A DNA stretch of 64,000 nucleotides, taken from positions 1-64,000 of the forward strand of contig NZ_KB889607.1 in the NCBI RefSeq assembly GCF_000372745.1, given 5' to 3'. The translations under genes were made by a program, and so were the position numbers. The notes under the pieces were generated by a model. The model did not search any database, was not told the DNA's origin, and saw only the letters and a program-made list of their open reading frames with translations. This document shows, piece by piece, positions 1-64,000 of the stretch. The stretch is from Embleya scabrispora DSM 41855. GTDB lineage: Bacteria > Actinomycetota > Actinomycetes > Streptomycetales > Streptomycetaceae. The number at the start of each line of letters is the position of its first letter. Position 1 is the stretch's first letter.

Positions 1-91
1 CGCTTCCTTTGGTGCGGAGTCAACCGCGCCCTCCGGGCGTTTAACGTTCAGGTGTTTCGTTGTGTTTCTTTTGTTTCGCTTTCGCGTCTCC

Positions 92-97
92 AGCTTA
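92..97 (-). promoter_or_regulatory. rrn promoter -10 element, fourth
   Basis: TAAGCT in the context TGCTAAGCT on the minus strand, 78 bp downstream of the third element and closest to the expected 16S gene. Confidence 0.55.
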
Positions 98-169
98 GCA
101 CACCGTTTCGGCGGCTTCGCTTTCCTCGCTTTCGGCTTCCACCGCGTTTCCGCGTTTTCCGCCTTCCGG

Positions 170-175
170 ACTCTA
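170..175 (-). promoter_or_regulatory. rrn promoter -10 element, third
   Basis: TAGAGT in the context TGCTAGAGT on the minus strand, 82 bp downstream of the second element. Confidence 0.55.
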
Positions 176-251
176 GCAGATCCTGCGACCCGCTTTTCGT
201 CCGTTGCTTTCCGCCTTCGAAACTCTCGTTTCCTTGGCTTCCGGCTCTTCG

Positions 252-257
252 AGCTTA
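252..257 (-). promoter_or_regulatory. rrn promoter -10 element, second
   Basis: TAAGCT in the context TGCTAAGCT on the minus strand, 86 bp downstream of the first element. The extended TGC in front supports recognition without a good -35 box. Confidence 0.55.
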
Positions 258-337
258 GCAGTCCTTGCGGTCTGCTTCGCCCACCGCTTCGGCCATCGGG
301 AATTTACATTCTTCGAGGCATTTGGCGGCGCCCGCAG

Positions 338-343
338 ACTTTA
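338..343 (-). promoter_or_regulatory. rrn promoter -10 element, most upstream
   Basis: TAAAGT inside GCTAAAGT on the minus strand. It is the first of four similarly spaced elements in the rRNA leader. No convincing -35 hexamer is seen; TTAGGC sits about 19 bp upstream. Confidence 0.6.
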
Positions 344-420
344 GCGGAGCGCATTCCCGATCGCCTAATCGGTGATCATGGATTGGCTCGCCTCCCGGGC
401 GGACTTCGCAACAGTACACG

Positions 421-456
421 GCCGGGCCCGGAGCGCCAAATCGCTCCGGGCCCGGC
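421..456. terminator. Perfect 15-bp hairpin, terminator
   Basis: GCCGGGCCCGGAGCG pairs perfectly with its complement across the six-base loop CCAAAT. The hairpin lies 34 bp past the stop of the minus-strand gene ending at 490 and just before the rRNA promoters. It would keep that gene's transcript out of the rRNA operon. Confidence 0.7.
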
Positions 457-489
457 CGCCCGTACCGTCCCCGCGGGCTCAGCCGAGGG

Positions 490-3400
490 TCAACGCCCCT
501 TCCCCGTCGGGGGTTTCGGGCCCGGCACCGTGTTCGGTCCGGCCTCGGTCACCGGAGGTGTGGTCGTGACCGTGCCGTCGTTGGTGAAGCCGATGCCCTT
601 GAGCATGGGAAGCGCGCGGCCGGCGCCGGTGAGCTCCACCCGGTATTGCAGGAAACGCGACGCGCCGCCGACCGTGTCGCCCGGTCGGGACAGGTCCTTC
701 CATTGCGTCCAGCTCGCGTCCGGGACGGCCGTCGTTCCGGTCCGCACCGATACCCGCAGCGTGGCGCCCTTGGGAATCTCGGCCTGCCAGTCACCGGTCA
801 ACCACGTCACCATTCGCCCGGCGTCCAGCGGCTTCGACACATACGTACCGGTCGCGGCCTTGTCCAGGGTCAGCGCATCCGGCCGATCACCGCTCACCGC
901 TCCCCCGGACACGGTGCCGTTGGTGAAGTCGAAGGCACCGGTCTCGGCGACACCCGGCCTGGGCATCACCAGCCGCGCGGTGTCCTTCTTCTTTCCGCCG
1001 CCGCCCGTCCAGGTCCCTTCGTTCCCGGCCGCGTCGACGCCCGCGAGGGCGAAGGCGTACGTCCTGCCCGAGCCGAGGTGGCCGAGCTTGGCGTGGTGCT
1101 CGGTGGTCGACTGCTTCCGGTCCGCGTACACCGGTCGAACCGACGTCGGGTTGTCACCCAGAAGCACCGACGTGGTCGTCGGCTTGTCCGTCTTCCAGGA
1201 CAGGTCGGCGCTGCCGTCCGGCCAGGTCTTGACCGAGACGTCGCTGATCACCGGTGCCTTGCGGTCGGCCTTGGGCGTGCGGAATTCCGCCGGCTTGGCG
1301 TTCCGGGCGGGCCAGACCGTGCGCTCGCCCTTCGCGTTCTCCGAGGTGAGTCGGTAGTAATAGGTGGTGTCGGGCTTGAGCGCGCCCAGGGCGATCTTGT
1401 GCTCGCCCGCGGTCTCCACGCTCTTCTGGGTGATCGGCAGCTCGCCCGGCTTGGTGCCCAGCTGCATCTCGGTGGTCGCCGGTACGTCGGTGGTCCAGCT
1501 CAGCGTGCCCGAGCCGTCCGCCGCCGGGGCCGCCTTGGCCTGGGCGATCTGCGGCGCGACCGGGTTGGCGTAGGTCGCCGTGTACGCGCCGGAGGTCCCG
1601 TCGAAGACGGCGTACTCGATGCCCTTGACGGTGGTCTTCTGGAAGGTGACCGCGGAGCCGCCGCGGGAGAGCGCGGTGAGGGTGGTGCCGTCCGAGCCGG
1701 TGGTCGGCAACATCGTCATCAGGTTGATCGCGGCCGCGTTCTGGTTGACCGTGAAGGTGACCGAGTTGCCGACCCGGTTGAGGCCGGTGATCGTGGAGGC
1801 GTTTCGGGCGTCGGTCCAGTCCAGCAATTGTTTGGCGGAAACGATCGGGACGTTCTTCGCCTTGGCCGAGGCGATCAGTGCCTGCTCGATGTCGAGCTGG
1901 CCCACGTTGCCCACTCCGCCGTTGGCGTTCGCCGAGTCCGTGTGGTTGTTCATCACGAAAGCGCCGTAGAAGCCGTCGTTGTTCGCGCCGTTGACGAGCT
2001 GGTCGAAGGTGTCCGGGTAGACCTGCTGGAATTCGTCGTTGATCTGCGTGGTGCCCTGGTAGATGTCGATCAGCTGACCGCTGGGGTCGGTGAATCGCAT
2101 CGGGAACCCGGAACCGGTGAAGAAACCGGGGCTCGCCTTCATCAGCGGGCCGCCCCACGTGTTCTTCCAGTAATCCGGCATGTAGTAGTAGTTCGTGTCG
2201 AGCCGGATTCCCTTGGCCCGGGCGATCGTGGCGTTCGAACTCCAGTCGGGCCAGGTCAGACAGTGTGTCCGGTTGGTGGTCGGCTTCAGGGGCGCATAGC
2301 GGGTGAAGTCGCTCAGGCTGTTCTCGTACACCGCGCCGAGTTCGGCGTTGATGTCCGTTTGGGACGCGCCGGCGCGCAGCTGCGGGCAGCTGCCGTTCTC
2401 GTCCACGTGGCGGGCGATCTCAAAACCCTGTGCGGTCCAGTTCTGCACGTCGGACACCGAGGGCGCCTGGGTGCCCTGGGGCCCCGGACCCCAGACGTAG
2501 ATGGTGCCGCGCATGCACTTCCAGTTGCGCACCGCCGCGTCGCGCAGCGCGGCGATCGGGCTCGCGCAGGCCGGGTCGGAGCTGTTGTTGTTGTAGCGGG
2601 TCACTCTGCCCTGCATGTCGCTGAGGTTCTGACCGTGGTTGTCGCCGGTGGAGACCATCACGACCTTGAGCAGGTCGGGCGCGGCCGTGGCGGCGTTGCC
2701 GGGCAGGTACCAGGTTCGCGGGATCGGGGCCTTGGCGCGGTTGCCGAGTTCGATCAGGTTGGCGAACAGGCGTTGCTGCTCGTCGGCCTGCGGGACGTGG
2801 ACCCGGCTGAGGTCGATCCAGTCCGGGTAGAACATGTCGTCGGCGCGCATCAGCGGGCCGCCGCTGTCGGAGAAGTTGTCGTTCTCGACGCCGGCCTGGG
2901 CCGGGTTGCCCTGGCGGGTCTGCACGATCGAGCGGGCCAGGTCGTAGGTGAACGCGGACGCGGTGCCGCTGCCCACGGTGCGGGTGGTCACGGCCGGGCC
3001 CAGCGGGGTGGTGCCGGTGCGGGTGTACAGGTCCGCGACCCGGACCGTGCCGACGCCGCCGGGGACCGTCCAGACGTCGGCGGGTCCGTGGTACTGCATG
3101 CTCAGTTGGCTGTAGATGCCGGCGCCGGCGGCGGTGCCGCTGTCGACCTTCATGTACTGGTTGGCCTGGAAGCCGCCGGAGGTGCCGAGGCCGAGCAGGC
3201 CGGCCAGGGCGGCGCGCGGGTGCATGGCGATCAGGTTGCCGCCCGCGTTGACCCATGTGGTGAGGTCGGTGACCAGTTGCGCCGAGGGCGCGAAGTCGCC
3301 GAGTACGACGGTGGTGTAACCGTTGAGTACGGTCGCGGTGACCGCGCTCGCGTCCTTGACCGCGAACGAGTTGAGGCCCTCGCTGCGCAGGATCTCCGTG

Positions 3401-5238
3401 TAGTAGCAGCTGAACGGATTGGAGTCGGCCTTGATCACCAGAATCGGGCCGGTGTTGGGCGCGTCGCACGGCGGCGTCGGCGGGGCCTGGCCGGTGGTGA
3501 AGGTCCAGGTGGCGTCCGGCATCGCATTGTCGGAGCGGTCCTTGACGCCGCTCACGGTGAGTGTGTACGGCGTGCCGTAGGCCAGTTCGGCGTTCGGCTT
3601 GAGGGTGAGCTGGGTCGGTGTGGTCGGGTTGTCGAGTTCGAGTTCGCCGGGCACGACCGCGCCGTTGCGCTTGAGTACGAAGTTCAGGTCGGTGGGCTTG
3701 AGCGGTTCGCTGAAGGTCACCGAGGGCTGGATGCCGGAGAGCACGCCGTTGGCATTCGGCGTCGGTGTCATGTCGGTGACCGCGGGGGCGACGGTGTCCT
3801 CGGCATTGGTGCTGAAGACCACGTCCACCCAGTAGTTGCTGCCGTTCCAACTGTCCGTCGGGTAGACGCTGCCGGCGTTGTACTTGTACACGCCGTTGCC
3901 GCCGTCGACGCCGTCGGCCAGGGCCGTGATCATCGAGTTGCCGACGGGCTGGGAGAACGAGCCGGTGTTGGCCGGGTAGTTGCCGTTGGGGGCGAAGTAG
4001 GACGCGACGTAGGTGACGCCGGCGTGCACGGTGATCGGACTGGGCAGGTCGACGGTCTGCCAGCCGCTGCCGGTCCGGTTCACGTTGGGCACGGTGGCCA
4101 GGCGGGTCTGGGTGTTCTTGTCCCAGAGGCTGACCGCGTAGGCGCCCGTGCTTGCGGTGAGCTTCCAGAACTTGATCGACTTGATCTGGCCGTCGGTGGC
4201 GGTGCGGAACTTGACCCCGACCTCGACGCTGTTGTTGTCGGTCTGGTTGGGCGTGCTCGGGCTGACCGGGCCGGTCCAGATGCTGGTCTCCACGGACTGG
4301 CTGCTGCCGGTGCCGGTGGTGAAGGACCAGGACTTGGTGGCCATGGTGTTGCCGGCGGCGTCCTTGGCGCCGGTGAGCGTGACGGTGTAGCCGGTGGACA
4401 CGGCGAGCGCCGCGGTGGGCTGGAAGGTCGCCGTGTTGCCGCTGTACGTCGCGGTGCCGGCCACGGCCGGGCCGCCGGTTTGGGTGACCGCCCACTGCAC
4501 GGTGGCGGGCTGTACCGGCTCGCTGAAGGTCGCGGACAGCGGGGCGGCGGTGGCCACTCCGGTGGCACCCGCGGCCGGAGTGGTCTGGGTGACCGTGGGC
4601 GGCGTGGTGTCGGCGCCGGGGACGAAGGAGACGTCCACCCAGTAGTTGCCGGCCTGGTAGGAGTCGGTCGGCATGCCGCCGCCGGGGTTGTAGGTGTAGA
4701 CGCCGTTGCCCTGGTTGCCGTTGCTCGCCGGGGCGACGAGTTGTTCCACGGTGTGGTCGGTCGCGAAGAAGTTGTCGGTGACCGTGTAGCGGCCGACCGG
4801 CGCGACGTAGGAGGCGATGTAGGTGGATCCGGCCGCGACCGGGATCGGGGGCGCGAAGTTCGCGGTCTGCCAGCCGGACGCGCTCTCGGCGATGAAGGTC
4901 ACCGAGGTCGCGGTGCCGGTCGCGGTGTCCCAGATCCGGCCGGTGTGGGTACCGGTGTTGCCGGCGTCCTTCCAGAATTTGATCTGGGTGATCGTGCCGT
5001 TGCCGGTGGGCTTGAAGCGCACCCCGACCTCGACGGCCACCGCGTCGGTGTCGGTCACGGCGCCGCTCGGGGTGGCGCCGGCGAACAGCGAGCACGGACT
5101 GCATGGTGCGGCCTGCGCCGCGGTGATCGGCGCGAACAAAGTGAACAGCAACGCGCCGATCGCGGCGAACGCGATGCTCGTCCACGTCCCTCTGCGTTGT
5201 CGGTGACCCGATCTGGTCCTGGCGCGGGCAGCCTTCAT
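490..5238 (-). CDS. Secreted multidomain protein: DUF4082, Ig-like, amidotransferase-like and deacetylase-like modules
   Basis: 1582 residues. The start is the ATG at 5238, which has GAGGAG ten bases upstream; an in-frame ATG at 5262 lacks this. A signal peptide spans residues 1-43 (basic start, hydrophobic core, AQA cleavage). Domains in order: DUF4082 about 46-205, Big_5-type Ig-like 210-310, a second DUF4082 316-470, a second Ig-like 480-580, a ThuA/glutamine-amidotransferase-like fold 590-800, a polysaccharide-deacetylase-like region 850-1146 (MVSTGDNHGQ near its start, DTNYYYMPDYW later), two fibronectin-III-like domains 1226-1425 and a C-terminal beta-rich region. It has no cell-wall anchor. 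It lies downstream of a related secreted protein, separated by two hairpins. The family is known only as secreted; the catalytic modules are inferred from fold-like motifs, and a sugar substrate is a guess. Confidence 0.75.
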   Translation of the reverse strand: MKAARARTRSGHRQRRGTWTSIAFAAIGALLFTLFAPITAAQAAPCSPCSLFAGATPSGAVTDTDAVAVEVGVRFKPTGNGTITQIKFWKDAGNTGTHTGRIWDTATGTATSVTFIAESASGWQTANFAPPIPVAAGSTYIASYVAPVGRYTVTDNFFATDHTVEQLVAPASNGNQGNGVYTYNPGGGMPTDSYQAGNYWVDVSFVPGADTTPPTVTQTTPAAGATGVATAAPLSATFSEPVQPATVQWAVTQTGGPAVAGTATYSGNTATFQPTAALAVSTGYTVTLTGAKDAAGNTMATKSWSFTTGTGSSQSVETSIWTGPVSPSTPNQTDNNSVEVGVKFRTATDGQIKSIKFWKLTASTGAYAVSLWDKNTQTRLATVPNVNRTGSGWQTVDLPSPITVHAGVTYVASYFAPNGNYPANTGSFSQPVGNSMITALADGVDGGNGVYKYNAGSVYPTDSWNGSNYWVDVVFSTNAEDTVAPAVTDMTPTPNANGVLSGIQPSVTFSEPLKPTDLNFVLKRNGAVVPGELELDNPTTPTQLTLKPNAELAYGTPYTLTVSGVKDRSDNAMPDATWTFTTGQAPPTPPCDAPNTGPILVIKADSNPFSCYYTEILRSEGLNSFAVKDASAVTATVLNGYTTVVLGDFAPSAQLVTDLTTWVNAGGNLIAMHPRAALAGLLGLGTSGGFQANQYMKVDSGTAAGAGIYSQLSMQYHGPADVWTVPGGVGTVRVADLYTRTGTTPLGPAVTTRTVGSGTASAFTYDLARSIVQTRQGNPAQAGVENDNFSDSGGPLMRADDMFYPDWIDLSRVHVPQADEQQRLFANLIELGNRAKAPIPRTWYLPGNAATAAPDLLKVVMVSTGDNHGQNLSDMQGRVTRYNNNSSDPACASPIAALRDAAVRNWKCMRGTIYVWGPGPQGTQAPSVSDVQNWTAQGFEIARHVDENGSCPQLRAGASQTDINAELGAVYENSLSDFTRYAPLKPTTNRTHCLTWPDWSSNATIARAKGIRLDTNYYYMPDYWKNTWGGPLMKASPGFFTGSGFPMRFTDPSGQLIDIYQGTTQINDEFQQVYPDTFDQLVNGANNDGFYGAFVMNNHTDSANANGGVGNVGQLDIEQALIASAKAKNVPIVSAKQLLDWTDARNASTITGLNRVGNSVTFTVNQNAAAINLMTMLPTTGSDGTTLTALSRGGSAVTFQKTTVKGIEYAVFDGTSGAYTATYANPVAPQIAQAKAAPAADGSGTLSWTTDVPATTEMQLGTKPGELPITQKSVETAGEHKIALGALKPDTTYYYRLTSENAKGERTVWPARNAKPAEFRTPKADRKAPVISDVSVKTWPDGSADLSWKTDKPTTTSVLLGDNPTSVRPVYADRKQSTTEHHAKLGHLGSGRTYAFALAGVDAAGNEGTWTGGGGKKKDTARLVMPRPGVAETGAFDFTNGTVSGGAVSGDRPDALTLDKAATGTYVSKPLDAGRMVTWLTGDWQAEIPKGATLRVSVRTGTTAVPDASWTQWKDLSRPGDTVGGASRFLQYRVELTGAGRALPMLKGIGFTNDGTVTTTPPVTEAGPNTVPGPKPPTGKGR

Positions 5239-5365
5239 CGAGTTGGTGCTCCTCAATGGCATGACGGTCGGTTCGTGGGTTCGGGTGGGCGTACGGCGCG
5301 CCGAAGTCGGGTCGCCGTGCGCTTCCCGAGGCCGGCAGCCGACGGATCGGTGCCGGTGCCGCACC

Positions 5366-5399
5366 CGGTGCCGGGTCGCTGGGGGGTGACCCGGCACCG
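5366..5399. terminator. 12-bp hairpin, first of a near-identical pair
   Basis: CGGTGCCGGGTC pairs with GACCCGGCACCG across a ten-base loop. It lies downstream of the minus-strand gene ending at 5463 and upstream of the next one. Confidence 0.55.
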
Positions 5400-5423
5400 C
5401 TGTGCGTCGGTCGGTTCGGGGCT

Positions 5424-5455
5424 CGGTGCCGGGTCCATCGGGTGATCCGGCACCG
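5424..5455. terminator. Hairpin, second of a near-identical pair
   Basis: CGGTGCCGGGTC pairs with GATCCGGCACCG, with one G-T pair. It repeats the stem at 5366-5399 and begins 8 bp past the stop at 5463. It probably terminates or attenuates read-through between the two secreted-protein genes. Confidence 0.55.
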
Positions 5456-5462
5456 CTGTCGG

Positions 5463-8400
5463 CTAGTTGGTGGTGAAGACGACGTCCACCCAGTAGTTGC
5501 TGTCGTTCCAGGTGCTGGTCGGGAAGCCGGTCCCGTAGACGTACACGCCGTTGCCGCCGACACTCCCGGACGCGGATGCCTTGATCGGCCCGGTGCCGCC
5601 CGCCGAGGTCAATCCGCCTTCCGTGGAGGAGTACCGGCCCTGGGGGGCGTAGTACGAGGCCACGTAGGTGGTGTTGGCGGCGATCTGGACCGGTTGGGTG
5701 AAGTTCACCTGTTGCCAGCCCGAGGCGGTTTCGCTGCCGAAGACCGCGCTGGTCAGGATGTTGCCCTGAGTGGACCAGATCGTCCCGGTGTGTGTGCCGG
5801 TGTTGCCGGGACCCTTGTAGAACCGCAGTCCGGTGATCGTGCCGGGCACGGTGCTGCTGAATTTGACGCCGAGTTGGATGCCGGTGGTGTCGGTGTCGGA
5901 GAGCACGGCCGGCGTCGCGGAGGCGGGCCAGATCGTGCAGGACGGGTTGCAGGTCGGCGGCGGGGTGCTGCCGGCCGTGGTGAACGACCACGTTCTGGGG
6001 GCCATCGCGGTGCCCTCGGCGGTTTGCGCGCCGCTGAGGGTGACCGAGTACGAGGCGCCCGGCGTCAGGTCGGTGCTCGGATCGAAGGTCGCGATCCTGG
6101 TCGCGGCGTTGTAGCTCGCGGTGCCGGCGACGGTGGCGTTGTCCGACCTGGTGACCGACCACACGATCGTCGCGGGCTGGACCGCCGGGTCGAAGGTCGC
6201 GGTGATGTTGCCGCCGACCGGGGCCGAGATCGCCGCGTTCGCCGGGACGGTCACGGTGACCACCGGCGCGGGACCGGTCGGTGTGGTGTTGGAGGTGGTG
6301 AACACCGGATCGACCCAGAAGTTGGCGTCGTTCCAGGTCGAGGTCGGGAATCCGGTGCCGTATCGGTAGACCCCGTTGCCGCCGGCGGTGTTGCTCGCCG
6401 GCGCGGTGAGCGGCCCGCGGATGTACGCGTTGGTCAGGCCGCCCTGGTCGGCGCTGTATCTGCCGTTGGGCGCTTGGTAGGACGCCACGTAGGTGGTGCC
6501 GGCGGTGACCGGTACGGGCTGACCGAAGCTTACCTGTTGCCAGCCGGACGCGGTTTCGCCGATGAAGGGGGCGGTGGCCAGTTGGGTGCCGGTCGAGGAC
6601 CACAGCGTCCCGGTGTGCGTGCCGGTGTTCGCGGCGTCCTTCCAGAAGCGGATTCCGGTGATGAAGCCGGCCCGGTCGGGCTGGAATTTGACGCCGAGTT
6701 CGGTGGCGGCGGTGTCCGGGTCGGGCCCGGAGGAGGGTTGGTCGGTCGGCGTCCACAGGGTGCACGGGCACACGACCGGTTGCGGCGGGCCGCCGATGGT
6801 GACGGTGACGCCGGCGGACGGGCTCTCGATGCGGGCGCTGTCGTCGGTGGCCCGGGTCTTGATGGTGAGCGAGCCGCCCGGGCCGGTGGTGAACACGTAG
6901 GTCCAGCTCTCCCGGCCGGTGGTGGCCGGGTGCCAGGTGGCGCCGTTGTCGACCGAGACCTCGACGCCGCCGACTTTGCCGCCGGTATCGGTCGCGGTGC
7001 CGGTGATCGTCACGTTGGCGTTGGCGGGCAGGCTGCCGCCGTTGGTGGGCGCGGTGATGGTCGAGGTGGGCGGCGTGGTGTCGGTGCTCTTGACGGCCGC
7101 GACCATGCCGGCCATCAGCGTGCCGGGTTGCACGCCCATGTCGGCGAAGAGGTTGATGGTGGCCTGCTGCATCGCGGTGTCCACGGTGCCGTTGGCGCCG
7201 ACGCGGTAGACGTCCAGGCCCCAGGCCCATTGCACGGTGCCCGCGCCGAAGACGAGGGCGCCGCTGGGTGCGCGGTACAGGGTCAGGCTGTGCTTCGAGC
7301 TGCCGTCGGCATAGGTGGACCCCTGGTCCTGGAGCACGGACATGCCGGACTTGACCGTGGTCGAGAGCCGGATCAGGCCCGCGGGTCGCGCGCCGTTGTC
7401 CAGGTCGGAGTCCCATTCGTAGCCGAGGGTTCCGCTTCCGAGCGTCGTCTGTGCGGTGAGGCCGAGGGTGGCCAGGCGGGTGTTCCGCCACAGTCGCAGC
7501 CGGCCGTCGGCGCCGTTGGCGTTCATGTCGGTCGTGCAGCAGTTGACGGTGAAGATGGTGCCGGTGAGGTTGTTCTCCGGCCGACCGCCGTCACCGGGCG
7601 GCGAGAAGCGCGGGTCGCGCCAGGTGCCGGTCCACACGGACGGGCCGAGCGGGTCGATCGACTGGTTGGCGTGGGTGTCCTTGTACGCCACCAGGTTGCG
7701 GTGGTCGGGGCCGTTGCCGTTGATTCCGCCGTTCTCCCAACGGGTCTTCCAGAACACCTCGTTGCCGGAGAAGAAGGCGAGGTTGACGCCCGCGTCGCGG
7801 GCCGCCTCGACGTTGGCCCGTTGCGGGCCGGACCAGTATTCGTCATGGCCCACCGACAGGAACACCTGATGGTTCTTGATCAGTTGGCCGCGTCGATCGG
7901 TGTCGACGCCGGTCGAGTACGTGACGTCGTAGCCGTTGCGCTCCAGGAAGCGCAACATCGCGAACTCGGCGTTGAACAGCGAGTCCGCGGGGTTGTCGGC
8001 GCGTGTGGTGAAAGGCCGGTTGTAGCTGACCTTGTACGCCCGACCCACCGGCTGTCCGGTGTAGAGGTCGTTGCCGCCGTACGCGTTGTACGCCTGCCAG
8101 GTGGTGTCGGATGCCTGCATCAGCAGCGCCGAGTGCGATGCGTCGTTGCGGACCACGAACGGGATGTGGCTCGCGCCCGAAGAGCCGTCCGTGCGCGTGG
8201 GTTTGGCGATGTAGTAACCCGAAGCCGCGTCGGCGGGTACGGTCCAGGAGGCGGAGTCGGTCCAGTTCGAGCAGTCGATCAGTCCGGTCACCAGGTTGTC
8301 GGTGTCGCAGTTCGACTGCTGACGCGGGGTCACCGCCGATGCCGGGATCGTGTAGACCTTGCGGGCGCCGCTGCCGTTGTACCAACCGAGCCGGTAGATG

Positions 8401-8696
8401 TCGACGCGGTAGGAACTCGCGGTGGTGTCGATCCGGAACTTGATCTGGCCACCGGCGTTGACGCTGATATCGGTGGAGAAGCCCTGGATCGAACTGCTGC
8501 CGGCGCCACTGACGTCCCATTCCGTCCGCGGGTTGCCGGTCTTGCTGTTCTCACAGACGACCGCGTTCGTGACCGGCGCGTCACACGGTCCCGCGGATGC
8601 CTTCGGTGTGTTCGGTGCCGCGACCGTCAGCGCGAGCAACAACGCGATCAGCGTCGGAATCGTTGCTCTGCGCAGCCGCAGCCTGGGCATGTTCAT
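5463..8696 (-). CDS. Secreted N,N-dimethylformamidase-like protein with two DUF4082 domains
   Basis: 1077 residues. The start is the ATG at 8696 behind a G-rich GGGGTGGGGGA site; an in-frame TTG at 8714 is an alternative. The N-terminus is a signal peptide with a hydrophobic core and an ASA-type site near residue 37. Residues 40-525 resemble the large-subunit domain of N,N-dimethylformamidase, with SVGHDEYWS followed by NLAFFSGNEVFW. Next come an Ig-like domain (about 538-640), DUF4082 (642-800), a Big_5-type Ig-like domain (805-900) and a second DUF4082 (918-1077). Both DUF4082 copies share the FWK...NTGTHTG...ASGWQ pattern with the downstream protein. Secretion and the Ig-like linkers point to a cell-surface or extracellular role. 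Amidase activity on formamides is not implied; homologues with this architecture are generally uncharacterised. Confidence 0.75.
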   Translation of the reverse strand: MNMPRLRLRRATIPTLIALLLALTVAAPNTPKASAGPCDAPVTNAVVCENSKTGNPRTEWDVSGAGSSSIQGFSTDISVNAGGQIKFRIDTTASSYRVDIYRLGWYNGSGARKVYTIPASAVTPRQQSNCDTDNLVTGLIDCSNWTDSASWTVPADAASGYYIAKPTRTDGSSGASHIPFVVRNDASHSALLMQASDTTWQAYNAYGGNDLYTGQPVGRAYKVSYNRPFTTRADNPADSLFNAEFAMLRFLERNGYDVTYSTGVDTDRRGQLIKNHQVFLSVGHDEYWSGPQRANVEAARDAGVNLAFFSGNEVFWKTRWENGGINGNGPDHRNLVAYKDTHANQSIDPLGPSVWTGTWRDPRFSPPGDGGRPENNLTGTIFTVNCCTTDMNANGADGRLRLWRNTRLATLGLTAQTTLGSGTLGYEWDSDLDNGARPAGLIRLSTTVKSGMSVLQDQGSTYADGSSKHSLTLYRAPSGALVFGAGTVQWAWGLDVYRVGANGTVDTAMQQATINLFADMGVQPGTLMAGMVAAVKSTDTTPPTSTITAPTNGGSLPANANVTITGTATDTGGKVGGVEVSVDNGATWHPATTGRESWTYVFTTGPGGSLTIKTRATDDSARIESPSAGVTVTIGGPPQPVVCPCTLWTPTDQPSSGPDPDTAATELGVKFQPDRAGFITGIRFWKDAANTGTHTGTLWSSTGTQLATAPFIGETASGWQQVSFGQPVPVTAGTTYVASYQAPNGRYSADQGGLTNAYIRGPLTAPASNTAGGNGVYRYGTGFPTSTWNDANFWVDPVFTTSNTTPTGPAPVVTVTVPANAAISAPVGGNITATFDPAVQPATIVWSVTRSDNATVAGTASYNAATRIATFDPSTDLTPGASYSVTLSGAQTAEGTAMAPRTWSFTTAGSTPPPTCNPSCTIWPASATPAVLSDTDTTGIQLGVKFSSTVPGTITGLRFYKGPGNTGTHTGTIWSTQGNILTSAVFGSETASGWQQVNFTQPVQIAANTTYVASYYAPQGRYSSTEGGLTSAGGTGPIKASASGSVGGNGVYVYGTGFPTSTWNDSNYWVDVVFTTN

Positions 8697-8920
8697 GAGT
8701 GTCCCCCACCCCAACTTCGGTACCGGGGCGGTGTCCCGGGTCCGAGATAGGGGAAAGTGTGGCGCACGTTCCGGCCTGTTGTCCGGGTTTTGCCCTCTCG
8801 TGAAGCGGGCCGTGGGTACAGTGCGGGAACCGGGGCGGGCCGGCCTCGGGGCGGACTTGGGGGAGTTCGAAACACAGGCTCTGGCGTGGATGGTTCCGCA
8901 TGATGGTCCGGGGGGACTTT
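8697..8920. promoter_or_regulatory. Divergent intergenic region
   Basis: 224 bp between the minus-strand secreted-protein gene and the plus-strand epimerase gene. It must hold both promoters. TACAGT at 8817-8822 is a possible plus-strand -10, but no well-spaced -35 is visible. Confidence 0.35.
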
Positions 8921-9856
8921 GTGAAGGTAGTGATCACCGGCGGTGCCGGTTTCATCGGCTCGAATCTGGCCGCCGCGTTGCAGGACCACGACGTCGTGCG
9001 CGACGTGCACGTGGTCGACGATCTGTCCACGGGGTCGCTGGAGAGTCTGGCCGGCCTGAAGGTGACGTTCCATCAGGGATCGATCCTGGAGCCGGAGTTG
9101 CTCGACCACGCGTTCGCGGGCGCGGATGCGGTGGTGCATCTGGCGGCGTTGCCGTCGGTGCCGCGCTCGGTCGAGGCGCCGCTGGCCAGCCATCACGCCA
9201 ACGCGACCGGCACCCTGGAGGTGCTGGAGGCGGCTCGGCGGGCCGGGAACATCCACGTGGTGGCCGCGTCCTCGTCGTCGGTGTACGGCGCCAATCGCGA
9301 GCTGCCCAAGCGGGAGGACATGCGCACCGCGCCGCTGAGCCCGTACGCGGTCAGCAAGTTGGCCACCGAGTCGTATCTGCTCGCGTACGGCAACTGCTAC
9401 GGCCTGCCGGTGTTGCCGTTCCGCTTCTTCAACGTCTTCGGGCCGGGTCAGCCGGCCGATCACGCCTATGCGGCGGTGATTCCGCGGTTCGTGGACGCGG
9501 CGTTGGCCGGTCGGCCGCTGTCCGTGCAGGGCGACGGCGAGCAGACGCGCGACTTCACCAACATCGGAAGCGTCTGTGCGGTGCTCACCGACGCGGTGCT
9601 GCGCCGGGTGGTCTCGGACATCCCGGTCAACCTGGCGTTCGGGTCGCGGACTTCGCTGAACGCGCTGATCGACTTGTTGACGCAGGTGCTTGAGCATTCG
9701 GTCGAGGTCGAACACGTGCCGCCGCGTCCCGGCGACGTGCGCGACTCGCAGGCCGACGGATCGCGGCTGCGCGCACTGTTCCCGACCGCGGAGCCGGTCG
9801 AGTTGCGGGACGGGCTCGCGCAGACGGTCGCGTGGTTTCGGTCTCGGCTCAGCTGA
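8921..9856 (+). CDS. NAD-dependent epimerase/dehydratase (nucleotide-sugar, GalE-like)
   Basis: 311 residues. The start is the GTG at 8921, five bases after GGGGGGA. This is an extended short-chain dehydrogenase: the NAD-binding glycine motif GGAGFIGS is at residues 7-14, an ASSSSVYG segment carries the catalytic serine near 118, and the YxxxK pair is Y142 and K146 in PYAVSK. The C-terminal part has the PRPGDVRDS segment typical of UDP-glucose 4-epimerase relatives. It likely converts a nucleotide sugar for surface glycans in the cytoplasm. The exact substrate cannot be read from sequence. It converges with, and overlaps by 8 bp, the acetyltransferase gene on the other strand. Confidence 0.9.
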   Translation: MKVVITGGAGFIGSNLAAALQDHDVVRDVHVVDDLSTGSLESLAGLKVTFHQGSILEPELLDHAFAGADAVVHLAALPSVPRSVEAPLASHHANATGTLEVLEAARRAGNIHVVAASSSSVYGANRELPKREDMRTAPLSPYAVSKLATESYLLAYGNCYGLPVLPFRFFNVFGPGQPADHAYAAVIPRFVDAALAGRPLSVQGDGEQTRDFTNIGSVCAVLTDAVLRRVVSDIPVNLAFGSRTSLNALIDLLTQVLEHSVEVEHVPPRPGDVRDSQADGSRLRALFPTAEPVELRDGLAQTVAWFRSRLS

Positions 9857-10466
9857 GCCGCTCCTCGCGCGGGCGTAGTGGTCGAGCGGGTGAGCCCACC
9901 ACGGTGGTGCCCGCCGGTACGTCGCGGGTGACCACGGCGCCCGCGCCGACGAAGGCGCCGGCGCCGACGGTCAGCCCTTGCAGGACCACGGCGTTGCTGC
10001 CGACGGTGGCGTCCTTGCACAGGTGCACGTTGCCGGAGATGTTCGCGCCCGGGTACACGGTGCTGCGGGCATCGAGCACCGCGTCGTGTCCGATGGTGGC
10101 GTTGTAGTGGACCTGCGTGTGCGGGCCCAGGGTGACACTGCTGGAGACGTGCGCGTTGGCCTGGATCAGGCAGCCGGCGGCGATCGTGGTCTCCGGCGAG
10201 ATCACCGCGCGCGGGTGCACGAGGGTGACCGCGCGCAGGCCGCGTTCGTCGAGCAGGAGGGCCAGTCGGGCGCGGGCGGCCGGGGCGGCGATACCGACCA
10301 GGTAGTCACCGGAGTCGACCTCGCTCGGTCGCAGCACCGGCAGGCCGCGCACCTTCTCGCCGGCGCGGGCGTCGTCGAGGAACGCGGTGACGGTGAGCGT
10401 GGTGGCGAGCGCGGCGTCGAGGGCTTCGCGGCCGACGCCGCCGGCCCCGCAGATGTAGAGCGGCAT
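9849..10466 (-). CDS. NeuD/PglD-like sugar O- or N-acyltransferase
   Basis: 205 residues. The start is the ATG at 10466 with AGGA eight bases upstream; the ATG at 10475 is less well placed. The N-terminal PglD-type domain begins with PLYICGAGGVG, a Rossmann-like nucleotide-sugar-binding loop. From about residue 80 to the end there are left-handed beta-helix hexapeptide repeats (for example VTLGPHTQVHYNATIGH and VTRDVPAGTTVVGSPARP). Such enzymes move an acetyl group from acetyl-CoA to an amino sugar or sialic-acid-like sugar. Its 3' end overlaps the epimerase gene by 8 bp, tail to tail. A role in building modified surface sugars fits the neighbours. Confidence 0.85.
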   Translation of the reverse strand: MPLYICGAGGVGREALDAALATTLTVTAFLDDARAGEKVRGLPVLRPSEVDSGDYLVGIAAPAARARLALLLDERGLRAVTLVHPRAVISPETTIAAGCLIQANAHVSSSVTLGPHTQVHYNATIGHDAVLDARSTVYPGANISGNVHLCKDATVGSNAVVLQGLTVGAGAFVGAGAVVTRDVPAGTTVVGSPARPLRPREERLS

Positions 10467-10529
10467 GAGGGACATCCTGGCATCGCCGGGCGGCCGGGAT
10501 GAGCGCACGCGCACGAGGGCGCGGTACGG

Positions 10530-11621
10530 GTGGGTCCGGATCGTCGAGCGGAAGCGGGTTGTGCGGTGGGGACTGACCGGGAAGGGGACCAGCGGGTCCG
10601 GAGTTCGGCGCGGTATCTGTCCCGGCTCGATCTGCTGGGTACGGCCGTGGTCGCGGCGACCGCGCTGTGGGCGCTGGTGGCGGCGGCGAATCGGGCCGGT
10701 GAGCCGGAGGCGTTCCTGCTCGCGCTGTTGGCCGCGGTCGGCGGGTATGTGTCGGGGCGGTTGCTCGGCTCGCGTTCCGCGTTACTCGCGCCGGCGATGG
10801 TCGCCGGCGCGGTTGCGGGGATGTCGGTGTTGTGGCCGGGTGCGTTGAGCGGGGACGCGACCGCGCCGCCGTTGCACTACGGGAACGCGAACGGCGCGTT
10901 GGTGGCGCAGGCGGTGGGTGGTGCGTGTCTGGTCGCCCTGTTCGCCACGTCCGATCGGCGCCGGGGTGAAGTGCTGCTATTGGCCGGGTTGTTGGTGCTC
11001 GCGGCATTCGCGACGCGTTCGGTGGCCGCGGCGGTGGGCGCGCTTTTGGTGTTGGTGGCCGGGTTGTTGTCGGCGTCGGTGTATCGCAAGGGCACGGTCG
11101 TACTGGTGTCGGCGGTGTGTGTGGTCGGCGTGGCGCTGGGCACCGTGGTGCTCGGGGCGCTCGGTACTCGCACAGGCGGCGTGGAGGGCGCCGCCGAGGC
11201 GGGGCTGACCGAGCGGCGGGTGCAACTGTGGGGCGACGGCGTGCATCTGACGAAGAGTTATCCGCTGCGCGGAACGGGTCCGGGGATGTTCGTGACGAAC
11301 AGTCCGACCGCGAGTTCGGACGCGGATGTGCACTCGGCGCACTCGCTGTGGCTGCGGCACAGTGCCGAGCAGGGGGTGCCGGGCGCGCTGTGTCTGGTCG
11401 CGCTGGTGGGGTGGGTGTACGTGCGGTTGTGGCGCTCGTCGCAGCCGGTTGCGGTGGTGGTGGTCGGTTCGGCGACGTTCACCGCGTTCGTGGTGCAGGC
11501 GTCGATCGACTATGTGGCCGAGTTCCCGGTGGTGTTGGTCGCGGTCGGGCTGCTGACGGGGGCGGCGACGGCAGGTCCTGATCCGGGGCTGCGGGCACGG
11601 TTGGCGCGCGGGGGGTCGTAG
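10530..11621 (+). CDS. O-antigen ligase/polymerase-like membrane protein
   Basis: 363 residues from the GTG at 10530; the true start may be further in, for example the GTG at 10566, because no strong ribosome site is seen. The protein is almost entirely hydrophobic, with about ten membrane segments. A loop near residues 235-275 reads VQLWGDGVHLTKSYPLRGTG and then HSAHSLWLRHSAEQG. This matches the Wzy_C/WaaL pattern in which a conserved arginine/glycine-rich loop and an H-x-x-x-L segment handle lipid-linked glycan. It probably polymerises or ligates a surface glycan at the membrane. It is divergent from the acetyltransferase gene. Confidence 0.65.
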   Translation: MGPDRRAEAGCAVGTDREGDQRVRSSARYLSRLDLLGTAVVAATALWALVAAANRAGEPEAFLLALLAAVGGYVSGRLLGSRSALLAPAMVAGAVAGMSVLWPGALSGDATAPPLHYGNANGALVAQAVGGACLVALFATSDRRRGEVLLLAGLLVLAAFATRSVAAAVGALLVLVAGLLSASVYRKGTVVLVSAVCVVGVALGTVVLGALGTRTGGVEGAAEAGLTERRVQLWGDGVHLTKSYPLRGTGPGMFVTNSPTASSDADVHSAHSLWLRHSAEQGVPGALCLVALVGWVYVRLWRSSQPVAVVVVGSATFTAFVVQASIDYVAEFPVVLVAVGLLTGAATAGPDPGLRARLARGGS

Positions 11622-12230
11622 CGCGGGGGCGTCGCGGGCGGTCCCGAGGGGTGCGGCGGGTCGGGCTCGGCTGCGGGCGGGGTTCGGCGGAGGCGGGGTT
11701 CGGGACGGCTGCGGGTCGGCCGGTGCGTGGCGTGGGATTGTCCCGGGTGGCGGCCTTGGGGTGTTCGGGCGCGATGCCGGGTTCACCCGCGTCTGAGCAC
11801 GCGAAACCTCAGATGATGCTCAGATCCGTGTCGCGCGGGCGACTCCGCGTCTATTTTGTGGAATCGCCGCAACACGGCGCACATATTTCCCAGGCAAGGG
11901 GAATGTCACGTCGATTCGCAGGTTTGTCGATCCGCGTGCAGGATTGCCGGAATCCCGTTTCGAGTTCGTTGCGGGATTTTCCAGAGAATGAGTGAAAGCG
12001 GGACGGGCGGTCCGGGGGGCCGCTGCCGCGCAGGTGTGTACGAGCCCTGCGCATCCCGTCGTACGTGCAGGTCAAGCCCTTACACCGGGTGGGCGCGGGG
12101 CCGGTCGACCATGAGGTCGACGCGGTGCGCCGATGTCCAGCCATACCCCCGAAACGGTGTCGGATGATCTCGGAAAGCCCTTTCCGCAATATCGCCTCAG
12201 GTCTTTCGAATACGCTGTGCGACTGCTTCA
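11622..12230. other. Long intergenic region, no gene seen
   Basis: About 600 bp without a convincing reading frame. The middle (11850-12000) is noticeably AT-richer than its surroundings. An inverted repeat GTCGACC-atga-GGTCGAC lies at 12104-12121, and TACGCT at 12211-12216 could be a -10 for the next gene. It most likely holds the promoter of the secretion locus. Confidence 0.4.
12104..12121. repeat. 7-bp inverted repeat, possible operator
   Basis: GTCGACC and GGTCGAC flank the spacer ATGA, 110 bp before the first gene of the type VII-like locus. It is a plausible regulator site, but no regulator is encoded nearby. Confidence 0.3.
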
Positions 12231-14144
12231 ATGCTCACTGATCTTCGGGTGGCCTCGGCCTCACCTGTTCCGTGGGAGGGCACGATCAGCAGCACAACGG
12301 CCGCGAATCCTTTCGGTGCGGACTTCTGGAGCGGCAACCGGGGCGTCGCGTGGCTGGCACTGCTCGAACTCGTGGTGCTCGTCCTGGTGTTGGTACGGGT
12401 ACTGGTCCGACGAGCGGGACCGCGCGGGTTGTTCCGAGGGTTGTGGCAGCAGGTGGTGGCGACCGGGCGGGCGTTCGCGGCGCCGTTCGTCGCGTGGCGG
12501 CGGGATCGCCGCGGGGTGGCGACACTGACCCGGCACCTGGGCGCGCCCGAGACGTTCGAGCGCGCGATCCGCGGGGTGGCCCAGGCGCGCTCGGCGGGCG
12601 CCGAACCCTGGGCGGTGGTCCTGGCGGACGATCGGGTGTCGGTACGGCTCGCGGCGGCCAAGGTGCCGGAGGTCACGGGGCCGTGGTCGGCGGATGCGGA
12701 CGATCCCCTGCTGTGGTCGGCCGCGGTGGCCGATCTGGGCGCGCCCGCGGCGGATGCGCGGGCGGCATTGCCGGTCGTGGTCGGCTTGCTCGACGCCGAT
12801 GTCGTGCTGCTCGATCTGGCGGCGGTGGCGCCGGTGCTCGCGGTGGCCGGGGACCCGGCGGCCGGACGGGATCTCGGTCACGCGCTGATCGCGCAGCTCG
12901 CACGGCGATTGCCCGAGGGAGCGGTCGGCGTGGCCCGAGGGGTACATCCCGCCTTCGCCGGCCGCCCGGCCGCCGAGTTGTGCGCCGATCCGGCGGTACG
13001 CGTCCTGGCCTGCGTTTGCCCGGAGTCCGGTCCCGAACCGGAGCGCGCACTGGCCGCGTTCACCCGGGACCGGGCCGGCCGGGTGCTCGTGCTGGGCGAC
13101 GTGCGTGGACGCCGGCTGGCGCTGCGGCCGAACGTGTTCGGGGTACTGCCCGCCGCGGACGGCCTGGGACCGGTCGAAACGGCCGGCCTGGCCCGCGCGG
13201 TGGCAAAGGCGGTGCGCTCCGGCCGACTGCGCCCACCGGAGCCGGTGCCGCCGAGCCCGGAGGCGGCACGGGCGGGGGCCGGCCATGCCGATCCGGCGAC
13301 TGCGCGCGGCTCGGGCGCGCCCGCGGCCGGCGTGCACGGCACAGCGCGCAACTCGGCTGAGGCGGCATCGACCGCCGGTACGGCGACCGGGGGTGGCTCG
13401 GCTCTTGGACCGGAAACCGCGGGCGCGGCGAGTGCCCGGGCCTCGGCGGTGGTTGCCGAGGCGCCGACCACGCGGGGCCCGGCGGTCGGCACGGCGGTTG
13501 CCGGGGCGGGGGCCGCGCACACCTCGGCTTCGGGCGTGGCGAGCGCGGGCGACTCGGCTGCGGGTGCGGCCGCAGCCGCGGTGTCCGGATCACCCGGCTC
13601 CGGGGCCGGTGTGTCGGCCGCGGCCGGCGGGAGCGTACGCACGTCCGACTCGGGTCGGGCGTCGTCCGCGAGCGCATCCGCCGCGTCCGTCCCGTCCCGG
13701 TCCCGAGTTCCGGCCTCGTCCCGGCCCGACGACGCGCCCTCGGCCGTGTCGAGCCCACCGATCACGACGCCCGCCGCCGAACCCTCGCCACCGGCGACCG
13801 TACCCGCGTTCGAGCCCGCTCGCCCGGCTCCCGCCGCCGCGGCACCGGTGCCCGCGACCGCGGGCAACGCCCCGCGCCGGCCGGCCGCGTTCGCTTCGGC
13901 GCGTCGGGCGCCGGCTCCGGACGAGGTCGACCCCCCTTCCCCGGCGGGCCCTGTCGACCCATCGAACGCGGGGAACGCGGGGAACGCGGGGAACCGGGCC
14001 GAGCAGGCCGAGCGCGACGGGCCCGACGACCCGACCCCGCCGGTCGACCCGGCCGGCCCCGGCGACCCGGCCGCCCGGGACCATCCCGACGACCCCGCCA
14101 TCCCCCTCCGTCCCGCCGAGCCGACCGGACCCCGCCGGTCGTGA
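12231..14144 (+). CDS. Membrane protein with long Ala/Ser/Pro-rich tail, type VII-like locus
   Basis: 637 residues from the ATG at 12231, which has no clear ribosome site. One membrane segment lies at about residues 38-59 (LALLELVVLVLVLVRVLV), followed by a cytoplasmic-looking alpha/beta region to about 330. From about 340 to the end the protein is low complexity, rich in Ala, Ser, Pro, Gly and Thr, with an NAG tripeptide repeat near residue 580 and many acidic residues at the end. I do not recognise a family. It sits 31 bp before the FtsK-type ATPase gene and is probably co-transcribed, so it may be a membrane partner of that ATPase, perhaps in the place EccE holds elsewhere. This is inference from position only. 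Confidence 0.6.
   Translation: MLTDLRVASASPVPWEGTISSTTAANPFGADFWSGNRGVAWLALLELVVLVLVLVRVLVRRAGPRGLFRGLWQQVVATGRAFAAPFVAWRRDRRGVATLTRHLGAPETFERAIRGVAQARSAGAEPWAVVLADDRVSVRLAAAKVPEVTGPWSADADDPLLWSAAVADLGAPAADARAALPVVVGLLDADVVLLDLAAVAPVLAVAGDPAAGRDLGHALIAQLARRLPEGAVGVARGVHPAFAGRPAAELCADPAVRVLACVCPESGPEPERALAAFTRDRAGRVLVLGDVRGRRLALRPNVFGVLPAADGLGPVETAGLARAVAKAVRSGRLRPPEPVPPSPEAARAGAGHADPATARGSGAPAAGVHGTARNSAEAASTAGTATGGGSALGPETAGAASARASAVVAEAPTTRGPAVGTAVAGAGAAHTSASGVASAGDSAAGAAAAAVSGSPGSGAGVSAAAGGSVRTSDSGRASSASASAASVPSRSRVPASSRPDDAPSAVSSPPITTPAAEPSPPATVPAFEPARPAPAAAAPVPATAGNAPRRPAAFASARRAPAPDEVDPPSPAGPVDPSNAGNAGNAGNRAEQAERDGPDDPTPPVDPAGPGDPAARDHPDDPAIPLRPAEPTGPRRS
13965..13991 (+). repeat. Three tandem 9-bp repeats
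   Basis: AACGCGGGG occurs three times head to tail inside the low-complexity tail of the preceding gene, encoding repeated Asn-Ala-Gly. The copy number may vary between strains. Confidence 0.6.
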
Positions 14145-14175
14145 GTGCCCGCCGCGTCTTCCTGGAGGTGACCGC

Positions 14176-17100
14176 ATGCGACTGACCATCACCGTGTCCG
14201 AACCGGCGCGGGATCGGCGGGACTCGATCGTGATCGAGGCCGAGGCCGGCACCACCGTTCGTGAACTGCTCGAACATCTCGCCGACACGCACGACTTGGG
14301 CGCGCCCGGCATACCGTGTCGCCTCGCGAACACCGACACCGCGCTCGTCCACGGCGACGTGCTGTCGGCGTGCGGCATCCGCGAGGGCAGCGAGCTCACG
14401 CTCGGCTCGGTTCCCGCCGCCCCCGATGGCGAGCGTCCCGGCCCGCCACTCGTCGAGTTGCACCTCGCGGCGGGGCCCGGCGCCGGGCGGATCTGGCCGC
14501 TGTCGATGGGCACTTACGACATCGGCTCGGATGCCGAGTGTGCGATCCACATCGACGAGCCCGGCGTACCCGCGCACGGGATTCGGGTGACGGTCGGACC
14601 TGCGGGCGCGGTACGGGTCGCGGTGCCGCCCGGCAGCGAGGTACGGCTCGGTCGGGTGTATCGCACCCGGGATGACACGCCCGAGCGGCCGATCGACCCG
14701 AAGGACAAGAAGTTCGCGGACGAGCCGCCGCCGGACCCCGAGCAGCCGATCGTCGGCGAGGTGGCGTGGGAGCTCGGCCTCGGTCTGACCGTGGGCCCGG
14801 TGCTGCTTCGGCCGGCCGCGCCGTTCGACGCGGGCGCGGACATCGTGCCCTCGGCGGATGGTGCCGGGCTCGACTTCAACCGACCGCCGCGGATCGTCGA
14901 GCCGGTCAAGGGCGGCCGGTTCCGGATCCCGACCCGCCCGCGCGGCAACTTCCGGCAGCCGTTCCCGCTGCTGATCACGCTCGCGCCGATGTTGCTCGGC
15001 CTGGTCATGGTCAAGATCTTCGACTCCTACTTCTTCCTGATCTTCGCGGTCTTCAGCCCGATCATGGCGTTGGCCAACTGGATCTCCGCACGGCGCAGCG
15101 GCCGCAAGCAGTTCGTCAAGGACCTGGCGACGTACCGGATCCGCAAGGCGGAGGTGCTCGCGGATGTCGCCGCGAGCACCGAGGTGGAGCGGCAGGGCCG
15201 GGTCGACGCGATCCCGGATCCGTCGGTGACCGGGCTGTTCGCGACCGGCCCGGGCCAACGGTTGTGGGAGCGGCGGCGGGTCGATCCGGACCATCTGGTG
15301 TTGCGCGTGGGCACCTCGGCGCACACGTCGTTGAACGAGGTCGAGGACGCCGACTCGGAGTCGATGGATCGGCGTGCGCACTGGACCGTGCCGGATGTGC
15401 CCACCGCGGTGGATCTGCCGCAGCAGGGGGTGCTCGGCGTGGCGGGCCCGACCGGGGTCGCGTTGCGGATGGCGGGCTGGTTGGTGGCGCAGGCGGCGAT
15501 CCTGCACAGTCCCCGGGATGTCCAGGTGCGTTTGCTCACCGGCGCGGCCGGTGCCGAGGCGTGGGGCTGGTTGGCCTGGTTGCCGCATGCTCGCGGCACG
15601 GTGCGTGGTGGGCCGGAGGTGTTGATCGGCAGCGATCCGGAGACCATCGCGGCCCGGGTCGCCGAGTTGGTCCAGGTGGTGCGGTCCCGCAAGGCCGCGT
15701 CCGAAACGCTGCTGCGCAACGCGGTGTTCGCCGAGCCGGATGTCGTCCTGGTCGTGGACGGTGCTCGCCGGCTGCGTGAGATCCCGGGCATGACCCAGGT
15801 GTTGCAGGAGGGCCCGCAGGTGCGGGTGTTCTCGATCTGCGTGGATACCGAGGAGCGGTTCCTGCCGCAGGAGTGCACGGCGGTGATCGGGCTGAACGAT
15901 GCGTCGGCCGGCGGCGGACCGGTGGCGACGGTGCGCCGGCACGGTACGCCGACCGTGACCGATGTACGGCCGGATCTGCCCACCGTCGCGTGGTGCGACG
16001 CCATCGCCCGCGCGCTGGCGCCGGTACGCGATGTCACCTCGCCGGACGAGGGCGCGTTGCCGGATCGGGTGTTGTTGCCGGAGCTGTTGACGCTGGATCC
16101 GCCGGATCCGGCCGTCATCGGCGAGCGCTGGCGGCGCAGGCCCGCGTCGACCCGGGTGTTGCTCGGCGTCGGCTACGACGGGCCGGTGTCCTTCGACCTG
16201 GTCCTGGACGGTCCGCACGCGTTGATCGCGGGCACCACGGGGTCGGGCAAGTCGGAGCTGTTGCAGTCGTTCGTGGCCGCCCTGGCGGCGGCGAACCGGC
16301 CGGACGAGCTGACCTTCGTCCTGGTGGACTACAAGGGCGGCAGTGCGTTCAAGGACTGTGTCGAACTCCCGCATACGCTCGGCATGGTGACCGACCTGGA
16401 CACCCAGTCGGTGCATCGCGCGATGGCCTCGCTGGGGGCCGAACTGACCAGGCGCGAGCTGATGTTGGCGATGGTCGGCGCGAAGGATCACGCGGAGTAT
16501 CGGAGCAAGCGGCTGCGCGATGCCCAGCTGCCCGCGCTGCCGCGACTGGTGTTGATCGTGGACGAGTTCGCGACGCTGGTCCGGGAGGTTCCGGACTTCA
16601 TTCCGGGCCTGGTGGGCATCGCCCAGCGTGGGCGTTCGCTGGGCATCCACATGGTGCTCGCCACGCAGCGTCCGGCCGGGGTGATCACGGCGGACATCCG
16701 GGCCAATACGAATCTGCGGATCGCGCTGCGGGTGACCGACGCCGGGGAGAGCTCGGACGTGATCGACACCAAGGACGCGGTGGCCATCTCCTCGGCGACT
16801 CCCGGCCGGGCGTTGGCGCGGACCTCGCATCACACGGTGATCCCGTTCCAGACCGCGTACGCGGGGACCGAGCGGGTGGATGCCAAGGCCGCGCCGGAGC
16901 CGGTGCGCGCGCTCGCGGCCGCGCCGGAGCCGGCCCGGCCACAGACCTCGGTGTTGTCCTGGAGCCGGTTGGGTCGGCCCCGCCCGCCCGTGGCCGAGCG
17001 CGAGGTGGAGCCGCTGCCGCAGGTCGGCGACGCGGAACCGACCACCGATCTCCAGGAGTTGGTCACCGCGATCTCGGCGGCGGCCGCGGTGCTCCCGGAT

Positions 17101-18738
17101 TTCACCAAGCCGCCGAGCCCGTGGCTGGCCCCGCTGCCGCATCGGGTGCCGACCGAGGACCTGCCTGAGTGGGCGCCGGCCGCCGATCGGCAGCCGGGTG
17201 AGCTGGAGCCGGTCGCGTGGGCGATGGAGGACGTGCCGCACCTGCAGGCGCGCAAGGCGGTGCTGCTGGATCCGAGCACGTTCGGCCACCTGTTCGTGGT
17301 CGGCGCGCCGCGGACGGGCCGCAGCCAGTTGTTGCGCACGATGGCGGCGGCGCTGGCCGGCCGGCATTCCTGCGGGGTCGTGCACATCCAGGCGATCGAC
17401 GCGGGTGGCGGCGCGTTGGCCGCGTTGGCCGATCTGCCGCACTGCGGCACGGTGGTGCCGCGCAACGACCTGAGTCGGATCGACCGGCTCATCTCCCGGC
17501 TCGGCGAGGAGCTGAGCGTGCGTCAGGAGCTGTTGTCCCGGCACGCGTGCGCGAATCTGGCCGAGCTGCGCGCGGGTGACGCGCAGGCGTGTCCGGCGCA
17601 TGTGTTCCTGCTGATCGACGGGTGGGATCCGCTGGCACCGACGCTGTACGAGTACGACGACGGCCGGGTGATGAACGAGGTGATCCGGCTGCTGCGCGAG
17701 GGGGCGGCGGCGGGTGTGCATCTGGTGATGACCTCGGAACGGGCTTTGATCAACGGGCGGTTGTCCTCGGTCAACGACGACATGGTGCTGCTGCGGTTGG
17801 CCGATCGCAGCGAGTACGCGGGCGCGGGCGTGCCGCGGACCGCGATTCCCGGTTCGATGCCGCCCGGGCGGATCCTGCTGTCGGGCTCGTGGACCGAGGC
17901 GCAGGTGTGCCTGCTCGGTCCGGGCGAGAGCGGGCGCGAGCAGGTCGAGGCGCTGCGCCGGATCGCGGCGAACGCGCGCGAGCGGGACGCGGGCGTGGAT
18001 GCGGCGCGCCGGCCGTTCGAGCTGGCCGCGTTGCCCACCACGATCGCCTTCGCGCAGGCGTACGAGGCGGTGACCCAGGAGCAACGACGGCCGCTGTGGG
18101 CGTTGTTGGGCATCGGCGGCGACGCCGTCGGCGCGGTGGGGGCGGACTTCGGCGACGCGCAGCACACCTTCGCGGTGGTCGGTCCGCCCGGCAGTGGGCG
18201 CAGCAACACGCTGGCGACGATGGCGGTGTCGTTGTTGGCGAGCGGGACGCGGGTGGTGGCGATCACACCGCGTGATTCGCCGCTGCGGTTGTTGCGTGCG
18301 CATCCGTTGGTGACGTTGGTCGAGGGTGCCGACTCGGACGGCTCGCGTACCTCGGCGGCGGTCGAGGATCTGGCCGGTCCGGCGGTGGTGTTGATCGACG
18401 ATGCGGATCTGCTCTCCGACATGGGGTCGATGGTCGGGTACGCGCTGCGCGATGTGATCGGCTCGGGCCGGGACCGGGGCATCGGGCTGGCGTACGCGGC
18501 GACCGCGGAGACGTTGTTGCAGTCGCTCAGCGGTTGGCTGGGCGACGTACGACGCAACCGGCAGGGCATCCTGCTGTCGCCGCAACTCGGTGGCGAGGGT
18601 GATCTGATCGGCGCCCGGCTGCCCACCGAGCGGGTCCGTCAGCCGCTGCGCATCGGGCATGCCTGGATCCGGGACCGCAAGGGCTTCCTGGCTCCGGTGC
18701 TCGTGCCCGAGACGCACCTGCGCCCCACCGCGCGGTGA
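14176..18738 (+). CDS. FHA-FtsK/SpoIIIE-type ATPase of type VII secretion (EssC/EccC-like)
   Basis: 1520 residues; ATG at 14176 behind GGAGGTG. Residues 1-80 look like a ubiquitin-like (YukD-type) domain. About 95-200 is a forkhead-associated-like domain. Two membrane segments lie at about 266-305 (LLITLAPMLLGLVMV and FFLIFAVFSPIMAL). Three P-loop ATPase modules follow. The first has a full Walker A, GTTGSGKSE near 688, and Walker B, LIVDEF near 793. The second (GAPRTGRSQ near 1043) and third (GPPGSGRSN near 1334) carry Arg in place of the Walker lysine. A strong first ATPase and weaker C-terminal ones is the known pattern for EssC/EccC, the motor that recognises WXG100 substrates. It is at the membrane, next to WXG-like genes. 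The fused N-terminus is more like the EssC of Firmicutes than mycobacterial EccC. Confidence 0.9.
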   Translation: MRLTITVSEPARDRRDSIVIEAEAGTTVRELLEHLADTHDLGAPGIPCRLANTDTALVHGDVLSACGIREGSELTLGSVPAAPDGERPGPPLVELHLAAGPGAGRIWPLSMGTYDIGSDAECAIHIDEPGVPAHGIRVTVGPAGAVRVAVPPGSEVRLGRVYRTRDDTPERPIDPKDKKFADEPPPDPEQPIVGEVAWELGLGLTVGPVLLRPAAPFDAGADIVPSADGAGLDFNRPPRIVEPVKGGRFRIPTRPRGNFRQPFPLLITLAPMLLGLVMVKIFDSYFFLIFAVFSPIMALANWISARRSGRKQFVKDLATYRIRKAEVLADVAASTEVERQGRVDAIPDPSVTGLFATGPGQRLWERRRVDPDHLVLRVGTSAHTSLNEVEDADSESMDRRAHWTVPDVPTAVDLPQQGVLGVAGPTGVALRMAGWLVAQAAILHSPRDVQVRLLTGAAGAEAWGWLAWLPHARGTVRGGPEVLIGSDPETIAARVAELVQVVRSRKAASETLLRNAVFAEPDVVLVVDGARRLREIPGMTQVLQEGPQVRVFSICVDTEERFLPQECTAVIGLNDASAGGGPVATVRRHGTPTVTDVRPDLPTVAWCDAIARALAPVRDVTSPDEGALPDRVLLPELLTLDPPDPAVIGERWRRRPASTRVLLGVGYDGPVSFDLVLDGPHALIAGTTGSGKSELLQSFVAALAAANRPDELTFVLVDYKGGSAFKDCVELPHTLGMVTDLDTQSVHRAMASLGAELTRRELMLAMVGAKDHAEYRSKRLRDAQLPALPRLVLIVDEFATLVREVPDFIPGLVGIAQRGRSLGIHMVLATQRPAGVITADIRANTNLRIALRVTDAGESSDVIDTKDAVAISSATPGRALARTSHHTVIPFQTAYAGTERVDAKAAPEPVRALAAAPEPARPQTSVLSWSRLGRPRPPVAEREVEPLPQVGDAEPTTDLQELVTAISAAAAVLPDFTKPPSPWLAPLPHRVPTEDLPEWAPAADRQPGELEPVAWAMEDVPHLQARKAVLLDPSTFGHLFVVGAPRTGRSQLLRTMAAALAGRHSCGVVHIQAIDAGGGALAALADLPHCGTVVPRNDLSRIDRLISRLGEELSVRQELLSRHACANLAELRAGDAQACPAHVFLLIDGWDPLAPTLYEYDDGRVMNEVIRLLREGAAAGVHLVMTSERALINGRLSSVNDDMVLLRLADRSEYAGAGVPRTAIPGSMPPGRILLSGSWTEAQVCLLGPGESGREQVEALRRIAANARERDAGVDAARRPFELAALPTTIAFAQAYEAVTQEQRRPLWALLGIGGDAVGAVGADFGDAQHTFAVVGPPGSGRSNTLATMAVSLLASGTRVVAITPRDSPLRLLRAHPLVTLVEGADSDGSRTSAAVEDLAGPAVVLIDDADLLSDMGSMVGYALRDVIGSGRDRGIGLAYAATAETLLQSLSGWLGDVRRNRQGILLSPQLGGEGDLIGARLPTERVRQPLRIGHAWIRDRKGFLAPVLVPETHLRPTAR

Positions 18739-18812
18739 TCGTGATGGGGCGTGGTGCGGGCGGTTCCGCGGTTGCCGGGGGCACTGCGGAAAATCGGGAT
18801 TCGCGGGTCGGC

Positions 18813-19139
18813 TCAGATGTTGTGCGGAGCCGGCGGCTTGACATCCTCGCCGTCCAGGCTCCGCAAATTGTTCACGACCACCTGGAAGGTGTCGCTGAAC
18901 TGCTTGATCGAAACCATCGCCTTGTCGAGCGAGTTGGTCAGCTCGTCATAGGACTGGGTCATCTGCGGGCTCGTCTTCCGCAGATAAAGGCCACCATCGG
19001 GGTTCAGCAACGCCGTCACGGTGGTGCGCAGTGTCTTCAGGGAAGTCTGCGTGTTCGCCGCGCTCAGCACCATGTCGTCGGAGACCAGTTGGACCTCCGC
19101 GATATTGACGTCGACATCCGTACCCAGGGGTGTGGTCAT
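18813..19139 (-). CDS. WXG100-like small protein, GLYL variant
   Basis: 108 residues from the ATG at 19139; the upstream ribosome site is poor. It is predicted helical with a central turn GGLYL at residues 49-53 in the place where WXG100 proteins have Trp-x-Gly. The pattern after the turn (Ser, then Y64, then a leucine heptad) is shared with the 103-residue neighbour, so the two are paralogues. WXG100 proteins form four-helix-bundle dimers exported by FtsK-type ATPases. The gene is last in a three-gene minus-strand operon converging on the ATPase gene. It is a likely export substrate or partner. Confidence 0.75.
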   Translation of the reverse strand: MTTPLGTDVDVNIAEVQLVSDDMVLSAANTQTSLKTLRTTVTALLNPDGGLYLRKTSPQMTQSYDELTNSLDKAMVSIKQFSDTFQVVVNNLRSLDGEDVKPPAPHNI

Positions 19140-19180
19140 GTCAATCCGTTTCGGGGTGGGGGGTGATGTGCCGGAATCGA

Positions 19181-19492
19181 TCACGCGGACTTCTGGAGTG
19201 CCGCCTTCATCGATTCGTCGAGCTTTTGCGCCGCTTCGACAATCTTGTCGAATTGGCCGGAGAAAGTGGCGATGGTAAGGATCGCCTTTTTCAGGTCCTC
19301 GCTCAGCGTCTTGTACTTGGTGTTGAGTTCCTCGCTGCTGAGCTTGAGCCACAGGCCGGATCCGGGCTTCAGCAATCCGTCCACCTTGGCCTGGAGTCGG
19401 TTGATGTCCAGGGTGGCCGTCTCGGATACCCGCTTCATTTCGAGCTGGGCGGTATGGACCTGGTCATAGGTAATCTTGAAATCGCTGGGCAC
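19181..19492 (-). CDS. WXG100-like small protein, GLWL variant
   Basis: 103 residues from the GTG at 19492 with AAGGAG six bases upstream. Two amphipathic helices flank SGLWL at residues 45-49. The tryptophan is present, but a leucine and lysine follow it rather than x-Gly. Length and helical periodicity fit WXG100. It is paralogous to the next gene downstream, with a 41-bp gap. The pair would form a heterodimer in analogy with EsxA/EsxB. Confidence 0.8.
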   Translation of the reverse strand: MPSDFKITYDQVHTAQLEMKRVSETATLDINRLQAKVDGLLKPGSGLWLKLSSEELNTKYKTLSEDLKKAILTIATFSGQFDKIVEAAQKLDESMKAALQKSA

Positions 19493-19544
19493 GAGAACTC
19501 CTTCGCGGGCGGGTGGTGCTGCTTCGGGAAACGATCCGCGGGCG

Positions 19545-20363
19545 CTACCTCCGGTCGCGCCCGCCGCCGCCGGTCGGTGGGCGGTTGGGCGGTTCCTTGA
19601 CGACCTTGGTCCACTCGGCCTTCGGGTCGTTGACGTTGGGGGTGGTGTAGACCGTCGTGCCGTCCTTGTCGGTGACCGTCTTGGTGCCCCGGCCCGAGCC
19701 GTCGACCGTGACCTTTTCCGTGGTCACCGAGCCGTCGCGGCCGGTGGTGACGGTGTCGTAGGCGCCATGGGCACCGTATGTGGTGTGCTCGGTGTAGGTG
19801 GTGCCGTGGTCGGTGATGGTCACCGTCTGCTCGGTGACGTTGTAGTCGCCGTCGACCTTGACGGTGACGTCGGTGGTCACGCCGTACTTGTCGGTGCTCG
19901 TGTAGTGCAGGGGTGGTTCGGCGCTCGGTTGCGGGGGCGCCGTCTCGCCTTCCTTGGGCTTTCCGTCCGGGTGGGTCCTGAGCCATTCCTCCCAGGTCTT
20001 CTTCTGTTCCAGCCAGCGATTCAGTGGATTACGGCCGGGTGTCGCGGCGAATTGCGCGGCGACACCGTCGTCCCATGCCTCGGCACCGTCCGCGACATAG
20101 CCGAGGAGTTTGGAAAGCGCCTCCAGACCCTCGACTGCCTTACCCATCGGAAACGACCAGGCCGTGTAGAAGGAGCCGAGCGGAGCGGCCACTCCACCGA
20201 TGTCCCCGGCCGGAACGGTACCGTGCTGCCCGGGCACTCCGGAACCATAGGTGCGAAACTTCGACGCGTCGTCCTTGAAGGTATTGGCGAGCGCCGTCAA
20301 CGCGCCGGCCATTTTGCGAAGCTCGGTGTAATCCAGGGAGATATCGGGCAAAGGGAACTCCAT
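19545..20363 (-). CDS. WXG-domain protein with Thr/Val-rich beta tail
   Basis: 272 residues from the ATG at 20363. Residues 1-110 are helical, with AWSF (W about 69) at the expected turn, in the style of longer WXG-domain secretion substrates. A Lys/Pro/Glu linker follows (about 140-165). The last hundred residues are Thr/Val/Asp-rich with short repeating strand motifs (VTVKVDG, VTITDHG, VTTGRDG, VTVDGSG), suggesting a small beta-solenoid or beta-sheet repeat. It heads the minus-strand operon with the two short WXG-like genes and is divergent from the giant gene. It could be an exported substrate or a chaperone-type partner. No toxin domain is recognised. Confidence 0.7.
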   Translation of the reverse strand: MEFPLPDISLDYTELRKMAGALTALANTFKDDASKFRTYGSGVPGQHGTVPAGDIGGVAAPLGSFYTAWSFPMGKAVEGLEALSKLLGYVADGAEAWDDGVAAQFAATPGRNPLNRWLEQKKTWEEWLRTHPDGKPKEGETAPPQPSAEPPLHYTSTDKYGVTTDVTVKVDGDYNVTEQTVTITDHGTTYTEHTTYGAHGAYDTVTTGRDGSVTTEKVTVDGSGRGTKTVTDKDGTTVYTTPNVNDPKAEWTKVVKEPPNRPPTGGGGRDRR

Positions 20364-20543
20364 TCGACGGCTCTTCGCGAGCTGCGCGGCCCGAACACTG
20401 GCGCCGCGTCTCATCATCGGCCAAGATTGCCGGAGAATAAAGAGCCGCACCCACAACGGTCCCGATATCCGTGCCGCGCGAGTGCGACATCCGCCACGCG
20501 AGGAGCGACACCCGACGCGTACGAACTGCCGCCCGGAGGCCCC
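20364..20543. promoter_or_regulatory. Divergent promoter region between WXG operon and giant gene
   Basis: 180 bp that must drive both the three-gene minus-strand operon and the plus-strand giant gene. An AT-richer patch with AGAATAAAG lies near 20433-20441. GGAGG at 20535-20539 is the ribosome site of the giant gene. Confidence 0.5.
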
Positions 20544-23500
20544 ATGCCACGCAATGTCGATGCCACGACGTTGAAAAAGCTGGGATACACGACGGACCCT
20601 ACGCCGGGTGATCCGACCTCGATCACGGATGCCTCGCTATATCTGGCCGCGTTGACCAAGAAAGCCGGCGACGCCTCCACGAAACTCGCCGGGCTGCTCC
20701 AGGAGGGCCCGAAAGCGCCGCTGATGGGCGAGGCGGCCGGCGAGCTGCGCGCGCACGTCAAGGACCAGCTCAAGTTGTTCGTGGACAAGCTGGCCCAGGC
20801 GACCCAGCTCGCGAGCACGGCGCTGTCCACGTACTCGACGGATCTGCTGGCCGCTCAGCAAAGGGCCGGGGAGGCGCTGAACGCCGCGGCCCCACTGCCC
20901 GAGAACGACCCGGGTCTGGCCGCGGCCAAGGCCACCATGGCCACGGCGCGCACGATGTATCTGGACGCGGTGGAGAAGGCACGCAAGTCGCTGGCGTCGG
21001 CCACCGCGCTCAAGACGAGTCCCAAGACGGTGGCCGAGGAGTTCTGGGACTTCTTCAAGATCTTCACCATCGTGCTGACCGTGCTCGGTGTGCTGTTCGG
21101 CGGCCCGCTGGGCCTGTTGGCGTTCGGCGCCAACCTGGTCGTGCTGGGCAAGACCATCGCCGACTTCGCCCGGGGCAAGGCCAGTGGCCTGGAGTTGTTC
21201 CTGAACATCCTGGGCGTGCTGTTCCCCTCCACCAAGGCGCTGTTGCCCGCGCTGCTCAGCGGCCTGAAGAACCTCCTGGTGGGCCTCGGCAAGGGCGCGG
21301 TCAACCTGTTCAAGGGCGCCGGCGACCTGTTGTCGCTGCTGAGCACCGGGCTCAAGGGATTCAACCTGGCCGGCTGGAAGTTCGCGTTGGCCTACGCGAG
21401 CCTGCTGACCGGCACGCTGGTCTTCAAGGGCGGCGCGCTGGTCGGCAAGCTGCTCACCCTGCCGTTCAAGGCGATCGTCTGGATGGGCAAGACCGCTTGG
21501 GCGGTGGGCAAGAAGGGCTTCGGCGAACTCAAGGGCTGGGGCTCGCTGGGCGTCTTCCTGCCGGTCGCCGGTGACGAGATCGCCAAGCTGGGGTTGGCCC
21601 GGGCACTCAGGATCGGGTTCTGGGAGCGCGGTGTCCTGGGCAGCCAGAAGGACTTCATCCGCGCGTCGCTGGGTGTGCCGCCGGCGGCGGCGGGCGGCGC
21701 GGGCAAGTTCGGCGGTCACAACCTGGACCGGGTGCCCGGCCTGACCGGCAAGGATCTCGCCGCGTTCAACGGCCATCCCAACCTGTCCATCGGGGCCTTC
21801 GACCCGGGCGGCATCGCCCGGGCCGGGAGTTCCTTCGACACCGCCGTGTTCGTCCCGGCCGCCAGTGGCCTGTACACCCCGCACTACGGGCTCGGCGTGT
21901 ACACCTTCGACCACACCCTGCTCGGGCACGAGGGGCTGCAATCGCTGGGCAGCACGGTCGGCCACGCGGCCGGCCCGAATACGCACTGGAACTCGCTGCA
22001 CGACGTGCTCAACCAGGCGACCGGCGGCATGTCCGCGCTGCACGGACTGACGGGCGCCGTCTCGCCGCACACGATCGGCAGCGCCGTGGAGGGCAGCCAG
22101 TCGTTCACCAAGAGTGCGATCGCACTGGGCGACGACGTACGGATGACCCCGCTCCCGGAGATCCGCCGGCTGACCCACGGCGACACCACGCTGACCAGCG
22201 TCGGTACGGAGCGCTTCGTGGCCGCGGCCCCCGACCCGCTCGCGAACAAGATGCCGCCGCCGACCTCCACGCACACCCCGAGCCTGTCCCACTCCGTGTC
22301 CTCGCCCGGCACGCCGACCTCGGTACACACGCCGACGCCACTGACCGAGGGGGCGGGCACGCGGCCGACGGTCGGCACCTCGTTCTCCACGGCGCCGACC
22401 GGCGGGGCTGCGGCCAAGGTGGACGTGTTCGACATGCTGGCGCCCGCACCGGGCCGGGTCGGGTCGACGCCGCCGCCGGTCCCGCCCGCGGGTCCGGGCG
22501 GCGCGGGAGTGTCCGCCCTGCACCAGGACAAGGCGTTCGACCTGTTGGCGGGCGGATCCCGGGGCGCGGACCAGGTCCCGGCCGTGTCCGCCCGGTTCAC
22601 CCCGGTCGACCTGGCGGGCGGCAACACCGCCGCCCCGCGCCCGGACCTGGCGGGTGGTCGGGGCGCGACGGACACCGTGTCGGCACTCGTCGGCGAGAAG
22701 ATCCCGCTGCGCGCCGACCCGCCCCGGGTCGATCCCACGCCCGTACCGCCCGCCTCGCCCCCTTCCACCGTCGGCGTGGGGCATCCGTCGCCGCCGCCGA
22801 ACGCACTGGCCGACTTCGGGGCCGAACAGCGCAATCTCGTGACCAAGGTGCTCGACGACCTGGCCGACGGACCCGGCCCCGGTGCCAAGTCCACGATCCC
22901 GCTGCCCGGTTCACGGATCGAGGCGTGGCACGACTACACCCGGGCCAAGCACACCTTCGAGCGGGCGGCCGCGGCAGAGCAGGCGCTGCGGGTCGGGCAG
23001 TTCACCGGCGATACCAGCAGCGGCACGGTGCGGGCCGAGCTGATGATCGCCACCGCGAGCCGGGCCAATGCCGGGCTCGCGCTGGCGGATGCCACAACCG
23101 CGTTGAAGGCGTGGGGCGTGGACCCCGCGGTCGCCGCCCCGGCGATCGCCGAAGCGCTGGCCAAGCTGCCGGGCCTGCGCGGCGGGACGCGCCCGGTGGG
23201 GGGCGGCCCCGACGTCCGACCGCGCACAACCGACTCCTGGCGCCACCCCGAACGGGCCGCCCGCACCGACGAGTCCGTCATCGTCCGGTTCGACGGCCCG
23301 GACGGCATGGACCACTTCGAGATCCACGGCCCGATGGGCCCGACCGGCACACGTGCCCTCCTGCACGACGGATATCGCCTGCCCGACGGCACCCACCAGG
23401 TCTTCGACGGTCCCGCGCGTGCCGACAGCGCGTTCCAGGTCTGGGCGGACACCGACGGCACCATCCTCAGGCGCGGTGAACTGCGGGCCGACGGGCACAC

Positions 23501-26500
23501 CTTCCGGGTCACCGATGTCGAGGGCGGCAATTTCCAGCTCTGGAGCGCGCGCGACGCCCACGGCGACCACCGCGTCCTCGCCGATGCCCGGCGCCTCGAC
23601 AACAGGCACTTCAAGGTCTTCGACGGCCCGGAACGACCCGGCACGGGATTCCAGATCTGGCGGGACCCGTACGGCACCTCCATCCTGAGCGCCCACCCCG
23701 GCCCGAACGGCACCTTCCACGTGCACTACGGCCCCGCCGGGCATTCGGACGACTTCAGGGTCTGGGGGCCGGAAGGGGCCGACGGCATCCACCCCGTGCT
23801 CGGCGATGCCCACCGACTCCCCGATCGCACCTGGGAGATCCGGGGCCTGCCGGGGCGCGCACCCGACGACTTCCAGGTCTGGGGACCACGCGGCGCCGAC
23901 GGCGCGCACCCGGTGCTCCAGGACGTGTACACACGCGGCGACGGCATCTTCCAGGTCTACGACGGGCCCCGGCTCGGCCCCACCCAGGACTTCCGGATCC
24001 GGGACGCCCAGGGCAACATCACCGGAGCGGGCAGGTATCGGGCCGAGACCGCGGACTTCATGGTCACCAACGTCGGGGACCGGCACTTCCAGGTCTGGGA
24101 CACCACCGGATCCGTCCTCAAGACCGGCGAGCACCTCCCCGGCACCGACACCTTCAAGGTCACCGGCGCCACCGGCGACGACTTCCAGATCTGGGGACCG
24201 GCAGACGCGCACGGCGCGCACCCGGTACTCGGCGACGCCCGATCCCTCGGCGACGGCACCTACCGGGTGGTCGACGGAGCGCCCACCGGACCCACTCAGG
24301 ACTTCCGCATCCAGGACGGGACCGGCACCGTGCTCAAGGCCGGCGAATACCGGCCCCTCAGCGGCGACTTCAAGGTCACCGTGCCCGGCGGGCGCGACTT
24401 CGAGATCTGGGGTCCACCGGCCGAAGGGGGCACCCACCCGGTACTCGAGGTGGCCGAGTCCCTCGGCGACGGCACCTATCGGGTGGTCGAGGCGCCACGG
24501 ACCGGACCGACTCAGGACTTTCAGATCCGGAACGGCGAGGGCACGGTCCTCAAACACGCCGAATACCGGCCCCACACCGATGACTTCAAAGTCGCCGAGC
24601 CCGGCAACGCCGACTACGAGATCTGGGGACCACGCCCCGCGGACGGCAGCCCCCACCCGGTGCTCAACGACGCCCGCGCGCTTCCGGACGGCAGCCACCA
24701 GGTCTACTCCCGGCCGCGCACCGGCCCGGCGCAGGACTTTCAGATCTGGAACCACGACGGTGTCCCGATCAAGAACGGCACCCGGATCCCGGGCAGTGAG
24801 CGCTTCCGGGTCACCGGTGTCGACGACCAGGTCGAGGGCTTCCAGATCTGGGGACCCCGGGAGGGGAACCCCCAGGCCGTGCTCGCCGACGCCCGCCGAC
24901 TGGGCGACGGCCGGTATCAGGTCTTCGACAACGCGCCCTGGGCCACGGAACGCAACTTCGAGGTGTGGGCGGACGACGCCTTCAAGTTCGACCGCAATGG
25001 TGGCGTGCACGGTAGGCGGGTCACCCAGATCGGCGAATACCAGCCGTTGAGCGGCGAGTTCAAGGTGAGCGACCGGATGCGCAACACGTGGGAGCAGTGG
25101 GACAGCCCCGACCCGGTCCGGCACCGGCTCGTCGAGTACCCCCTCGACGGCCCGATCGCCGGTGTCACCCGCCGGATCGATCACGAGACCCTCACCTGGC
25201 ACGACAAGCGCCCCCCGGGCACCGTGGTCGGCCACAACGTGGGTTGGGAACACATGTCGTTCCGCAAGGGCGTGGTGGAGAAGTGGCCGGCCGGCCCCGA
25301 CGGCGCGGACAACGGGATCCGCCGACTGGTCGACGGCGACGGAACTCCCGTCTACACCCGAGACCCGTCGAGCATCGAGGGCGGCGGCTGGATCGAGGGT
25401 TCCCGGGATCACCGGGGCAAGTGGACATGGGTCGAGAAGACCACCCACAGTCGCCCGATCGCATCCGGCAGCCGCTACGTCCGCTGGGACAACACCTCGT
25501 ACGACGTGATCGACGGCGTCTTCGAGCTCAACGCCCGGCACCTGTTCGGTGGGAAGGTACGCGACTTCTTCCCGCAACTGGACGGTGGCGTCCTGATCAG
25601 CGAGAAGTCCCCTCTCGGGGGCTGGAACTGGCAGAAATGGGGGTCGGACGGCGCGCTTCAGGCCAAGGGCAGGCTCGACTTCCGGTTCAGCCTGGACTTC
25701 GGGTTCAAGGCCCGGGTCACCCATGTCAAGGACGGTACCGACGCGGCATTGCGGGACGTCGGCGACAGCGGGCTCGTCGCCTTCGAGAAATTCGCACCGA
25801 TTCGCGGCGGGCTGGGAAGGAAGTTCTTCTCGGCACCCGACAAGGCCCGGGGCACCAGGCAGTACACGTTCGAGCCGACCGCGCAGCCCGCGAACCAGTT
25901 CAAGCACTACATCGAGCGCAACTACGTCAACGAGGAGGTCGCGACCTTCTCGAAGTTCGGCGACGACGAGTTCAAGGCGCGCCGGATCTGGCAACAGCGC
26001 TTCGACGTCCCGTTCTTCCCCGGCAAGCCGGACTTCCCCGGGGCCTTCTTCACCGGCGACGACCGACTCTTCCGGCACTGGGAGGTCTCGAAGAAGGGCG
26101 GCGTCGGCGGCACGGAGACGATCGAGCGTTCGGTGCGCTTCCAGCGGCTGGACGGCACGTGGCAGGACTTCGACGCGAACGGCCGACTGCTTCGCGAGAG
26201 CCGAGTGCTCCTGGACGGTCGCAAGATCGAATTCACCGCCACCACTCCGGGTGGAAACGGAACCTGGCGAGAGGTCGGTGGCACCGGGACCGGGGTCCGC
26301 GAATTCGGGGCCGACCACCGCTGGACCGACTTTCGGACCGTCCCCGGTTCGGAGCAGCGCATCGTGGTCCGCGAAGTCGTGGACGGCAAGGGCACGGTGC
26401 GCGAGTACGCCGGTGATCCGGGGGCGAACGGACCGTGGGTGGACCGCAACCGATTCGGCCAGATCGTCGAACGCCGCGACGCGCTGGAAGGCGGCGGCTT

Positions 26501-28061
26501 CCGGCACGCGAGGATGGACCACAAGCCCGACGGCCCCTTCACGTGGCACCGGCAGGGCCCCGACGGCGTCGGCCTCCCCGGTGTCGAGAACACCGGTCAC
26601 CGCACCACCAACCGCGGCGGTGCCCGGATGTGGGGCGAGGGATTCGACGACGGGTTCAAGGATTTCCGCCGGATCAACGGCCAGGACGTCCTGGTGTACG
26701 AGCACAAGATGCTCGGTGACGGCCGGGTCGCGGTGATCGAACGCGATGCCGCGGGCAACTACACGACCACGGTCAGGAACCGCGCGGGCGCCCCCGACCC
26801 GCATCCCGGCGAGCACCGGGTGAGCCACGTCGGTGCGGACGGCAAGTACTGGCGCGACGAGATCCACGTGAACGGCGACACGCACACCATCCGCGAGGGT
26901 CGCGGCGACGCGATCCGTGAATACCGGGTCGACGCGAACGGCATCCCGAACACCCGACACTGGGACGACTTCCGCAACGGCACGAAGATCCGCTCGTTCG
27001 AGCCGATCACCCACCAGGGAGACGTGGTCGGCTATCTGGAGAAGGACCTCGCCTACCTCCAGCAGCGTCTGTACGACGCGGACGGCGACATCGTGGTCCA
27101 CCAGGGCTTCTCCACCAAGATCTTCGAGAAGCTGCCGACCGCCGAATCGGGCGTGCTCAACCGCATCAAGTCCTGGGCACATCCGGACAAGCTCGGCGCG
27201 GCCGGCGTCGACTCGCGGTTCAAACTCGTCGGCCGCGCCGTGGACCACCACGGTGCGTTGACCGAGTTCCGCGGCTACAACCGCGGCCTCGCGGACACCA
27301 ACCGACGGCACTGGGGTGCACCCGACGCACTGAACGGCACCCGGGAATGGACCTTCGAGCAGAAGGTCTGGACCAAGGTCGGCATGGAGTTCATGCAGGA
27401 CTTCGGCTTCTCGGTGCTCGCCGGCATGATCACCGAGCTGATCAACGACAAGGAGATCTCCGGCTCCGACTGGGGACGGATCTTCCTCAACTCGGCGGTA
27501 TCCGCGAGCTTCGCCGGCCTGATGGCCCGCCTGCACGAACTCAAGTTCCACCCGGGCTCGTTCTCCCCCAAGCAGTTCAAGGACGGGCTCACCGCGAACG
27601 ACTTCGGCAAGCCGTTCAACACCAACCCGTACTTCGGCGACAACTGGAAGACGGACTGGTCCAACTTCGACACCGCGCTGCGCTGGCGCTCGGGCCTGTA
27701 CAAATTCGGCCTGGGCCTGGCGGTCAACCCGATCGTGGCGTTCGTCAACGGCTCGATCAACGCCGCGGTGTTCGGCGACAAGAACGGTGTCAAGCACTAC
27801 GGCTTGGACGCCCTCAAGTTCGGCGGCGTCGCGGCGCTGGGCTCGCTGGCCACCGGCGCGTTCGGTCCGGGCGCGTTGAAGTTCGGCCTCGACTCCTACC
27901 TGGCGGGCCGCTTCTGGCGCAAGGCCGGACTCCTGGACCTGGGCATCAAGTTCGGCGAGAAGCTCATCGACGCGCAGATCAACAAGTTCTTCCAGAACTG
28001 GCTCGGGTTGAACGACAAGTACCTCTACCACCCCACACCCGAGAACGGACGACAGCCGTGA
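20544..28061 (+). CDS. Giant type VII-associated protein with about sixteen short repeats
   Basis: 2505 residues from the ATG at 20544, five bases after GGAGG. Residues 1-150 are helical and WXG-like in character. Hydrophobic segments follow at about 168-205, and further hydrophobic/amphipathic stretches at 230-340. About 560-800 is a Pro/Thr-rich linker. A second helical block (about 760-890) precedes residues 913-1510, where a unit of roughly 35 residues recurs about sixteen times, each ending in Phe-x-(Ile/Val)-Trp or Phe-x-Ile-Arg plus Gly/Asp. Residues 1511-2270 have looser Gly/Asp/Trp-rich strands recalling YD/RHS repeats. The last 235 residues are again hydrophobic/helical. The N-terminal helical region and the position opposite WXG genes suggest an exported or membrane-inserted substrate. 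No nuclease, protease or other toxin motif and no immunity gene was recognised. Confidence 0.75.
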   Translation: MPRNVDATTLKKLGYTTDPTPGDPTSITDASLYLAALTKKAGDASTKLAGLLQEGPKAPLMGEAAGELRAHVKDQLKLFVDKLAQATQLASTALSTYSTDLLAAQQRAGEALNAAAPLPENDPGLAAAKATMATARTMYLDAVEKARKSLASATALKTSPKTVAEEFWDFFKIFTIVLTVLGVLFGGPLGLLAFGANLVVLGKTIADFARGKASGLELFLNILGVLFPSTKALLPALLSGLKNLLVGLGKGAVNLFKGAGDLLSLLSTGLKGFNLAGWKFALAYASLLTGTLVFKGGALVGKLLTLPFKAIVWMGKTAWAVGKKGFGELKGWGSLGVFLPVAGDEIAKLGLARALRIGFWERGVLGSQKDFIRASLGVPPAAAGGAGKFGGHNLDRVPGLTGKDLAAFNGHPNLSIGAFDPGGIARAGSSFDTAVFVPAASGLYTPHYGLGVYTFDHTLLGHEGLQSLGSTVGHAAGPNTHWNSLHDVLNQATGGMSALHGLTGAVSPHTIGSAVEGSQSFTKSAIALGDDVRMTPLPEIRRLTHGDTTLTSVGTERFVAAAPDPLANKMPPPTSTHTPSLSHSVSSPGTPTSVHTPTPLTEGAGTRPTVGTSFSTAPTGGAAAKVDVFDMLAPAPGRVGSTPPPVPPAGPGGAGVSALHQDKAFDLLAGGSRGADQVPAVSARFTPVDLAGGNTAAPRPDLAGGRGATDTVSALVGEKIPLRADPPRVDPTPVPPASPPSTVGVGHPSPPPNALADFGAEQRNLVTKVLDDLADGPGPGAKSTIPLPGSRIEAWHDYTRAKHTFERAAAAEQALRVGQFTGDTSSGTVRAELMIATASRANAGLALADATTALKAWGVDPAVAAPAIAEALAKLPGLRGGTRPVGGGPDVRPRTTDSWRHPERAARTDESVIVRFDGPDGMDHFEIHGPMGPTGTRALLHDGYRLPDGTHQVFDGPARADSAFQVWADTDGTILRRGELRADGHTFRVTDVEGGNFQLWSARDAHGDHRVLADARRLDNRHFKVFDGPERPGTGFQIWRDPYGTSILSAHPGPNGTFHVHYGPAGHSDDFRVWGPEGADGIHPVLGDAHRLPDRTWEIRGLPGRAPDDFQVWGPRGADGAHPVLQDVYTRGDGIFQVYDGPRLGPTQDFRIRDAQGNITGAGRYRAETADFMVTNVGDRHFQVWDTTGSVLKTGEHLPGTDTFKVTGATGDDFQIWGPADAHGAHPVLGDARSLGDGTYRVVDGAPTGPTQDFRIQDGTGTVLKAGEYRPLSGDFKVTVPGGRDFEIWGPPAEGGTHPVLEVAESLGDGTYRVVEAPRTGPTQDFQIRNGEGTVLKHAEYRPHTDDFKVAEPGNADYEIWGPRPADGSPHPVLNDARALPDGSHQVYSRPRTGPAQDFQIWNHDGVPIKNGTRIPGSERFRVTGVDDQVEGFQIWGPREGNPQAVLADARRLGDGRYQVFDNAPWATERNFEVWADDAFKFDRNGGVHGRRVTQIGEYQPLSGEFKVSDRMRNTWEQWDSPDPVRHRLVEYPLDGPIAGVTRRIDHETLTWHDKRPPGTVVGHNVGWEHMSFRKGVVEKWPAGPDGADNGIRRLVDGDGTPVYTRDPSSIEGGGWIEGSRDHRGKWTWVEKTTHSRPIASGSRYVRWDNTSYDVIDGVFELNARHLFGGKVRDFFPQLDGGVLISEKSPLGGWNWQKWGSDGALQAKGRLDFRFSLDFGFKARVTHVKDGTDAALRDVGDSGLVAFEKFAPIRGGLGRKFFSAPDKARGTRQYTFEPTAQPANQFKHYIERNYVNEEVATFSKFGDDEFKARRIWQQRFDVPFFPGKPDFPGAFFTGDDRLFRHWEVSKKGGVGGTETIERSVRFQRLDGTWQDFDANGRLLRESRVLLDGRKIEFTATTPGGNGTWREVGGTGTGVREFGADHRWTDFRTVPGSEQRIVVREVVDGKGTVREYAGDPGANGPWVDRNRFGQIVERRDALEGGGFRHARMDHKPDGPFTWHRQGPDGVGLPGVENTGHRTTNRGGARMWGEGFDDGFKDFRRINGQDVLVYEHKMLGDGRVAVIERDAAGNYTTTVRNRAGAPDPHPGEHRVSHVGADGKYWRDEIHVNGDTHTIREGRGDAIREYRVDANGIPNTRHWDDFRNGTKIRSFEPITHQGDVVGYLEKDLAYLQQRLYDADGDIVVHQGFSTKIFEKLPTAESGVLNRIKSWAHPDKLGAAGVDSRFKLVGRAVDHHGALTEFRGYNRGLADTNRRHWGAPDALNGTREWTFEQKVWTKVGMEFMQDFGFSVLAGMITELINDKEISGSDWGRIFLNSAVSASFAGLMARLHELKFHPGSFSPKQFKDGLTANDFGKPFNTNPYFGDNWKTDWSNFDTALRWRSGLYKFGLGLAVNPIVAFVNGSINAAVFGDKNGVKHYGLDALKFGGVAALGSLATGAFGPGALKFGLDSYLAGRFWRKAGLLDLGIKFGEKLIDAQINKFFQNWLGLNDKYLYHPTPENGRQP
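23281..25075 (+). repeat. Protein-level tandem repeat array, about 16 units
   Basis: In translation, units of about 33-37 residues recur, with alternating endings such as DFQIWGP and DFRIQD and shared blocks HPVL.DA, LGDGTY.V and GEY.P. At the DNA level the copies are similar but diverged, so the array is old or under selection rather than newly amplified. Confidence 0.75.
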
Positions 28062-30634
28062 GTGTGTTCGGCAACCGCGGTGGCGCCCGCGGAAATCGCG
28101 GCGACCGCGCCAATCGGGGCGCGAACACGCGCCACACGATCGCCGACCTGGTCCGCGCCGCGCCGGACGGCGGACGCGTGCTGCTGGCTCCCGGTGAGTA
28201 CCGCGAACACGTCGTGCTCGATCGGCCCGTCGTGCTGGTCGCCGAACACGGGCCCGGCAGCGTGCGTCTGACGGGGACTCAGGATGTCGCGCTGACCGTG
28301 GCCGGCGCTGTCGGGGCCGGCGTGGAGGGCGTCGTCCTGATCGCCGCGGACGCGGACGCGCCCGCCGTCCGGGTCACCGGCGCGAGCGAGGTCGCCTTCG
28401 ACGAGTGCCGGATCGTCGGTGGCCGCCTGGAGATCGTCGACGCCGCCCGGGTGCGGTTGACCGGCTGCCGCGTATCCGGTGCCGCGGTGGCCGGTGTGTC
28501 GGTGGCCGGCGAGGCACGGCTGTCGATGACCGGCTGCCGGGTGCTCGCCGTGGACGGACCGGGCGTGCTGTCGGCCGGCTCGGCCACGGTCACCCTCGCG
28601 GATTCGGTGATCACCGAGGCCGTGGTCGGGTTGGGCGTGCGGGACTCGGCGAGCGTCCGGGTGCGCGGTAGCGCGTTCCTGGGCTGTGCGCACAACGCGG
28701 TGCTCGCCGAGGACGAATCGGCGGTCGTTCTGGACGGGTGCCGCTGCGCCGACAGCGGCGAGGACGCGGTGCTGGTGCGCGGCGCCGCCAAGCTGACCGT
28801 GCGCGGCAGCGCGATCGAGCGCGCGGGCGCCTCCGGGCTGGCCGTGCTCGGCCGGGCCGCGGCGAGCGTGTCGGACTGCCGAATCGTCGCGGCCACGCTC
28901 AGCGGCCTGGTCGCCGACGAGGAGTCCCGCCTGGACGTACTGGGCGGGGTGATCCGCTCCACCGGCGCCAACGGCGTCTTCGCGCGCGGGTCGGCCCGGG
29001 TCGGCCTGGACGGGGTAGCCATCGCGGACACCGCGTTCACCGCGGTGCACCTGGACGAGCACGCGCACGGCGAACTCGCCGCGATCGTCCTGGGCCCCAC
29101 GCCCGAACACGGCCTGTGCCTGGCGGGCGCGGCCGTCGTGGCGGCGGACGGGTTGCTGGTGCGCGGCGCCGAGATGACCGGCATCCACCTCGGCGGCACC
29201 GGCAGCGCGCGACTGGCCGGGTCCGCGGCGCACCGTTGCGGCACCGGACTGCGGCTGGAGCGTGACCTGGACGCCGAGGTCGAGGACTGCGCGTTCGGCA
29301 CCACCGGACGAGCCGGGATCGAGGTGGGCCCCGGTGCCCGACCCACGCTGCGCCGGGTCCGGGTGGCCCGGGCCGGGACCGCCGGGATGGTCGTGCACGA
29401 GGGCGCGGCGCCCGGGTTCGAGGACTGTACGGTGACCGACAGCGCGGGTTCGGCGCTGGTGGTGTGGACGGACGCGGCGCCGGTGGTCCGCGGCGGGATC
29501 CTCACCGGCGCGGGCAAGAACGGCATCTACCTCAAGGGTGGCGCCAAGGGCGAGTTCACCGATTGTGTGGTGGGCGGCTCGGCCTATCCGGCGGTGTACG
29601 TGGCCGCCGGGGCGGCGCCGACGCTGCGGGACTGTGCCTTCCGGGACTGTCCGAGCGACGCGACGCTGGAGGATCCGGACGACACGGCGGCGGTGTTCGC
29701 GGACTGTGTGGCGCGCGGGGTCGGGGACACCGTGGTTTCGGGGCGAACCGCGTCGACGCCGCCGGGCACCGAACCCGCCGAGCCGGCCGACCCGGGCGAG
29801 TCGCCCGCGGACCTGACCACGCTGCTGGCCGAACTCGACGATCTGGTCGGGCTGGCCCGGGTCAAGCACGACGTGGCCACGCTGGTGCAGTTGATGCAGT
29901 TGGTCCGGCGCCGCGAGGAGGCCGGGCTGACCCCGCCCCCGCTGAGCCGGCACCTGGTCTTCGCGGGCAACCCGGGCACCGGCAAGACCACGGTGGCCCG
30001 GCTGTACGGCCGGATCCTGGCCGCGCTCGGAATGGTGACGCGCGGTCACCTCGTGGAGGCCGATCGCGGCGCTCTGGTCGGCGAGTACGTCGGGCACACC
30101 GCGCCGCGCACCACGGCGGTGTTCCGCAAGGCGCTCGGCGGCGTGTTGTTCATCGACGAGGCATATTCGCTCACCTCGGCCGGCGGCGGCGACTTCGGTC
30201 AGGAGGCGATCGCCACGCTGGTCAAGTTGATGGAGGATCACCGCGACGACGTGGTGGTGATCGTCGCCGGCTACCCGGACGAGATGCACCGCTTCATCGA
30301 CTCCAACCCCGGCTTGGACTCGCGCTTCAACCGCACCGTCGTGTTCGAGGACTACACCTCCACCGACCTGGTCCGCATCGTCGAACACCAGGCGGCGGCC
30401 TACGAGTACACCCTGGACGAGTCCGCACGCGCGGGTCTGTTCGCCTACTTCGAGTCGGTCCCGCGCGATCGGCGCTTCGGCAACGGGCGTTCCGCGAGGC
30501 AGGCGTTCCAGGAGATGACCGAGCGGCACGCCCGGCGGATCTCCGGGTCGGCCGAGGTGGCGCCGGAGGATCTGGTCTCGCTGCGAGCCCCCGACCTTCC
30601 CGATCTCGTTCCGGCCGCCCCCGATCAGGCGTGA
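28058..30634 (+). CDS. Right-handed beta-helix protein fused to CbbX/EccA-type AAA+ ATPase
   Basis: 858 residues from the GTG at 28058, which overlaps the TGA of the giant gene (GTGA), implying translational coupling. Residues 25-560 form a parallel beta-helix, with about twenty turns each containing a short V-x-L/V-x-G-C strand pattern as in pectate-lyase-like folds. An acidic/Pro linker leads to an AAA+ domain at 590-840. Its Walker A is GNPGTGKTT (about 637-645) and its Walker B LFIDEA (about 697-702), with sensor and arginine-finger-like segments (FNRTVVFEDY). EccA ATPases of ESX systems and CbbX share this AAA+ type. It would act in the cytoplasm, since no signal peptide is seen. The beta-helix may bind the giant substrate or its repeats, which is inference. 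Confidence 0.85.
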   Translation: MSVFGNRGGARGNRGDRANRGANTRHTIADLVRAAPDGGRVLLAPGEYREHVVLDRPVVLVAEHGPGSVRLTGTQDVALTVAGAVGAGVEGVVLIAADADAPAVRVTGASEVAFDECRIVGGRLEIVDAARVRLTGCRVSGAAVAGVSVAGEARLSMTGCRVLAVDGPGVLSAGSATVTLADSVITEAVVGLGVRDSASVRVRGSAFLGCAHNAVLAEDESAVVLDGCRCADSGEDAVLVRGAAKLTVRGSAIERAGASGLAVLGRAAASVSDCRIVAATLSGLVADEESRLDVLGGVIRSTGANGVFARGSARVGLDGVAIADTAFTAVHLDEHAHGELAAIVLGPTPEHGLCLAGAAVVAADGLLVRGAEMTGIHLGGTGSARLAGSAAHRCGTGLRLERDLDAEVEDCAFGTTGRAGIEVGPGARPTLRRVRVARAGTAGMVVHEGAAPGFEDCTVTDSAGSALVVWTDAAPVVRGGILTGAGKNGIYLKGGAKGEFTDCVVGGSAYPAVYVAAGAAPTLRDCAFRDCPSDATLEDPDDTAAVFADCVARGVGDTVVSGRTASTPPGTEPAEPADPGESPADLTTLLAELDDLVGLARVKHDVATLVQLMQLVRRREEAGLTPPPLSRHLVFAGNPGTGKTTVARLYGRILAALGMVTRGHLVEADRGALVGEYVGHTAPRTTAVFRKALGGVLFIDEAYSLTSAGGGDFGQEAIATLVKLMEDHRDDVVVIVAGYPDEMHRFIDSNPGLDSRFNRTVVFEDYTSTDLVRIVEHQAAAYEYTLDESARAGLFAYFESVPRDRRFGNGRSARQAFQEMTERHARRISGSAEVAPEDLVSLRAPDLPDLVPAAPDQA

Positions 30635-30662
30635 GCGGCCGAACCGACCCGAAAGGCACGAC

Positions 30663-31811
30663 ATGGCCGAACCCCACAACCAGGACCCCGACTTCGGGCA
30701 GGCGTTCGCGCGCTCGGTGCGCACCCCTCGGCGGCCGCTCCGACCCGGCCGCCGGGTGTGGACCGTGGGCCTGGGCATGCCCGCTCTCGCGGCGGCCGGT
30801 CTGGCCGCGGTGACCATCGCCTCCGCGATCGAGTTCGGCGGTGACGACGACGGAGGTCACCGCAAGCCGGTGGCCCAGGCGGCGCCCATGCAGGACAAGC
30901 CGGTCCAGGTGGTCGCGCCCGGCGCCTCGGCGACGCCGTCGAACGGCTCCACCACCGGGAACAGCACCGATGCCCCGCCCGGCGAGCCCGGCCCGGGCGG
31001 CGGAACGCCGGGTGGTGGCTCGGCGTATCCGCCGGACTACTCCACCGGGGGCAATGGTTCCTCCGGCGGCGCCTCGGGCGGTTCCGGCTCGGCGGGAGGT
31101 CGGTCCGGCGGCTCGGCGGCCGGTTCCAACGGCACGTTCGGTGGCGGCGGTTCCTCGCCCGGGGCGCGTACTCCCGGCGGCGGAGCCCCCGGTGGTGGCA
31201 CCGCGCCGGCGCCCGGCGGCACACCGGGCGGCTCCACCGCGAAGCCACCGGTCGCGCCGCCCGCCCAACCCGGCTCGTTGGCGCCCAAGCAGACCTTTAC
31301 CGGGACCTCGGGGTACGGCTGCGCGAACAGCGGCACGAGCGGCTTCGCCGAGGTCGGCCGCTACAGCGACGGCTCCAAGGGCTGGTACACGGTCGGCAGC
31401 GGCGGGTGGACCAAGGACGGCTGCAACGGAAAGTTCGTCGCGGTGCCGATGTCCGGCGACAAGAACAAGGACGACGCCAGCGCCCGGGTGTTGTGGTGGT
31501 TCGACGTCGGTGCGGCCACCCGGAGCTGCCGGCTCAGCGTGTACGTACCCGCCGGCAGCGGCCGGGACGTGGGCGGCAATCCCGCGCAGTACTACGTGTT
31601 GCGCGGCAAGGAGGAGGACAAGACGGGCGCCTGGTACGACAAGTTCACCGTCGACCAGGTGGCCGACAAGGGCCGTTGGGTGAGCGCCGGTACCTTCCCG
31701 GTGAGCAACGGCAGGATCGCCGTCAAGCTGGTCACGCGGGGCGTGGACTGGGGCGGCACCACCGGAGCGCATCTGGCGGCGGGCCAGGTACAGGCGAGTT
31801 GCACGGGCTGA
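30663..31811 (+). CDS. Membrane-anchored exported protein with Gly/Ser/Pro linker
   Basis: 382 residues from the ATG at 30663, preceded by AAAGG and 28 bp after the AAA+ gene. A short basic cytoplasmic tail is followed by one membrane segment (about 33-57). A Gly/Ser/Pro-rich spacer runs from about 85 to 210. The C-terminal extracytoplasmic domain (about 215-382) has four cysteines (YGC, DGC, RSC, SCTG) that could form two disulfides, and several Trp residues. I do not recognise the domain. As the last gene of the plus-strand block it may act outside the membrane with the secretion apparatus or its substrate. Confidence 0.7.
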   Translation: MAEPHNQDPDFGQAFARSVRTPRRPLRPGRRVWTVGLGMPALAAAGLAAVTIASAIEFGGDDDGGHRKPVAQAAPMQDKPVQVVAPGASATPSNGSTTGNSTDAPPGEPGPGGGTPGGGSAYPPDYSTGGNGSSGGASGGSGSAGGRSGGSAAGSNGTFGGGGSSPGARTPGGGAPGGGTAPAPGGTPGGSTAKPPVAPPAQPGSLAPKQTFTGTSGYGCANSGTSGFAEVGRYSDGSKGWYTVGSGGWTKDGCNGKFVAVPMSGDKNKDDASARVLWWFDVGAATRSCRLSVYVPAGSGRDVGGNPAQYYVLRGKEEDKTGAWYDKFTVDQVADKGRWVSAGTFPVSNGRIAVKLVTRGVDWGGTTGAHLAAGQVQASCTG

Positions 31812-31849
31812 CCGGGTGGCCCGGGCCCACCGAACGCACCGGGCTCGCC

Positions 31850-31878
31850 GGGCTCACGGGGCTGGGGCTCACGGGGCT
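31850..31878 (+). repeat. 14-bp direct repeat after the secretion locus
   Basis: GGGCTCACGGGGCT occurs at 31850-31863 and again at 31865-31878, within non-coding DNA between convergent genes. No function is evident. Confidence 0.5.
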
Positions 31879-31898
31879 CACCGGCCCCTGACGGCGTG

Positions 31899-31935
31899 AT
31901 GTCCGTGCTCGATCCCCACGATCGGGCACGGACAT
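31899..31935. terminator. Bidirectional terminator hairpin
   Basis: ATGTCCGTGC pairs perfectly with GCACGGACAT across a loop that itself contains a CGAT pair. It lies between the convergent ends at 31811 and 31958, so it can serve both. Confidence 0.65.
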
Positions 31936-31957
31936 GCGCACGTCGAGCCGCTCGGCC

Positions 31958-32731
31958 TCAGGAGACCTCTTCGGCCAACGAGTCGCCCGCCGGCCGCTGT
32001 GGTGGCAACATCCGGGTCGGGTCGACCGGGGAGTGGGTGATCGGCGCGGACCAGACGATGGGCCTGGGCAGCGGGAACGTCTCACCGCGGTCCTGGCGGA
32101 CCGTGCCGCCTCGGGCCGCCGACTCGCGTCCCGGATCCTCCTGGGGCAGCGTCGCGACCGGTACCGGGAAGCCGGGATTGACCCCACCGGCGGCGGTGAT
32201 CCCGGTCGGCCGCAGCAGCACGCCGATCGTGCGCCACAGGATGACCAGGTCGACCCGAGTGCTGCGGTTGCGCACGTACCAGAGGTCGTATTCGATCCGC
32301 ACCGGCCAGCTCAGCGCGTTACGCCCCTGCACCTGTGCCCAGCCGGTCAGTCCCGGTCGCACGTCGAGCCGGCCGCGCTGGCGTTGCGTGTAGTGCACGA
32401 CCTGCTCGGGCAGCGTCGGCCGCGGCCCGATGATCGCCATGTGCCCGCGCAACACGTTGATCAACTGCGGCAGTTCGTCCAGGCTCGTGGTGCGCAGCAG
32501 TTGCCCGGTACGGGTGATCCGGGTGGCATCGGGTTCGTCCGGATGGCGCGGGTCGTGCATGGTGCGGAACTTGAGGATCTCGAAGTCGCGGCCGTGCAGG
32601 CCGCTGCGTGTCTGGCGGAACAGTACGGGTCCGCCCATACTCGCGCGTATCATCACGTGGATCGCGAGCAGGACCGGTCCCAACAGAACCAATGCCAGCA
32701 CGGCCACGGTGATGTCGAACAGTCGTCGCAT
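31958..32731 (-). CDS. Priming sugar transferase (polyprenyl-phosphate hexose-1-P transferase)
   Basis: 257 residues from the ATG at 32731, behind GGGGAGGGG. It is a short PglC/WbaP-core-type enzyme with one N-terminal membrane segment (residues 5-26). Family motifs follow: LFRQTRSGLHGRDFEILKFRTM, LRTTSLDELPQL and IGPRPTLPEQV, then RPGLTGWAQVQGRN. It moves sugar-1-phosphate from a nucleotide sugar to undecaprenyl phosphate at the inner face of the membrane, the first step of glycan assembly. About 60 extra C-terminal residues are Pro/Arg-rich and of unknown role. It is the last gene of a five-gene minus-strand block. Confidence 0.9.
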   Translation of the reverse strand: MRRLFDITVAVLALVLLGPVLLAIHVMIRASMGGPVLFRQTRSGLHGRDFEILKFRTMHDPRHPDEPDATRITRTGQLLRTTSLDELPQLINVLRGHMAIIGPRPTLPEQVVHYTQRQRGRLDVRPGLTGWAQVQGRNALSWPVRIEYDLWYVRNRSTRVDLVILWRTIGVLLRPTGITAAGGVNPGFPVPVATLPQEDPGRESAARGGTVRQDRGETFPLPRPIVWSAPITHSPVDPTRMLPPQRPAGDSLAEEVS

Positions 32732-32818
32732 GCCATGCCCCTCCCCTGGTGTGGCGTTCGGTGTGGCGTCCTTCGGGCGCCGGCGGTGTCTCCCTCACCG
32801 GCCGTCGCCCGCTGTGCG

Positions 32819-33976
32819 TCAAGTCCAGCCCAGGCCGCGGCGCCCGGCCACGGCCCGATAGGTGTCGATCGAGATGCCCGCCACCCTGCGCTGGTCGAAT
32901 TCGGCCAGTGCGCGCCGCCGGGCCGCGGCGCCGAGTTCGGCGCGCAGGTCCGGTTCGGTGATCAGGCGGTCGATCGCGGCGGCCAACAACCGGGGCTCGC
33001 CGGGTGGCGCGAGGAGCAGATGTTCACCGTGGGTGCCGATCTCCCGGCAGCCCCGGATGTCGCTGAGCACCATGGGCAGCGCGCAGGACGCGGCTTCCAT
33101 GGCCGATCGTGAGAAGCCCTCGCGGTGCGAGGGCAGCACGAACACGTCGAGCGCGTTGTACACGGCGGGCATGTCCGAGCGCGCACCGATGAATTCGACC
33201 CGGGAGCCGTGCACGGCACGGGTCACCGCGTCGGCCTTGTCCGGGTCCTCCGGTCCGATCCAGACGAATCGGGCCTTGCCCGCGAGCAGTCCGGCTGCCT
33301 CCACGTATTCGAGGATGCCCTTTTCCGCGACCTGCCGCCCGACTCCGCCCACGAGCAGTTCGTCTTCGGCCACGTTCAGTGCCCGCCGAACGGCCGCACG
33401 AGCGGCGGGGTCGGGTCGAAAGCGGGTCAGATCGGTACCGTTGCCGACCACGCGCGAGCGCCACCCGGGCACGGCCCGGCGCAGCGTCGTGTGGTCGGTG
33501 GCGTTCTGGTACAGCTCGGCGTGCGAGGCGCGGGCGGCCAGGCCCTCGGTGCCGAGCACGAACGCCCGGCGGGCCCACGGGTCACCCGGTCGGATCCACA
33601 GGCCGTGGCAGGTGTTGACCACCACCGGAACGCCCGTGGCGCGGCCCAGAATCCGACCCAGCACCCCGGTCTTGGGGTTGTGTGTGTGCAGCACGTCCAG
33701 GCGCAATCGGCGCAATGTGCGCACCAGTTCTCCGGCGGCCACCGCGTCGCTGCGCAGGCTCCAGGCACGGGTCAGCGAGTTCAGCGGCACGTGTGTGACG
33801 CCCAGCGCCTCGATCTCGGGAACGTAGGGGCCGGCGGCGCTGATCCCGTAGGTCTCGAAGCCCGCCGCGACGTCCTCCTCCAGTTCGGTGCGCAGGAGCA
33901 GAGCCAGGCTCATGTCTATCGTGGTCAGGTGGGCGACCCGCAGGGGTCGACCGCCCGGCCCGCGCGGCTCACGCAT
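32819..33976 (-). CDS. Glycosyltransferase, GT4 family
   Basis: 385 residues; ATG at 33976 with GAGGG nine bases upstream, overlapping the end of the deacetylase gene by 8 bp (a GTG at 33982 is possible). It has the GT-B fold. The donor-binding half has VGGVGRQVAEKG and FVWIGPEDP, then the E-x7-E signature HREGFSRSAMEAAS. The N-terminal half has HTHNPKTGVLGR and VNTCHGL, as in enzymes acting on lipid-linked undecaprenyl acceptors. It likely adds the second sugar after the priming transferase 87 bp downstream. Confidence 0.88.
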   Translation of the reverse strand: MREPRGPGGRPLRVAHLTTIDMSLALLLRTELEEDVAAGFETYGISAAGPYVPEIEALGVTHVPLNSLTRAWSLRSDAVAAGELVRTLRRLRLDVLHTHNPKTGVLGRILGRATGVPVVVNTCHGLWIRPGDPWARRAFVLGTEGLAARASHAELYQNATDHTTLRRAVPGWRSRVVGNGTDLTRFRPDPAARAAVRRALNVAEDELLVGGVGRQVAEKGILEYVEAAGLLAGKARFVWIGPEDPDKADAVTRAVHGSRVEFIGARSDMPAVYNALDVFVLPSHREGFSRSAMEAASCALPMVLSDIRGCREIGTHGEHLLLAPPGEPRLLAAAIDRLITEPDLRAELGAAARRRALAEFDQRRVAGISIDTYRAVAGRRGLGWT

Positions 33977-34784
33977 GCGCACCGGCCCTCTTGCCCAGGC
34001 TGACCACGGCCGCGTAGGCGCGTTCCTGCACGAGCCGGCCGCCGAGTTTGGCGCGGAAGAACGCGGGAGGGTCGGTGCGCCGGACCGGGACCCGGCGCAG
34101 CCGGATCGGATCGCAGCCCGGGAGGTTGCGGCCGAGCACGCCGGTGGCGGCGCTGCGGAACCGGCAGCGCAGCGCGTGCTCCATGTCCGAGACGGCGATC
34201 CCCCACGGATAGGCGAAGTGCGCCGGGCGCAGCCCGAGTCGGCGCTCGATGTCGTCGGAGGCGTCGTCGAGTTCGGTCGCGGTCAGTGCCTCGGGGCGGG
34301 CGTGGCTCCGGGTGTGGTTGCCGATCGTGGCCAGGCCCGAGTCGGCCAGTTCGGCGACCTGGTCCCAGCTCAGCGCGGCGGATCCGCCGCTGGTGCCGGT
34401 GGATCCCTCCCAGCGCATCTGTTCGCCGATGCATCCGGTGGCCAGGTAGAGGGTGAACGGCAGCGCTCGGGCCCGCAGTTCGGGCCAGGCGTTGGCGTAC
34501 ACGTCGGCGAAGCCGTCGTCGAAGGTGAGCACGATCGACGGCGTCGGGTCGCCGGCCGCGAGCCGGTCCACGGCGGTGTCGAGGGAGACCACGTGCGCGC
34601 GTGGGAGCAGGTCGAGCTGGGCGCGGAACGCGTCTGCGGGCAGGTCGAGTTCGTCGCGGCTGCCGCCGCCGACCCGGTGGTAGATGAGCAGCGTCGCGCC
34701 GGGTGCGGGGTCGCGGTCGAGGGCGGTGGCGGCCAGGCCGCGCTTGAGCGTGGCGCGCACGCGGTCGCCGCTGATGGCGGTCAT
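33969..34784 (-). CDS. Polysaccharide deacetylase (NodB homology, CE4-like)
   Basis: 271 residues; ATG at 34784 overlapping the stop of the preceding FemAB-like gene by 4 bp (ATGA). The NodB core is present: LTFDDGF has the catalytic and metal-binding aspartates, and GNHTRSH supplies the H-x3-H metal ligands. FAYPWG is the usual third motif. No signal peptide is seen, so it may act in the cytoplasm or be exported another way. It would remove N-acetyl groups from a glycan intermediate. Translational coupling to both neighbours puts it in the same pathway. Confidence 0.85.
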   Translation of the reverse strand: MTAISGDRVRATLKRGLAATALDRDPAPGATLLIYHRVGGGSRDELDLPADAFRAQLDLLPRAHVVSLDTAVDRLAAGDPTPSIVLTFDDGFADVYANAWPELRARALPFTLYLATGCIGEQMRWEGSTGTSGGSAALSWDQVAELADSGLATIGNHTRSHARPEALTATELDDASDDIERRLGLRPAHFAYPWGIAVSDMEHALRCRFRSAATGVLGRNLPGCDPIRLRRVPVRRTDPPAFFRAKLGGRLVQERAYAAVVSLGKRAGAHA

Positions 34785-36358
34785 CGGGTGGTGCCCTTCG
34801 AGGTGAGCCGGGTGGGACCGGTGCGGGCGAGGGGCCACGGGACCGGTTCGGATTCCTGACGGAGCGGGGTGCCGGCGCCGCCGGCGGGGTCGGGCAGGTT
34901 CAGGCGCAGGGTCTCGCCGAGGGCGGTGGCCACGCTGCGTACCGCCTCGTCGGGCTGCCACGCGCGTGGTCGCTCGCGGTCGGCGCCCAGCGCGGCGACC
35001 GTGTGCACGATGCGGTCCGCGCCCAGGTGCACGAGGGTGTGCGGCTCCTCGCCGACCAGCCACCACGTCTCGCCGCGGGTCCGGCCGCCGTCGACCGCGT
35101 CGGTGCCCCGATAGCCACAGGCCAGCGCGATGGGCCGGTTGTCCTCGACGCCGGCTTCGTGGACCGGGTCGAGTTTGTGGCCGCTTTCGCCGTGCGGGTT
35201 TATCGCGGGCGGGATCACCGTCTCGGCGACCGGGGTGGCTGCTTCGGCGGTGGCCTTGGCGCGGCGTACCCGCAGGTGTTGCTCGATCGACATCCGGGTG
35301 GCCCGGGCGAAGCCGCGCACGGGCAGGGTGGCGGCCAGCAGGCGTCGGTCGCGGATCGCCTCGATGTCCCACAGCGCGGGGCGTTCGGGGGCCAGTCGCA
35401 ACTTCTGCGGGGTTCGGGTGGGCATCAGATCGACCAGCCGCGGGCTGCTGCCGGTCGGCCAGGGTTCGGTCAACACCCGTTCCTGGGCCTGCCATTGCAC
35501 CACGGTGCCGATGCCGAGCGCGGCGAAGCGTTCGTCGTAGGCGGTGGAGTGCCAGGTGGCCACGTCGCCGAGGCGGAACCACAGGTGCATCGCCGCGGGT
35601 ATGCCGTCCACGCGCAGGATGTACAGCCGGGCCCAGTCGTGTCGGGCGGCGCGGGCGATCAGTTCGCGGCGGGCCTCGGCGGCGGCGGGTTGCAGCGGGC
35701 CCTTCCAACTGCGTGCGAACAGGTCGGTGTAGATGGCGAATGCGGCGTCCGGGTCGCTTCCGTGCGCGGCGCCGAAGCCGGCTGTCTCCTCGACGGTCAG
35801 GTCCCAGTGCGCGCGTACCCGGGTGGCGAAGCGGTGCGCGTAGCGGTCGAAGCTGCGGAACCGGGCCTTGTGGCCGGCCCAGCCGCCTTCGACGCCGGCC
35901 AGCATGTCGCATGCCTTCTCCCGGGCCGAGACGGTGTAGCCGCACGCGCGTAGTCCGGCGATCAGGCGGTGGGTCTCCGGGTCCCGGCTGGGCATCCGGT
36001 GCAGGCGCAGTTCGCGGATGCCGGTGCGGGCGAGGGCGTCGGCGATCGAGTCGGCGCCGTGCGGTTCGTCGGGGTGCACGACCACGTGGCTGCGGGGTCT
36101 GCGGTGTGCCGAGAAGACCCCCCAGCGTTCGGCGCCGATCCGCTCCAGCGGCAGCAGCGCGCGCGGCTGGTCGGCGTCGTCGAGCACGGACACCACGCGG
36201 ATGTCGTCGAGCGGGTCGTGGTGGCCGTGCAGGGTGGAGGCGAACCACGCGTGGGTGTCGAACGGGTCGGCGTGCACGCCCCGGGCGGCCACCAGCCGGT
36301 CCCAGGACGCGGCGAACGTGGAATCGATCTCCAGCGGATGCATCGGGCGGGCCCGCAT
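34781..36358 (-). CDS. FemAB/GNAT-like acyltransferase (Acetyltransf_6 type), copy 2
   Basis: 525 residues from the ATG at 36358, whose ATG shares a base with the TGA of the preceding gene (TGATG); an in-frame ATG at 36343 is an alternative. Residues 10-330 carry two GNAT-like subdomains with the KARFRSFDRYAHRF segment and MHLWFRLGDVATWHSTAYD, typical of the CelD/FemAB group that transfers acyl or aminoacyl groups to cell-envelope precursors. About 200 further residues form an extra C-terminal domain not seen in plain family members. It is paralogous to the upstream gene (ITELRLHRMPSRDP-like block in both). It probably decorates a surface glycan or its lipid-linked intermediate. Confidence 0.75.
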   Translation of the reverse strand: MRARPMHPLEIDSTFAASWDRLVAARGVHADPFDTHAWFASTLHGHHDPLDDIRVVSVLDDADQPRALLPLERIGAERWGVFSAHRRPRSHVVVHPDEPHGADSIADALARTGIRELRLHRMPSRDPETHRLIAGLRACGYTVSAREKACDMLAGVEGGWAGHKARFRSFDRYAHRFATRVRAHWDLTVEETAGFGAAHGSDPDAAFAIYTDLFARSWKGPLQPAAAEARRELIARAARHDWARLYILRVDGIPAAMHLWFRLGDVATWHSTAYDERFAALGIGTVVQWQAQERVLTEPWPTGSSPRLVDLMPTRTPQKLRLAPERPALWDIEAIRDRRLLAATLPVRGFARATRMSIEQHLRVRRAKATAEAATPVAETVIPPAINPHGESGHKLDPVHEAGVEDNRPIALACGYRGTDAVDGGRTRGETWWLVGEEPHTLVHLGADRIVHTVAALGADRERPRAWQPDEAVRSVATALGETLRLNLPDPAGGAGTPLRQESEPVPWPLARTGPTRLTSKGTTR

Positions 36359-37956
36359 CAGACCCCCTCGACGCGGCTGAGCGCACCGCGCGCTTTCGCC
36401 CCGGCGGCGGACCCGGCGGGCACCTTGGCGAGCGGGCCGGCTCCCGTCGAGGCGGGACCGGCGGTGGGCGGGCTCCACCCGCGGGGCCAGCGCAGGCGCG
36501 GGTCGCGCACGGGCACCTCGTCCAGGTAGCGGACGGGCGACGCGAGCAGGTCGGCCAGCATCAGCGCGATCGCCTCCAGGGTGTAGGTCGGGTCGTAGCG
36601 CACGACCTCGCGCAGGGTGGGTACGGGTTCGTGGTGATCGACACGGGCCACCGCCAGCGGGCCGGCGCCGATCCGGTACCAGCGGTCGTCCGGTCCCCAG
36701 TCGGCCCGCATCTCCCGCGGTCCCTTGCGCGCGCAGGCCACGGTGAGCAGGCGCAGCGTGGGTTGGTCCATGGTCAGCTCGACGCCGGCCCGGGTCGGGA
36801 CGTCGGTCGCGGGTCTGGCCTCGAACCGGCGGGCGGTGCCGGAGGTGCCGGCGTCGGCGGTGCTCACCCGCGCACGCAGGCTGCGGACCCGGGCTCGGGT
36901 GGCGATGGGGACCGCGCGCTGTACCTCGCGGGCGCCGCGCAGCAGCGGCAGCACCCGGCGGGGCACCCGGGCGGCGCACACGTCCAGCAGCGCGGGTCGT
37001 TCGGTGCTGATCCGGTCCTTGAGCGGGCTCTCTCCGGGCAGCAGGTCGATCAACGCCAACCCACCTTCGGCGAAGGCCAGTTCCTGGGCCCGCCAGTGCA
37101 CCACGTTGCCCGGGGACAGCAGTGCGGCGGCCGGGTCGTAGGCGACGGTGTGCCAGTGCACGACCGGGCCGATGCGCACGCCCAGGCAGGACGCGATGGC
37201 GCGGTCGTCGGCGTAGAGCACGTACAGCCGAGCCATGCCACGTGCGTCGAGGGCCTGGGTGAGCAGCCTGCGGCGCTCGGGCGAGGCGCCGAGTCGGCCC
37301 TTCCAGCTCAGGTCGAACAGTTCCTCGTGGTCGGCCAGACCGGCCGCGAGCGGCGCGGTGCCCGGCGCGCCGAAGGCCGTCACCCGCAGTTTCCACAGTT
37401 GTCCGGCCCGCCGGGTGGTCTGCCCGATCGCGCTGTCGAAGCCTCGGTGTCGGGCCCGGTAGCCGGCCCAGCCGTCGGGGGTGGCCTCGATCATGTCGGT
37501 CATGCGTTCGCGGACGTCCACCGCGTAGCCCGCCTCGCGCAGCGCGGCCAGCAGGGCGTGCGTGGCCGGGTCTCGGCTGGGCATGCGATACAGGGTCAGT
37601 TCCCGAATGCCGATCCGGAGCAGTTCCCCGACGAGTTGGCGCAGTACGGCGGGCTGCGGCTCGGGGGTGCCCAGCACGACACGTGTCCGTTCGCGTTGGC
37701 CGCGGCCGAGTTCGTGTGCGCGGCCGGCCGAGTCGAGTTCCAGCGGGAGCAGGGCCAGCGGGCGACCGGCGGCGAATACGCCTGGTATGCGTACATGTTC
37801 GGCGCGTTCGGGACGACTCGCCACCCACGAGGACATCCACGCGTGCGTATCGAAGACGTCTGCCTGGACCCCCCGTCCCCCCACCAATTCGTCCCACGCG
37901 CGAGCCAGATCGGCATCGATCTCCTCGGCGCGCAGGGTCGATGCACGATTGACCAT
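36358..37956 (-). CDS. FemAB/GNAT-like acyltransferase (Acetyltransf_6 type), copy 1
   Basis: 532 residues from the ATG at 37956; a further-upstream ATG at 37995 is possible. It is the first gene of a five-gene minus-strand block. It has the same architecture as the next gene: DVFDTHAWMSSW near the N-terminus, LTLYRMPSRDPATH at about 125, YRARHRGFDSAIGQ near 180 and VHWHTVAYDPAAALLSPG near 290. A C-terminal extension of about 180 residues follows. The two copies are far enough apart in sequence to suggest different substrates. Acyl or aminoacyl transfer is inferred from family. Confidence 0.75.
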   Translation of the reverse strand: MVNRASTLRAEEIDADLARAWDELVGGRGVQADVFDTHAWMSSWVASRPERAEHVRIPGVFAAGRPLALLPLELDSAGRAHELGRGQRERTRVVLGTPEPQPAVLRQLVGELLRIGIRELTLYRMPSRDPATHALLAALREAGYAVDVRERMTDMIEATPDGWAGYRARHRGFDSAIGQTTRRAGQLWKLRVTAFGAPGTAPLAAGLADHEELFDLSWKGRLGASPERRRLLTQALDARGMARLYVLYADDRAIASCLGVRIGPVVHWHTVAYDPAAALLSPGNVVHWRAQELAFAEGGLALIDLLPGESPLKDRISTERPALLDVCAARVPRRVLPLLRGAREVQRAVPIATRARVRSLRARVSTADAGTSGTARRFEARPATDVPTRAGVELTMDQPTLRLLTVACARKGPREMRADWGPDDRWYRIGAGPLAVARVDHHEPVPTLREVVRYDPTYTLEAIALMLADLLASPVRYLDEVPVRDPRLRWPRGWSPPTAGPASTGAGPLAKVPAGSAAGAKARGALSRVEGV

Positions 37957-38293
37957 CGCCCGGCCCCCACCTCGCGGTCCCGATGTGAGCAGCATCGGAA
38001 CGTTTGTGCCCGACCGCGTCCCCCGCCCCCACACGGCCGGGACGCGAGTCGCCCGCCGACCAGATTAGGCCGGATGGGTCACGCGTGAAGGGTGTTTCGC
38101 AATCCGTCCACGAGTCGTCAGTGATGTTCCCCGATATCCGGGGTTCGGGGACGCGGCACCGGCTTGCCCCGATGTGACCGGTGGATGGACGTCGGGTGAC
38201 CGGCCGTGGGCGCGCGTTCGGCGACCGGCTGACGGGACGTGTGCCCGCTGTTACGGTTCCGGCTACGGGAGCCGCGGGGCTGGGGAGGCTTGG
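37957..38293. promoter_or_regulatory. Divergent promoter region, 337 bp
   Basis: Separates the minus-strand FemAB block from the plus-strand deacetylase block. On the minus strand, TTCACG (38084-38089) and TAATCT (38062-38067) are spaced 16 bp apart, a fair sigma-70-type promoter for the FemAB block. CCCCG-ATATC-CGGGG near 38124 is a short hairpin. No gene is seen. Confidence 0.5.
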
Positions 38294-39220
38294 GTGGGCG
38301 GTTCGATGGTGGGCTCGGTACGGTCCGGGGGCGACGCGTTGCTGCGCCGGTCTCCGGCGCAGGTGTGGTTCGCGCATCGTGCCCGGTTGCGGCTCGCGGT
38401 GCTCGGATATCACGGGATCTCGGATCCGACCACGTTCGCGGGGCAGTTGGACCGGCTGCGCCGAATCGCTCGGCCGGTGTCCCTGGACGAGGTGGAGACG
38501 GCGCTGGCGACGCGACGCGCGTTGCCCGCGAAGGCGGTGTTGCTCACCTTCGACGACGGTGAACGCAGCATCGTGGAACACGGTTTGCCACTCCTGCGCG
38601 AGCGCGGCATCCCGGGTGTGGCGTACGTGGTGGCCTCGGCGATCGACTCCCGCACGCCCTTCTGGTGGCATGAGGCGGACCGGTTGGTCGCCGCCGGGGC
38701 GCGGGTGGCGGGTGAGCCGGAGCGTTCGCCGAGCGAATGGGTGGCGTACCTGAAGACGGTGCCGCAGGAGCGACGTCTGAGTCTGCTCGCGGCGCTGCGC
38801 GAGCACCACGAGCCGGTCCGGACCCCGCAGTTGACCGGCGCGGATCTGGGCATCCTGGAGTCGGGCGGCGTGCGGGTGGAGAACCACTCGCTCACCCACC
38901 CGCTCCTGGACCGGTGTTCCGACGCCGACGTACGCTCGGAAGTGCTGCGGGCACACGAGCGGTTGACCGAACTGCTCGGTCGCGCCCCGAGTTCGTTCGC
39001 GTATCCGAACGGGAACTGGGACGTGCGGGCCGAGCGGTTGTTGGTCGAGCTCGGCTACCGCACCGCGTTCCTGTTCGATCACCGGCTCGGGCCGCGGCTG
39101 CCGAACCACGCGTTGCGGATCTCCCGCCTGCGCGTGGGGTCGAACACCCGCCCGGATCGCTTCGCGACCATCCTGTCCGGACTGCACCCGGCCCTGCACT
39201 CGCTGCGCGGCGGGCGTTGA
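38294..39220 (+). CDS. Polysaccharide deacetylase (NodB homology), second copy
   Basis: 308 residues from the GTG at 38294 with GGAGG five bases upstream; the ATG at 38306 is an alternative. The NodB motifs are LTFDDGERS (catalytic Asp pair) and VENHSLTH (H-x3-H). FAYPNGNWD then gives the third motif. There is no clear signal peptide. It resembles deacetylases of O-antigen and capsule clusters that act on glycan precursors. It opens a plus-strand block with the next FemAB-like protein and a glycosyltransferase. Confidence 0.85.
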   Translation: MGGSMVGSVRSGGDALLRRSPAQVWFAHRARLRLAVLGYHGISDPTTFAGQLDRLRRIARPVSLDEVETALATRRALPAKAVLLTFDDGERSIVEHGLPLLRERGIPGVAYVVASAIDSRTPFWWHEADRLVAAGARVAGEPERSPSEWVAYLKTVPQERRLSLLAALREHHEPVRTPQLTGADLGILESGGVRVENHSLTHPLLDRCSDADVRSEVLRAHERLTELLGRAPSSFAYPNGNWDVRAERLLVELGYRTAFLFDHRLGPRLPNHALRISRLRVGSNTRPDRFATILSGLHPALHSLRGGR

Positions 39221-39298
39221 CCTGCTTGAATCGGCGCGTCGTTCGGATCGGCACTCACTGCGCGGATCCGGTCGACGGACAGATCCGGGGGGATCATC

Positions 39299-40375
39299 GT
39301 GCTTGCTCTGCCCACGCTGTTGCGCTCGCCCGGCGAGTTGACGGCCCTTGTCCCGTCCTGGCGCGCGCTGGTGGCCGCGACGCCCGGGACGTCGTACTTC
39401 ACCACGCCCGACTGGGTGTTGGGCTGGACCGAGTCGCTGGGCCGCGAGCAGGCCGGTCGCGCGGTGGTGGCGGTCTGGCGCGGCCGGGACGGTGCCGCGG
39501 AGGCGGTCGTACCGCTGCTGCGCACCCGTGAGCGGTTGCATCCGCGGCTGCCCGGCGGCGTGCTGAGTTGGACGTTGCTGGGCACCGGGCCGGGCGCCGC
39601 GGACCACTGCGGGTTCGCCGTCGATCCGCGCCGACACCAGGACGTACGCGCGTGGCTGGCCTCGCTCGCCCGGCGGCGCAGCATGGTCTTCCCGCACCTG
39701 GATGCCACCACCGGCGATCCGTTCCTGCCGCCGGGCGCGCGCGAGATCGAGCGCACCGCCTGCCCGGTGATGCCCGCCGACCCGGCCGCACTCGGCTCGG
39801 CCCGGCATCGGCAGGGGGTACGGCGCAAGGCGCGCAAGCTGGCCGAGGACGGGATCACCTTCGACTGGGTGACACCCGACGCGATGACCCCGCAACTCTT
39901 CGACGACCTGCTGCGGCTGCACCGATTGCGTCGGGAGGCGATCGGCGGGTCGAGCGCGTTCGACGCCACGCGGCGTCCGTTGCACGCGGCGCTCGCCGCG
40001 CGCGCCGAGGCCGATCGCGGGCCGTGCGCGCTGATCGCGCGCGATCCGGCCGGCCACGCGGTGGGGATCCTGTACGGGTTCCTGTGGCAGGACACCTTCG
40101 CCTATTACCAGTTGGGCTGGGATCCGGCCTATGCGAAGGCGAGTCTGGGCACCGTGCTCTTCCACGAGACGCTCACCGCGCTGGCCGCCCGCGACGTACG
40201 CACCTTCGACTTCCTGCGCGGGGCCGAGGAGTTCAAGCACCGATTCGGTGCCATCGATCGATACGACACGACATGGCTGGTGGCCCGGGGAGCGGGCGGC
40301 GCGCTGTTGGGCGCGAAGTCCGCCGCTCGCCGGGTCAGGGATCGCCGGCTGCGGCCGGTTCGGGGGGAAGCGTGA
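39299..40375 (+). CDS. FemAB/CelD-like acyltransferase (Acetyltransf_6 type), copy 3
   Basis: 358 residues from the GTG at 39299, preceded by GGGGGGA. The N-terminal half has YFTTPDWVLGW, and the core has RRKARKLAEDG, LHRLRREAIGG and the terminal block YYQLGWDPAYAKASLGTVL followed by FDFLRGAEEFKHRFG. This is the standard length and pattern of the family and lacks the C-terminal extension seen in the two minus-strand copies. It would transfer an acyl or aminoacyl group to a glycan precursor. Its stop overlaps the next start (GTGA). Confidence 0.82.
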   Translation: MLALPTLLRSPGELTALVPSWRALVAATPGTSYFTTPDWVLGWTESLGREQAGRAVVAVWRGRDGAAEAVVPLLRTRERLHPRLPGGVLSWTLLGTGPGAADHCGFAVDPRRHQDVRAWLASLARRRSMVFPHLDATTGDPFLPPGAREIERTACPVMPADPAALGSARHRQGVRRKARKLAEDGITFDWVTPDAMTPQLFDDLLRLHRLRREAIGGSSAFDATRRPLHAALAARAEADRGPCALIARDPAGHAVGILYGFLWQDTFAYYQLGWDPAYAKASLGTVLFHETLTALAARDVRTFDFLRGAEEFKHRFGAIDRYDTTWLVARGAGGALLGAKSAARRVRDRRLRPVRGEA

Positions 40376-41517
40376 AGGATCGCATCAGGCTCGTGCACGT
40401 GGTGTGGCGGCTCAGCGTCGGCGGTGGAATCCCGCAGGTGAGTCGGCAGGTGCTGGCCGGGCTCGACCCGGAACGCTTCGACTGCCACGCGATCATCGCC
40501 AGGCCGGCCTGGGCGGAGGACCGACTCGACGAGTTGGGGCCGAATGTAACGGTGCACGCACTCGACCACGAGGGACCCGCCCGACCCCAGGACGAGATCC
40601 GGCTCGGACTGCGCATCGCCTCCCGGGTGCGCAGGTTGCGTCCGGACGTGCTGCACGCGCACAGCGGAACCGCCCGCCTCTCGCTGCCCTCCGCCCTCGG
40701 CTCCCCCGGAACGCCGCGGGTCCTGGAGGTGCACGAGCCGCTCAAGGACGGCCTGCACTCGCGGTTGACCAACGGCATCGAGGTCGGCATGGTCAAGGCG
40801 GCCGGATTCCGCCCGTTCGCGCACTCGAGTCATGTGCGCGACGCGACGGCGGCGATCGTGGGATGGCGACCGGACCGGATCCCGTTGGTGCCGTTGGGCG
40901 TTCCGGTGCATGAGCCCGACCCGGCGGCGGGCCTGGCGTTGCGCGCCGAGCTGGGCATCGCGCGCGACGCGCTGGTCGTGGTCGGGGTCGGCCGGGCGGC
41001 GCAGAAGAACATCCCGCTGATGGTGCGGGTCGGTGCGGACGTGGTGCGCGAACTCGGCGACGCGGGGCCGCCGGTGGTGTTCTTGGTGATCGGCCGTCAG
41101 GAGCCGGAGGTCCCGGCGCTGATCGAGGAGTTGGGTGTCGGCAAGCACGTTCGGGTGGTTCCGCCGCTGGCGCGGCTGAGCGACGCCTTCGACGCGGCCG
41201 ACCTGTTCTTGTCCACGTCGCACTACGAGGGCTTCGGGCTGGCGGTCGCCGAGGCGATGATGGCGGGCGTACCGGTGGTCGGCACGGCGGTGGGCGGGGT
41301 GACCGACGTGGTCGCGGACGGAGTCACCGGACGCCTGCTGCGCGCGGGCGATCGGGGCGGCCTGGTGACGGCGTGCCGCGAACTGCTGACCGACGACGCG
41401 CTGCGGGCCCGAATGGGCGCGGCGAGCCGGGAGCGGGCCCTGGCCCGGTTCACCCGCCGGCACATGCTCGACGGGTTCGCCCAGGTCTACGAACGCGCGG
41501 CACTTCGGCGCCGCTAG
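40372..41517 (+). CDS. Glycosyltransferase, GT4 family
   Basis: 381 residues; GTG at 40372 overlapping the FemAB-like stop, with GGGGGGAAGC just upstream. The N-terminal acceptor domain begins VHVVWRLSVGGGIPQV. The donor domain has GVGRAAQKN, FLVIGRQEPE and the E-x7-E signature HYEGFGLAVAEAMM. A retaining GT-B enzyme that adds one sugar from an unknown nucleotide donor. It ends the plus-strand block, followed by two hairpins. Confidence 0.88.
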   Translation: MKDRIRLVHVVWRLSVGGGIPQVSRQVLAGLDPERFDCHAIIARPAWAEDRLDELGPNVTVHALDHEGPARPQDEIRLGLRIASRVRRLRPDVLHAHSGTARLSLPSALGSPGTPRVLEVHEPLKDGLHSRLTNGIEVGMVKAAGFRPFAHSSHVRDATAAIVGWRPDRIPLVPLGVPVHEPDPAAGLALRAELGIARDALVVVGVGRAAQKNIPLMVRVGADVVRELGDAGPPVVFLVIGRQEPEVPALIEELGVGKHVRVVPPLARLSDAFDAADLFLSTSHYEGFGLAVAEAMMAGVPVVGTAVGGVTDVVADGVTGRLLRAGDRGGLVTACRELLTDDALRARMGAASRERALARFTRRHMLDGFAQVYERAALRRR

Positions 41518-41539
41518 GGCGTGACCACGAGGGATCGCT

Positions 41540-41579
41540 GCGGACGAGCGAGTGCGGGCACCATCGCCCGCTCGTCCGC
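41540..41579. terminator. Hairpin terminator between convergent genes
   Basis: GCGGACGAGCG pairs with CGCTCGTCCGC; an alternative inner GCGGGC/GCCCGC stem also forms. Confidence 0.6.
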
Positions 41580-41606
41580 GGTCCGGCTCGTACCCGGCCG
41601 GACCGC
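41578..41606. terminator. Second hairpin terminator between convergent genes
   Basis: GCGGTCCGGC pairs perfectly with GCCGGACCGC across a nine-base loop. It directly abuts the hairpin at 41540-41579. The pair separates the glycosyltransferase and haemoglobin genes. Confidence 0.6.
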
Positions 41607-41625
41607 GGTCGGAGAAAGAGCGGTG

Positions 41626-42072
41626 CTATTCGGTCGACGGCCAGTTCCATTGCGGAACTTCGCGGAGCGGGTGCAGTTCGTCGTCGGTTTCGGCGTGCGA
41701 GTTCTGCTTGGCCACGTGGGTGCCGAACTCCACGTGCGAGCGCAGCGCCTCCCGAAATGGTGCGTCGGACGGCAGTTCGGCCGCGTCGGCGGCGGCCAGG
41801 TACAGATCGACGAAGCGTTGGCGCTGTTCCTCGGTGATCTTCAGGCCCCGGTGGACCTCGATCAGATGCAGGAAGCCGCCCATGTCCCGGGTGAAATCGT
41901 CCGGACCGCCGAACGTTTCGGCGGTGAAGGCGGTCAGGTGGTCCACGTGTTCCGGGCGCCCCGCACCGAACAGCGGTTGGAGCACCGGGTCGGCCAGGAC
42001 GCTGCGGTAGAAGATGTCGATGAACCGGCGCAGACCCTCGTGTCCGCCCGCGTGCTCGAAAAGCGTCTCCAT
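41626..42072 (-). CDS. Truncated haemoglobin, group II-like
   Basis: 148 residues from the ATG at 42072, with GGGGGC just upstream. It has the 2-over-2 globin fold. FYRSVLADPVLQPLFG is the B/C region, FTAETFGGPDDF the E region, and EVHRGLKITEEQR carries the proximal histidine (F8). Near G8, where many group II members have Trp, there is RQRFVDLY. Such proteins bind oxygen, nitric oxide or peroxide in the cytoplasm. It is the last gene of the minus-strand glycan export block, 33 bp after a glycosyltransferase gene, an unexpected context. Confidence 0.88.
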   Translation of the reverse strand: METLFEHAGGHEGLRRFIDIFYRSVLADPVLQPLFGAGRPEHVDHLTAFTAETFGGPDDFTRDMGGFLHLIEVHRGLKITEEQRQRFVDLYLAAADAAELPSDAPFREALRSHVEFGTHVAKQNSHAETDDELHPLREVPQWNWPSTE

Positions 42073-42105
42073 GCCCCCACATCTCAGACGCGGACGAGGC
42101 TGCTG

Positions 42106-43185
42106 TCAACCACCACACAACTCGGCCAGAATGCGGTCGGCGACCGCCGGCCACGTCATCGTCGCGCGCAGCCCCGCCCCGCGTGCGAGTGCTCGGCTAC
42201 GGAAGTCGGCGTAGTCGCGGCTCAGTCGGTGGAGTGCCGCGACCAAGGCGTGCACGTCCCCCGGGGGTACGGTCAGCCCCGCGTCGCCGACGATCCACGG
42301 TTGGTTGCCGACCGTGGAGGCCACGCACGGCAGGCCGCGGGTCAGGCCCTCGACCAGGGCGATCCCGAACGCCTCCATGTGCGTGGGGATCACCACCGCG
42401 TCCGCCTCGTCGTAAGCGGCGCCCATCGCGGCGTGCGGCACCCGGCCCAGCGCGCGCACGCCGGGCGGCAGCGGACCCTCCGGGCGGCTGCCGACCAGGG
42501 TCAGCGTCGCCCGCGGGTCGCGTGCGCGCAGGCGGGCGAAGGCTTCGAGCAGGGTCGGGCCACCCTTGAGTTCCCACTGCGTGCCGACGAACAACAACCG
42601 GGGCGGATCAGCCGCGCGCGGGCCGGGATCCGCCGTCGCCGGCTCCACGTTGGTACCCGCACCCACCACGTGCACCCGGTCCGCGGCCAAGCCGTACTCG
42701 GTGACCAGGACGTCCGCCGTGCTCGGTCCCATCACGAACACCCGGTGCGCGCCCAGCAACAGACGCCGCTCGCGGGCCAACCACCCGTCGGTGTACCGGG
42801 ATCGGTGTACGCCGCCGACCGCCGCGCCCTCCAGGCCCACTCGGTCGGTGTACACGCCGTAGCGCACCCCCGCCGGCGGCACCAACGCGGGCAGCGTCTG
42901 CACGATCAGCACCGGGCGGCGCGGGCCGAGCAGTCCGCGCGCGCGCGCCCTTCGGTCCAGTGCCGCCGTCCAGGCGTCGGTCTTGGTCCACGGCGTCCCG
43001 GGCCCGGCCCGGCGCGCCTCGCGCACCGCCCGCAACCGCGCGCCGGCCAGGCCCGGCGCGCGGGCCAGCGGCATCAGGTCGTGCGCCTCGACCGCCGTGC
43101 GGTCCGCCAGCGCCCGGCGCAGCGCCGGCGCCGAGCCGGAGAAGGCCCCGACGTGCAACATGGTCAGGCCGGTCGGCTCGCTCAT
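42106..43185 (-). CDS. Glycosyltransferase, GT4 family
   Basis: 359 residues; ATG at 43185 overlapping the preceding stop by 4 bp (ATGA). The donor-binding domain contains LLFVGTQWELKGG, TLVGSRPEG and the E-x7-E signature HMEAFGIALVEGLT. The shorter N-terminal domain (MLHVGAFSGSAPALRRAL) is divergent. It is translationally coupled to another glycosyltransferase and lies downstream of the ABC exporter genes. Confidence 0.85.
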   Translation of the reverse strand: MSEPTGLTMLHVGAFSGSAPALRRALADRTAVEAHDLMPLARAPGLAGARLRAVREARRAGPGTPWTKTDAWTAALDRRARARGLLGPRRPVLIVQTLPALVPPAGVRYGVYTDRVGLEGAAVGGVHRSRYTDGWLARERRLLLGAHRVFVMGPSTADVLVTEYGLAADRVHVVGAGTNVEPATADPGPRAADPPRLLFVGTQWELKGGPTLLEAFARLRARDPRATLTLVGSRPEGPLPPGVRALGRVPHAAMGAAYDEADAVVIPTHMEAFGIALVEGLTRGLPCVASTVGNQPWIVGDAGLTVPPGDVHALVAALHRLSRDYADFRSRALARGAGLRATMTWPAVADRILAELCGG

Positions 43186-44453
43186 CCGGTCGTGGCCCGG
43201 CGCGGGCCGCGGGTGCGCCGGCGCAGGGCCTGGCCGCGCTGGGTCGCCTTGAAGCCCACCAGCCGCCCGCCGACCCGGACCGCCTCGCCCACCCGGCCCC
43301 GAGCCACCGGACGCTCCGCCCGGGCCTGTTCGTACCATTCGACCAACCGGGTGGCCTGACCGTCCAGCGCGAACCGCCGGCGCACCAGGTCCAGCGACCA
43401 CGTGCCGATCCGCTCGCGTTCAGCCTCGTCCCGCAGCAACGCGATGAGGTGACCGAGCAGCGGGTCCTGCTCGACCGGCACCCGGCCCGCGCCCAGGCCG
43501 TAGAAGCCGAGCGCGTCGAAGTCGCCGATCGTCTCCGGTGCCACCGCCTTGCTGAAGCCCTGCTCGCCGACCACGACGGTGGGCTTGCCGAAGGCCATCC
43601 CGCGCAACGCGGAACTGCCCATCCCCACCACGACGTCCGCCAGCGCGTAGGCCGGGCGCGGATCGGCCATCTCACCGGTCAGCACGATCGCGCGCCGACC
43701 CAGGTCGCCGTTCAGTGCGGCGGCCCGAGCCTGGAGTTCGCCTTCGATCGAGCCGCCGCCGACCATCACCAGCCGCAGCCCGGGCACCTCCGGGGCCAGC
43801 CGGGCGACGGCGTCCATGGTGCGCTCCAGGTGCTCCTGCTTGAGGTGCCTGGCCAGCCGTGACACCACCACCACGGTGGGTGCCGGTTTGAGCAGGCCGT
43901 GTTCGGCGGCGAACGCGTCGACGTCCACCTCCGGCTCGCCGTCGGCGGTCGCCGACCCGATCGGATGGTCGATCGCGGTGTCCACCGGCGGCTCCAGCAG
44001 ATGCACCCGAGCGCCCTCCAGGCCGCGCAGCTCCCCGGTCTCCTCGTACAACTCGCCGTAGCCCACGGTCAGCGGCACGCCGGTGCGCGGGAAGTACGGC
44101 GGCAGGCTGCCCATCGACATGATGGTGCCCAGCACCGGGGTGCCGCGCGGCACGAACGCGCCCAGGAACGCCTCGACCAGCGGCCAGTACTCATAGGTGT
44201 GCACGACGTCGATCCGGTGCCGGCGCACCGCCGCGGCGATCGTGCGGGAGACCGCGGGCGAGGGCCGCACGCGCGCCCGCTCGGGCAGTGCGAGCAGCGG
44301 CAGCCCGGCAGCGGCGACCCGTTGCCGGAGCGGGCCCTGACGGCCCATCACCCACACCTCGTGGCCGAGGTCGCGAACCGCGCGGGCCAGGTCCACGGCG
44401 TTGATCGAGCTGCCGCCGAGTTGCATGTCGTGCGGACACACCAGGATGCGCAC
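43182..44453 (-). CDS. Glycosyltransferase-like protein, GT-B fold, atypical
   Basis: 423 residues from the GTG at 44453, behind GGGAGGGG. The N-terminus reads LVCPHDMQLGGSSINAVDLA, as in GT4 enzymes, and VVVVSRLARHLKQEHLER marks the start of the donor domain. The usual E-x7-E block is replaced by GSSALRGMAFGKP, so the first glutamate is missing. That makes its catalytic status less certain. About 45 basic residues extend the C-terminus. It lies directly after the ABC ATPase gene (6 bp). Confidence 0.75.
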   Translation of the reverse strand: MRILVCPHDMQLGGSSINAVDLARAVRDLGHEVWVMGRQGPLRQRVAAAGLPLLALPERARVRPSPAVSRTIAAAVRRHRIDVVHTYEYWPLVEAFLGAFVPRGTPVLGTIMSMGSLPPYFPRTGVPLTVGYGELYEETGELRGLEGARVHLLEPPVDTAIDHPIGSATADGEPEVDVDAFAAEHGLLKPAPTVVVVSRLARHLKQEHLERTMDAVARLAPEVPGLRLVMVGGGSIEGELQARAAALNGDLGRRAIVLTGEMADPRPAYALADVVVGMGSSALRGMAFGKPTVVVGEQGFSKAVAPETIGDFDALGFYGLGAGRVPVEQDPLLGHLIALLRDEAERERIGTWSLDLVRRRFALDGQATRLVEWYEQARAERPVARGRVGEAVRVGGRLVGFKATQRGQALRRRTRGPRRATTG

Positions 44454-44459
44454 GGCCGG

Positions 44460-45680
44460 TCACCCCTCCCAGGTGTGGTCGACGTAGACCGGCGCGGCCA
44501 GCACCACCGCGCGCGGCGGAGTGTCCAGCTCGGGCCCGGCCACGTCGAACTGTTTCGCCGGATGCCACGTGGTCAGCGGGTGGCCGTCTTGGTCGTACAC
44601 CCCGATCCACAGGGCGTATCGCCCACGCGGCAGCGGCAGTCGGTCCAGAGTGCACCTGACCCGGTTGCCCGATCGGCCGAACTGCACCTCCCGGCGGGTG
44701 GTGAAGACCGGGCTCGCGGTGCCCTCGGTGACGCCGATGTGCACCGTGGCGGGTCCGCGGTGGTCGCCCGTGAACTCCGCCTCGACCACCATCGACCGGT
44801 TCGTGGTGGGGCCGGCCGTGTCCACGCCGCGCACGTCCACGTAGCTGGTGCGGATGGCCTCGTCGGTGCGGGTGCGCGCCTCGGTCTCCTCCTCGACGCT
44901 GTCGCGATACCCGCGCAGCGCCTGCCGGATCGGGCCGTCGGTGCGGATCTCGCCCTGTTCGAGCCAGATTCCGCGGGTGCAGATCGACTCCACCGACGCG
45001 AGGTCGTGCGAGACCAGGACGAGCGTGGTGCCCTGTTCCAGCACCACCCGCATCCGGTCCAGGCACTTTTGCTGGAACAGCGCGTCGCCGACCGCGAGTA
45101 CCTCGTCGACCAGGAGCACGTCCGGTTCCAGGAACGCGGCGACCGCGAAGCCGAGTCGCATCTGCATGCCGGAGCTGTACCACTTGACCTGCCGGTCGAT
45201 CGCGGTGCCCAACTCGGCGAAATCCACGATGTCGTCGAACCGGTTGGCCACCTCGGCCCGTTTGAGGCCGAGCAGCGAGCCGTACAGGAAGGCGTTCTCA
45301 CGCCCCGTCAGGTCCGGGTGGATGCCCGCGCGGACCTCGATCAGGGCGCCGACCCGCCCGCGCACCTGGAGTCGGCCGGCGTAGGGGTACATCACCCCGG
45401 TGAGCATCTTGAGCAGCGTCGACTTGCCCGACCCGTTGGAGCCGATCAGGCCGACCGCTTCGCCGGGGTCGATGTGGATGTCGATGTCGCGCAACGCCCA
45501 GCGCCAGTCGGCCTGGTCGCGACCGGAGATCTTGCGCGCGATGCGGCCCAGGTTGTCCCGCAGGAGCATGCGCTGACTGTCCGCGCGAAATCGTTTCCAC
45601 AGGTGCTCGGCCCGGATGGTGCCCAGCGGAAGGGTGCCCGGCTTGGCCGGCGCCTTGGTCGTCGTCGGGCTAGGCGACAT
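44460..45680 (-). CDS. ABC exporter ATPase, Wzt/TagH-like, with C-terminal glycan-recognition domain
   Basis: 406 residues from the ATG at 45680. The nucleotide-binding domain (about 25-260) has Walker A GSNGSGKST, the WYSSGMQMRL signature variant typical of polysaccharide exporters, and Walker B DVLLVDEVLAVGD. Residues 285-400 form a separate beta-rich domain (STVHIGVTEG, RYALWIGVYDQDGHP) like the Wzt carbohydrate-binding domain that recognises the finished chain before export. It overlaps the permease gene by 11 bp, so they are co-translated as a pair. Confidence 0.9.
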   Translation of the reverse strand: MSPSPTTTKAPAKPGTLPLGTIRAEHLWKRFRADSQRMLLRDNLGRIARKISGRDQADWRWALRDIDIHIDPGEAVGLIGSNGSGKSTLLKMLTGVMYPYAGRLQVRGRVGALIEVRAGIHPDLTGRENAFLYGSLLGLKRAEVANRFDDIVDFAELGTAIDRQVKWYSSGMQMRLGFAVAAFLEPDVLLVDEVLAVGDALFQQKCLDRMRVVLEQGTTLVLVSHDLASVESICTRGIWLEQGEIRTDGPIRQALRGYRDSVEEETEARTRTDEAIRTSYVDVRGVDTAGPTTNRSMVVEAEFTGDHRGPATVHIGVTEGTASPVFTTRREVQFGRSGNRVRCTLDRLPLPRGRYALWIGVYDQDGHPLTTWHPAKQFDVAGPELDTPPRAVVLAAPVYVDHTWEG

Positions 45681-46830
45681 CGGCGATCCCCGCTTCGAGC
45701 TTCTTGAAGATCTTGTATCCGACGATCAGGAGCACGGTCGCCGATCCGGCGGCGGCGCCGGTGAGTTCCCAGTCGGGTTGTTGTCCGTACAGGATCGACC
45801 GTCGGTAGCCGTCGATCACGGCGGCGAGCGGGTTGAAGATCACGTACGGAAGCAGCCAGTCCTTGGTGATCTGGTCCATCCCGTAGGCGACCGGGGTGGC
45901 GAACATGCCCATCTGCATGAGCAGGGGCAGCACGTGTCGGATGTCGCGGAAGTAGACCACCGCAGCGGACAGCACGAGCACGACGCCCAGGGTGACCTCG
46001 AACTGGATGAGCAGCAGGATCGGCAGCGCCCAGGCGGTCGCCGCGGGTGGCGTGGTGTACACCGCGAAGAGCACGACCAGTACGGAGGAGGCGATCAGCA
46101 TGTCCACGGTGGCCACGATCACGGTGGCGAACGGGAAGACCTCCCGCGGACAGTAGACCTTGTTCAACAGCGGTCCGTTGGACACCAGGGACGAGGAGCC
46201 CTGGGTCACCGAGGACATGAAGAACGTCCAGGGGAGCAATCCGAGGTAGCTGAACAGCGGATAGGGCACGTCGTACTTGTGCGCGGTCTCGCTGAGGTTG
46301 CCCACGCGCTGGAAGACGACGGTGAACACCAGCATCAGCAACACGGGCGTGATGACCGCCCACGCGAAGCCGAGAACGGCTTGTTTGTAGCGGGCCTTGA
46401 GGTCGCGCTCGGCCAGGGTGCGCACGAGTTCGCGCGAGTGCCACAGTTCGCGGATGCCTCGGATCAGGCTGGTGCGGCGCTTGAACTTGAGTTCCGGTGG
46501 TGGTCCCTTGATCTCGGGGTCGGGTGCCTGTGCTGCGGCGATCCGGCCGGTTCCGCTGCCGACGCCCGCCATGGGCGCCGCGTGTCGTCCGGTGCCGGTG
46601 CGACTGTCGATGGTCGGCGTGGTCGCTCCCCCGTGGCCCGCGATGGGCGCTCCGTTGACGTGTGTTCGGTGGTCGGCGGGTTCGTCGACACTGCCGCCCG
46701 GCCGCGCGTGCCGGCCCACCCGGCCGACATCGTCGACCCGGCCCATGCCGTCGCCGGGCATGCCGACGGCACCCCCCACATACTCCCCCACGGACTCCCC
46801 CTCCCTGGTTCGACAACAACCTTGGCACAT
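45670..46830 (-). CDS. ABC-2 type polysaccharide export permease, Wzm/TagG-like
   Basis: 386 residues from the ATG at 46830 with GGGGAG seven bases upstream; a GTG about 40 bp further in also has a good site. The first 110 residues are polar, Gly/Asp/Pro-rich and cytoplasmic. The family core then begins LVRTLAERDLKARYKQAVLGFAW, followed by six membrane segments and the FNPLAAVIDGYRRSI block. With the next gene it forms an exporter for lipid-linked polysaccharide or teichoic-acid-like polymer. The long N-terminal extension is not part of the usual family, which is about 260 residues. Confidence 0.9.
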   Translation of the reverse strand: MCQGCCRTREGESVGEYVGGAVGMPGDGMGRVDDVGRVGRHARPGGSVDEPADHRTHVNGAPIAGHGGATTPTIDSRTGTGRHAAPMAGVGSGTGRIAAAQAPDPEIKGPPPELKFKRRTSLIRGIRELWHSRELVRTLAERDLKARYKQAVLGFAWAVITPVLLMLVFTVVFQRVGNLSETAHKYDVPYPLFSYLGLLPWTFFMSSVTQGSSSLVSNGPLLNKVYCPREVFPFATVIVATVDMLIASSVLVVLFAVYTTPPAATAWALPILLLIQFEVTLGVVLVLSAAVVYFRDIRHVLPLLMQMGMFATPVAYGMDQITKDWLLPYVIFNPLAAVIDGYRRSILYGQQPDWELTGAAAGSATVLLIVGYKIFKKLEAGIADVA

Positions 46831-46913
46831 GCGATCTCCCCACGAGTCGCATTCGGCCGTACGGGAATCGGCGCTCCCGCTCTACCTCTTCCCCTCCACG
46901 CGGCCCCGCAGCG

Positions 46914-48056
46914 TCATCGGCTTTGCTCGTCGAGCAGCGCGATCCACGCGTCCACCACGGTCTCCATGGCGTGCCGTTCCAGGCAATGAGCTCTGGCCGC
47001 ACGCCCCATCGCGTCCCGATCGCCCAACACCCGGCGGATCGCGCCGACCAGCGCCCGCGGATCCCCGGGGCCGGGGCCGACGTCGGCGAGCGCGCCGGTG
47101 ACCCCGTCCACGACCACGTCGCGCACGAAGCCGACATCGGTGGCCGCGGCCGGGACTCCGCTCAGGGCCGCCTCGACGAGCACGCCCGGGACGCCCTCGC
47201 TGGTGCTGGACAATACGAGCATGTCGGCGGCCCGGTACACCGGGCCCGGGTCGGCGAGGTTGCCGGTGAAGGTGACCCGGCCCGGCACCCGCCGCTCGGC
47301 GAGCGCCTCCAGGGCCGCCCGTTCGGGGCCCTCTCCGGCCACGAGCAGGCGGTGGGTCGGGACTTGGCGATGGCCCGCTCCGGTCGCGGGCTCGGCGTCC
47401 GCGAGCAGCCCGAACGCCTCGATCGCCAGCGCGACCCGCTTCTCGTCGGCCAACGCGCCGACCACCGCGAGCACCGTCGCCTCCGCCGGCAGCCCGAACT
47501 CGGCCCGGGCCTTGGCCCGATCGCTCTCGTCCGGGGGCAGGAAGCGTTCCGGTCGGCGGCCGTTGGGAATCGCCCGCACCCGCTCCGGCGCCAACCGGTA
47601 GGTGTCCAGCAGAAGTTCGCGCCCCATCGGCGACACCGACGCGATCGCCGCCGCACGACGCAGCATCAGTGCGACCCGGGCCCGCCGCAGCGCGTCCCTG
47701 GCCCAGTGTCGGGGATCGCCGATGTTGACGTAGACGAACGGCGTCCCGGCGCCCGCGAGTGCGATCCCGCAGGCGTCCAGCGTGGTCGAGCCGTGGGCGA
47801 CGACCAGGCCCGCTGCCACCGCGCGCCGGCGCAGTGCGCGCAGCGTGCGCGGGTGCAGCCGGCCCGGCCCCAGGATCGGGATGTCCATCTCGCCGGTGCC
47901 CGCGAGCGCGACGATCGACGAGGCCCGGCCCCGCTCGCGCAGCGCCGTGTCCAGATCGTGGGCGAACGCCTGTGAGCCCCGGCGTCGGGGGTCGGTCACG
48001 ACGTGCAGGACCGCACGCCGGTCCGTCGGTGTCCCCATGAGGTGACAGGTTGTCAC
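46914..48056 (-). CDS. Glycosyltransferase, GT4 family
   Basis: 380 residues from the GTG at 48056, with GGCGGGA upstream; the ATG at 48038 is an alternative. It has the GT-B fold: the acceptor half carries HVVTDPRRRGSQAFA, the donor half VVGALADEKR and FTGNLADPGPVY, then the E-x7-E signature TSEGVPGVLVEAAL. It heads the minus-strand export block (six genes to the haemoglobin), 83 bp before the permease. The start region contains an inverted repeat. Confidence 0.85.
   Translation of the reverse strand: MTTCHLMGTPTDRRAVLHVVTDPRRRGSQAFAHDLDTALRERGRASSIVALAGTGEMDIPILGPGRLHPRTLRALRRRAVAAGLVVAHGSTTLDACGIALAGAGTPFVYVNIGDPRHWARDALRRARVALMLRRAAAIASVSPMGRELLLDTYRLAPERVRAIPNGRRPERFLPPDESDRAKARAEFGLPAEATVLAVVGALADEKRVALAIEAFGLLADAEPATGAGHRQVPTHRLLVAGEGPERAALEALAERRVPGRVTFTGNLADPGPVYRAADMLVLSSTSEGVPGVLVEAALSGVPAAATDVGFVRDVVVDGVTGALADVGPGPGDPRALVGAIRRVLGDRDAMGRAARAHCLERHAMETVVDAWIALLDEQSR
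48042..48056. repeat. Inverted repeat over a start codon
   Basis: GTGAC-aacct-GTCAC covers the first codons of the minus-strand glycosyltransferase gene. It could be an operator or affect translation initiation, or be chance. Confidence 0.3.
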
Positions 48057-48167
48057 GAATCCCGCCCCGTCGGGGGCGTATCGATGACATGCTCAGCCGT
48101 GTGGGGTGGGGGCGCCCTGTGGGCGGCGGCTTGCCGGGGAGACGGCGGGGATGGCAGAGGTGATGCA

Positions 48168-49364
48168 GTGCACGTGCTCCAGGTGATCGACAGCGTGGAT
48201 CGAGTCGGTGGGGCCGAGCGGGCGGCGGTGGCGATGGCCCCGCAGTTGATCCGCAGGGGGATCACGCTGGACATCGCGTATCTCTTGGATCTGGACGGAT
48301 TTCAACCGGAGTTGGCCGAGGCCGGCGTGTCGTTGTTCGGCGTGCATCACGGCTCGCGGGCCGGCTCGGCGCGCGGGCTGGCGCGGGTGATCCGCGATCG
48401 CCGACCGGACCTGGTGCACACGACCCTGTACGAGGCGGACATCGCCGGGCGAATCGCCGCCCTGGCGACCGGTGTTCCGGTGGTGTCCAGCCTGGTGAAC
48501 ACCTCCTACGGCGCGGAGATGCGGGCCCAGCCCGGGATCCGGCCGTGGAAGCTGCGTGCCGCCCAGGGCCTGGACGCGGCCAGCGCGCGCGGGGTGCGCC
48601 GCTTCCACGCGTTGACCGAGCATGTGGCCGGCGTGATGTCCCGCCGGCTCGGTGTGCGCCGCTCGCGCATCGAGGTGGTGCCGCGCGGGCGCGACCGTGA
48701 ACTGCTGGCCGCCGCCCGGGATCGCCGCGAACTCACCCGGGCCGCGTTGGGCATCGGGGCGGACGTCCCGGTCCTGGTCACGGCCGCCCGGCAGGAGTAC
48801 CAGAAGGGTCTGGACGTGCTGATCACCGCGTTCGCCCGGGTGCGCCGCGAGGTCCCGGACGCGGTCCTGCTGTTGGCCGGGCCGGACGGGAGCCGGACCG
48901 AGTCGCTGCGCCGACTGGCCGCCGAAACCGGCGGAATCGGGGATTCCGCCGGCCGCGCCGAGCCCGTACGGTTCTTGGGACATCGCGATGACGTGCCCGA
49001 TCTGATGGGCGCGGCCGATGTGTTCGTGCTGCCCTCGCGCTGGGAGGGGCTGGGCAGCGTGCTGATCGAGGCGATGGGGGTGGGGACGCCGATCGTCACC
49101 AGTGACCTGCCTCCGGTGCGCGAGATCACCGGAGCGGGCGACTGCGCGGCGCTGGTGCCGCCGGACTCGCCCGAAGCGCTGGCGACGGCGCTGGTTGCGG
49201 CCCTGACGGAGCGGGAGAAGACCGCGATGCGCACGGAAGCGGCGTATCGACGTTTCGGCGAGGAGTACACGATCGACAGCGTTTGCGACCGGATGGTCGC
49301 GTTCTATGCCCGGGCCATCGACCCACGAGCCGGCCGTGACGTGTCGTCAGGTCCGGTGCGGTGA
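48168..49364 (+). CDS. Glycosyltransferase, GT4 family
   Basis: 398 residues from the GTG at 48168, five bases after GAGGTGA; earlier in-frame starts lack a ribosome site. VLQVIDSVDRVGGAERAA opens the acceptor half. The donor half has VTAARQEYQKG, FLGHRDDVPDLM and the E-x7-E signature RWEGLGSVLIEAMG. It opens a plus-strand block of seven glycan genes, divergent from the export block across 111 bp. Confidence 0.87.
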   Translation: MHVLQVIDSVDRVGGAERAAVAMAPQLIRRGITLDIAYLLDLDGFQPELAEAGVSLFGVHHGSRAGSARGLARVIRDRRPDLVHTTLYEADIAGRIAALATGVPVVSSLVNTSYGAEMRAQPGIRPWKLRAAQGLDAASARGVRRFHALTEHVAGVMSRRLGVRRSRIEVVPRGRDRELLAAARDRRELTRAALGIGADVPVLVTAARQEYQKGLDVLITAFARVRREVPDAVLLLAGPDGSRTESLRRLAAETGGIGDSAGRAEPVRFLGHRDDVPDLMGAADVFVLPSRWEGLGSVLIEAMGVGTPIVTSDLPPVREITGAGDCAALVPPDSPEALATALVAALTEREKTAMRTEAAYRRFGEEYTIDSVCDRMVAFYARAIDPRAGRDVSSGPVR

Positions 49365-49511
49365 CGGCCACGCGAACACATCCGGTTGGATCTCGACGGA
49401 ATCTCCACACTTCCGGCACAGTCCCGGGACCGATCGGGACCGCGAGTGCTCTACGTTTGGCCTGCCCCGCGGTCTGTGCGCAGGGCGGCAACTCGAACCG
49501 GAGGGGGACCG

Positions 49512-51434
49512 GTGGAAACCTCTAGCTACTTCTCCGTTCTCCAGCGCCGTTGGCCGCTGGTACTCGCCTGTCTTGCGATCGGACTGCTCGCGGGGTTGAT
49601 CCTGACCCCGTCGGACCCCAAGGGCACGGGCAATCAGTGGACCAGTTCGGTCAACGTGGTCCCGGCGCCGAACTCGGCGAAGGAGTTCAATCTGGCGCCC
49701 GTACAACTGATGACGGACGGCGGTGAGGTGGCCCGCCGGGTGGCGAAGCGACTGAACAACCCGGATCCGGCCGTCCTGGCGTCCAAGGTCACCTCGCAAC
49801 TGAACCCGGACCTGGGTCTGGTCCAGATCGCGGCCAAGGCGCCCAGTCGCAAGGCGGCCGAGGATCTGGCCACCGCGTGGGCGCAGGAGACCGTCGCCGC
49901 GTTCGGCGATTCGCAGCGCAAGACCCGTCAGGGTCAAGCGGACAGCATGACCGGCCAGTTGGACAAGCTCAAGACCGACATCGACGGTCTGGAGAAGAGC
50001 ACCACCAACGCGCCGGTGGGCAAGAAGGCCACGCTCCAGGCGGAGTTCGACGCCAAGCGCGGGCAGTACACCACGCTGGTGGGTCAACAGCAGGAGCTGG
50101 TCAATCCGCTGAACGACCCCAAGGTCGAGGTGATGGACGGCCTCAAGAGCACGCCCGACTCGACCACGAGCATTCTGGCGCCGACCTCGCGTCCGCTGCG
50201 GATCGGTCTCGCGGCGGCGCTCGGGCTCGCGCTCGGGTTGATCGCGGCGCTGATGGTGGATCGGATGGACGTGCGGCTGCGCGGGCGGATCCAGTTGGAG
50301 GACGCGTTCGGCCTCCCGGTGATCGCCGAGGTGCCGCGAGCGACCCGGCGTCAGCGCGCGGGGCATGCGGTGCTGGTCGCCGGTCGCCCGGACAGCCCGG
50401 TCGCGGAGGCGTATCGCACGCTGCGGTCGGCGCTGCTGTTGTCCGGGCCGCCCGGGCTGGCCTATCGGCTCAGCGGCACCGATCCACGCCAGACCAGGGC
50501 CACCGCGATGCCGGTCCGCCGGATCAGCGACCCGGCACCGGTGATCCTGGTGGTGTCACCGCGGCCGGGCGACGGGCGCACCAGCACGGTGGCGAACCTG
50601 GCCGCGGCGCTGGCCGAGGCGGGCCGCTCGGTGCTGGTCCTGGACTGCGACTTCCGCAATCCGGCCACCCACCTCTACCTGGGCGCCAAGCCCGGCAAGG
50701 GCATGTCCGAGGTGCTGCTCGCCGAGCAGGAGATAGACCTTCAGGACGTGGTGCGCGGCACCGACATCTCGAACGTGCGGGTGATCACCGCGGGCGCACC
50801 GGCCGCCTACCCGGCCGCGCTGCTGCTGCGCGCCGGCGAGGTGGTGCAACGCGCCCGACACCACGCGGACGTGGTGCTGGTGGACAGTGCGCCGCTGCTG
50901 TACGCCAACGACACCAACGACCTGGTCCAGCACGCCGACGCGATGCTGGTGGTGGCCCGCAGCGGCAACCTGACTGCCGATCAGGCATCACGGGTGGGCG
51001 AGCTGTTGACCCGTACCGGGGTGCCGATCGCCGGGGTCGTGCTGCTCGGGGTGGACCCGCAGCGCTCGATGGGCGGCGGACTCAAGCGCGGACCTCGCAC
51101 CGGCCCGGTGGGCCGGATCGGCTCGACCGCGGGCCTGGTGCTGCGCGGCCGCTCGGCCGAGGCGAGCCCCGTCGAGGACGAGGACGCCGAGCGGCCCGCG
51201 CCGAGCTGGGCCAAGCGCCGCGAACTCGGCGAGGGCGAACACGAATCGCCGCAAAGCGGTCGGGGTACACACCGTGCCGACTCTCTCCCCTCGGCCGAGG
51301 ACTCGGCCGATCCCGGCTTCCGGGTGCAGTCCGCGTCGGAGCGGGCGCTGCGCAACGGCGCCGGTGACGGAGCGCATCTGGGGCCGCACTTCGACACGTG
51401 GTCCACCGTCGAACTCGGCTCGGAGGATCGCTGA
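49512..51434 (+). CDS. Chain-length/BY-kinase-like membrane protein (Wzz-type with P-loop ATPase)
   Basis: 640 residues from the GTG at 49512, behind GGAGGGGGA. A membrane segment lies at about 15-34, an extracytoplasmic region with coiled coil (about 135-205) follows, and a second membrane segment is at 232-252. The cytoplasmic domain resembles bacterial tyrosine kinases: Walker A is RPGDGRTST (about 348-356) with Arg where Lys is usual, Walker A-prime is VLDCDFRNP (about 376-384), and Walker B is VVLVDSAP (about 453). No C-terminal tyrosine cluster is present; the tail is acidic and low complexity. Such proteins set chain length and coordinate polymerisation. Kinase activity is uncertain. 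It shares one base with the next start. Confidence 0.82.
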   Translation: METSSYFSVLQRRWPLVLACLAIGLLAGLILTPSDPKGTGNQWTSSVNVVPAPNSAKEFNLAPVQLMTDGGEVARRVAKRLNNPDPAVLASKVTSQLNPDLGLVQIAAKAPSRKAAEDLATAWAQETVAAFGDSQRKTRQGQADSMTGQLDKLKTDIDGLEKSTTNAPVGKKATLQAEFDAKRGQYTTLVGQQQELVNPLNDPKVEVMDGLKSTPDSTTSILAPTSRPLRIGLAAALGLALGLIAALMVDRMDVRLRGRIQLEDAFGLPVIAEVPRATRRQRAGHAVLVAGRPDSPVAEAYRTLRSALLLSGPPGLAYRLSGTDPRQTRATAMPVRRISDPAPVILVVSPRPGDGRTSTVANLAAALAEAGRSVLVLDCDFRNPATHLYLGAKPGKGMSEVLLAEQEIDLQDVVRGTDISNVRVITAGAPAAYPAALLLRAGEVVQRARHHADVVLVDSAPLLYANDTNDLVQHADAMLVVARSGNLTADQASRVGELLTRTGVPIAGVVLLGVDPQRSMGGGLKRGPRTGPVGRIGSTAGLVLRGRSAEASPVEDEDAERPAPSWAKRRELGEGEHESPQSGRGTHRADSLPSAEDSADPGFRVQSASERALRNGAGDGAHLGPHFDTWSTVELGSEDR

Positions 51435-52537
51435 TGGGTGACCGCGTTCGCGTCCTGTGGCTCGCCAAGGGTCTGGGACGCGGTGGCGCAGAGCAGTTGT
51501 TGGTCAACTGCGCGCGGCACCTGGACGGCGAACGCTACGAGGTCGAGGTGGCCTACGTATTGCCGTGGAAGGACGCGTTGGTGCCGAACCTGCGCGCGCT
51601 GGGCATCACGGTGCACTGCCTGGGCGGTGGCCGGACCTGGCCGCTGCGGCTGCGCGCGCTGTTGCGGGCGCGCGAATACGGCCTGATCCACACACACATG
51701 CCGGTCCCGGCGGTCGCCGCGCGGGTGCTCTCGCGCGGCGTGCCGATCGTGCACACCGAGCACAACATGTGGCCGCGCTATCGGCGCCCCACCCGGATCG
51801 CCAACGCCTTGACCTACCGGCGCAACAGCGGGGTGATCGCGGTCTCCGGCGCGGTGGCCGAAAGCATCGAGCCGGCCCGGCTGCGGCGCGGAATCGCGCC
51901 GACGGTGATCCACCACGGCCCGGACCTGGGCGACGCGTTCGCCGGCCCGGGTGCGCGGGAGCGGGCCCGGCAGGCGCTGGACCTGGACCAGGACGCGTTC
52001 ACGGTCGGCACGGTGGCCAACTTCACGCCGAAGAAGGACCAGTTGGGTCTGCTCGACGCACATGCCCTGCTGCGGGCCCGGCATCCGGACGCGGTCCTGG
52101 TGCTGATCGGCTCAGGGCCGCTGGAGGCGACGCTGCGCGAGCGGGCGAGTCGTCCCGACCTCAAGGGCGCGGTGGTCTTCGCCGGTTCGCGCGGCGACGT
52201 GCCGACGCTGTTGCCGGCGTTCGACGTGTTCGCGCTGAGTTCGCGCCAGGAGGGTCTGCCGGTCTCACTGATGGAGGCGATGACGGTCGGCCTGCCCTCG
52301 GTGGTGACCGCCGTGGGCGGTATGCCGGAGATCGTCACCGACGGGGTCGAGGGCACGGTGGTGCCCGCCGGTGATCCGGCGGCGTTCGCCGACGCGTTGA
52401 CCGCGTTCGCCGGCGATTCGTCGCGCCGGCGGGCGTGCGGCGAGGCCGCGGCCGAACGCGCCGACGCGTTCGACGTCGCGGGCGCGCAGCGGCGGATCGA
52501 GGACGTGTACGCGTCAGTGCTGGAGGGATCGCGGTGA
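51434..52537 (+). CDS. Glycosyltransferase, GT4 family
   Basis: 367 residues; ATG at 51434 sharing a base with the preceding TGA (TGATG), with GGAGG upstream. The GT-B fold is seen with GLGRGGAEQLL in the acceptor half, THMPVPAVAARV and HTEHN in the middle, NFTPKKDQ and the E-x7-E signature RQEGLPVSLMEAMT in the donor half. The tight coupling to the Wzz/kinase-like gene and the following GNAT gene suggests a shared glycan pathway. Confidence 0.9.
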   Translation: MGDRVRVLWLAKGLGRGGAEQLLVNCARHLDGERYEVEVAYVLPWKDALVPNLRALGITVHCLGGGRTWPLRLRALLRAREYGLIHTHMPVPAVAARVLSRGVPIVHTEHNMWPRYRRPTRIANALTYRRNSGVIAVSGAVAESIEPARLRRGIAPTVIHHGPDLGDAFAGPGARERARQALDLDQDAFTVGTVANFTPKKDQLGLLDAHALLRARHPDAVLVLIGSGPLEATLRERASRPDLKGAVVFAGSRGDVPTLLPAFDVFALSSRQEGLPVSLMEAMTVGLPSVVTAVGGMPEIVTDGVEGTVVPAGDPAAFADALTAFAGDSSRRRACGEAAAERADAFDVAGAQRRIEDVYASVLEGSR

Positions 52538-53619
52538 GTGGGCCACAGGCAGGCGGTTCGCCGTTCACCGTGCGCGAGTTGGGTAAGCACGACGAGCCCC
52601 GGGTGTTGGCGCTGCTCGGCGACGCGTTGTCGGGCGGGCCGACCGGTGAGCGCACCTCGGAGTTCTTTCGGTGGAAGCATCGGGACAACCCGTTCGGCGC
52701 CAGCCCGGGTCTGGTCGCCGAGGCGGCCGGCCGGGTGGTGGCGGTACGGCTGTTCCTGCGCTGGGAGTTCGTGCTCGGCGGTGAGGTGATCCGGGCGGTG
52801 CGGGCGGTGGACACCGCGACCCACCCGGACGTCCAGGGCCGCGGCCTGTTCCGCCGGTTGACCACCGAACTGCTGGAGCACATCGAGGCGGACACCTCGC
52901 TGGTGTTCAACACCCCGAACGGAAACAGCCTGCCGGGCTATCTGAAGATGGGCTGGCACGAGGTCGGCAAGGTGCCGGTGTCGCTGCACCCGATCCGGCC
53001 GATCGCGTTCGCCCGCGGGCTCAAGGAGTTGCGCGCCACCGGCGATCTGTCCGGCACCTCGCAAGCCTGGAACTCGGTCGATCCGGCCGCTCGTTGCCGC
53101 TTCCCGACCGCTCGTCAGTTCTTCTCCGACCCCAAGGCCGCGGTGGGCTTCGACGAGTTGGTCGCCGAGGCGGACGCGGGCGACGCGGCGATCGGGCACG
53201 ACAAGCTGCGTACCGCGCTCACCGGCGACTTCCTGCGCTGGCGCTACGGCGACGCGCCGGGTCTGGACTATCGGGTGGTGGCCTCGTACAAGAACGGCGA
53301 GTTGACCGGCGTGGTGTTCGGCCGCCCGCGGCTGCGCGGTCCGCTGGTCGAATTCACGCTGTCCCAGATGGTGGTGCGCCCCGGCGACCGGGACACCGCG
53401 CGCAAGCTGTTCTCCGGGGTGGCCATGTCCGGTTGCGACCACGTCGCCACGCATCTGGCACGCGGCTCCGAGGCGGCGCGGGCGGCCCGCTACGCGGGAT
53501 ACGCGACGCCTCCGCGCACCGGCATGCTGCTGGTCGCCCGGACCGTGCATCCGCAGCCGATCGACGTCCACGACCTGCGCTCGTGGCAGCTCTCCCTGGG
53601 GGATTTGGAGGTCTTCTAG
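52534..53619 (+). CDS. GNAT-superfamily acetyltransferase-like protein
   Basis: 361 residues; GTG at 52534 overlapping the preceding stop (GTGA), behind GGAGGGA. The N-terminal half is GNAT-like: AVDTATHPDVQGRGLFRRL holds the acetyl-CoA-binding turn (V-x-x-x-x-Q-G-R-G), and VFNTPNGNSLPGYLKMGW follows. A second, weaker GNAT-like half (about 190-340) includes FLRWRYGDAPGLDYRVV. This layout occurs in many glycan clusters. It would acetylate a sugar or lipid-linked intermediate. The target cannot be read from sequence. Confidence 0.8.
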   Translation: MSGPQAGGSPFTVRELGKHDEPRVLALLGDALSGGPTGERTSEFFRWKHRDNPFGASPGLVAEAAGRVVAVRLFLRWEFVLGGEVIRAVRAVDTATHPDVQGRGLFRRLTTELLEHIEADTSLVFNTPNGNSLPGYLKMGWHEVGKVPVSLHPIRPIAFARGLKELRATGDLSGTSQAWNSVDPAARCRFPTARQFFSDPKAAVGFDELVAEADAGDAAIGHDKLRTALTGDFLRWRYGDAPGLDYRVVASYKNGELTGVVFGRPRLRGPLVEFTLSQMVVRPGDRDTARKLFSGVAMSGCDHVATHLARGSEAARAARYAGYATPPRTGMLLVARTVHPQPIDVHDLRSWQLSLGDLEVF

Positions 53620-53713
53620 CCATCCGGCGGGCAGCCGCCGGCCGGCCCCGAGCCGGTTCCCACCGCCGCCCGCCCGACGCCGCACAGGTACGCCGTCCCC
53701 GCAAGGAGCTCCG

Positions 53714-55204
53714 TTGTCGTCCCGTCTTGCGCCGTACACCCGGTGGGTGCCTCCGTCGCGGCTGCCGTGGGGTTCCCTGCTCGCGCTCACCGCGGTGGGC
53801 TGCTACGTCTCGGTGTTCGCGTGGGCGATGGAGTACCGCCCGTACGACACATGGGGCGCGCTGATCGTCTTCCCGCTGCTGCTGACGATCAGTGTGCCGC
53901 TGTTGTCCCGGTTCTCTCGGGACGAGCCGCCGTGGGTACGCCGGCTCGTGATCGGCGCGCTGGTGGCCAAGCTGCTCGCGTGCTTCGCCCGGTACTGGAT
54001 GTCCTTCGTGCTCTACGAGGGCCGAGCCGACGCGGCCACCTACGACCTGGTCGGGCGGGCCATCGCGCCGCACTTTCGGGACGGCGACTTCACCGTGGAC
54101 ATCGGCCGCAAGGTGATCGGCACCGGCTTCATCATGATCGTCACCGGGATCGTGTACGCGATCGTCGGGCAGTCGCTGCTGGCCGGCTACCTGGTCTATT
54201 CGTGGCTGGGGTTCTGGGGCCTGTACCTGTTCTGGCGCGCGTTCAACGTGGCCTATCCGGACGGTGACCGGCGCCGCTACGGCAAGCTGCTGTTCTTCCT
54301 GCCGTCGCTGCTGTTCTGGCCGTCCGGAATCGGCAAGGACACCTGGATGATGTTCACGCTGGGCATGGCGGCCTACGGTGTGGCGCTGCTCCTGGTGCGC
54401 CGGCGCGGGGCGTTCGTGTTCCTGATCCTGGGCGCGGTGGGCACCACGATGGTGCGCCCGCATGTGACGGTGCTGCTGCTGTGCGGGCTGTGCGTCGGCT
54501 ACCTGCTGCGCAATCGACCGCAACAGGCGTCCGCGTTGGGCCCGTTGCGGGCCGGGTTCGGGATCCTGGTGCTCGGCGTGGGCTGTGTGCTCGCGCTCCA
54601 GCAGGTCGGCACCTTCTTCGGGACACCGGGCATCGGGGCCGCGCAGGCCAACCAGGTGATCGCCAAGACACAGACCCAGACCGCGCAGGGCGGTTCGGCG
54701 CAGGCGGTGGACGATTCGGCGGCGCTGTCCATCTCGCCGGCCGCGCTGCCGCAATCGCTGGTGACCGTGCTGTTCCGGCCGTTCCCCTTCGAGGCGCACA
54801 ACATCCAGGCCCTGGTGGCGTCACTCGAAGGCGTCGTGCTGATGGGCCTGTTCGTGGTCGCGCTGCCCCGGTTGAAACGCATTCCGGGTCTGCTGATCCG
54901 AAGACCCTACGTGGCCTTCGTGATCGTCTACACGCTGGTGTTCGCGCTCGCGTTCGCGAACATCCGCAACTTCGGCATCCTCACCCGCGAACGGGTCCAG
55001 GTGTTCCCCTTCGTGCTGGTGTTGCTCGCGGTGTCGAAGCCGGATCGCACCGATACCGACAAGGGTGGGAGTTCGGAGCGCAGGCGGCGGCGGACGATGG
55101 GGCGGCATACGCCGTCCCCCGCGGCCGATGCCATGAGTGGAGAAGTGAGTTCGACCAGTCCGGGGTATCCCGGTGAATCCAGGGGGGATGGGGTATGGCG
55201 GTGA
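53714..55204 (+). CDS. Polytopic membrane protein, polysaccharide polymerase candidate
   Basis: 496 residues from the TTG at 53714, five bases after AAGGAG. About ten membrane segments spread to residue 430, then a polar Ser/Arg tail. A conserved-looking loop reads FFLPSLLFWPSGIGKDTWMMF after the middle segments, and RPFPFEAHN lies near residue 357. Both patterns occur in Wzy/EpsG-like polymerases and related glycan membrane proteins. It probably polymerises repeat units outside the membrane. Its end overlaps the aminotransferase gene by 10 bp. Confidence 0.65.
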   Translation: MSSRLAPYTRWVPPSRLPWGSLLALTAVGCYVSVFAWAMEYRPYDTWGALIVFPLLLTISVPLLSRFSRDEPPWVRRLVIGALVAKLLACFARYWMSFVLYEGRADAATYDLVGRAIAPHFRDGDFTVDIGRKVIGTGFIMIVTGIVYAIVGQSLLAGYLVYSWLGFWGLYLFWRAFNVAYPDGDRRRYGKLLFFLPSLLFWPSGIGKDTWMMFTLGMAAYGVALLLVRRRGAFVFLILGAVGTTMVRPHVTVLLLCGLCVGYLLRNRPQQASALGPLRAGFGILVLGVGCVLALQQVGTFFGTPGIGAAQANQVIAKTQTQTAQGGSAQAVDDSAALSISPAALPQSLVTVLFRPFPFEAHNIQALVASLEGVVLMGLFVVALPRLKRIPGLLIRRPYVAFVIVYTLVFALAFANIRNFGILTRERVQVFPFVLVLLAVSKPDRTDTDKGGSSERRRRRTMGRHTPSPAADAMSGEVSSTSPGYPGESRGDGVWR

Positions 55205-56376
55205 CCGGCAAGCCGGCGGTGCTCGGTGGGGACGCGATGTTCGCGGAGGGCCTGCCGCTGACACGCGTGCGGGTGCCCGAGCGTGAGGAGTTGGCTCGGC
55301 GGCTGGACGCGATCCTGACCGGCGGTCAATTGACCGACGGGTCCACGGTGCGCGAGCTGGAGGAGGCCGCGGCGGCGCAGTTGGAGGTGCCGTACGTGGT
55401 GGCGGTGTCGAATTGCACGAGCGGGCTGATGCTCGCGCTGCAGGCGCTGGGGGTGAGCGGTGCGGTGGCGATGCCGGGGTTCACCTTCTCGGCCACCGCG
55501 CACGCGGCGCACTGGGCGGGGGCGACTCCGGTGTTCGCCGAGGTGGACCCGGACAGCCTGACCCTGGACCCGACCGACGCGGCGGCGCTGCTGGCCGAGT
55601 CGGGCGCGTCCGCGTTGATGGCCACGCACGTGTACGGGACGCCGTGTCGGGTCGAGGATTTGGCGAAGGTCGCGGCCGACGCGAACGTACCGATCGTCTA
55701 TGACGCGGCGCACGCGCTGGGCAGCCGGCGCGCGGGCACGCCGATCGGCGGCTTCGGCGCGGCGGAGGTGTTCTCGCTGAGCCCGACGAAGGTGGTGATC
55801 GCGGGTGAGGGCGGGTTGATCGCCACCCGTGACGAGGGGCTGGCGCAGGCCTGCCGGCTGGGCCGCGGGTACGGCAATCCGGGCGACTACGACTGCCTGT
55901 TCCCGGGGCTCAACGCGCGGATGTCCGAGTTGCACGCGGCGCTCGCGCTGGTCTCGCTCCGGGGCCTGCCCGAGCGGGTGGCCACCCGCTCGCACCTGGT
56001 GGGGGTGTTCGCGAAGGCGGTGCGCGACGTACCGGGGCTGCGGCTGCCGGCGCTCGCCGAGGGCGACGTGTCCACCTGGAAGGACCTGACCCTGATCGTG
56101 GACCCCGACGCCTTCGGCCTGGACGTGCCGACGCTGGCCGGCGCGCTCAAGGCGGACGGGATCGACTCGCGCCGCTACTTCCACCCGCCGGTGAACCGGC
56201 AGAAGGCGTACGCACACCTGCCTTCGCGGCCGCTGCCGATCACCGACGACGTGTCGTCGCGGGTGTTGACGCTGCCGCTGTGGTCGCACATGGACGAGCC
56301 GACGATCCGCCGGGTCGCGGACGCGGTGGTACGGGTGCACGAGCACGCCGGCGAGGTACGGGCGGCCTCGGCCTAG
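55195..56376 (+). CDS. DegT/DnrJ/EryC1 family PLP-dependent sugar aminotransferase
   Basis: 393 residues from the ATG at 55195, inside the end of the preceding gene. It has the fold-type-I aminotransferase layout of sugar aminotransferases. The cofactor lysine is K199 in SLSPTKVVIAGEGG, VVAVSNCTSGLMLAL is the phosphate-binding region, and VYDAAHALG carries the aspartate and histidine that stack on PLP. It would make a 3- or 4-amino nucleotide sugar from a keto sugar. It fits the NeuD-like acetyltransferase 45 kb away in a pathway to N-acylated amino sugars. Confidence 0.9.
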   Translation: MAVTGKPAVLGGDAMFAEGLPLTRVRVPEREELARRLDAILTGGQLTDGSTVRELEEAAAAQLEVPYVVAVSNCTSGLMLALQALGVSGAVAMPGFTFSATAHAAHWAGATPVFAEVDPDSLTLDPTDAAALLAESGASALMATHVYGTPCRVEDLAKVAADANVPIVYDAAHALGSRRAGTPIGGFGAAEVFSLSPTKVVIAGEGGLIATRDEGLAQACRLGRGYGNPGDYDCLFPGLNARMSELHAALALVSLRGLPERVATRSHLVGVFAKAVRDVPGLRLPALAEGDVSTWKDLTLIVDPDAFGLDVPTLAGALKADGIDSRRYFHPPVNRQKAYAHLPSRPLPITDDVSSRVLTLPLWSHMDEPTIRRVADAVVRVHEHAGEVRAASA

Positions 56377-56506
56377 CAGGCTCGCCTACAGGGCGTGTCC
56401 CGGCGGATCCGGGGGGTCCGCGCCGCCGGGCACGCCTGGGCGCCGGCCGGTGTGAATTCGGCCCGGCCGGCGTTTGAGGCCCCCGGAGCGGGGCGACCGT
56501 CGGGAG

Positions 56507-58699
56507 ATGGTTTCAGGCCGATGGCTGATCGCGCTGCGCGCGGCCGCAGGTGCCGTGGTCGTGCTCGCGGTGGTGGTACTCACAGCAGCGGGCACCGCCC
56601 GGAGCACCGTGCTCAACCGGGCCTTCTATCAGGCGGCCCTGGACGACGAGCGCGCCTACACCCGGATGTACGACGAGGTCCTGGTCGACCCGGCGGCCGA
56701 GCAGGTCACCCGGGATCTGCTGGCCCGAATCCCGGTGCCGCCGTCCGTGGTCACCGCCAACCTCAAGAGCGTGCTGCCGCCCGCGACCCTGCGCGGCATC
56801 GTGGACCAGCAGATCGCCAACACCATCGGCTATCTGCGCGGCGAGCAATCGACGCTGCGGCTGACCGTGGATTTGCGCCCGGTGCTGGCCAACGTCGGCG
56901 ACCTCGCCGAGCTCTACCTCGGTGATCTGATCGCCAACGTGCAGGGCCGCCCGTCGGCCGACTTCGCCGCGTTTCGGTCCGGTCTGGACGCCACCCTCGA
57001 CGACCTGGCCGCCGGGCGCCGCCCGGCCGACTTCCCGACCTTCGCGTTGGACGGCCCGAGCATCGCCACGACCACCGACGCACTGGTGGCGATCGTGCCC
57101 GTGGACGCCAGAGCACAGGTGCGTGCCCAGGTCACCGCCGCGCTGGCCACCGGCGACATCGCGGGTGCGCTCGCGGTGGTGGGGCCCCATGTATTGGGCG
57201 GCAGCTCCGGTTCGGCCCGTTCCGACCTGGCCGCCCGTACCGACGACGGACAGTGGGACCTGCTCCCCGAGCTGAAGCACGCCGGCCTGAACCTGAACAG
57301 CCTCTCGACCGCGCGCACCTTCACCAAACTGGCGCTGGGCCCGGTCCAGACACTGGCCACCGTGCTCGGCATCGCCGCGGTGCTCCTGCTGTGGTTCACC
57401 GGGCCGCGCTCCTGGTCGCGTCGGGTGCCCGCGATCGCCTGGTCGCTCGTGGTCGGCGGGGTGCTCTCCGGGGCGCTCGTGCTGCTCATCCGCTCGCGCC
57501 TGCCGAGCATGTTGGCCCAGCCCGCCCCGAGTTGGCCGCACTCGGTCAACGCGCTGGTGGGCGACGTCCAGCACGCCGCGATCTCCTCGCTGACCGGTGT
57601 CGGTTTGTTCGCCGCACTGGTCCCGCTCGTGCTGGGTCTGGCCCTGGTCTCGGGCGCGTGGAGTTGGCGGCGGGCGGCCGCGCGCCGCGCGCTGAACCTG
57701 CCGCCGCGGCACCGGATCGCGATCGCCGCGACGGTGGGCGCATTCGCGGTGGCGGCCGTGGTGCTGGGCGCGACCGTGGTCCCGGTCGCGGCGGGCAAGA
57801 CCGAGGCGCGGCACTGTCTGGGCTCGATCGAGCTGTGCGATCGCCGCTACGACGAGGTCGCCTACCTGACCACACACAACGCGATGGCCAGCACCGCCGA
57901 TCGGTTCATCGGCCCGCTCCAGGACCCGGACATCGTCGGGCAGCTCAACGCGGGCGTACGCGGGCTGCAACTGGACACCTATACATGGGAGTTGCCGGAG
58001 CAGGTCCAGCCGCGACTGAGTGTCTCCAGTTTCGCGCCGGACATGCAGGCGGAGATCCTGCACCTGATCGACCTGGCCAATCCGCCGCGTCCGGGCCTGT
58101 GGTTGTGCCACGCGCTGTGCCGCGCGGGTGCGCTCGCGCTGGCCCCGACGCTGCACAGGATCGGCACCTGGCTGGAGAAGAATCCCGGGGAGGTGGTGAC
58201 GCTGATCCTGCAGAACGACATCACCGGCGAGCAGACCGAGCAGGCGTTCCGCGAGGCGGGCGTGGAGCGGCTGCTGTACACGCCGTCCCCGGATCCGGCG
58301 GCGAAGTGGCCCAAGCTGGGCGAGATGGTCCGCGAGGACAAACGCCTGGTGGTGTTCGCCGAGCAGGGCGGCGGTCCCGCGCCGTGGTACCGCAATTTCT
58401 ACGAGTACGGCATGGAGACGCCGTTCGCGTTCGCCTCGCCCGCCGAGATGTCGTGCGTGCCCAACCGCGGCGGCACCGACAAGCGGCTGTTCCTGCTGAA
58501 CCACTTCGTCACCAACCTGGGCGGCAGCCGGTTGGACGCGGGTCGGGTCAACGCTCGGCAGTACGTGCTGGACCGGGCCCGCGCGTGCGAGGCGCAACGC
58601 GGGCGGCCGGTGAACTTCGTCGCCGTGGACTACGCCACGATCGGGGACGCGGCGGGTGCGGTGGAGGTGCTCAACGCGACCCGGGGCGGGTCGGGCTGA
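56507..58699 (+). CDS. Membrane-anchored PI-PLC-like phosphodiesterase
   Basis: 730 residues from the ATG at 56507; the ribosome site is unclear. One membrane segment lies at about 8-30, an extracytoplasmic helical region (about 35-270) follows, then three more segments at about 285-410. The C-terminal half is a PLC-X-type domain. Its two expected catalytic histidines are visible as H457 in LTTHNAM and H535 in LWLCHALC, with VRGLQLDTY between them and VTLILQN after. The usual bacterial PI-PLC is soluble and about 300 residues; this one is membrane-embedded. It may cut a phosphodiester in a lipid or teichoic-acid-like polymer outside the cell. Confidence 0.8.
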   Translation: MVSGRWLIALRAAAGAVVVLAVVVLTAAGTARSTVLNRAFYQAALDDERAYTRMYDEVLVDPAAEQVTRDLLARIPVPPSVVTANLKSVLPPATLRGIVDQQIANTIGYLRGEQSTLRLTVDLRPVLANVGDLAELYLGDLIANVQGRPSADFAAFRSGLDATLDDLAAGRRPADFPTFALDGPSIATTTDALVAIVPVDARAQVRAQVTAALATGDIAGALAVVGPHVLGGSSGSARSDLAARTDDGQWDLLPELKHAGLNLNSLSTARTFTKLALGPVQTLATVLGIAAVLLLWFTGPRSWSRRVPAIAWSLVVGGVLSGALVLLIRSRLPSMLAQPAPSWPHSVNALVGDVQHAAISSLTGVGLFAALVPLVLGLALVSGAWSWRRAAARRALNLPPRHRIAIAATVGAFAVAAVVLGATVVPVAAGKTEARHCLGSIELCDRRYDEVAYLTTHNAMASTADRFIGPLQDPDIVGQLNAGVRGLQLDTYTWELPEQVQPRLSVSSFAPDMQAEILHLIDLANPPRPGLWLCHALCRAGALALAPTLHRIGTWLEKNPGEVVTLILQNDITGEQTEQAFREAGVERLLYTPSPDPAAKWPKLGEMVREDKRLVVFAEQGGGPAPWYRNFYEYGMETPFAFASPAEMSCVPNRGGTDKRLFLLNHFVTNLGGSRLDAGRVNARQYVLDRARACEAQRGRPVNFVAVDYATIGDAAGAVEVLNATRGGSG

Positions 58700-58726
58700 G
58701 CCGAGGCGACGCCGTCTGCGGCTCAG
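58696..58726. terminator. Shared hairpin at convergent gene ends
   Basis: CTGAGCCG pairs with CGGCTCAG over a 15-base loop. The stop codons of the phospholipase gene (58697-58699) and of the lipoprotein gene (58723-58725) both lie in the stem. Confidence 0.55.
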
Positions 58727-59394
58727 TCGAGTTGCTTGGCGAACGTACTCGCTAGCGTGGCTATTCGATCGGGCGCCAGCGTCTCGGCGGAGACGAACAG
58801 CACCGCCTCGCCGGGGCCGTCCACGTTCAGCCGGACGACCGCGACCCCGCCCTCACCGACCGGGACCACCTGTTGGGGCGCGATCTTGGTCATCCGGGTG
58901 GCGAACTCGCTCAGCGTGTCCACGCTCACGCCGGCATCACGCTGGATCAGTGGCAGCGCCGGATTGATCGCGGGGCCGCGGCGCGCGGCCCAGGTGTCCA
59001 CGTGGATCTCGACGGTGCCGACCTTGTAGCGACAGGTGACCTCGACGCCGTTGGATCGCTGCATCGCGGTGAGGTCCGAGTACAGGTCGCGCGCCTTCGC
59101 GTCGTCGTCGGACCAACCCTCGCTGCCGTCCGCGGCCGGATCGCCCGGGGCGACGGCCCCGTCGAGGTGGATCGTCGCGGCGGCCGCGGCGACGTCGAAC
59201 GGCAGCGGGCACTGCGAACCGCTCTCGCCGATCGGCCGGACCGCCTGCCGGAACTTCTCGATGTTCAACCGCTTCGACGACCGAGGGACGACGTCGTCAC
59301 CGTCGCCGCTGCACGCGACGATTGCGGTGACGGCCAGCGCCCCCGCCGCGCATACGGCGAGGACCCGGCCACAAGGATGCTGCCTACGGCTCAT
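58723..59394 (-). CDS. Lipoprotein of unknown function
   Basis: 223 residues from the start at 59394. The signal sequence ends in a lipobox, VTAIVAC, with the lipidated cysteine at about 28. The mature part has a Cys in GSQCPLPFDV and another in VTCRYKVGTV, which could pair. The rest is mixed alpha/beta with no recognised family. It is 34 bp downstream of the PIG-L gene on the same strand and probably co-transcribed. It would sit on the outer face of the membrane. Confidence 0.75.
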   Translation of the reverse strand: MSRRQHPCGRVLAVCAAGALAVTAIVACSGDGDDVVPRSSKRLNIEKFRQAVRPIGESGSQCPLPFDVAAAAATIHLDGAVAPGDPAADGSEGWSDDDAKARDLYSDLTAMQRSNGVEVTCRYKVGTVEIHVDTWAARRGPAINPALPLIQRDAGVSVDTLSEFATRMTKIAPQQVVPVGEGGVAVVRLNVDGPGEAVLFVSAETLAPDRIATLASTFAKQLD

Positions 59395-59428
59395 TCGCGC
59401 AGCGTACCGAGCGTTCGTCAGCTGATCG

Positions 59429-60175
59429 TCATGCCATGGGAAAGACTTCGAATGAGGCCGCGAACCGGGTGCCCAGGCGCGCGCCGTCCGCGCGGCCCAT
59501 GCCCTCCAGGAACTCCCCCGCGTCCGCCATCTGCGTCTGACCCAGCCCGGCCAGGTAGGCCGCGTGCGCCTCGAGCGAGGCGACGCCGAGCGCGAAGTCC
59601 TCGGTGGTGTCCACCGCGTGCCGCGCCTGCGGCGAGCCGCCCGCCCACACGGCGCGCACTCCGCCCCACGGCTCGTGCCCCTCGGCGAGCAGGTCGCGGA
59701 ACACCCATCGGTTGCCAGCGTCGCGCACCGCGTCCACGACCGCCCGGCCGACCGCGATGTGGTCGGCCTGGTTCAGCATCACGCCGCCCCAGGTGTCGCG
59801 GAAGTTGCCGGTGATCACGATCTCGGGCCGGTGCCTGCGGACCACGCGGGAAAGGTCGCGGCGCAGCGGCAGCCCGTATTCGAGCACGCCGTCCGGGTAG
59901 CCGAGGAATTCGACCGTGTCCACGCCGACGATCCGCGCCGACTCGATCTGCTCGGCCTCGCGTAGCGGGCGACACTCGTCCGGATCGAGCCCGTCGATGC
60001 CGGCTTCGCCGCTGGTGACCATGACGTACGTGATGTGCTTGCCCTGCCGGGTCCAGCGGGCGATCGCGGCGGCGGCGCCGTACTCGAGGTCGTCCGGATG
60101 CGCGACGATGGCGACGGCGCGCTCCCAGTCCTCGGGCAGCGCCTCGTACGGTTCGGGCCGGGCTTCGGTGGTCAT
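59429..60175 (-). CDS. PIG-L/LmbE family N-deacetylase
   Basis: 248 residues from the ATG at 60175, with GGAAGGA seven bases upstream. The zinc motif AHPDD is at residues 25-29, followed by LEYG. NQADHIAVG near residue 138 supplies the second zinc histidine. VTSGEAGIDG and ADHIAVGRAVVDA are typical of the LmbE fold. Family members include mycothiol enzymes MshB and Mca and deacetylases of N-acetylglucosaminyl compounds. Which it is cannot be settled here. It is divergent from the ABC-F gene. Confidence 0.87.
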   Translation of the reverse strand: MTTEARPEPYEALPEDWERAVAIVAHPDDLEYGAAAAIARWTRQGKHITYVMVTSGEAGIDGLDPDECRPLREAEQIESARIVGVDTVEFLGYPDGVLEYGLPLRRDLSRVVRRHRPEIVITGNFRDTWGGVMLNQADHIAVGRAVVDAVRDAGNRWVFRDLLAEGHEPWGGVRAVWAGGSPQARHAVDTTEDFALGVASLEAHAAYLAGLGQTQMADAGEFLEGMGRADGARLGTRFAASFEVFPMA

Positions 60176-60222
60176 TGCATGGTCCTTCCCAGGTGGCCGC
60201 ACGGGCCGGTGCTACGCGGACG

Positions 60223-60250
60223 TGGTCATCCTTTCAGCGGCCGATAGGAT
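60223..60250 (+). promoter_or_regulatory. Promoter of the ABC-F gene, likely leaderless
   Basis: TAGGAT at 60245-60250 lies ten bases before the ATG at 60261, with TGGTCA at 60223-60228 as a possible -35 (16-bp spacing). The predicted transcription start falls almost on the ATG. No ribosome site exists between them. Confidence 0.5.
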
Positions 60251-60260
60251 TCGTATCCTC

Positions 60261-61898
60261 ATGAGCGCCACGATCGTCGTCAAAGACCTTGCCGCCGGAC
60301 ACGGGGACCGTGTCCTGTTCTCCGGATTGGACCTGGTGATCGCCCCGGGCGATGTGGTGGGCCTGGTGGGGGTGAACGGCGCGGGCAAGTCCACCTTGTT
60401 GAGGCTGCTCGCCGGCCTGGCCGAGCCGGAGGCGGGGTCGATCCAACTGAGCCCGCCGACCGCGTCGGTGGGCCACCTGCCGCAGGAGCCGGAGCGGCGG
60501 CCGGGCGAGACGGTCCGGGCGTTCCTGGCCCGGCGTACCGGTGTCGCCGCCGCGCAGGCCGCGCTCGACACCGCGACCGAGGGCCTGGTCGAGGGCCGCG
60601 CGGGCGCCGACGACGAGTACAGCGTCGCGTTGGATCGTTGGCTGGACCTGGGCGGCGCGGACCTGGAGGAGCGGGCCGAGGAGGTCGCCGCCGATCTGGG
60701 CCTGGCGGTGGACCTGGATCGCGAGATGACCGCGCTGTCGGGCGGTCAGGCCGCGCGCGCGGGTCTGATGTCGCTGCTGTTGAGCCGCTACGACGTGTTC
60801 CTGCTCGACGAGCCGACCAACGACCTGGACCTGGACGGTCTGGACCGGTTGGAGAAGTTCGTCACCGGTCTGCGGGCGGGCACGGTGGTGATCAGCCACG
60901 ACCGCGAGTTCCTGGCCCGCACGGTGGACCGGGTGGTCGAGCTGGATCTGGTCCAGCAGCAGATCCACAGCTACGGCGGCGGCTACGACGCGTATCTGAC
61001 CGAGCGCGAGGTGGCCCGCCGGCACGCGCGCGAGGAGTTCGACGAGTACGCCGACAAGCGCGGCGACCTGGAGGCCCGGGCCCGGATGCAGCGCGGGTGG
61101 ATGGACAAGGGCACCCGCAACGCGCGCCGCAAGTCCACCGACAACGACAAGATCAGCCGCAAGACCCGATCCGAGGCGAGCGAGAAGCAGGCGTCCAAGG
61201 CGCGGCAGACCGAGCGGATGATCGAGCGCCTGGAGGTGGTCGAGGAGCCGCGCAAGGAGTGGGAGCTGCGGATGGAGATCGCCGCGGCCCCGCGGGCGGG
61301 CGCGGTGGTGGCCACGCTCAACGGCGCGGTGGTCGAGCGCGGCGGCTTCACGCTGGGTCCGGTGACGCTGCAGGTCGACTGGGCGGATCGGGTCGCGATC
61401 ACCGGCGCGAACGGCGCGGGCAAGTCCACGCTGCTCGCGGCGTTGCTCGGGCGGGCCGAGTTGACGGCCGGTCAGGGCGCGCTGGGTTCGGGCGTCGTGG
61501 TCGGCGAGGTGGATCAGGCGCGCGGACTGTTCCTGGGCGAGCTGCCGCTGCTGGACGCGTTCTGCGCGGTGGTGCCGGACCTGCTTCCGGCCGATGTACG
61601 CACGCTGTTGGCCAAGTTCGGGCTCAAGGCGGCGCACGTGCTGCGCCCGGCGGCGACGTTGTCCCCGGGCGAGCGCACCCGTGCGGCGCTGGCTTTGCTT
61701 CAGGCCGAGGGAGTCAACCTGTTGGTCCTGGACGAGCCGACGAACCACCTGGACCTGCCGGCGATCGAGCAGTTGGAGTCGGCCCTGGAGTCCTACGAGG
61801 GCACTCTGTTGCTGGTCACCCACGACCGGCGGATGCTGGACGCGGTGCGCACCACCCGGCGGATCCAAGTCGTGGACGGCCGGGTCACCGAGGTCTGA
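60261..61898 (+). CDS. ABC-F family ATPase (ribosome-associated, Ettα-like group)
   Basis: 545 residues from the ATG at 60261. Two ABC domains are joined by a charged linker (about 240-330) rich in Arg and Lys (RRKSTDNDKISRK), the ribosome-contacting P-site region. Walker A sites are GVNGAGKST (about 37) and GANGAGKST (about 384). The first signature is LSGGQ (about 159), the second LSPGERT (about 467). Walker B DEPTNDLDL and DEPTNHLDL are both present. No membrane segments occur, so it is not a transporter. ABC-F proteins act on translating ribosomes, and some give antibiotic resistance. Which role applies is not clear. Confidence 0.88.
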   Translation: MSATIVVKDLAAGHGDRVLFSGLDLVIAPGDVVGLVGVNGAGKSTLLRLLAGLAEPEAGSIQLSPPTASVGHLPQEPERRPGETVRAFLARRTGVAAAQAALDTATEGLVEGRAGADDEYSVALDRWLDLGGADLEERAEEVAADLGLAVDLDREMTALSGGQAARAGLMSLLLSRYDVFLLDEPTNDLDLDGLDRLEKFVTGLRAGTVVISHDREFLARTVDRVVELDLVQQQIHSYGGGYDAYLTEREVARRHAREEFDEYADKRGDLEARARMQRGWMDKGTRNARRKSTDNDKISRKTRSEASEKQASKARQTERMIERLEVVEEPRKEWELRMEIAAAPRAGAVVATLNGAVVERGGFTLGPVTLQVDWADRVAITGANGAGKSTLLAALLGRAELTAGQGALGSGVVVGEVDQARGLFLGELPLLDAFCAVVPDLLPADVRTLLAKFGLKAAHVLRPAATLSPGERTRAALALLQAEGVNLLVLDEPTNHLDLPAIEQLESALESYEGTLLLVTHDRRMLDAVRTTRRIQVVDGRVTEV

Positions 61899-61906
61899 TC
61901 CGTCGT

Positions 61907-61912
61907 TAGAAT
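61907..61912 (+). promoter_or_regulatory. Possible -10 element of the TerD-CAP gene
   Basis: TAGAAT ends nine bases before the ATG at 61921, in the same position as in the preceding gene. GAGGTC in front of the ATG could instead be a ribosome site for a read-through transcript. Confidence 0.4.
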
Positions 61913-61920
61913 CCGAGGTC

Positions 61921-62808
61921 ATGAACGAATTGCCGCCGGGCGCCAATCAATCCTTGCCGGGCGGCGTCGTGCGCGTGCGTGTGCCCGGACCGTTCGACAT
62001 CTCCGCGTTGATCACGGGTGAGGATCGACGGGTGTCGGGCGACGCGGACTTCGTCTTCTTCAACCAGCTCCGCGCCCCCGGGGTGCACTTGGGCGGGGAC
62101 ACCGTCACGGTGGACCCGAGCGGCCTGCGGGCGGGCGCCACGCGCGTGACGGTGGTGATCAGTCCGGCCGACACCACGCACACCCTGGGCGAGTTGCCGC
62201 CGCCGGCAATGACGCTCACCGGCGCCGGCGGCACGCTGCTGGCGCGGTTCACCCCGCCGCGACCGCGCACCGAGACGGTGCTGTTGTTGGCGGAGATCTA
62301 CCGGCGCGGCGCGGCCTGGAAGGTACGCGCGCTGGGTCAGGGCTATGCGGACGGGCTGGCCGGGATCGCTCGGGACTTCGGCGTCGAGGTCGAGGAGGAG
62401 ACGCAAACCCCGTCGGGGCTCACCGAGTTCCAGCGCGGGGTGGTCGAGCTGACCAACGTCGAACGGGTCCGGCACGGCCTGCGCCCGCTGACCTCGCAGC
62501 CACAACTGACCGCGTGTGCACAGGCGTTCAGCGCGGACATGATCAGTCGGGCGTTCTTCTCGCACACCGATCCGGACGGCCGCGAACCGTGGGACCGGGC
62601 GATCGCGGCGGGCTACCTGTACAGCCGGATCGGGGAGAACATCGCCTGCGGCCAGCAGAGCCCGGCCGAGGTGGTGCAGGGCTGGATGGACTCCCCCGGC
62701 CATCGCAAGAACATCCTCACCCCGGAGTTCACCGAGATCGGTGTCGGGTATGTCACCGGGGGCACCTACGGCACCTCGTGGACCCAGGTCTTCGGCACCC
62801 CGCGCTGA
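61921..62808 (+). CDS. TerD-domain and CAP-domain fusion protein
   Basis: 295 residues from the ATG at 61921, 22 bp after the ABC-F gene. The N-terminal half (about 10-155) is TerD-like, with SGDADFVFFNQ, VVISPADTTHTLGELP and VLLLAEIYRRGAAWKVRALGQGYADGLAG, the calcium-binding tellurite-resistance fold. The C-terminal half (about 165-295) is a CAP/SCP domain, with VELTNVERVRHGLRPL, HTDPDGREPWDRA, GENIACGQ and WMDSPGHRKNIL. The domain pair suggests a stress or surface role. No signal peptide is seen, unusual for a CAP domain. TerD proteins act in stress, and CAP functions vary. Confidence 0.85.
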   Translation: MNELPPGANQSLPGGVVRVRVPGPFDISALITGEDRRVSGDADFVFFNQLRAPGVHLGGDTVTVDPSGLRAGATRVTVVISPADTTHTLGELPPPAMTLTGAGGTLLARFTPPRPRTETVLLLAEIYRRGAAWKVRALGQGYADGLAGIARDFGVEVEEETQTPSGLTEFQRGVVELTNVERVRHGLRPLTSQPQLTACAQAFSADMISRAFFSHTDPDGREPWDRAIAAGYLYSRIGENIACGQQSPAEVVQGWMDSPGHRKNILTPEFTEIGVGYVTGGTYGTSWTQVFGTPR

Positions 62809-62844
62809 CGCCCCCGGAGCCGGTAGCGGCAGTCGGCGGTCGGC

Positions 62845-62850
62845 TAGAAT
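62845..62850 (+). promoter_or_regulatory. Possible -10 element before the 163-residue gene
   Basis: TAGAAT at 62845-62850, followed nine bases later by ATG at 62859. The ATG opens a 62-codon frame that overlaps the next gene's start, so the element more likely serves that gene or a small leader. Confidence 0.35.
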
Positions 62851-63013
62851 TGGCCCGAATGGGTACAAAAGCGAACCCGGCGCCGACGCCGACCGGAATG
62901 TTGTCGTTCGGCTACGGGTACCGGGCCACCCAGCCGCGCCGAACCGGCAACCGGGTGCGAGGGGCCTCGTTGACGGTGCGCCATACTCGGTTGTTCGAGG
63001 CGAGGGAGATCAC

Positions 63014-63505
63014 GTGCAGCTTGAGTTGGATCCGCCTTACGGCGTAGGGCCGATCAAGATCGGCATGTCCATGGACGAGGCAGAGGCGGCTCTGCGCGAA
63101 CTCGGAGGAGATCTGTCGGGACGCACTCGTGGGTTCGCCCACTTCGGTGCGGACCTCTCGATTCATGTGGTGAGCGACAAGGACGGGCTGGTCGAGGCGA
63201 TCGAGGTGCACCGGTCCGAGGACGACTTCGCGGACACGGTGTTGTGTCTGGGCGTCGACGTCTTCGGTACGCCGGCCGTCGACGTCACCCGACTGCTCGG
63301 TGAACTGACACCCGTGCGGGTGGAGACCGAGGGCGCGTCGCTGGTGGCCCCTGACCTGCTGGTGGCCCTGTGGCAACCGTTCGTGCCCGGCCACGGCAAC
63401 AACAACGGCGTGGTCGGCGAGGGCCTGTACTTCCGCACCGCGCTGGTGGCCGGTCCCGGCTACTACGACAAAAGCGGTGCGCATCGGGCGATCCAGGCCG
63501 GATGA
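63014..63505 (+). CDS. Conserved small protein of unknown function
   Basis: 163 residues from the GTG at 63014, six bases after GAGGGA. The start MQLELDPPYGVGPIKIGMSMDEAEAALREL is a pattern I recall from other actinobacteria, but with no assigned role. There is no signal peptide or membrane segment. Its predicted fold is mixed alpha/beta. It converges on the fumarylacetoacetase gene. Confidence 0.65.
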   Translation: MQLELDPPYGVGPIKIGMSMDEAEAALRELGGDLSGRTRGFAHFGADLSIHVVSDKDGLVEAIEVHRSEDDFADTVLCLGVDVFGTPAVDVTRLLGELTPVRVETEGASLVAPDLLVALWQPFVPGHGNNNGVVGEGLYFRTALVAGPGYYDKSGAHRAIQAG

Positions 63506-63608
63506 CCCGAAACAGATGATCTTGGACGAACGACCCGAAAGGGATGACTCGGATCGGCGCGGGCGCTCCGCGTGACGTGGGGCCGAAGCGCGGTCGCGGC
63601 ACGGCGCA

Positions 63609-63641
63609 ATGCCGGCTCCCGCAAGTTGCGGGAGCCGGCAT
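63609..63641. terminator. Bidirectional terminator hairpin
   Basis: ATGCCGGCTCCCGCAA and its complement are separated by a single G, so the effective stem is about 14 bp with a short loop. It lies between the convergent ends at 63505 and 63646. Confidence 0.75.
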
Positions 63642-63645
63642 CGAG

Positions 63646-64000
63646 TCAGCGCGCCGTCAGGATTCGCCCGCTTACCTCGCCGAATCCGATACGAGTGCCG
63701 TTCGGACCGGGGGCGGTAGCGGTGATCGTGACCTCGTCGCCGTCCTCCAGATAGGTCCGGATGGACCCGTCCGGGAGCTTGAGGGGGTTCTCGCCGTTCC
63801 AGGTGATCTCGATCAGCGCGCCGCGCTGGTCGGCCTCGGGGCCGCTGACCGTGCCGGAGGCGAACAGGTCGCCCGGGCGCAGCGCCGCGCCGTTGACGGT
63901 CATGTGTGCGAGCTGCTGTGCGGCGGTCCAGTACATCGCCGAAAACGGCGGCCGGGAGATCAGGTGTCCGTTGAGCCGGACCTCCAGGGCCAGGTCCAGG
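63646..64000 (-). CDS. fahA: Fumarylacetoacetase, C-terminal part, cut by window edge
   Basis: About 117 C-terminal residues on the minus strand; the gene continues past base 64000. MYWTAAQQLAHMTVNGAALRPGDLFASGTVSGPE is the characteristic C-terminal core of fumarylacetoacetate hydrolase, which splits fumarylacetoacetate to fumarate and acetoacetate in tyrosine and homogentisate breakdown. Upstream residues seen at the edge (LDLALEVRLNGHLISRPPFSA) fit the same protein. The ending SGRILTAR is normal. The frame is intact within the window. Confidence 0.88.
   Translation of the reverse strand, partial: LDLALEVRLNGHLISRPPFSAMYWTAAQQLAHMTVNGAALRPGDLFASGTVSGPEADQRGALIEITWNGENPLKLPDGSIRTYLEDGDEVTITATAPGPNGTRIGFGEVSGRILTAR

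Follow-up and report, generated by a model that had tools for sequence, protein, structure and literature searches.

Type VII secretion systems (T7SS) occur in several variants, and Rhs and LXG proteins are named as usual candidate substrates of these variants (PMC11217815, PMC3482391). In the LXG toxins, the end of the protein is the toxin and an immunity gene lies nearby, according to the descriptions of TelE (PMC10434224) and CpnT (PMC8092274); the immunity gene of TelE is the third gene downstream (PMC10434224). A YxxxD/E motif has been described for ESX substrates (PMC8092274). For the protein TsdI of T7SSd, the description includes a Sec signal and a membrane helix at the C-terminus (PMC11217815). 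The main text of Garrett, Higginson and Palmer (2024; PMC11217815) names Streptomyces 0 times, and the function of type VII systems in Streptomyces-like bacteria receives little attention in the literature that we found.

Here, we analyzed a stretch of 64,000 nucleotides from Embleya scabrispora DSM 41855 (the window), in which a giant protein is encoded beside an EssC-like ATPase. Our literature search, with supplements and preprints outside its scope, found no title or abstract opening on this locus or protein. Because the locus is compact and conserved and has one obvious giant partner, the question of its function is genetically testable.

The giant protein and its two ends

The earlier note had placed a 2505-residue protein at 20544-28061, and this was confirmed. 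The ORF is on the plus strand, starts with ATG at 20544 behind an RBS-like GGAGG, encodes 2,505 aa without interruption and stops at 28059-28061. Orthologues with 69, 69, and 56% identity are present in three other Embleya genomes; thus, the giant is a real gene. The whole protein matched no family at E ≤ 1 in Pfam, NCBIfam, or PHROGs, and neither the whole protein nor any of its parts exceeded a curated cut-off in these libraries.

All parts of the protein are encoded on the plus strand. Based on PF21725 and an [LF]xG motif, residues 1-390 (20544-21713) appear to form a WXG/LXG-like helical hairpin with an LMG turn, followed by a hydrophobic region. A Pro/Thr/Gly-rich spacer (residues 391-750, 21714-22793; orthologue identity 51-66%) and a putative helical domain recognized by eye (residues 751-880, 22794-23183; 62-74%) come next. 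Residues 924-1511 (23313-25076) hold 16 repeat units that are predicted to be beta, residues 1512-2227 (25077-27224; 57-64%) are non-periodic and probably beta-rich, and residues 2228-2505 (27225-28058) make up the conserved C-terminal domain that defines the family. Both ends had been called hydrophobic. At a hydropathy threshold of 1.6 over 19 residues, this is true of the N-terminal end, where one stretch passes (176-194, with GxxxGxxxG at 182-190 inside it), but not of the C-terminus, where no stretch passes. The giant has no LPxTG motif and, by eye, no Sec-like start; because of this, and because the C-terminal hydrophobic span is missing, its retention at the surface is a guess.

The T7SS_signal family (PF21725) was matched in 5/5 N-terminal rows, with 23.5 bits for the window and 22.4, 27.9, 15.7, and 24.3 bits for the others, against a cut-off of 27 bits that among these five only the orthologue L030 (27.9 bits) exceeds. 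Two further relatives, from S. clavuligerus (25.0 bits) and genome G092 (26.3 bits), are both under this cut-off, and the signal was not found in the relative G020 or in the full-length paralogue on contig C1. An [L/F]xG-x-x-A turn occurs in 29/30 N-termini of the giant's relatives (it is absent in G132), and the helices that flank it were derived from the sequence. The first 200 residues contain no YxxxD/E export motif. When the N-terminal profile was compared with the PDB, the matches had E-values of 0.024 or worse, to helical proteins such as apolipoprotein E. Judged by its sequence, the N-terminus is WXG/LXG-like and of the type VII type, and the T7SS_signal match together with the [L/F]xG turn is the main evidence that the giant would be exported. 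The T7SS_signal scores and the checks of the YxxxD/E, LPxTG, and GxxxGxxxG motifs pull both ways, and they left the odds of the readings weighed below unchanged.

In the C-terminal domain, 27 columns are conserved to at least 85% over 32 rows, and 19 of these 27 are Gly, Arg, or Trp, a conservation that does not seem to have a catalytic look. Residues 2228-2505 gave no NADase, toxin, or other known domain in Pfam at E ≤ 10, their profile gave no match to PDB sequences at E ≤ 1, and they contain no GxxxGxxxG. The profile of the last 278 residues was found in 22/200 Streptomycetaceae genomes, in 6/17 genera, and in 2/396 genomes of the phylum (our own and another of the same family); 6-12 candidates were scored per genome in these large surveys, which makes the absences soft.

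Altogether, 36 ORFs carry either end of the giant and 26 carry both. From stop to stop, 23 of the latter have 2,436-3,171 codons, one has 1,518, and two have 6,319 and 6,476; the two longest relatives (L078/L079 in G111 and L082/L081 in G087) have the same ends and the same neighbours. The Embleya genome itself contains two further copies, one on C1 and one apparently split between C110 and C174. The halves of the split copy lie at two contig ends (L024:1-3423 on C110 and L025:9145-13374 on C174), and both have a repeat with a period of 130 residues. In L084 (G081) and L085 (G097), the N- and C-terminal parts are in different ORFs, which means that each gene is either interrupted or mis-sequenced.

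The neighbouring genes and their conservation

The first gene of the locus (12231-14144, plus strand) encodes a membrane protein of 637 aa with one strong hydrophobic segment at 41-59 and no Pfam match. The second (14176-18738, plus strand) encodes an EssC/EccC-like ATPase of 1,520 aa with two hydrophobic segments and an FtsK_SpoIIIE match (3.5e-55). It scored 502 bits with the EssC model TIGR03928, under the cut-off of 778, and it is also under the equivalog cut-off of the EccC model. One Walker A motif is canonical (GTTGSGKS at residue 686, in the first FtsK domain), and two are degenerate (GRS). The N-terminus is ubiquitin-like: YukD was matched in 4/12 rows (best 0.0018), and the PDB gave two sequences of the ubiquitin fold at 1e-4. 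It is followed by a probable FHA-like domain, where a weak match to Yop-YscD_cpl, which we take to be an FHA-type fold, was found in 2/12 rows. The nearest solved relatives in the PDB are 4nh0 (an FtsK/SpoIIIE entry, presumably the Thermomonospora EccC), YukB, and EccC5. Such an ATPase, with the ubiquitin-like domain fused to it, could help to explain how domains of the EsaB/EccD type work. The genome has a single EccB match, which lies at C114:263121-264575 and not at the giant locus, and no other known envelope component was found among the window genes scanned.

WXG-like genes had been noticed opposite the giant. The three small minus-strand ORFs are indeed there, but none of them has a WXG100 match in Pfam, and the label is based on their size, position, and linkage. 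Two encode WXG-sized proteins that are candidate export partners: one of 108 aa (18813-19139, start at 19139), with tblastn relatives at 10/28 loci, and one of 103 aa (19181-19492), with a weak match to NCBIfam ESAT6_2 (E 0.019, 15.1 of 100 bits). The third (19545-20363), divergent from the giant, encodes a 272-aa protein without a Pfam match, a candidate chaperone or co-substrate; it has Thr-rich repeats of its own at the end (DKDGTTVYTT, TDHGTTYTE). WXG100 itself (PF06013) was not found on contig C47, and one match above the cut-off (29.3 vs 27.3 bits) lies at the paralogous locus, at C1:68462-68716.

Downstream, a gene that overlaps the giant by 4 bases (28058-30634, plus strand) encodes a right-handed beta-helix (Pfam Beta_helix, 6.6e-38) fused to an AAA+ domain of the SpoVK/CbbX/EccA kind (Pfam AAA, 1.8e-15). 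Its first 597 residues have matches in 120/200 genomes of the family, including all 22 with the C-terminal domain of the giant, and this beta-helix/AAA+ family is not specific to the giant locus. The next gene (30663-31811, plus strand) encodes a 382-aa protein with an N-terminal hydrophobic segment and a weak golvesin-C match (E 0.0046), and relatives of it occur at only some loci. By eye, the flanks of the locus (9849-11621 and 31958-40375) contain polysaccharide-like genes (acetyltransferase, ligase, glycosyltransferases, deacetylases). Also by eye, the minus strand at 490-8714 encodes large, possibly secreted proteins with repeated modules that begin with CSLF, CTLW, or CTIW.

The comparison of loci covered 36 pieces; counting the window, 28 of them have the giant with both ends. 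The gene order runs from the membrane protein through the EssC-like ATPase and the small divergent genes to the giant and the beta-helix/AAA+ protein. It had been suggested that homologues should be sought next to FtsK/WXG genes, and that homologues never linked to such genes would count against a type VII relation; the ATPase is beside the giant in 27/28 loci with both ends, and this linkage spans 5/6 sampled genera that have the C-terminal domain. The beta-helix/AAA+ gene was found in 26/28 loci (one miss, in G132, is a contig end), the divergent gene of the 272-aa type in 26/28, the upstream membrane protein in 21/28 (four of the seven misses, in G129, G020, G132, and EmbNBC, are at a piece or contig end), and small WXG-sized genes, by tblastn, in 11/28. 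By these counts, the type VII linkage of the giant is strong.

Some loci depart from this pattern. The fragmented genome G023 has five divergent C-terminal matches, and its one locus with both ends, viewed over about 5 kb on each side, is without the ATPase or the AAA+ gene. The four G023 pieces L094-L097 have no adjoining ATPase or AAA+ gene, and one copy stands beside a type I restriction-like gene. At the G102 locus, no 272-aa gene was found, and the ATPase lies on the opposite strand. Fragments or G023 loci make up the remaining eight pieces; among them, the ATPase and the 272-aa gene are present in C110 of our own genome, and the AAA+ gene is present in the fragments C174 (own genome), G003_C654, and G137.

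The repeat block and its variation

The claim of about sixteen copies of a repeat was well founded. Cuts at F-x-[IVL] gave 16 units of 32-41 aa each at residues 924-1511, and the autocorrelation of the block has a peak at lag 72 whose score was reached by 0/500 shuffles. No such periodicity exists in residues 1510-2228, where the best lag was reached by 430/500 shuffles. The units have two forms, form A of about 40 aa (FQIWGP..HPVL.DA..LGDGTY.V.DGP) and form B of about 33 aa (DFRI.D..GTVLK.GEYRP...DFKVT); therefore, the true period is about 72 and the half-period about 36. The copies are visible in the DNA too, where they are about 65-83% alike.

The same observer had regarded the repeat as lying outside the known families, YD/RHS included, and had named a confident match to a known family as what would overturn this. 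No significant match appeared in Pfam, NCBIfam, PHROGs, or the PDB sequences: the repeat region alone gave chance-level rows with Pfam and PHROGs (best 0.081), and the profile of the repeat and middle parts gave no match in the PDB sequence search. For the libraries searched, the repeat can thus be regarded as a class without a significant match, and neither of the two outcomes that had been named as refutations was observed. The YD-repeat model did not match the giant, for which NCBIfam gave 0 families at E ≤ 1. This negative result has a positive control, because true YD/RHS proteins were found on four other contigs of the same genome: TIGR01643 had 24 matches on C14, C180, C12, and C106 and none on C47 (150/216 candidates scored). 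In a profile-profile comparison with YD, the window's own units reached probabilities of 0.2-0.8% and all repeat sets 2% or less, whereas the YD control, half against half and with most rows from one protein, reached 98.7%. Thus, two tests with positive controls agree that the repeat is not YD/RHS. It resembles RHS/YD repeats in its all-beta units, in the aromatic-x-I/V...G pattern, and in the loose top rows of Foldseek; it differs from them in the make-up of its units, which are 32-41 residues long and have, by prediction, about three strands each, and in the missing YD model match.

An AlphaFold model of residues 906-2105 had a mean pLDDT of 48.8 (60-77 in parts of the repeats) and was all-beta with about three strands per unit. 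A model of eight units with the other copies as extra rows was worse (mean pLDDT 45.1), again with about three strands per unit. The fold of the repeat is therefore all-beta by prediction, at a confidence too low to name it. Searches with the low-confidence 906-2105 model (pLDDT 48.8) gave top rows that include teneurin and Rhs shells in Foldseek (TM 0.07), and a best Z of 5.9 (9jsa), then engineered OspA, in VIA-align. Besides the teneurin/Rhs shells and OspA, the rows included propellers and parts of large clostridial toxins; all scores are low, no fold was adopted from them, and we regard the clostridial toxin rows as meaningless.

We compared the parts of the window's giant with those of its three orthologues. 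The identity was 90/89/73% for the N-terminal part, 87/85/76% for the C-terminal part, 64/64/57% for the middle, and 66/65/51% for the spacer, while the repeats had 53/52/35% with 75/149/92 gap columns. Copy-number change and fast change seem to be strongest in the repeats, as expected of a recognition or spacer part. In 16/36 ORFs, the strongest windowed lag had z ≥ 6, at 38, 64-74, or 130-143 residues and between the spacer and the middle; these z values are over lags and have no shuffle control. Of the remaining ORFs, 19 were under z 6 and one was too short for the test.

It was expected that the relatives' repeats would be of the same class as those of the window, and the profile comparison and the unit HMM ruled this out. 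The repeats of S. clavuligerus, the Embleya paralogue (G001_C14), G160, and G111 matched each other at 94-99% in 5/6 pairs (26% for S. clavuligerus and G111), the repeats of G020 had no match above 50% to any of these four, and the window's own units had none above 14% to the five relatives. Strong scores with the unit HMM were confined to the window and the three Embleya orthologues, and the other family members had E-values of 0.007 or worse or were unlisted. Because the lag signals share their location and the window's repeat class has no match above 14% among the five relatives, we conclude that the same slot is found again in the relatives with different contents. Beyond the genus, the query with the repeat region had two weak matches in 117 genomes of the family, one at E 2.9e-4 and one, located within an ATPase gene, at E 6.7e-4. 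Among 395 other genomes of the phylum, the repeat profile had one weak match (E 3.4e-4), L110 of the small genome G497, which belongs to a different family. With unrelated repeat arrays placed between ends that stay constant, the giant is a clear case of modular evolution.

Possible roles and comparison with known systems

We estimate a probability of about 50% that a small type VII variant from the same locus has the giant as its dedicated substrate of very large size, which is placed at the surface or handed to a neighbour. A surface or contact protein that would be exported is the most likely reading; a toxin comes next, and a machine component is third. From the observed anatomy, family, and linkage, we infer the export, the location, and the role of each part. 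The beta-helix/AAA+ protein, in an EccA-like role, and the small proteins would keep the giant export-competent. Its WXG/LXG-like hairpin would dock on the EssC-like ATPase, in which the sole intact Walker A is that of the first FtsK domain. The giant would be pushed out and would then stay at the cell surface or pass to a touching cell. The beta-repeat slot, with its fast-changing sequence, may form a stalk or shell that is rich in beta structure and can be extended, and a constant job such as anchoring, assembly, or membrane contact may fall to the conserved C-terminal domain. More tentatively, there may be an undescribed type VII subtype of Streptomycetaceae for the export and assembly of one giant, with a ubiquitin-like domain in the ATPase, the beta-helix/AAA+ protein as a loader, and, between the constant ends of the giant, an exchangeable and fast-evolving beta-repeat array that would serve for recognition or for setting the length of a cell-contact surface structure.

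It is rather unlikely that the giant is a polymorphic contact-dependent toxin, that is, a carrier of the LXG/RHS-like kind that kills or permeabilises neighbouring bacteria through its C-terminal domain or through an N-terminal glycine-zipper. Such a protein would have the type VII-type N-terminus and the long repeat middle seen here. The GxxxGxxxG of the N-terminal hydrophobic segment, the teneurin and Rhs rows of the low-confidence model, and the place of Rhs and LXG proteins among the usual candidate substrates of T7SS variants are also in its favour. However, the C-terminal domain is one conserved family over all its rows and no swappable cassette, it has no toxin domain by Pfam, and it is without the GxxxGxxxG that TelE has there. 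Because the AAA+ gene overlaps the stop codon of the giant, no immunity gene stands directly after it. Distance alone does not exclude such a gene, since that of TelE is itself third downstream, and a toxin without an adjacent immunity gene is possible. The comparison with CpnT made in the earlier note is far less probable. The type VII relation that it proposed is supported by the N-terminus and the ATPase linkage, and CpnT as a close model is not supported. The giant is likewise large, two-ended, and type VII-linked with a WXG-type N-terminus, and a trace of WXG100_2 (E 0.28) exists in the S. clavuligerus relative. In contrast to CpnT, its C-terminus has no NADase/TNT-like or any known domain and is conserved, not a swappable toxin; the middle is unrelated, and no immunity gene follows directly. 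To our knowledge, the host is not a mycolic-acid diderm.

The giant could also be a structural part of the secretion machine, an envelope-spanning conduit or scaffold like EsaA of T7SSb or TsdI of T7SSd, and this is unlikely. There is one giant per locus with conserved ends and, in 23/26 ORFs, a similar length. Moreover, something must replace EccB and the envelope components, because EccB is elsewhere and none was found among the window genes scanned. TsdI is also large and multi-domain (PMC11217815), but the N-terminus of the giant is WXG/LXG-like and its C-terminus has no clear span, unlike TsdI.

The reading as a dedicated substrate can be set against the known systems. The giant resembles T7SS_signal/LXG toxins in its N-terminal WXG/LXG hairpin, long repeat middle, and small partner genes beside it; it differs from them in its conserved C-terminal domain, in having no immunity gene directly after it, and in the ATPase beside it. 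From T7SSa (ESX), the locus differs in having no EccB. The AAA+ domain of the downstream gene matches EccA, the AAA+ chaperone of T7SSa (TIGR03922, 220 bits), but SpoVK (265 bits) and CbbX (233 bits) outscore it, all three under the cut-off, and the N-terminal part is a right-handed beta-helix.

The gene set appears to fit none of the T7SS types described in the main text of PMC11217815, whose supplement may hold an unnamed member. T7SSd and the variants c-j of that text are similar in the EssC-like ATPase with an FHA-type N-terminus, in the small helical partner genes, and in a large protein in the locus, outside the T7SSa/T7SSb pair. T7SSd differs in that here the giant, by its start, is no Sec-type TsdI, and no kinase (TsdD) was matched in Pfam among the eight window locus genes scanned (for the ATPase, among the best 25 of 28 rows). 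Here, the ubiquitin-like domain is fused to the ATPase, and, in difference from T7SSd and the variants c-j, the beta-helix/AAA+ protein and the giant are constant members of the locus.
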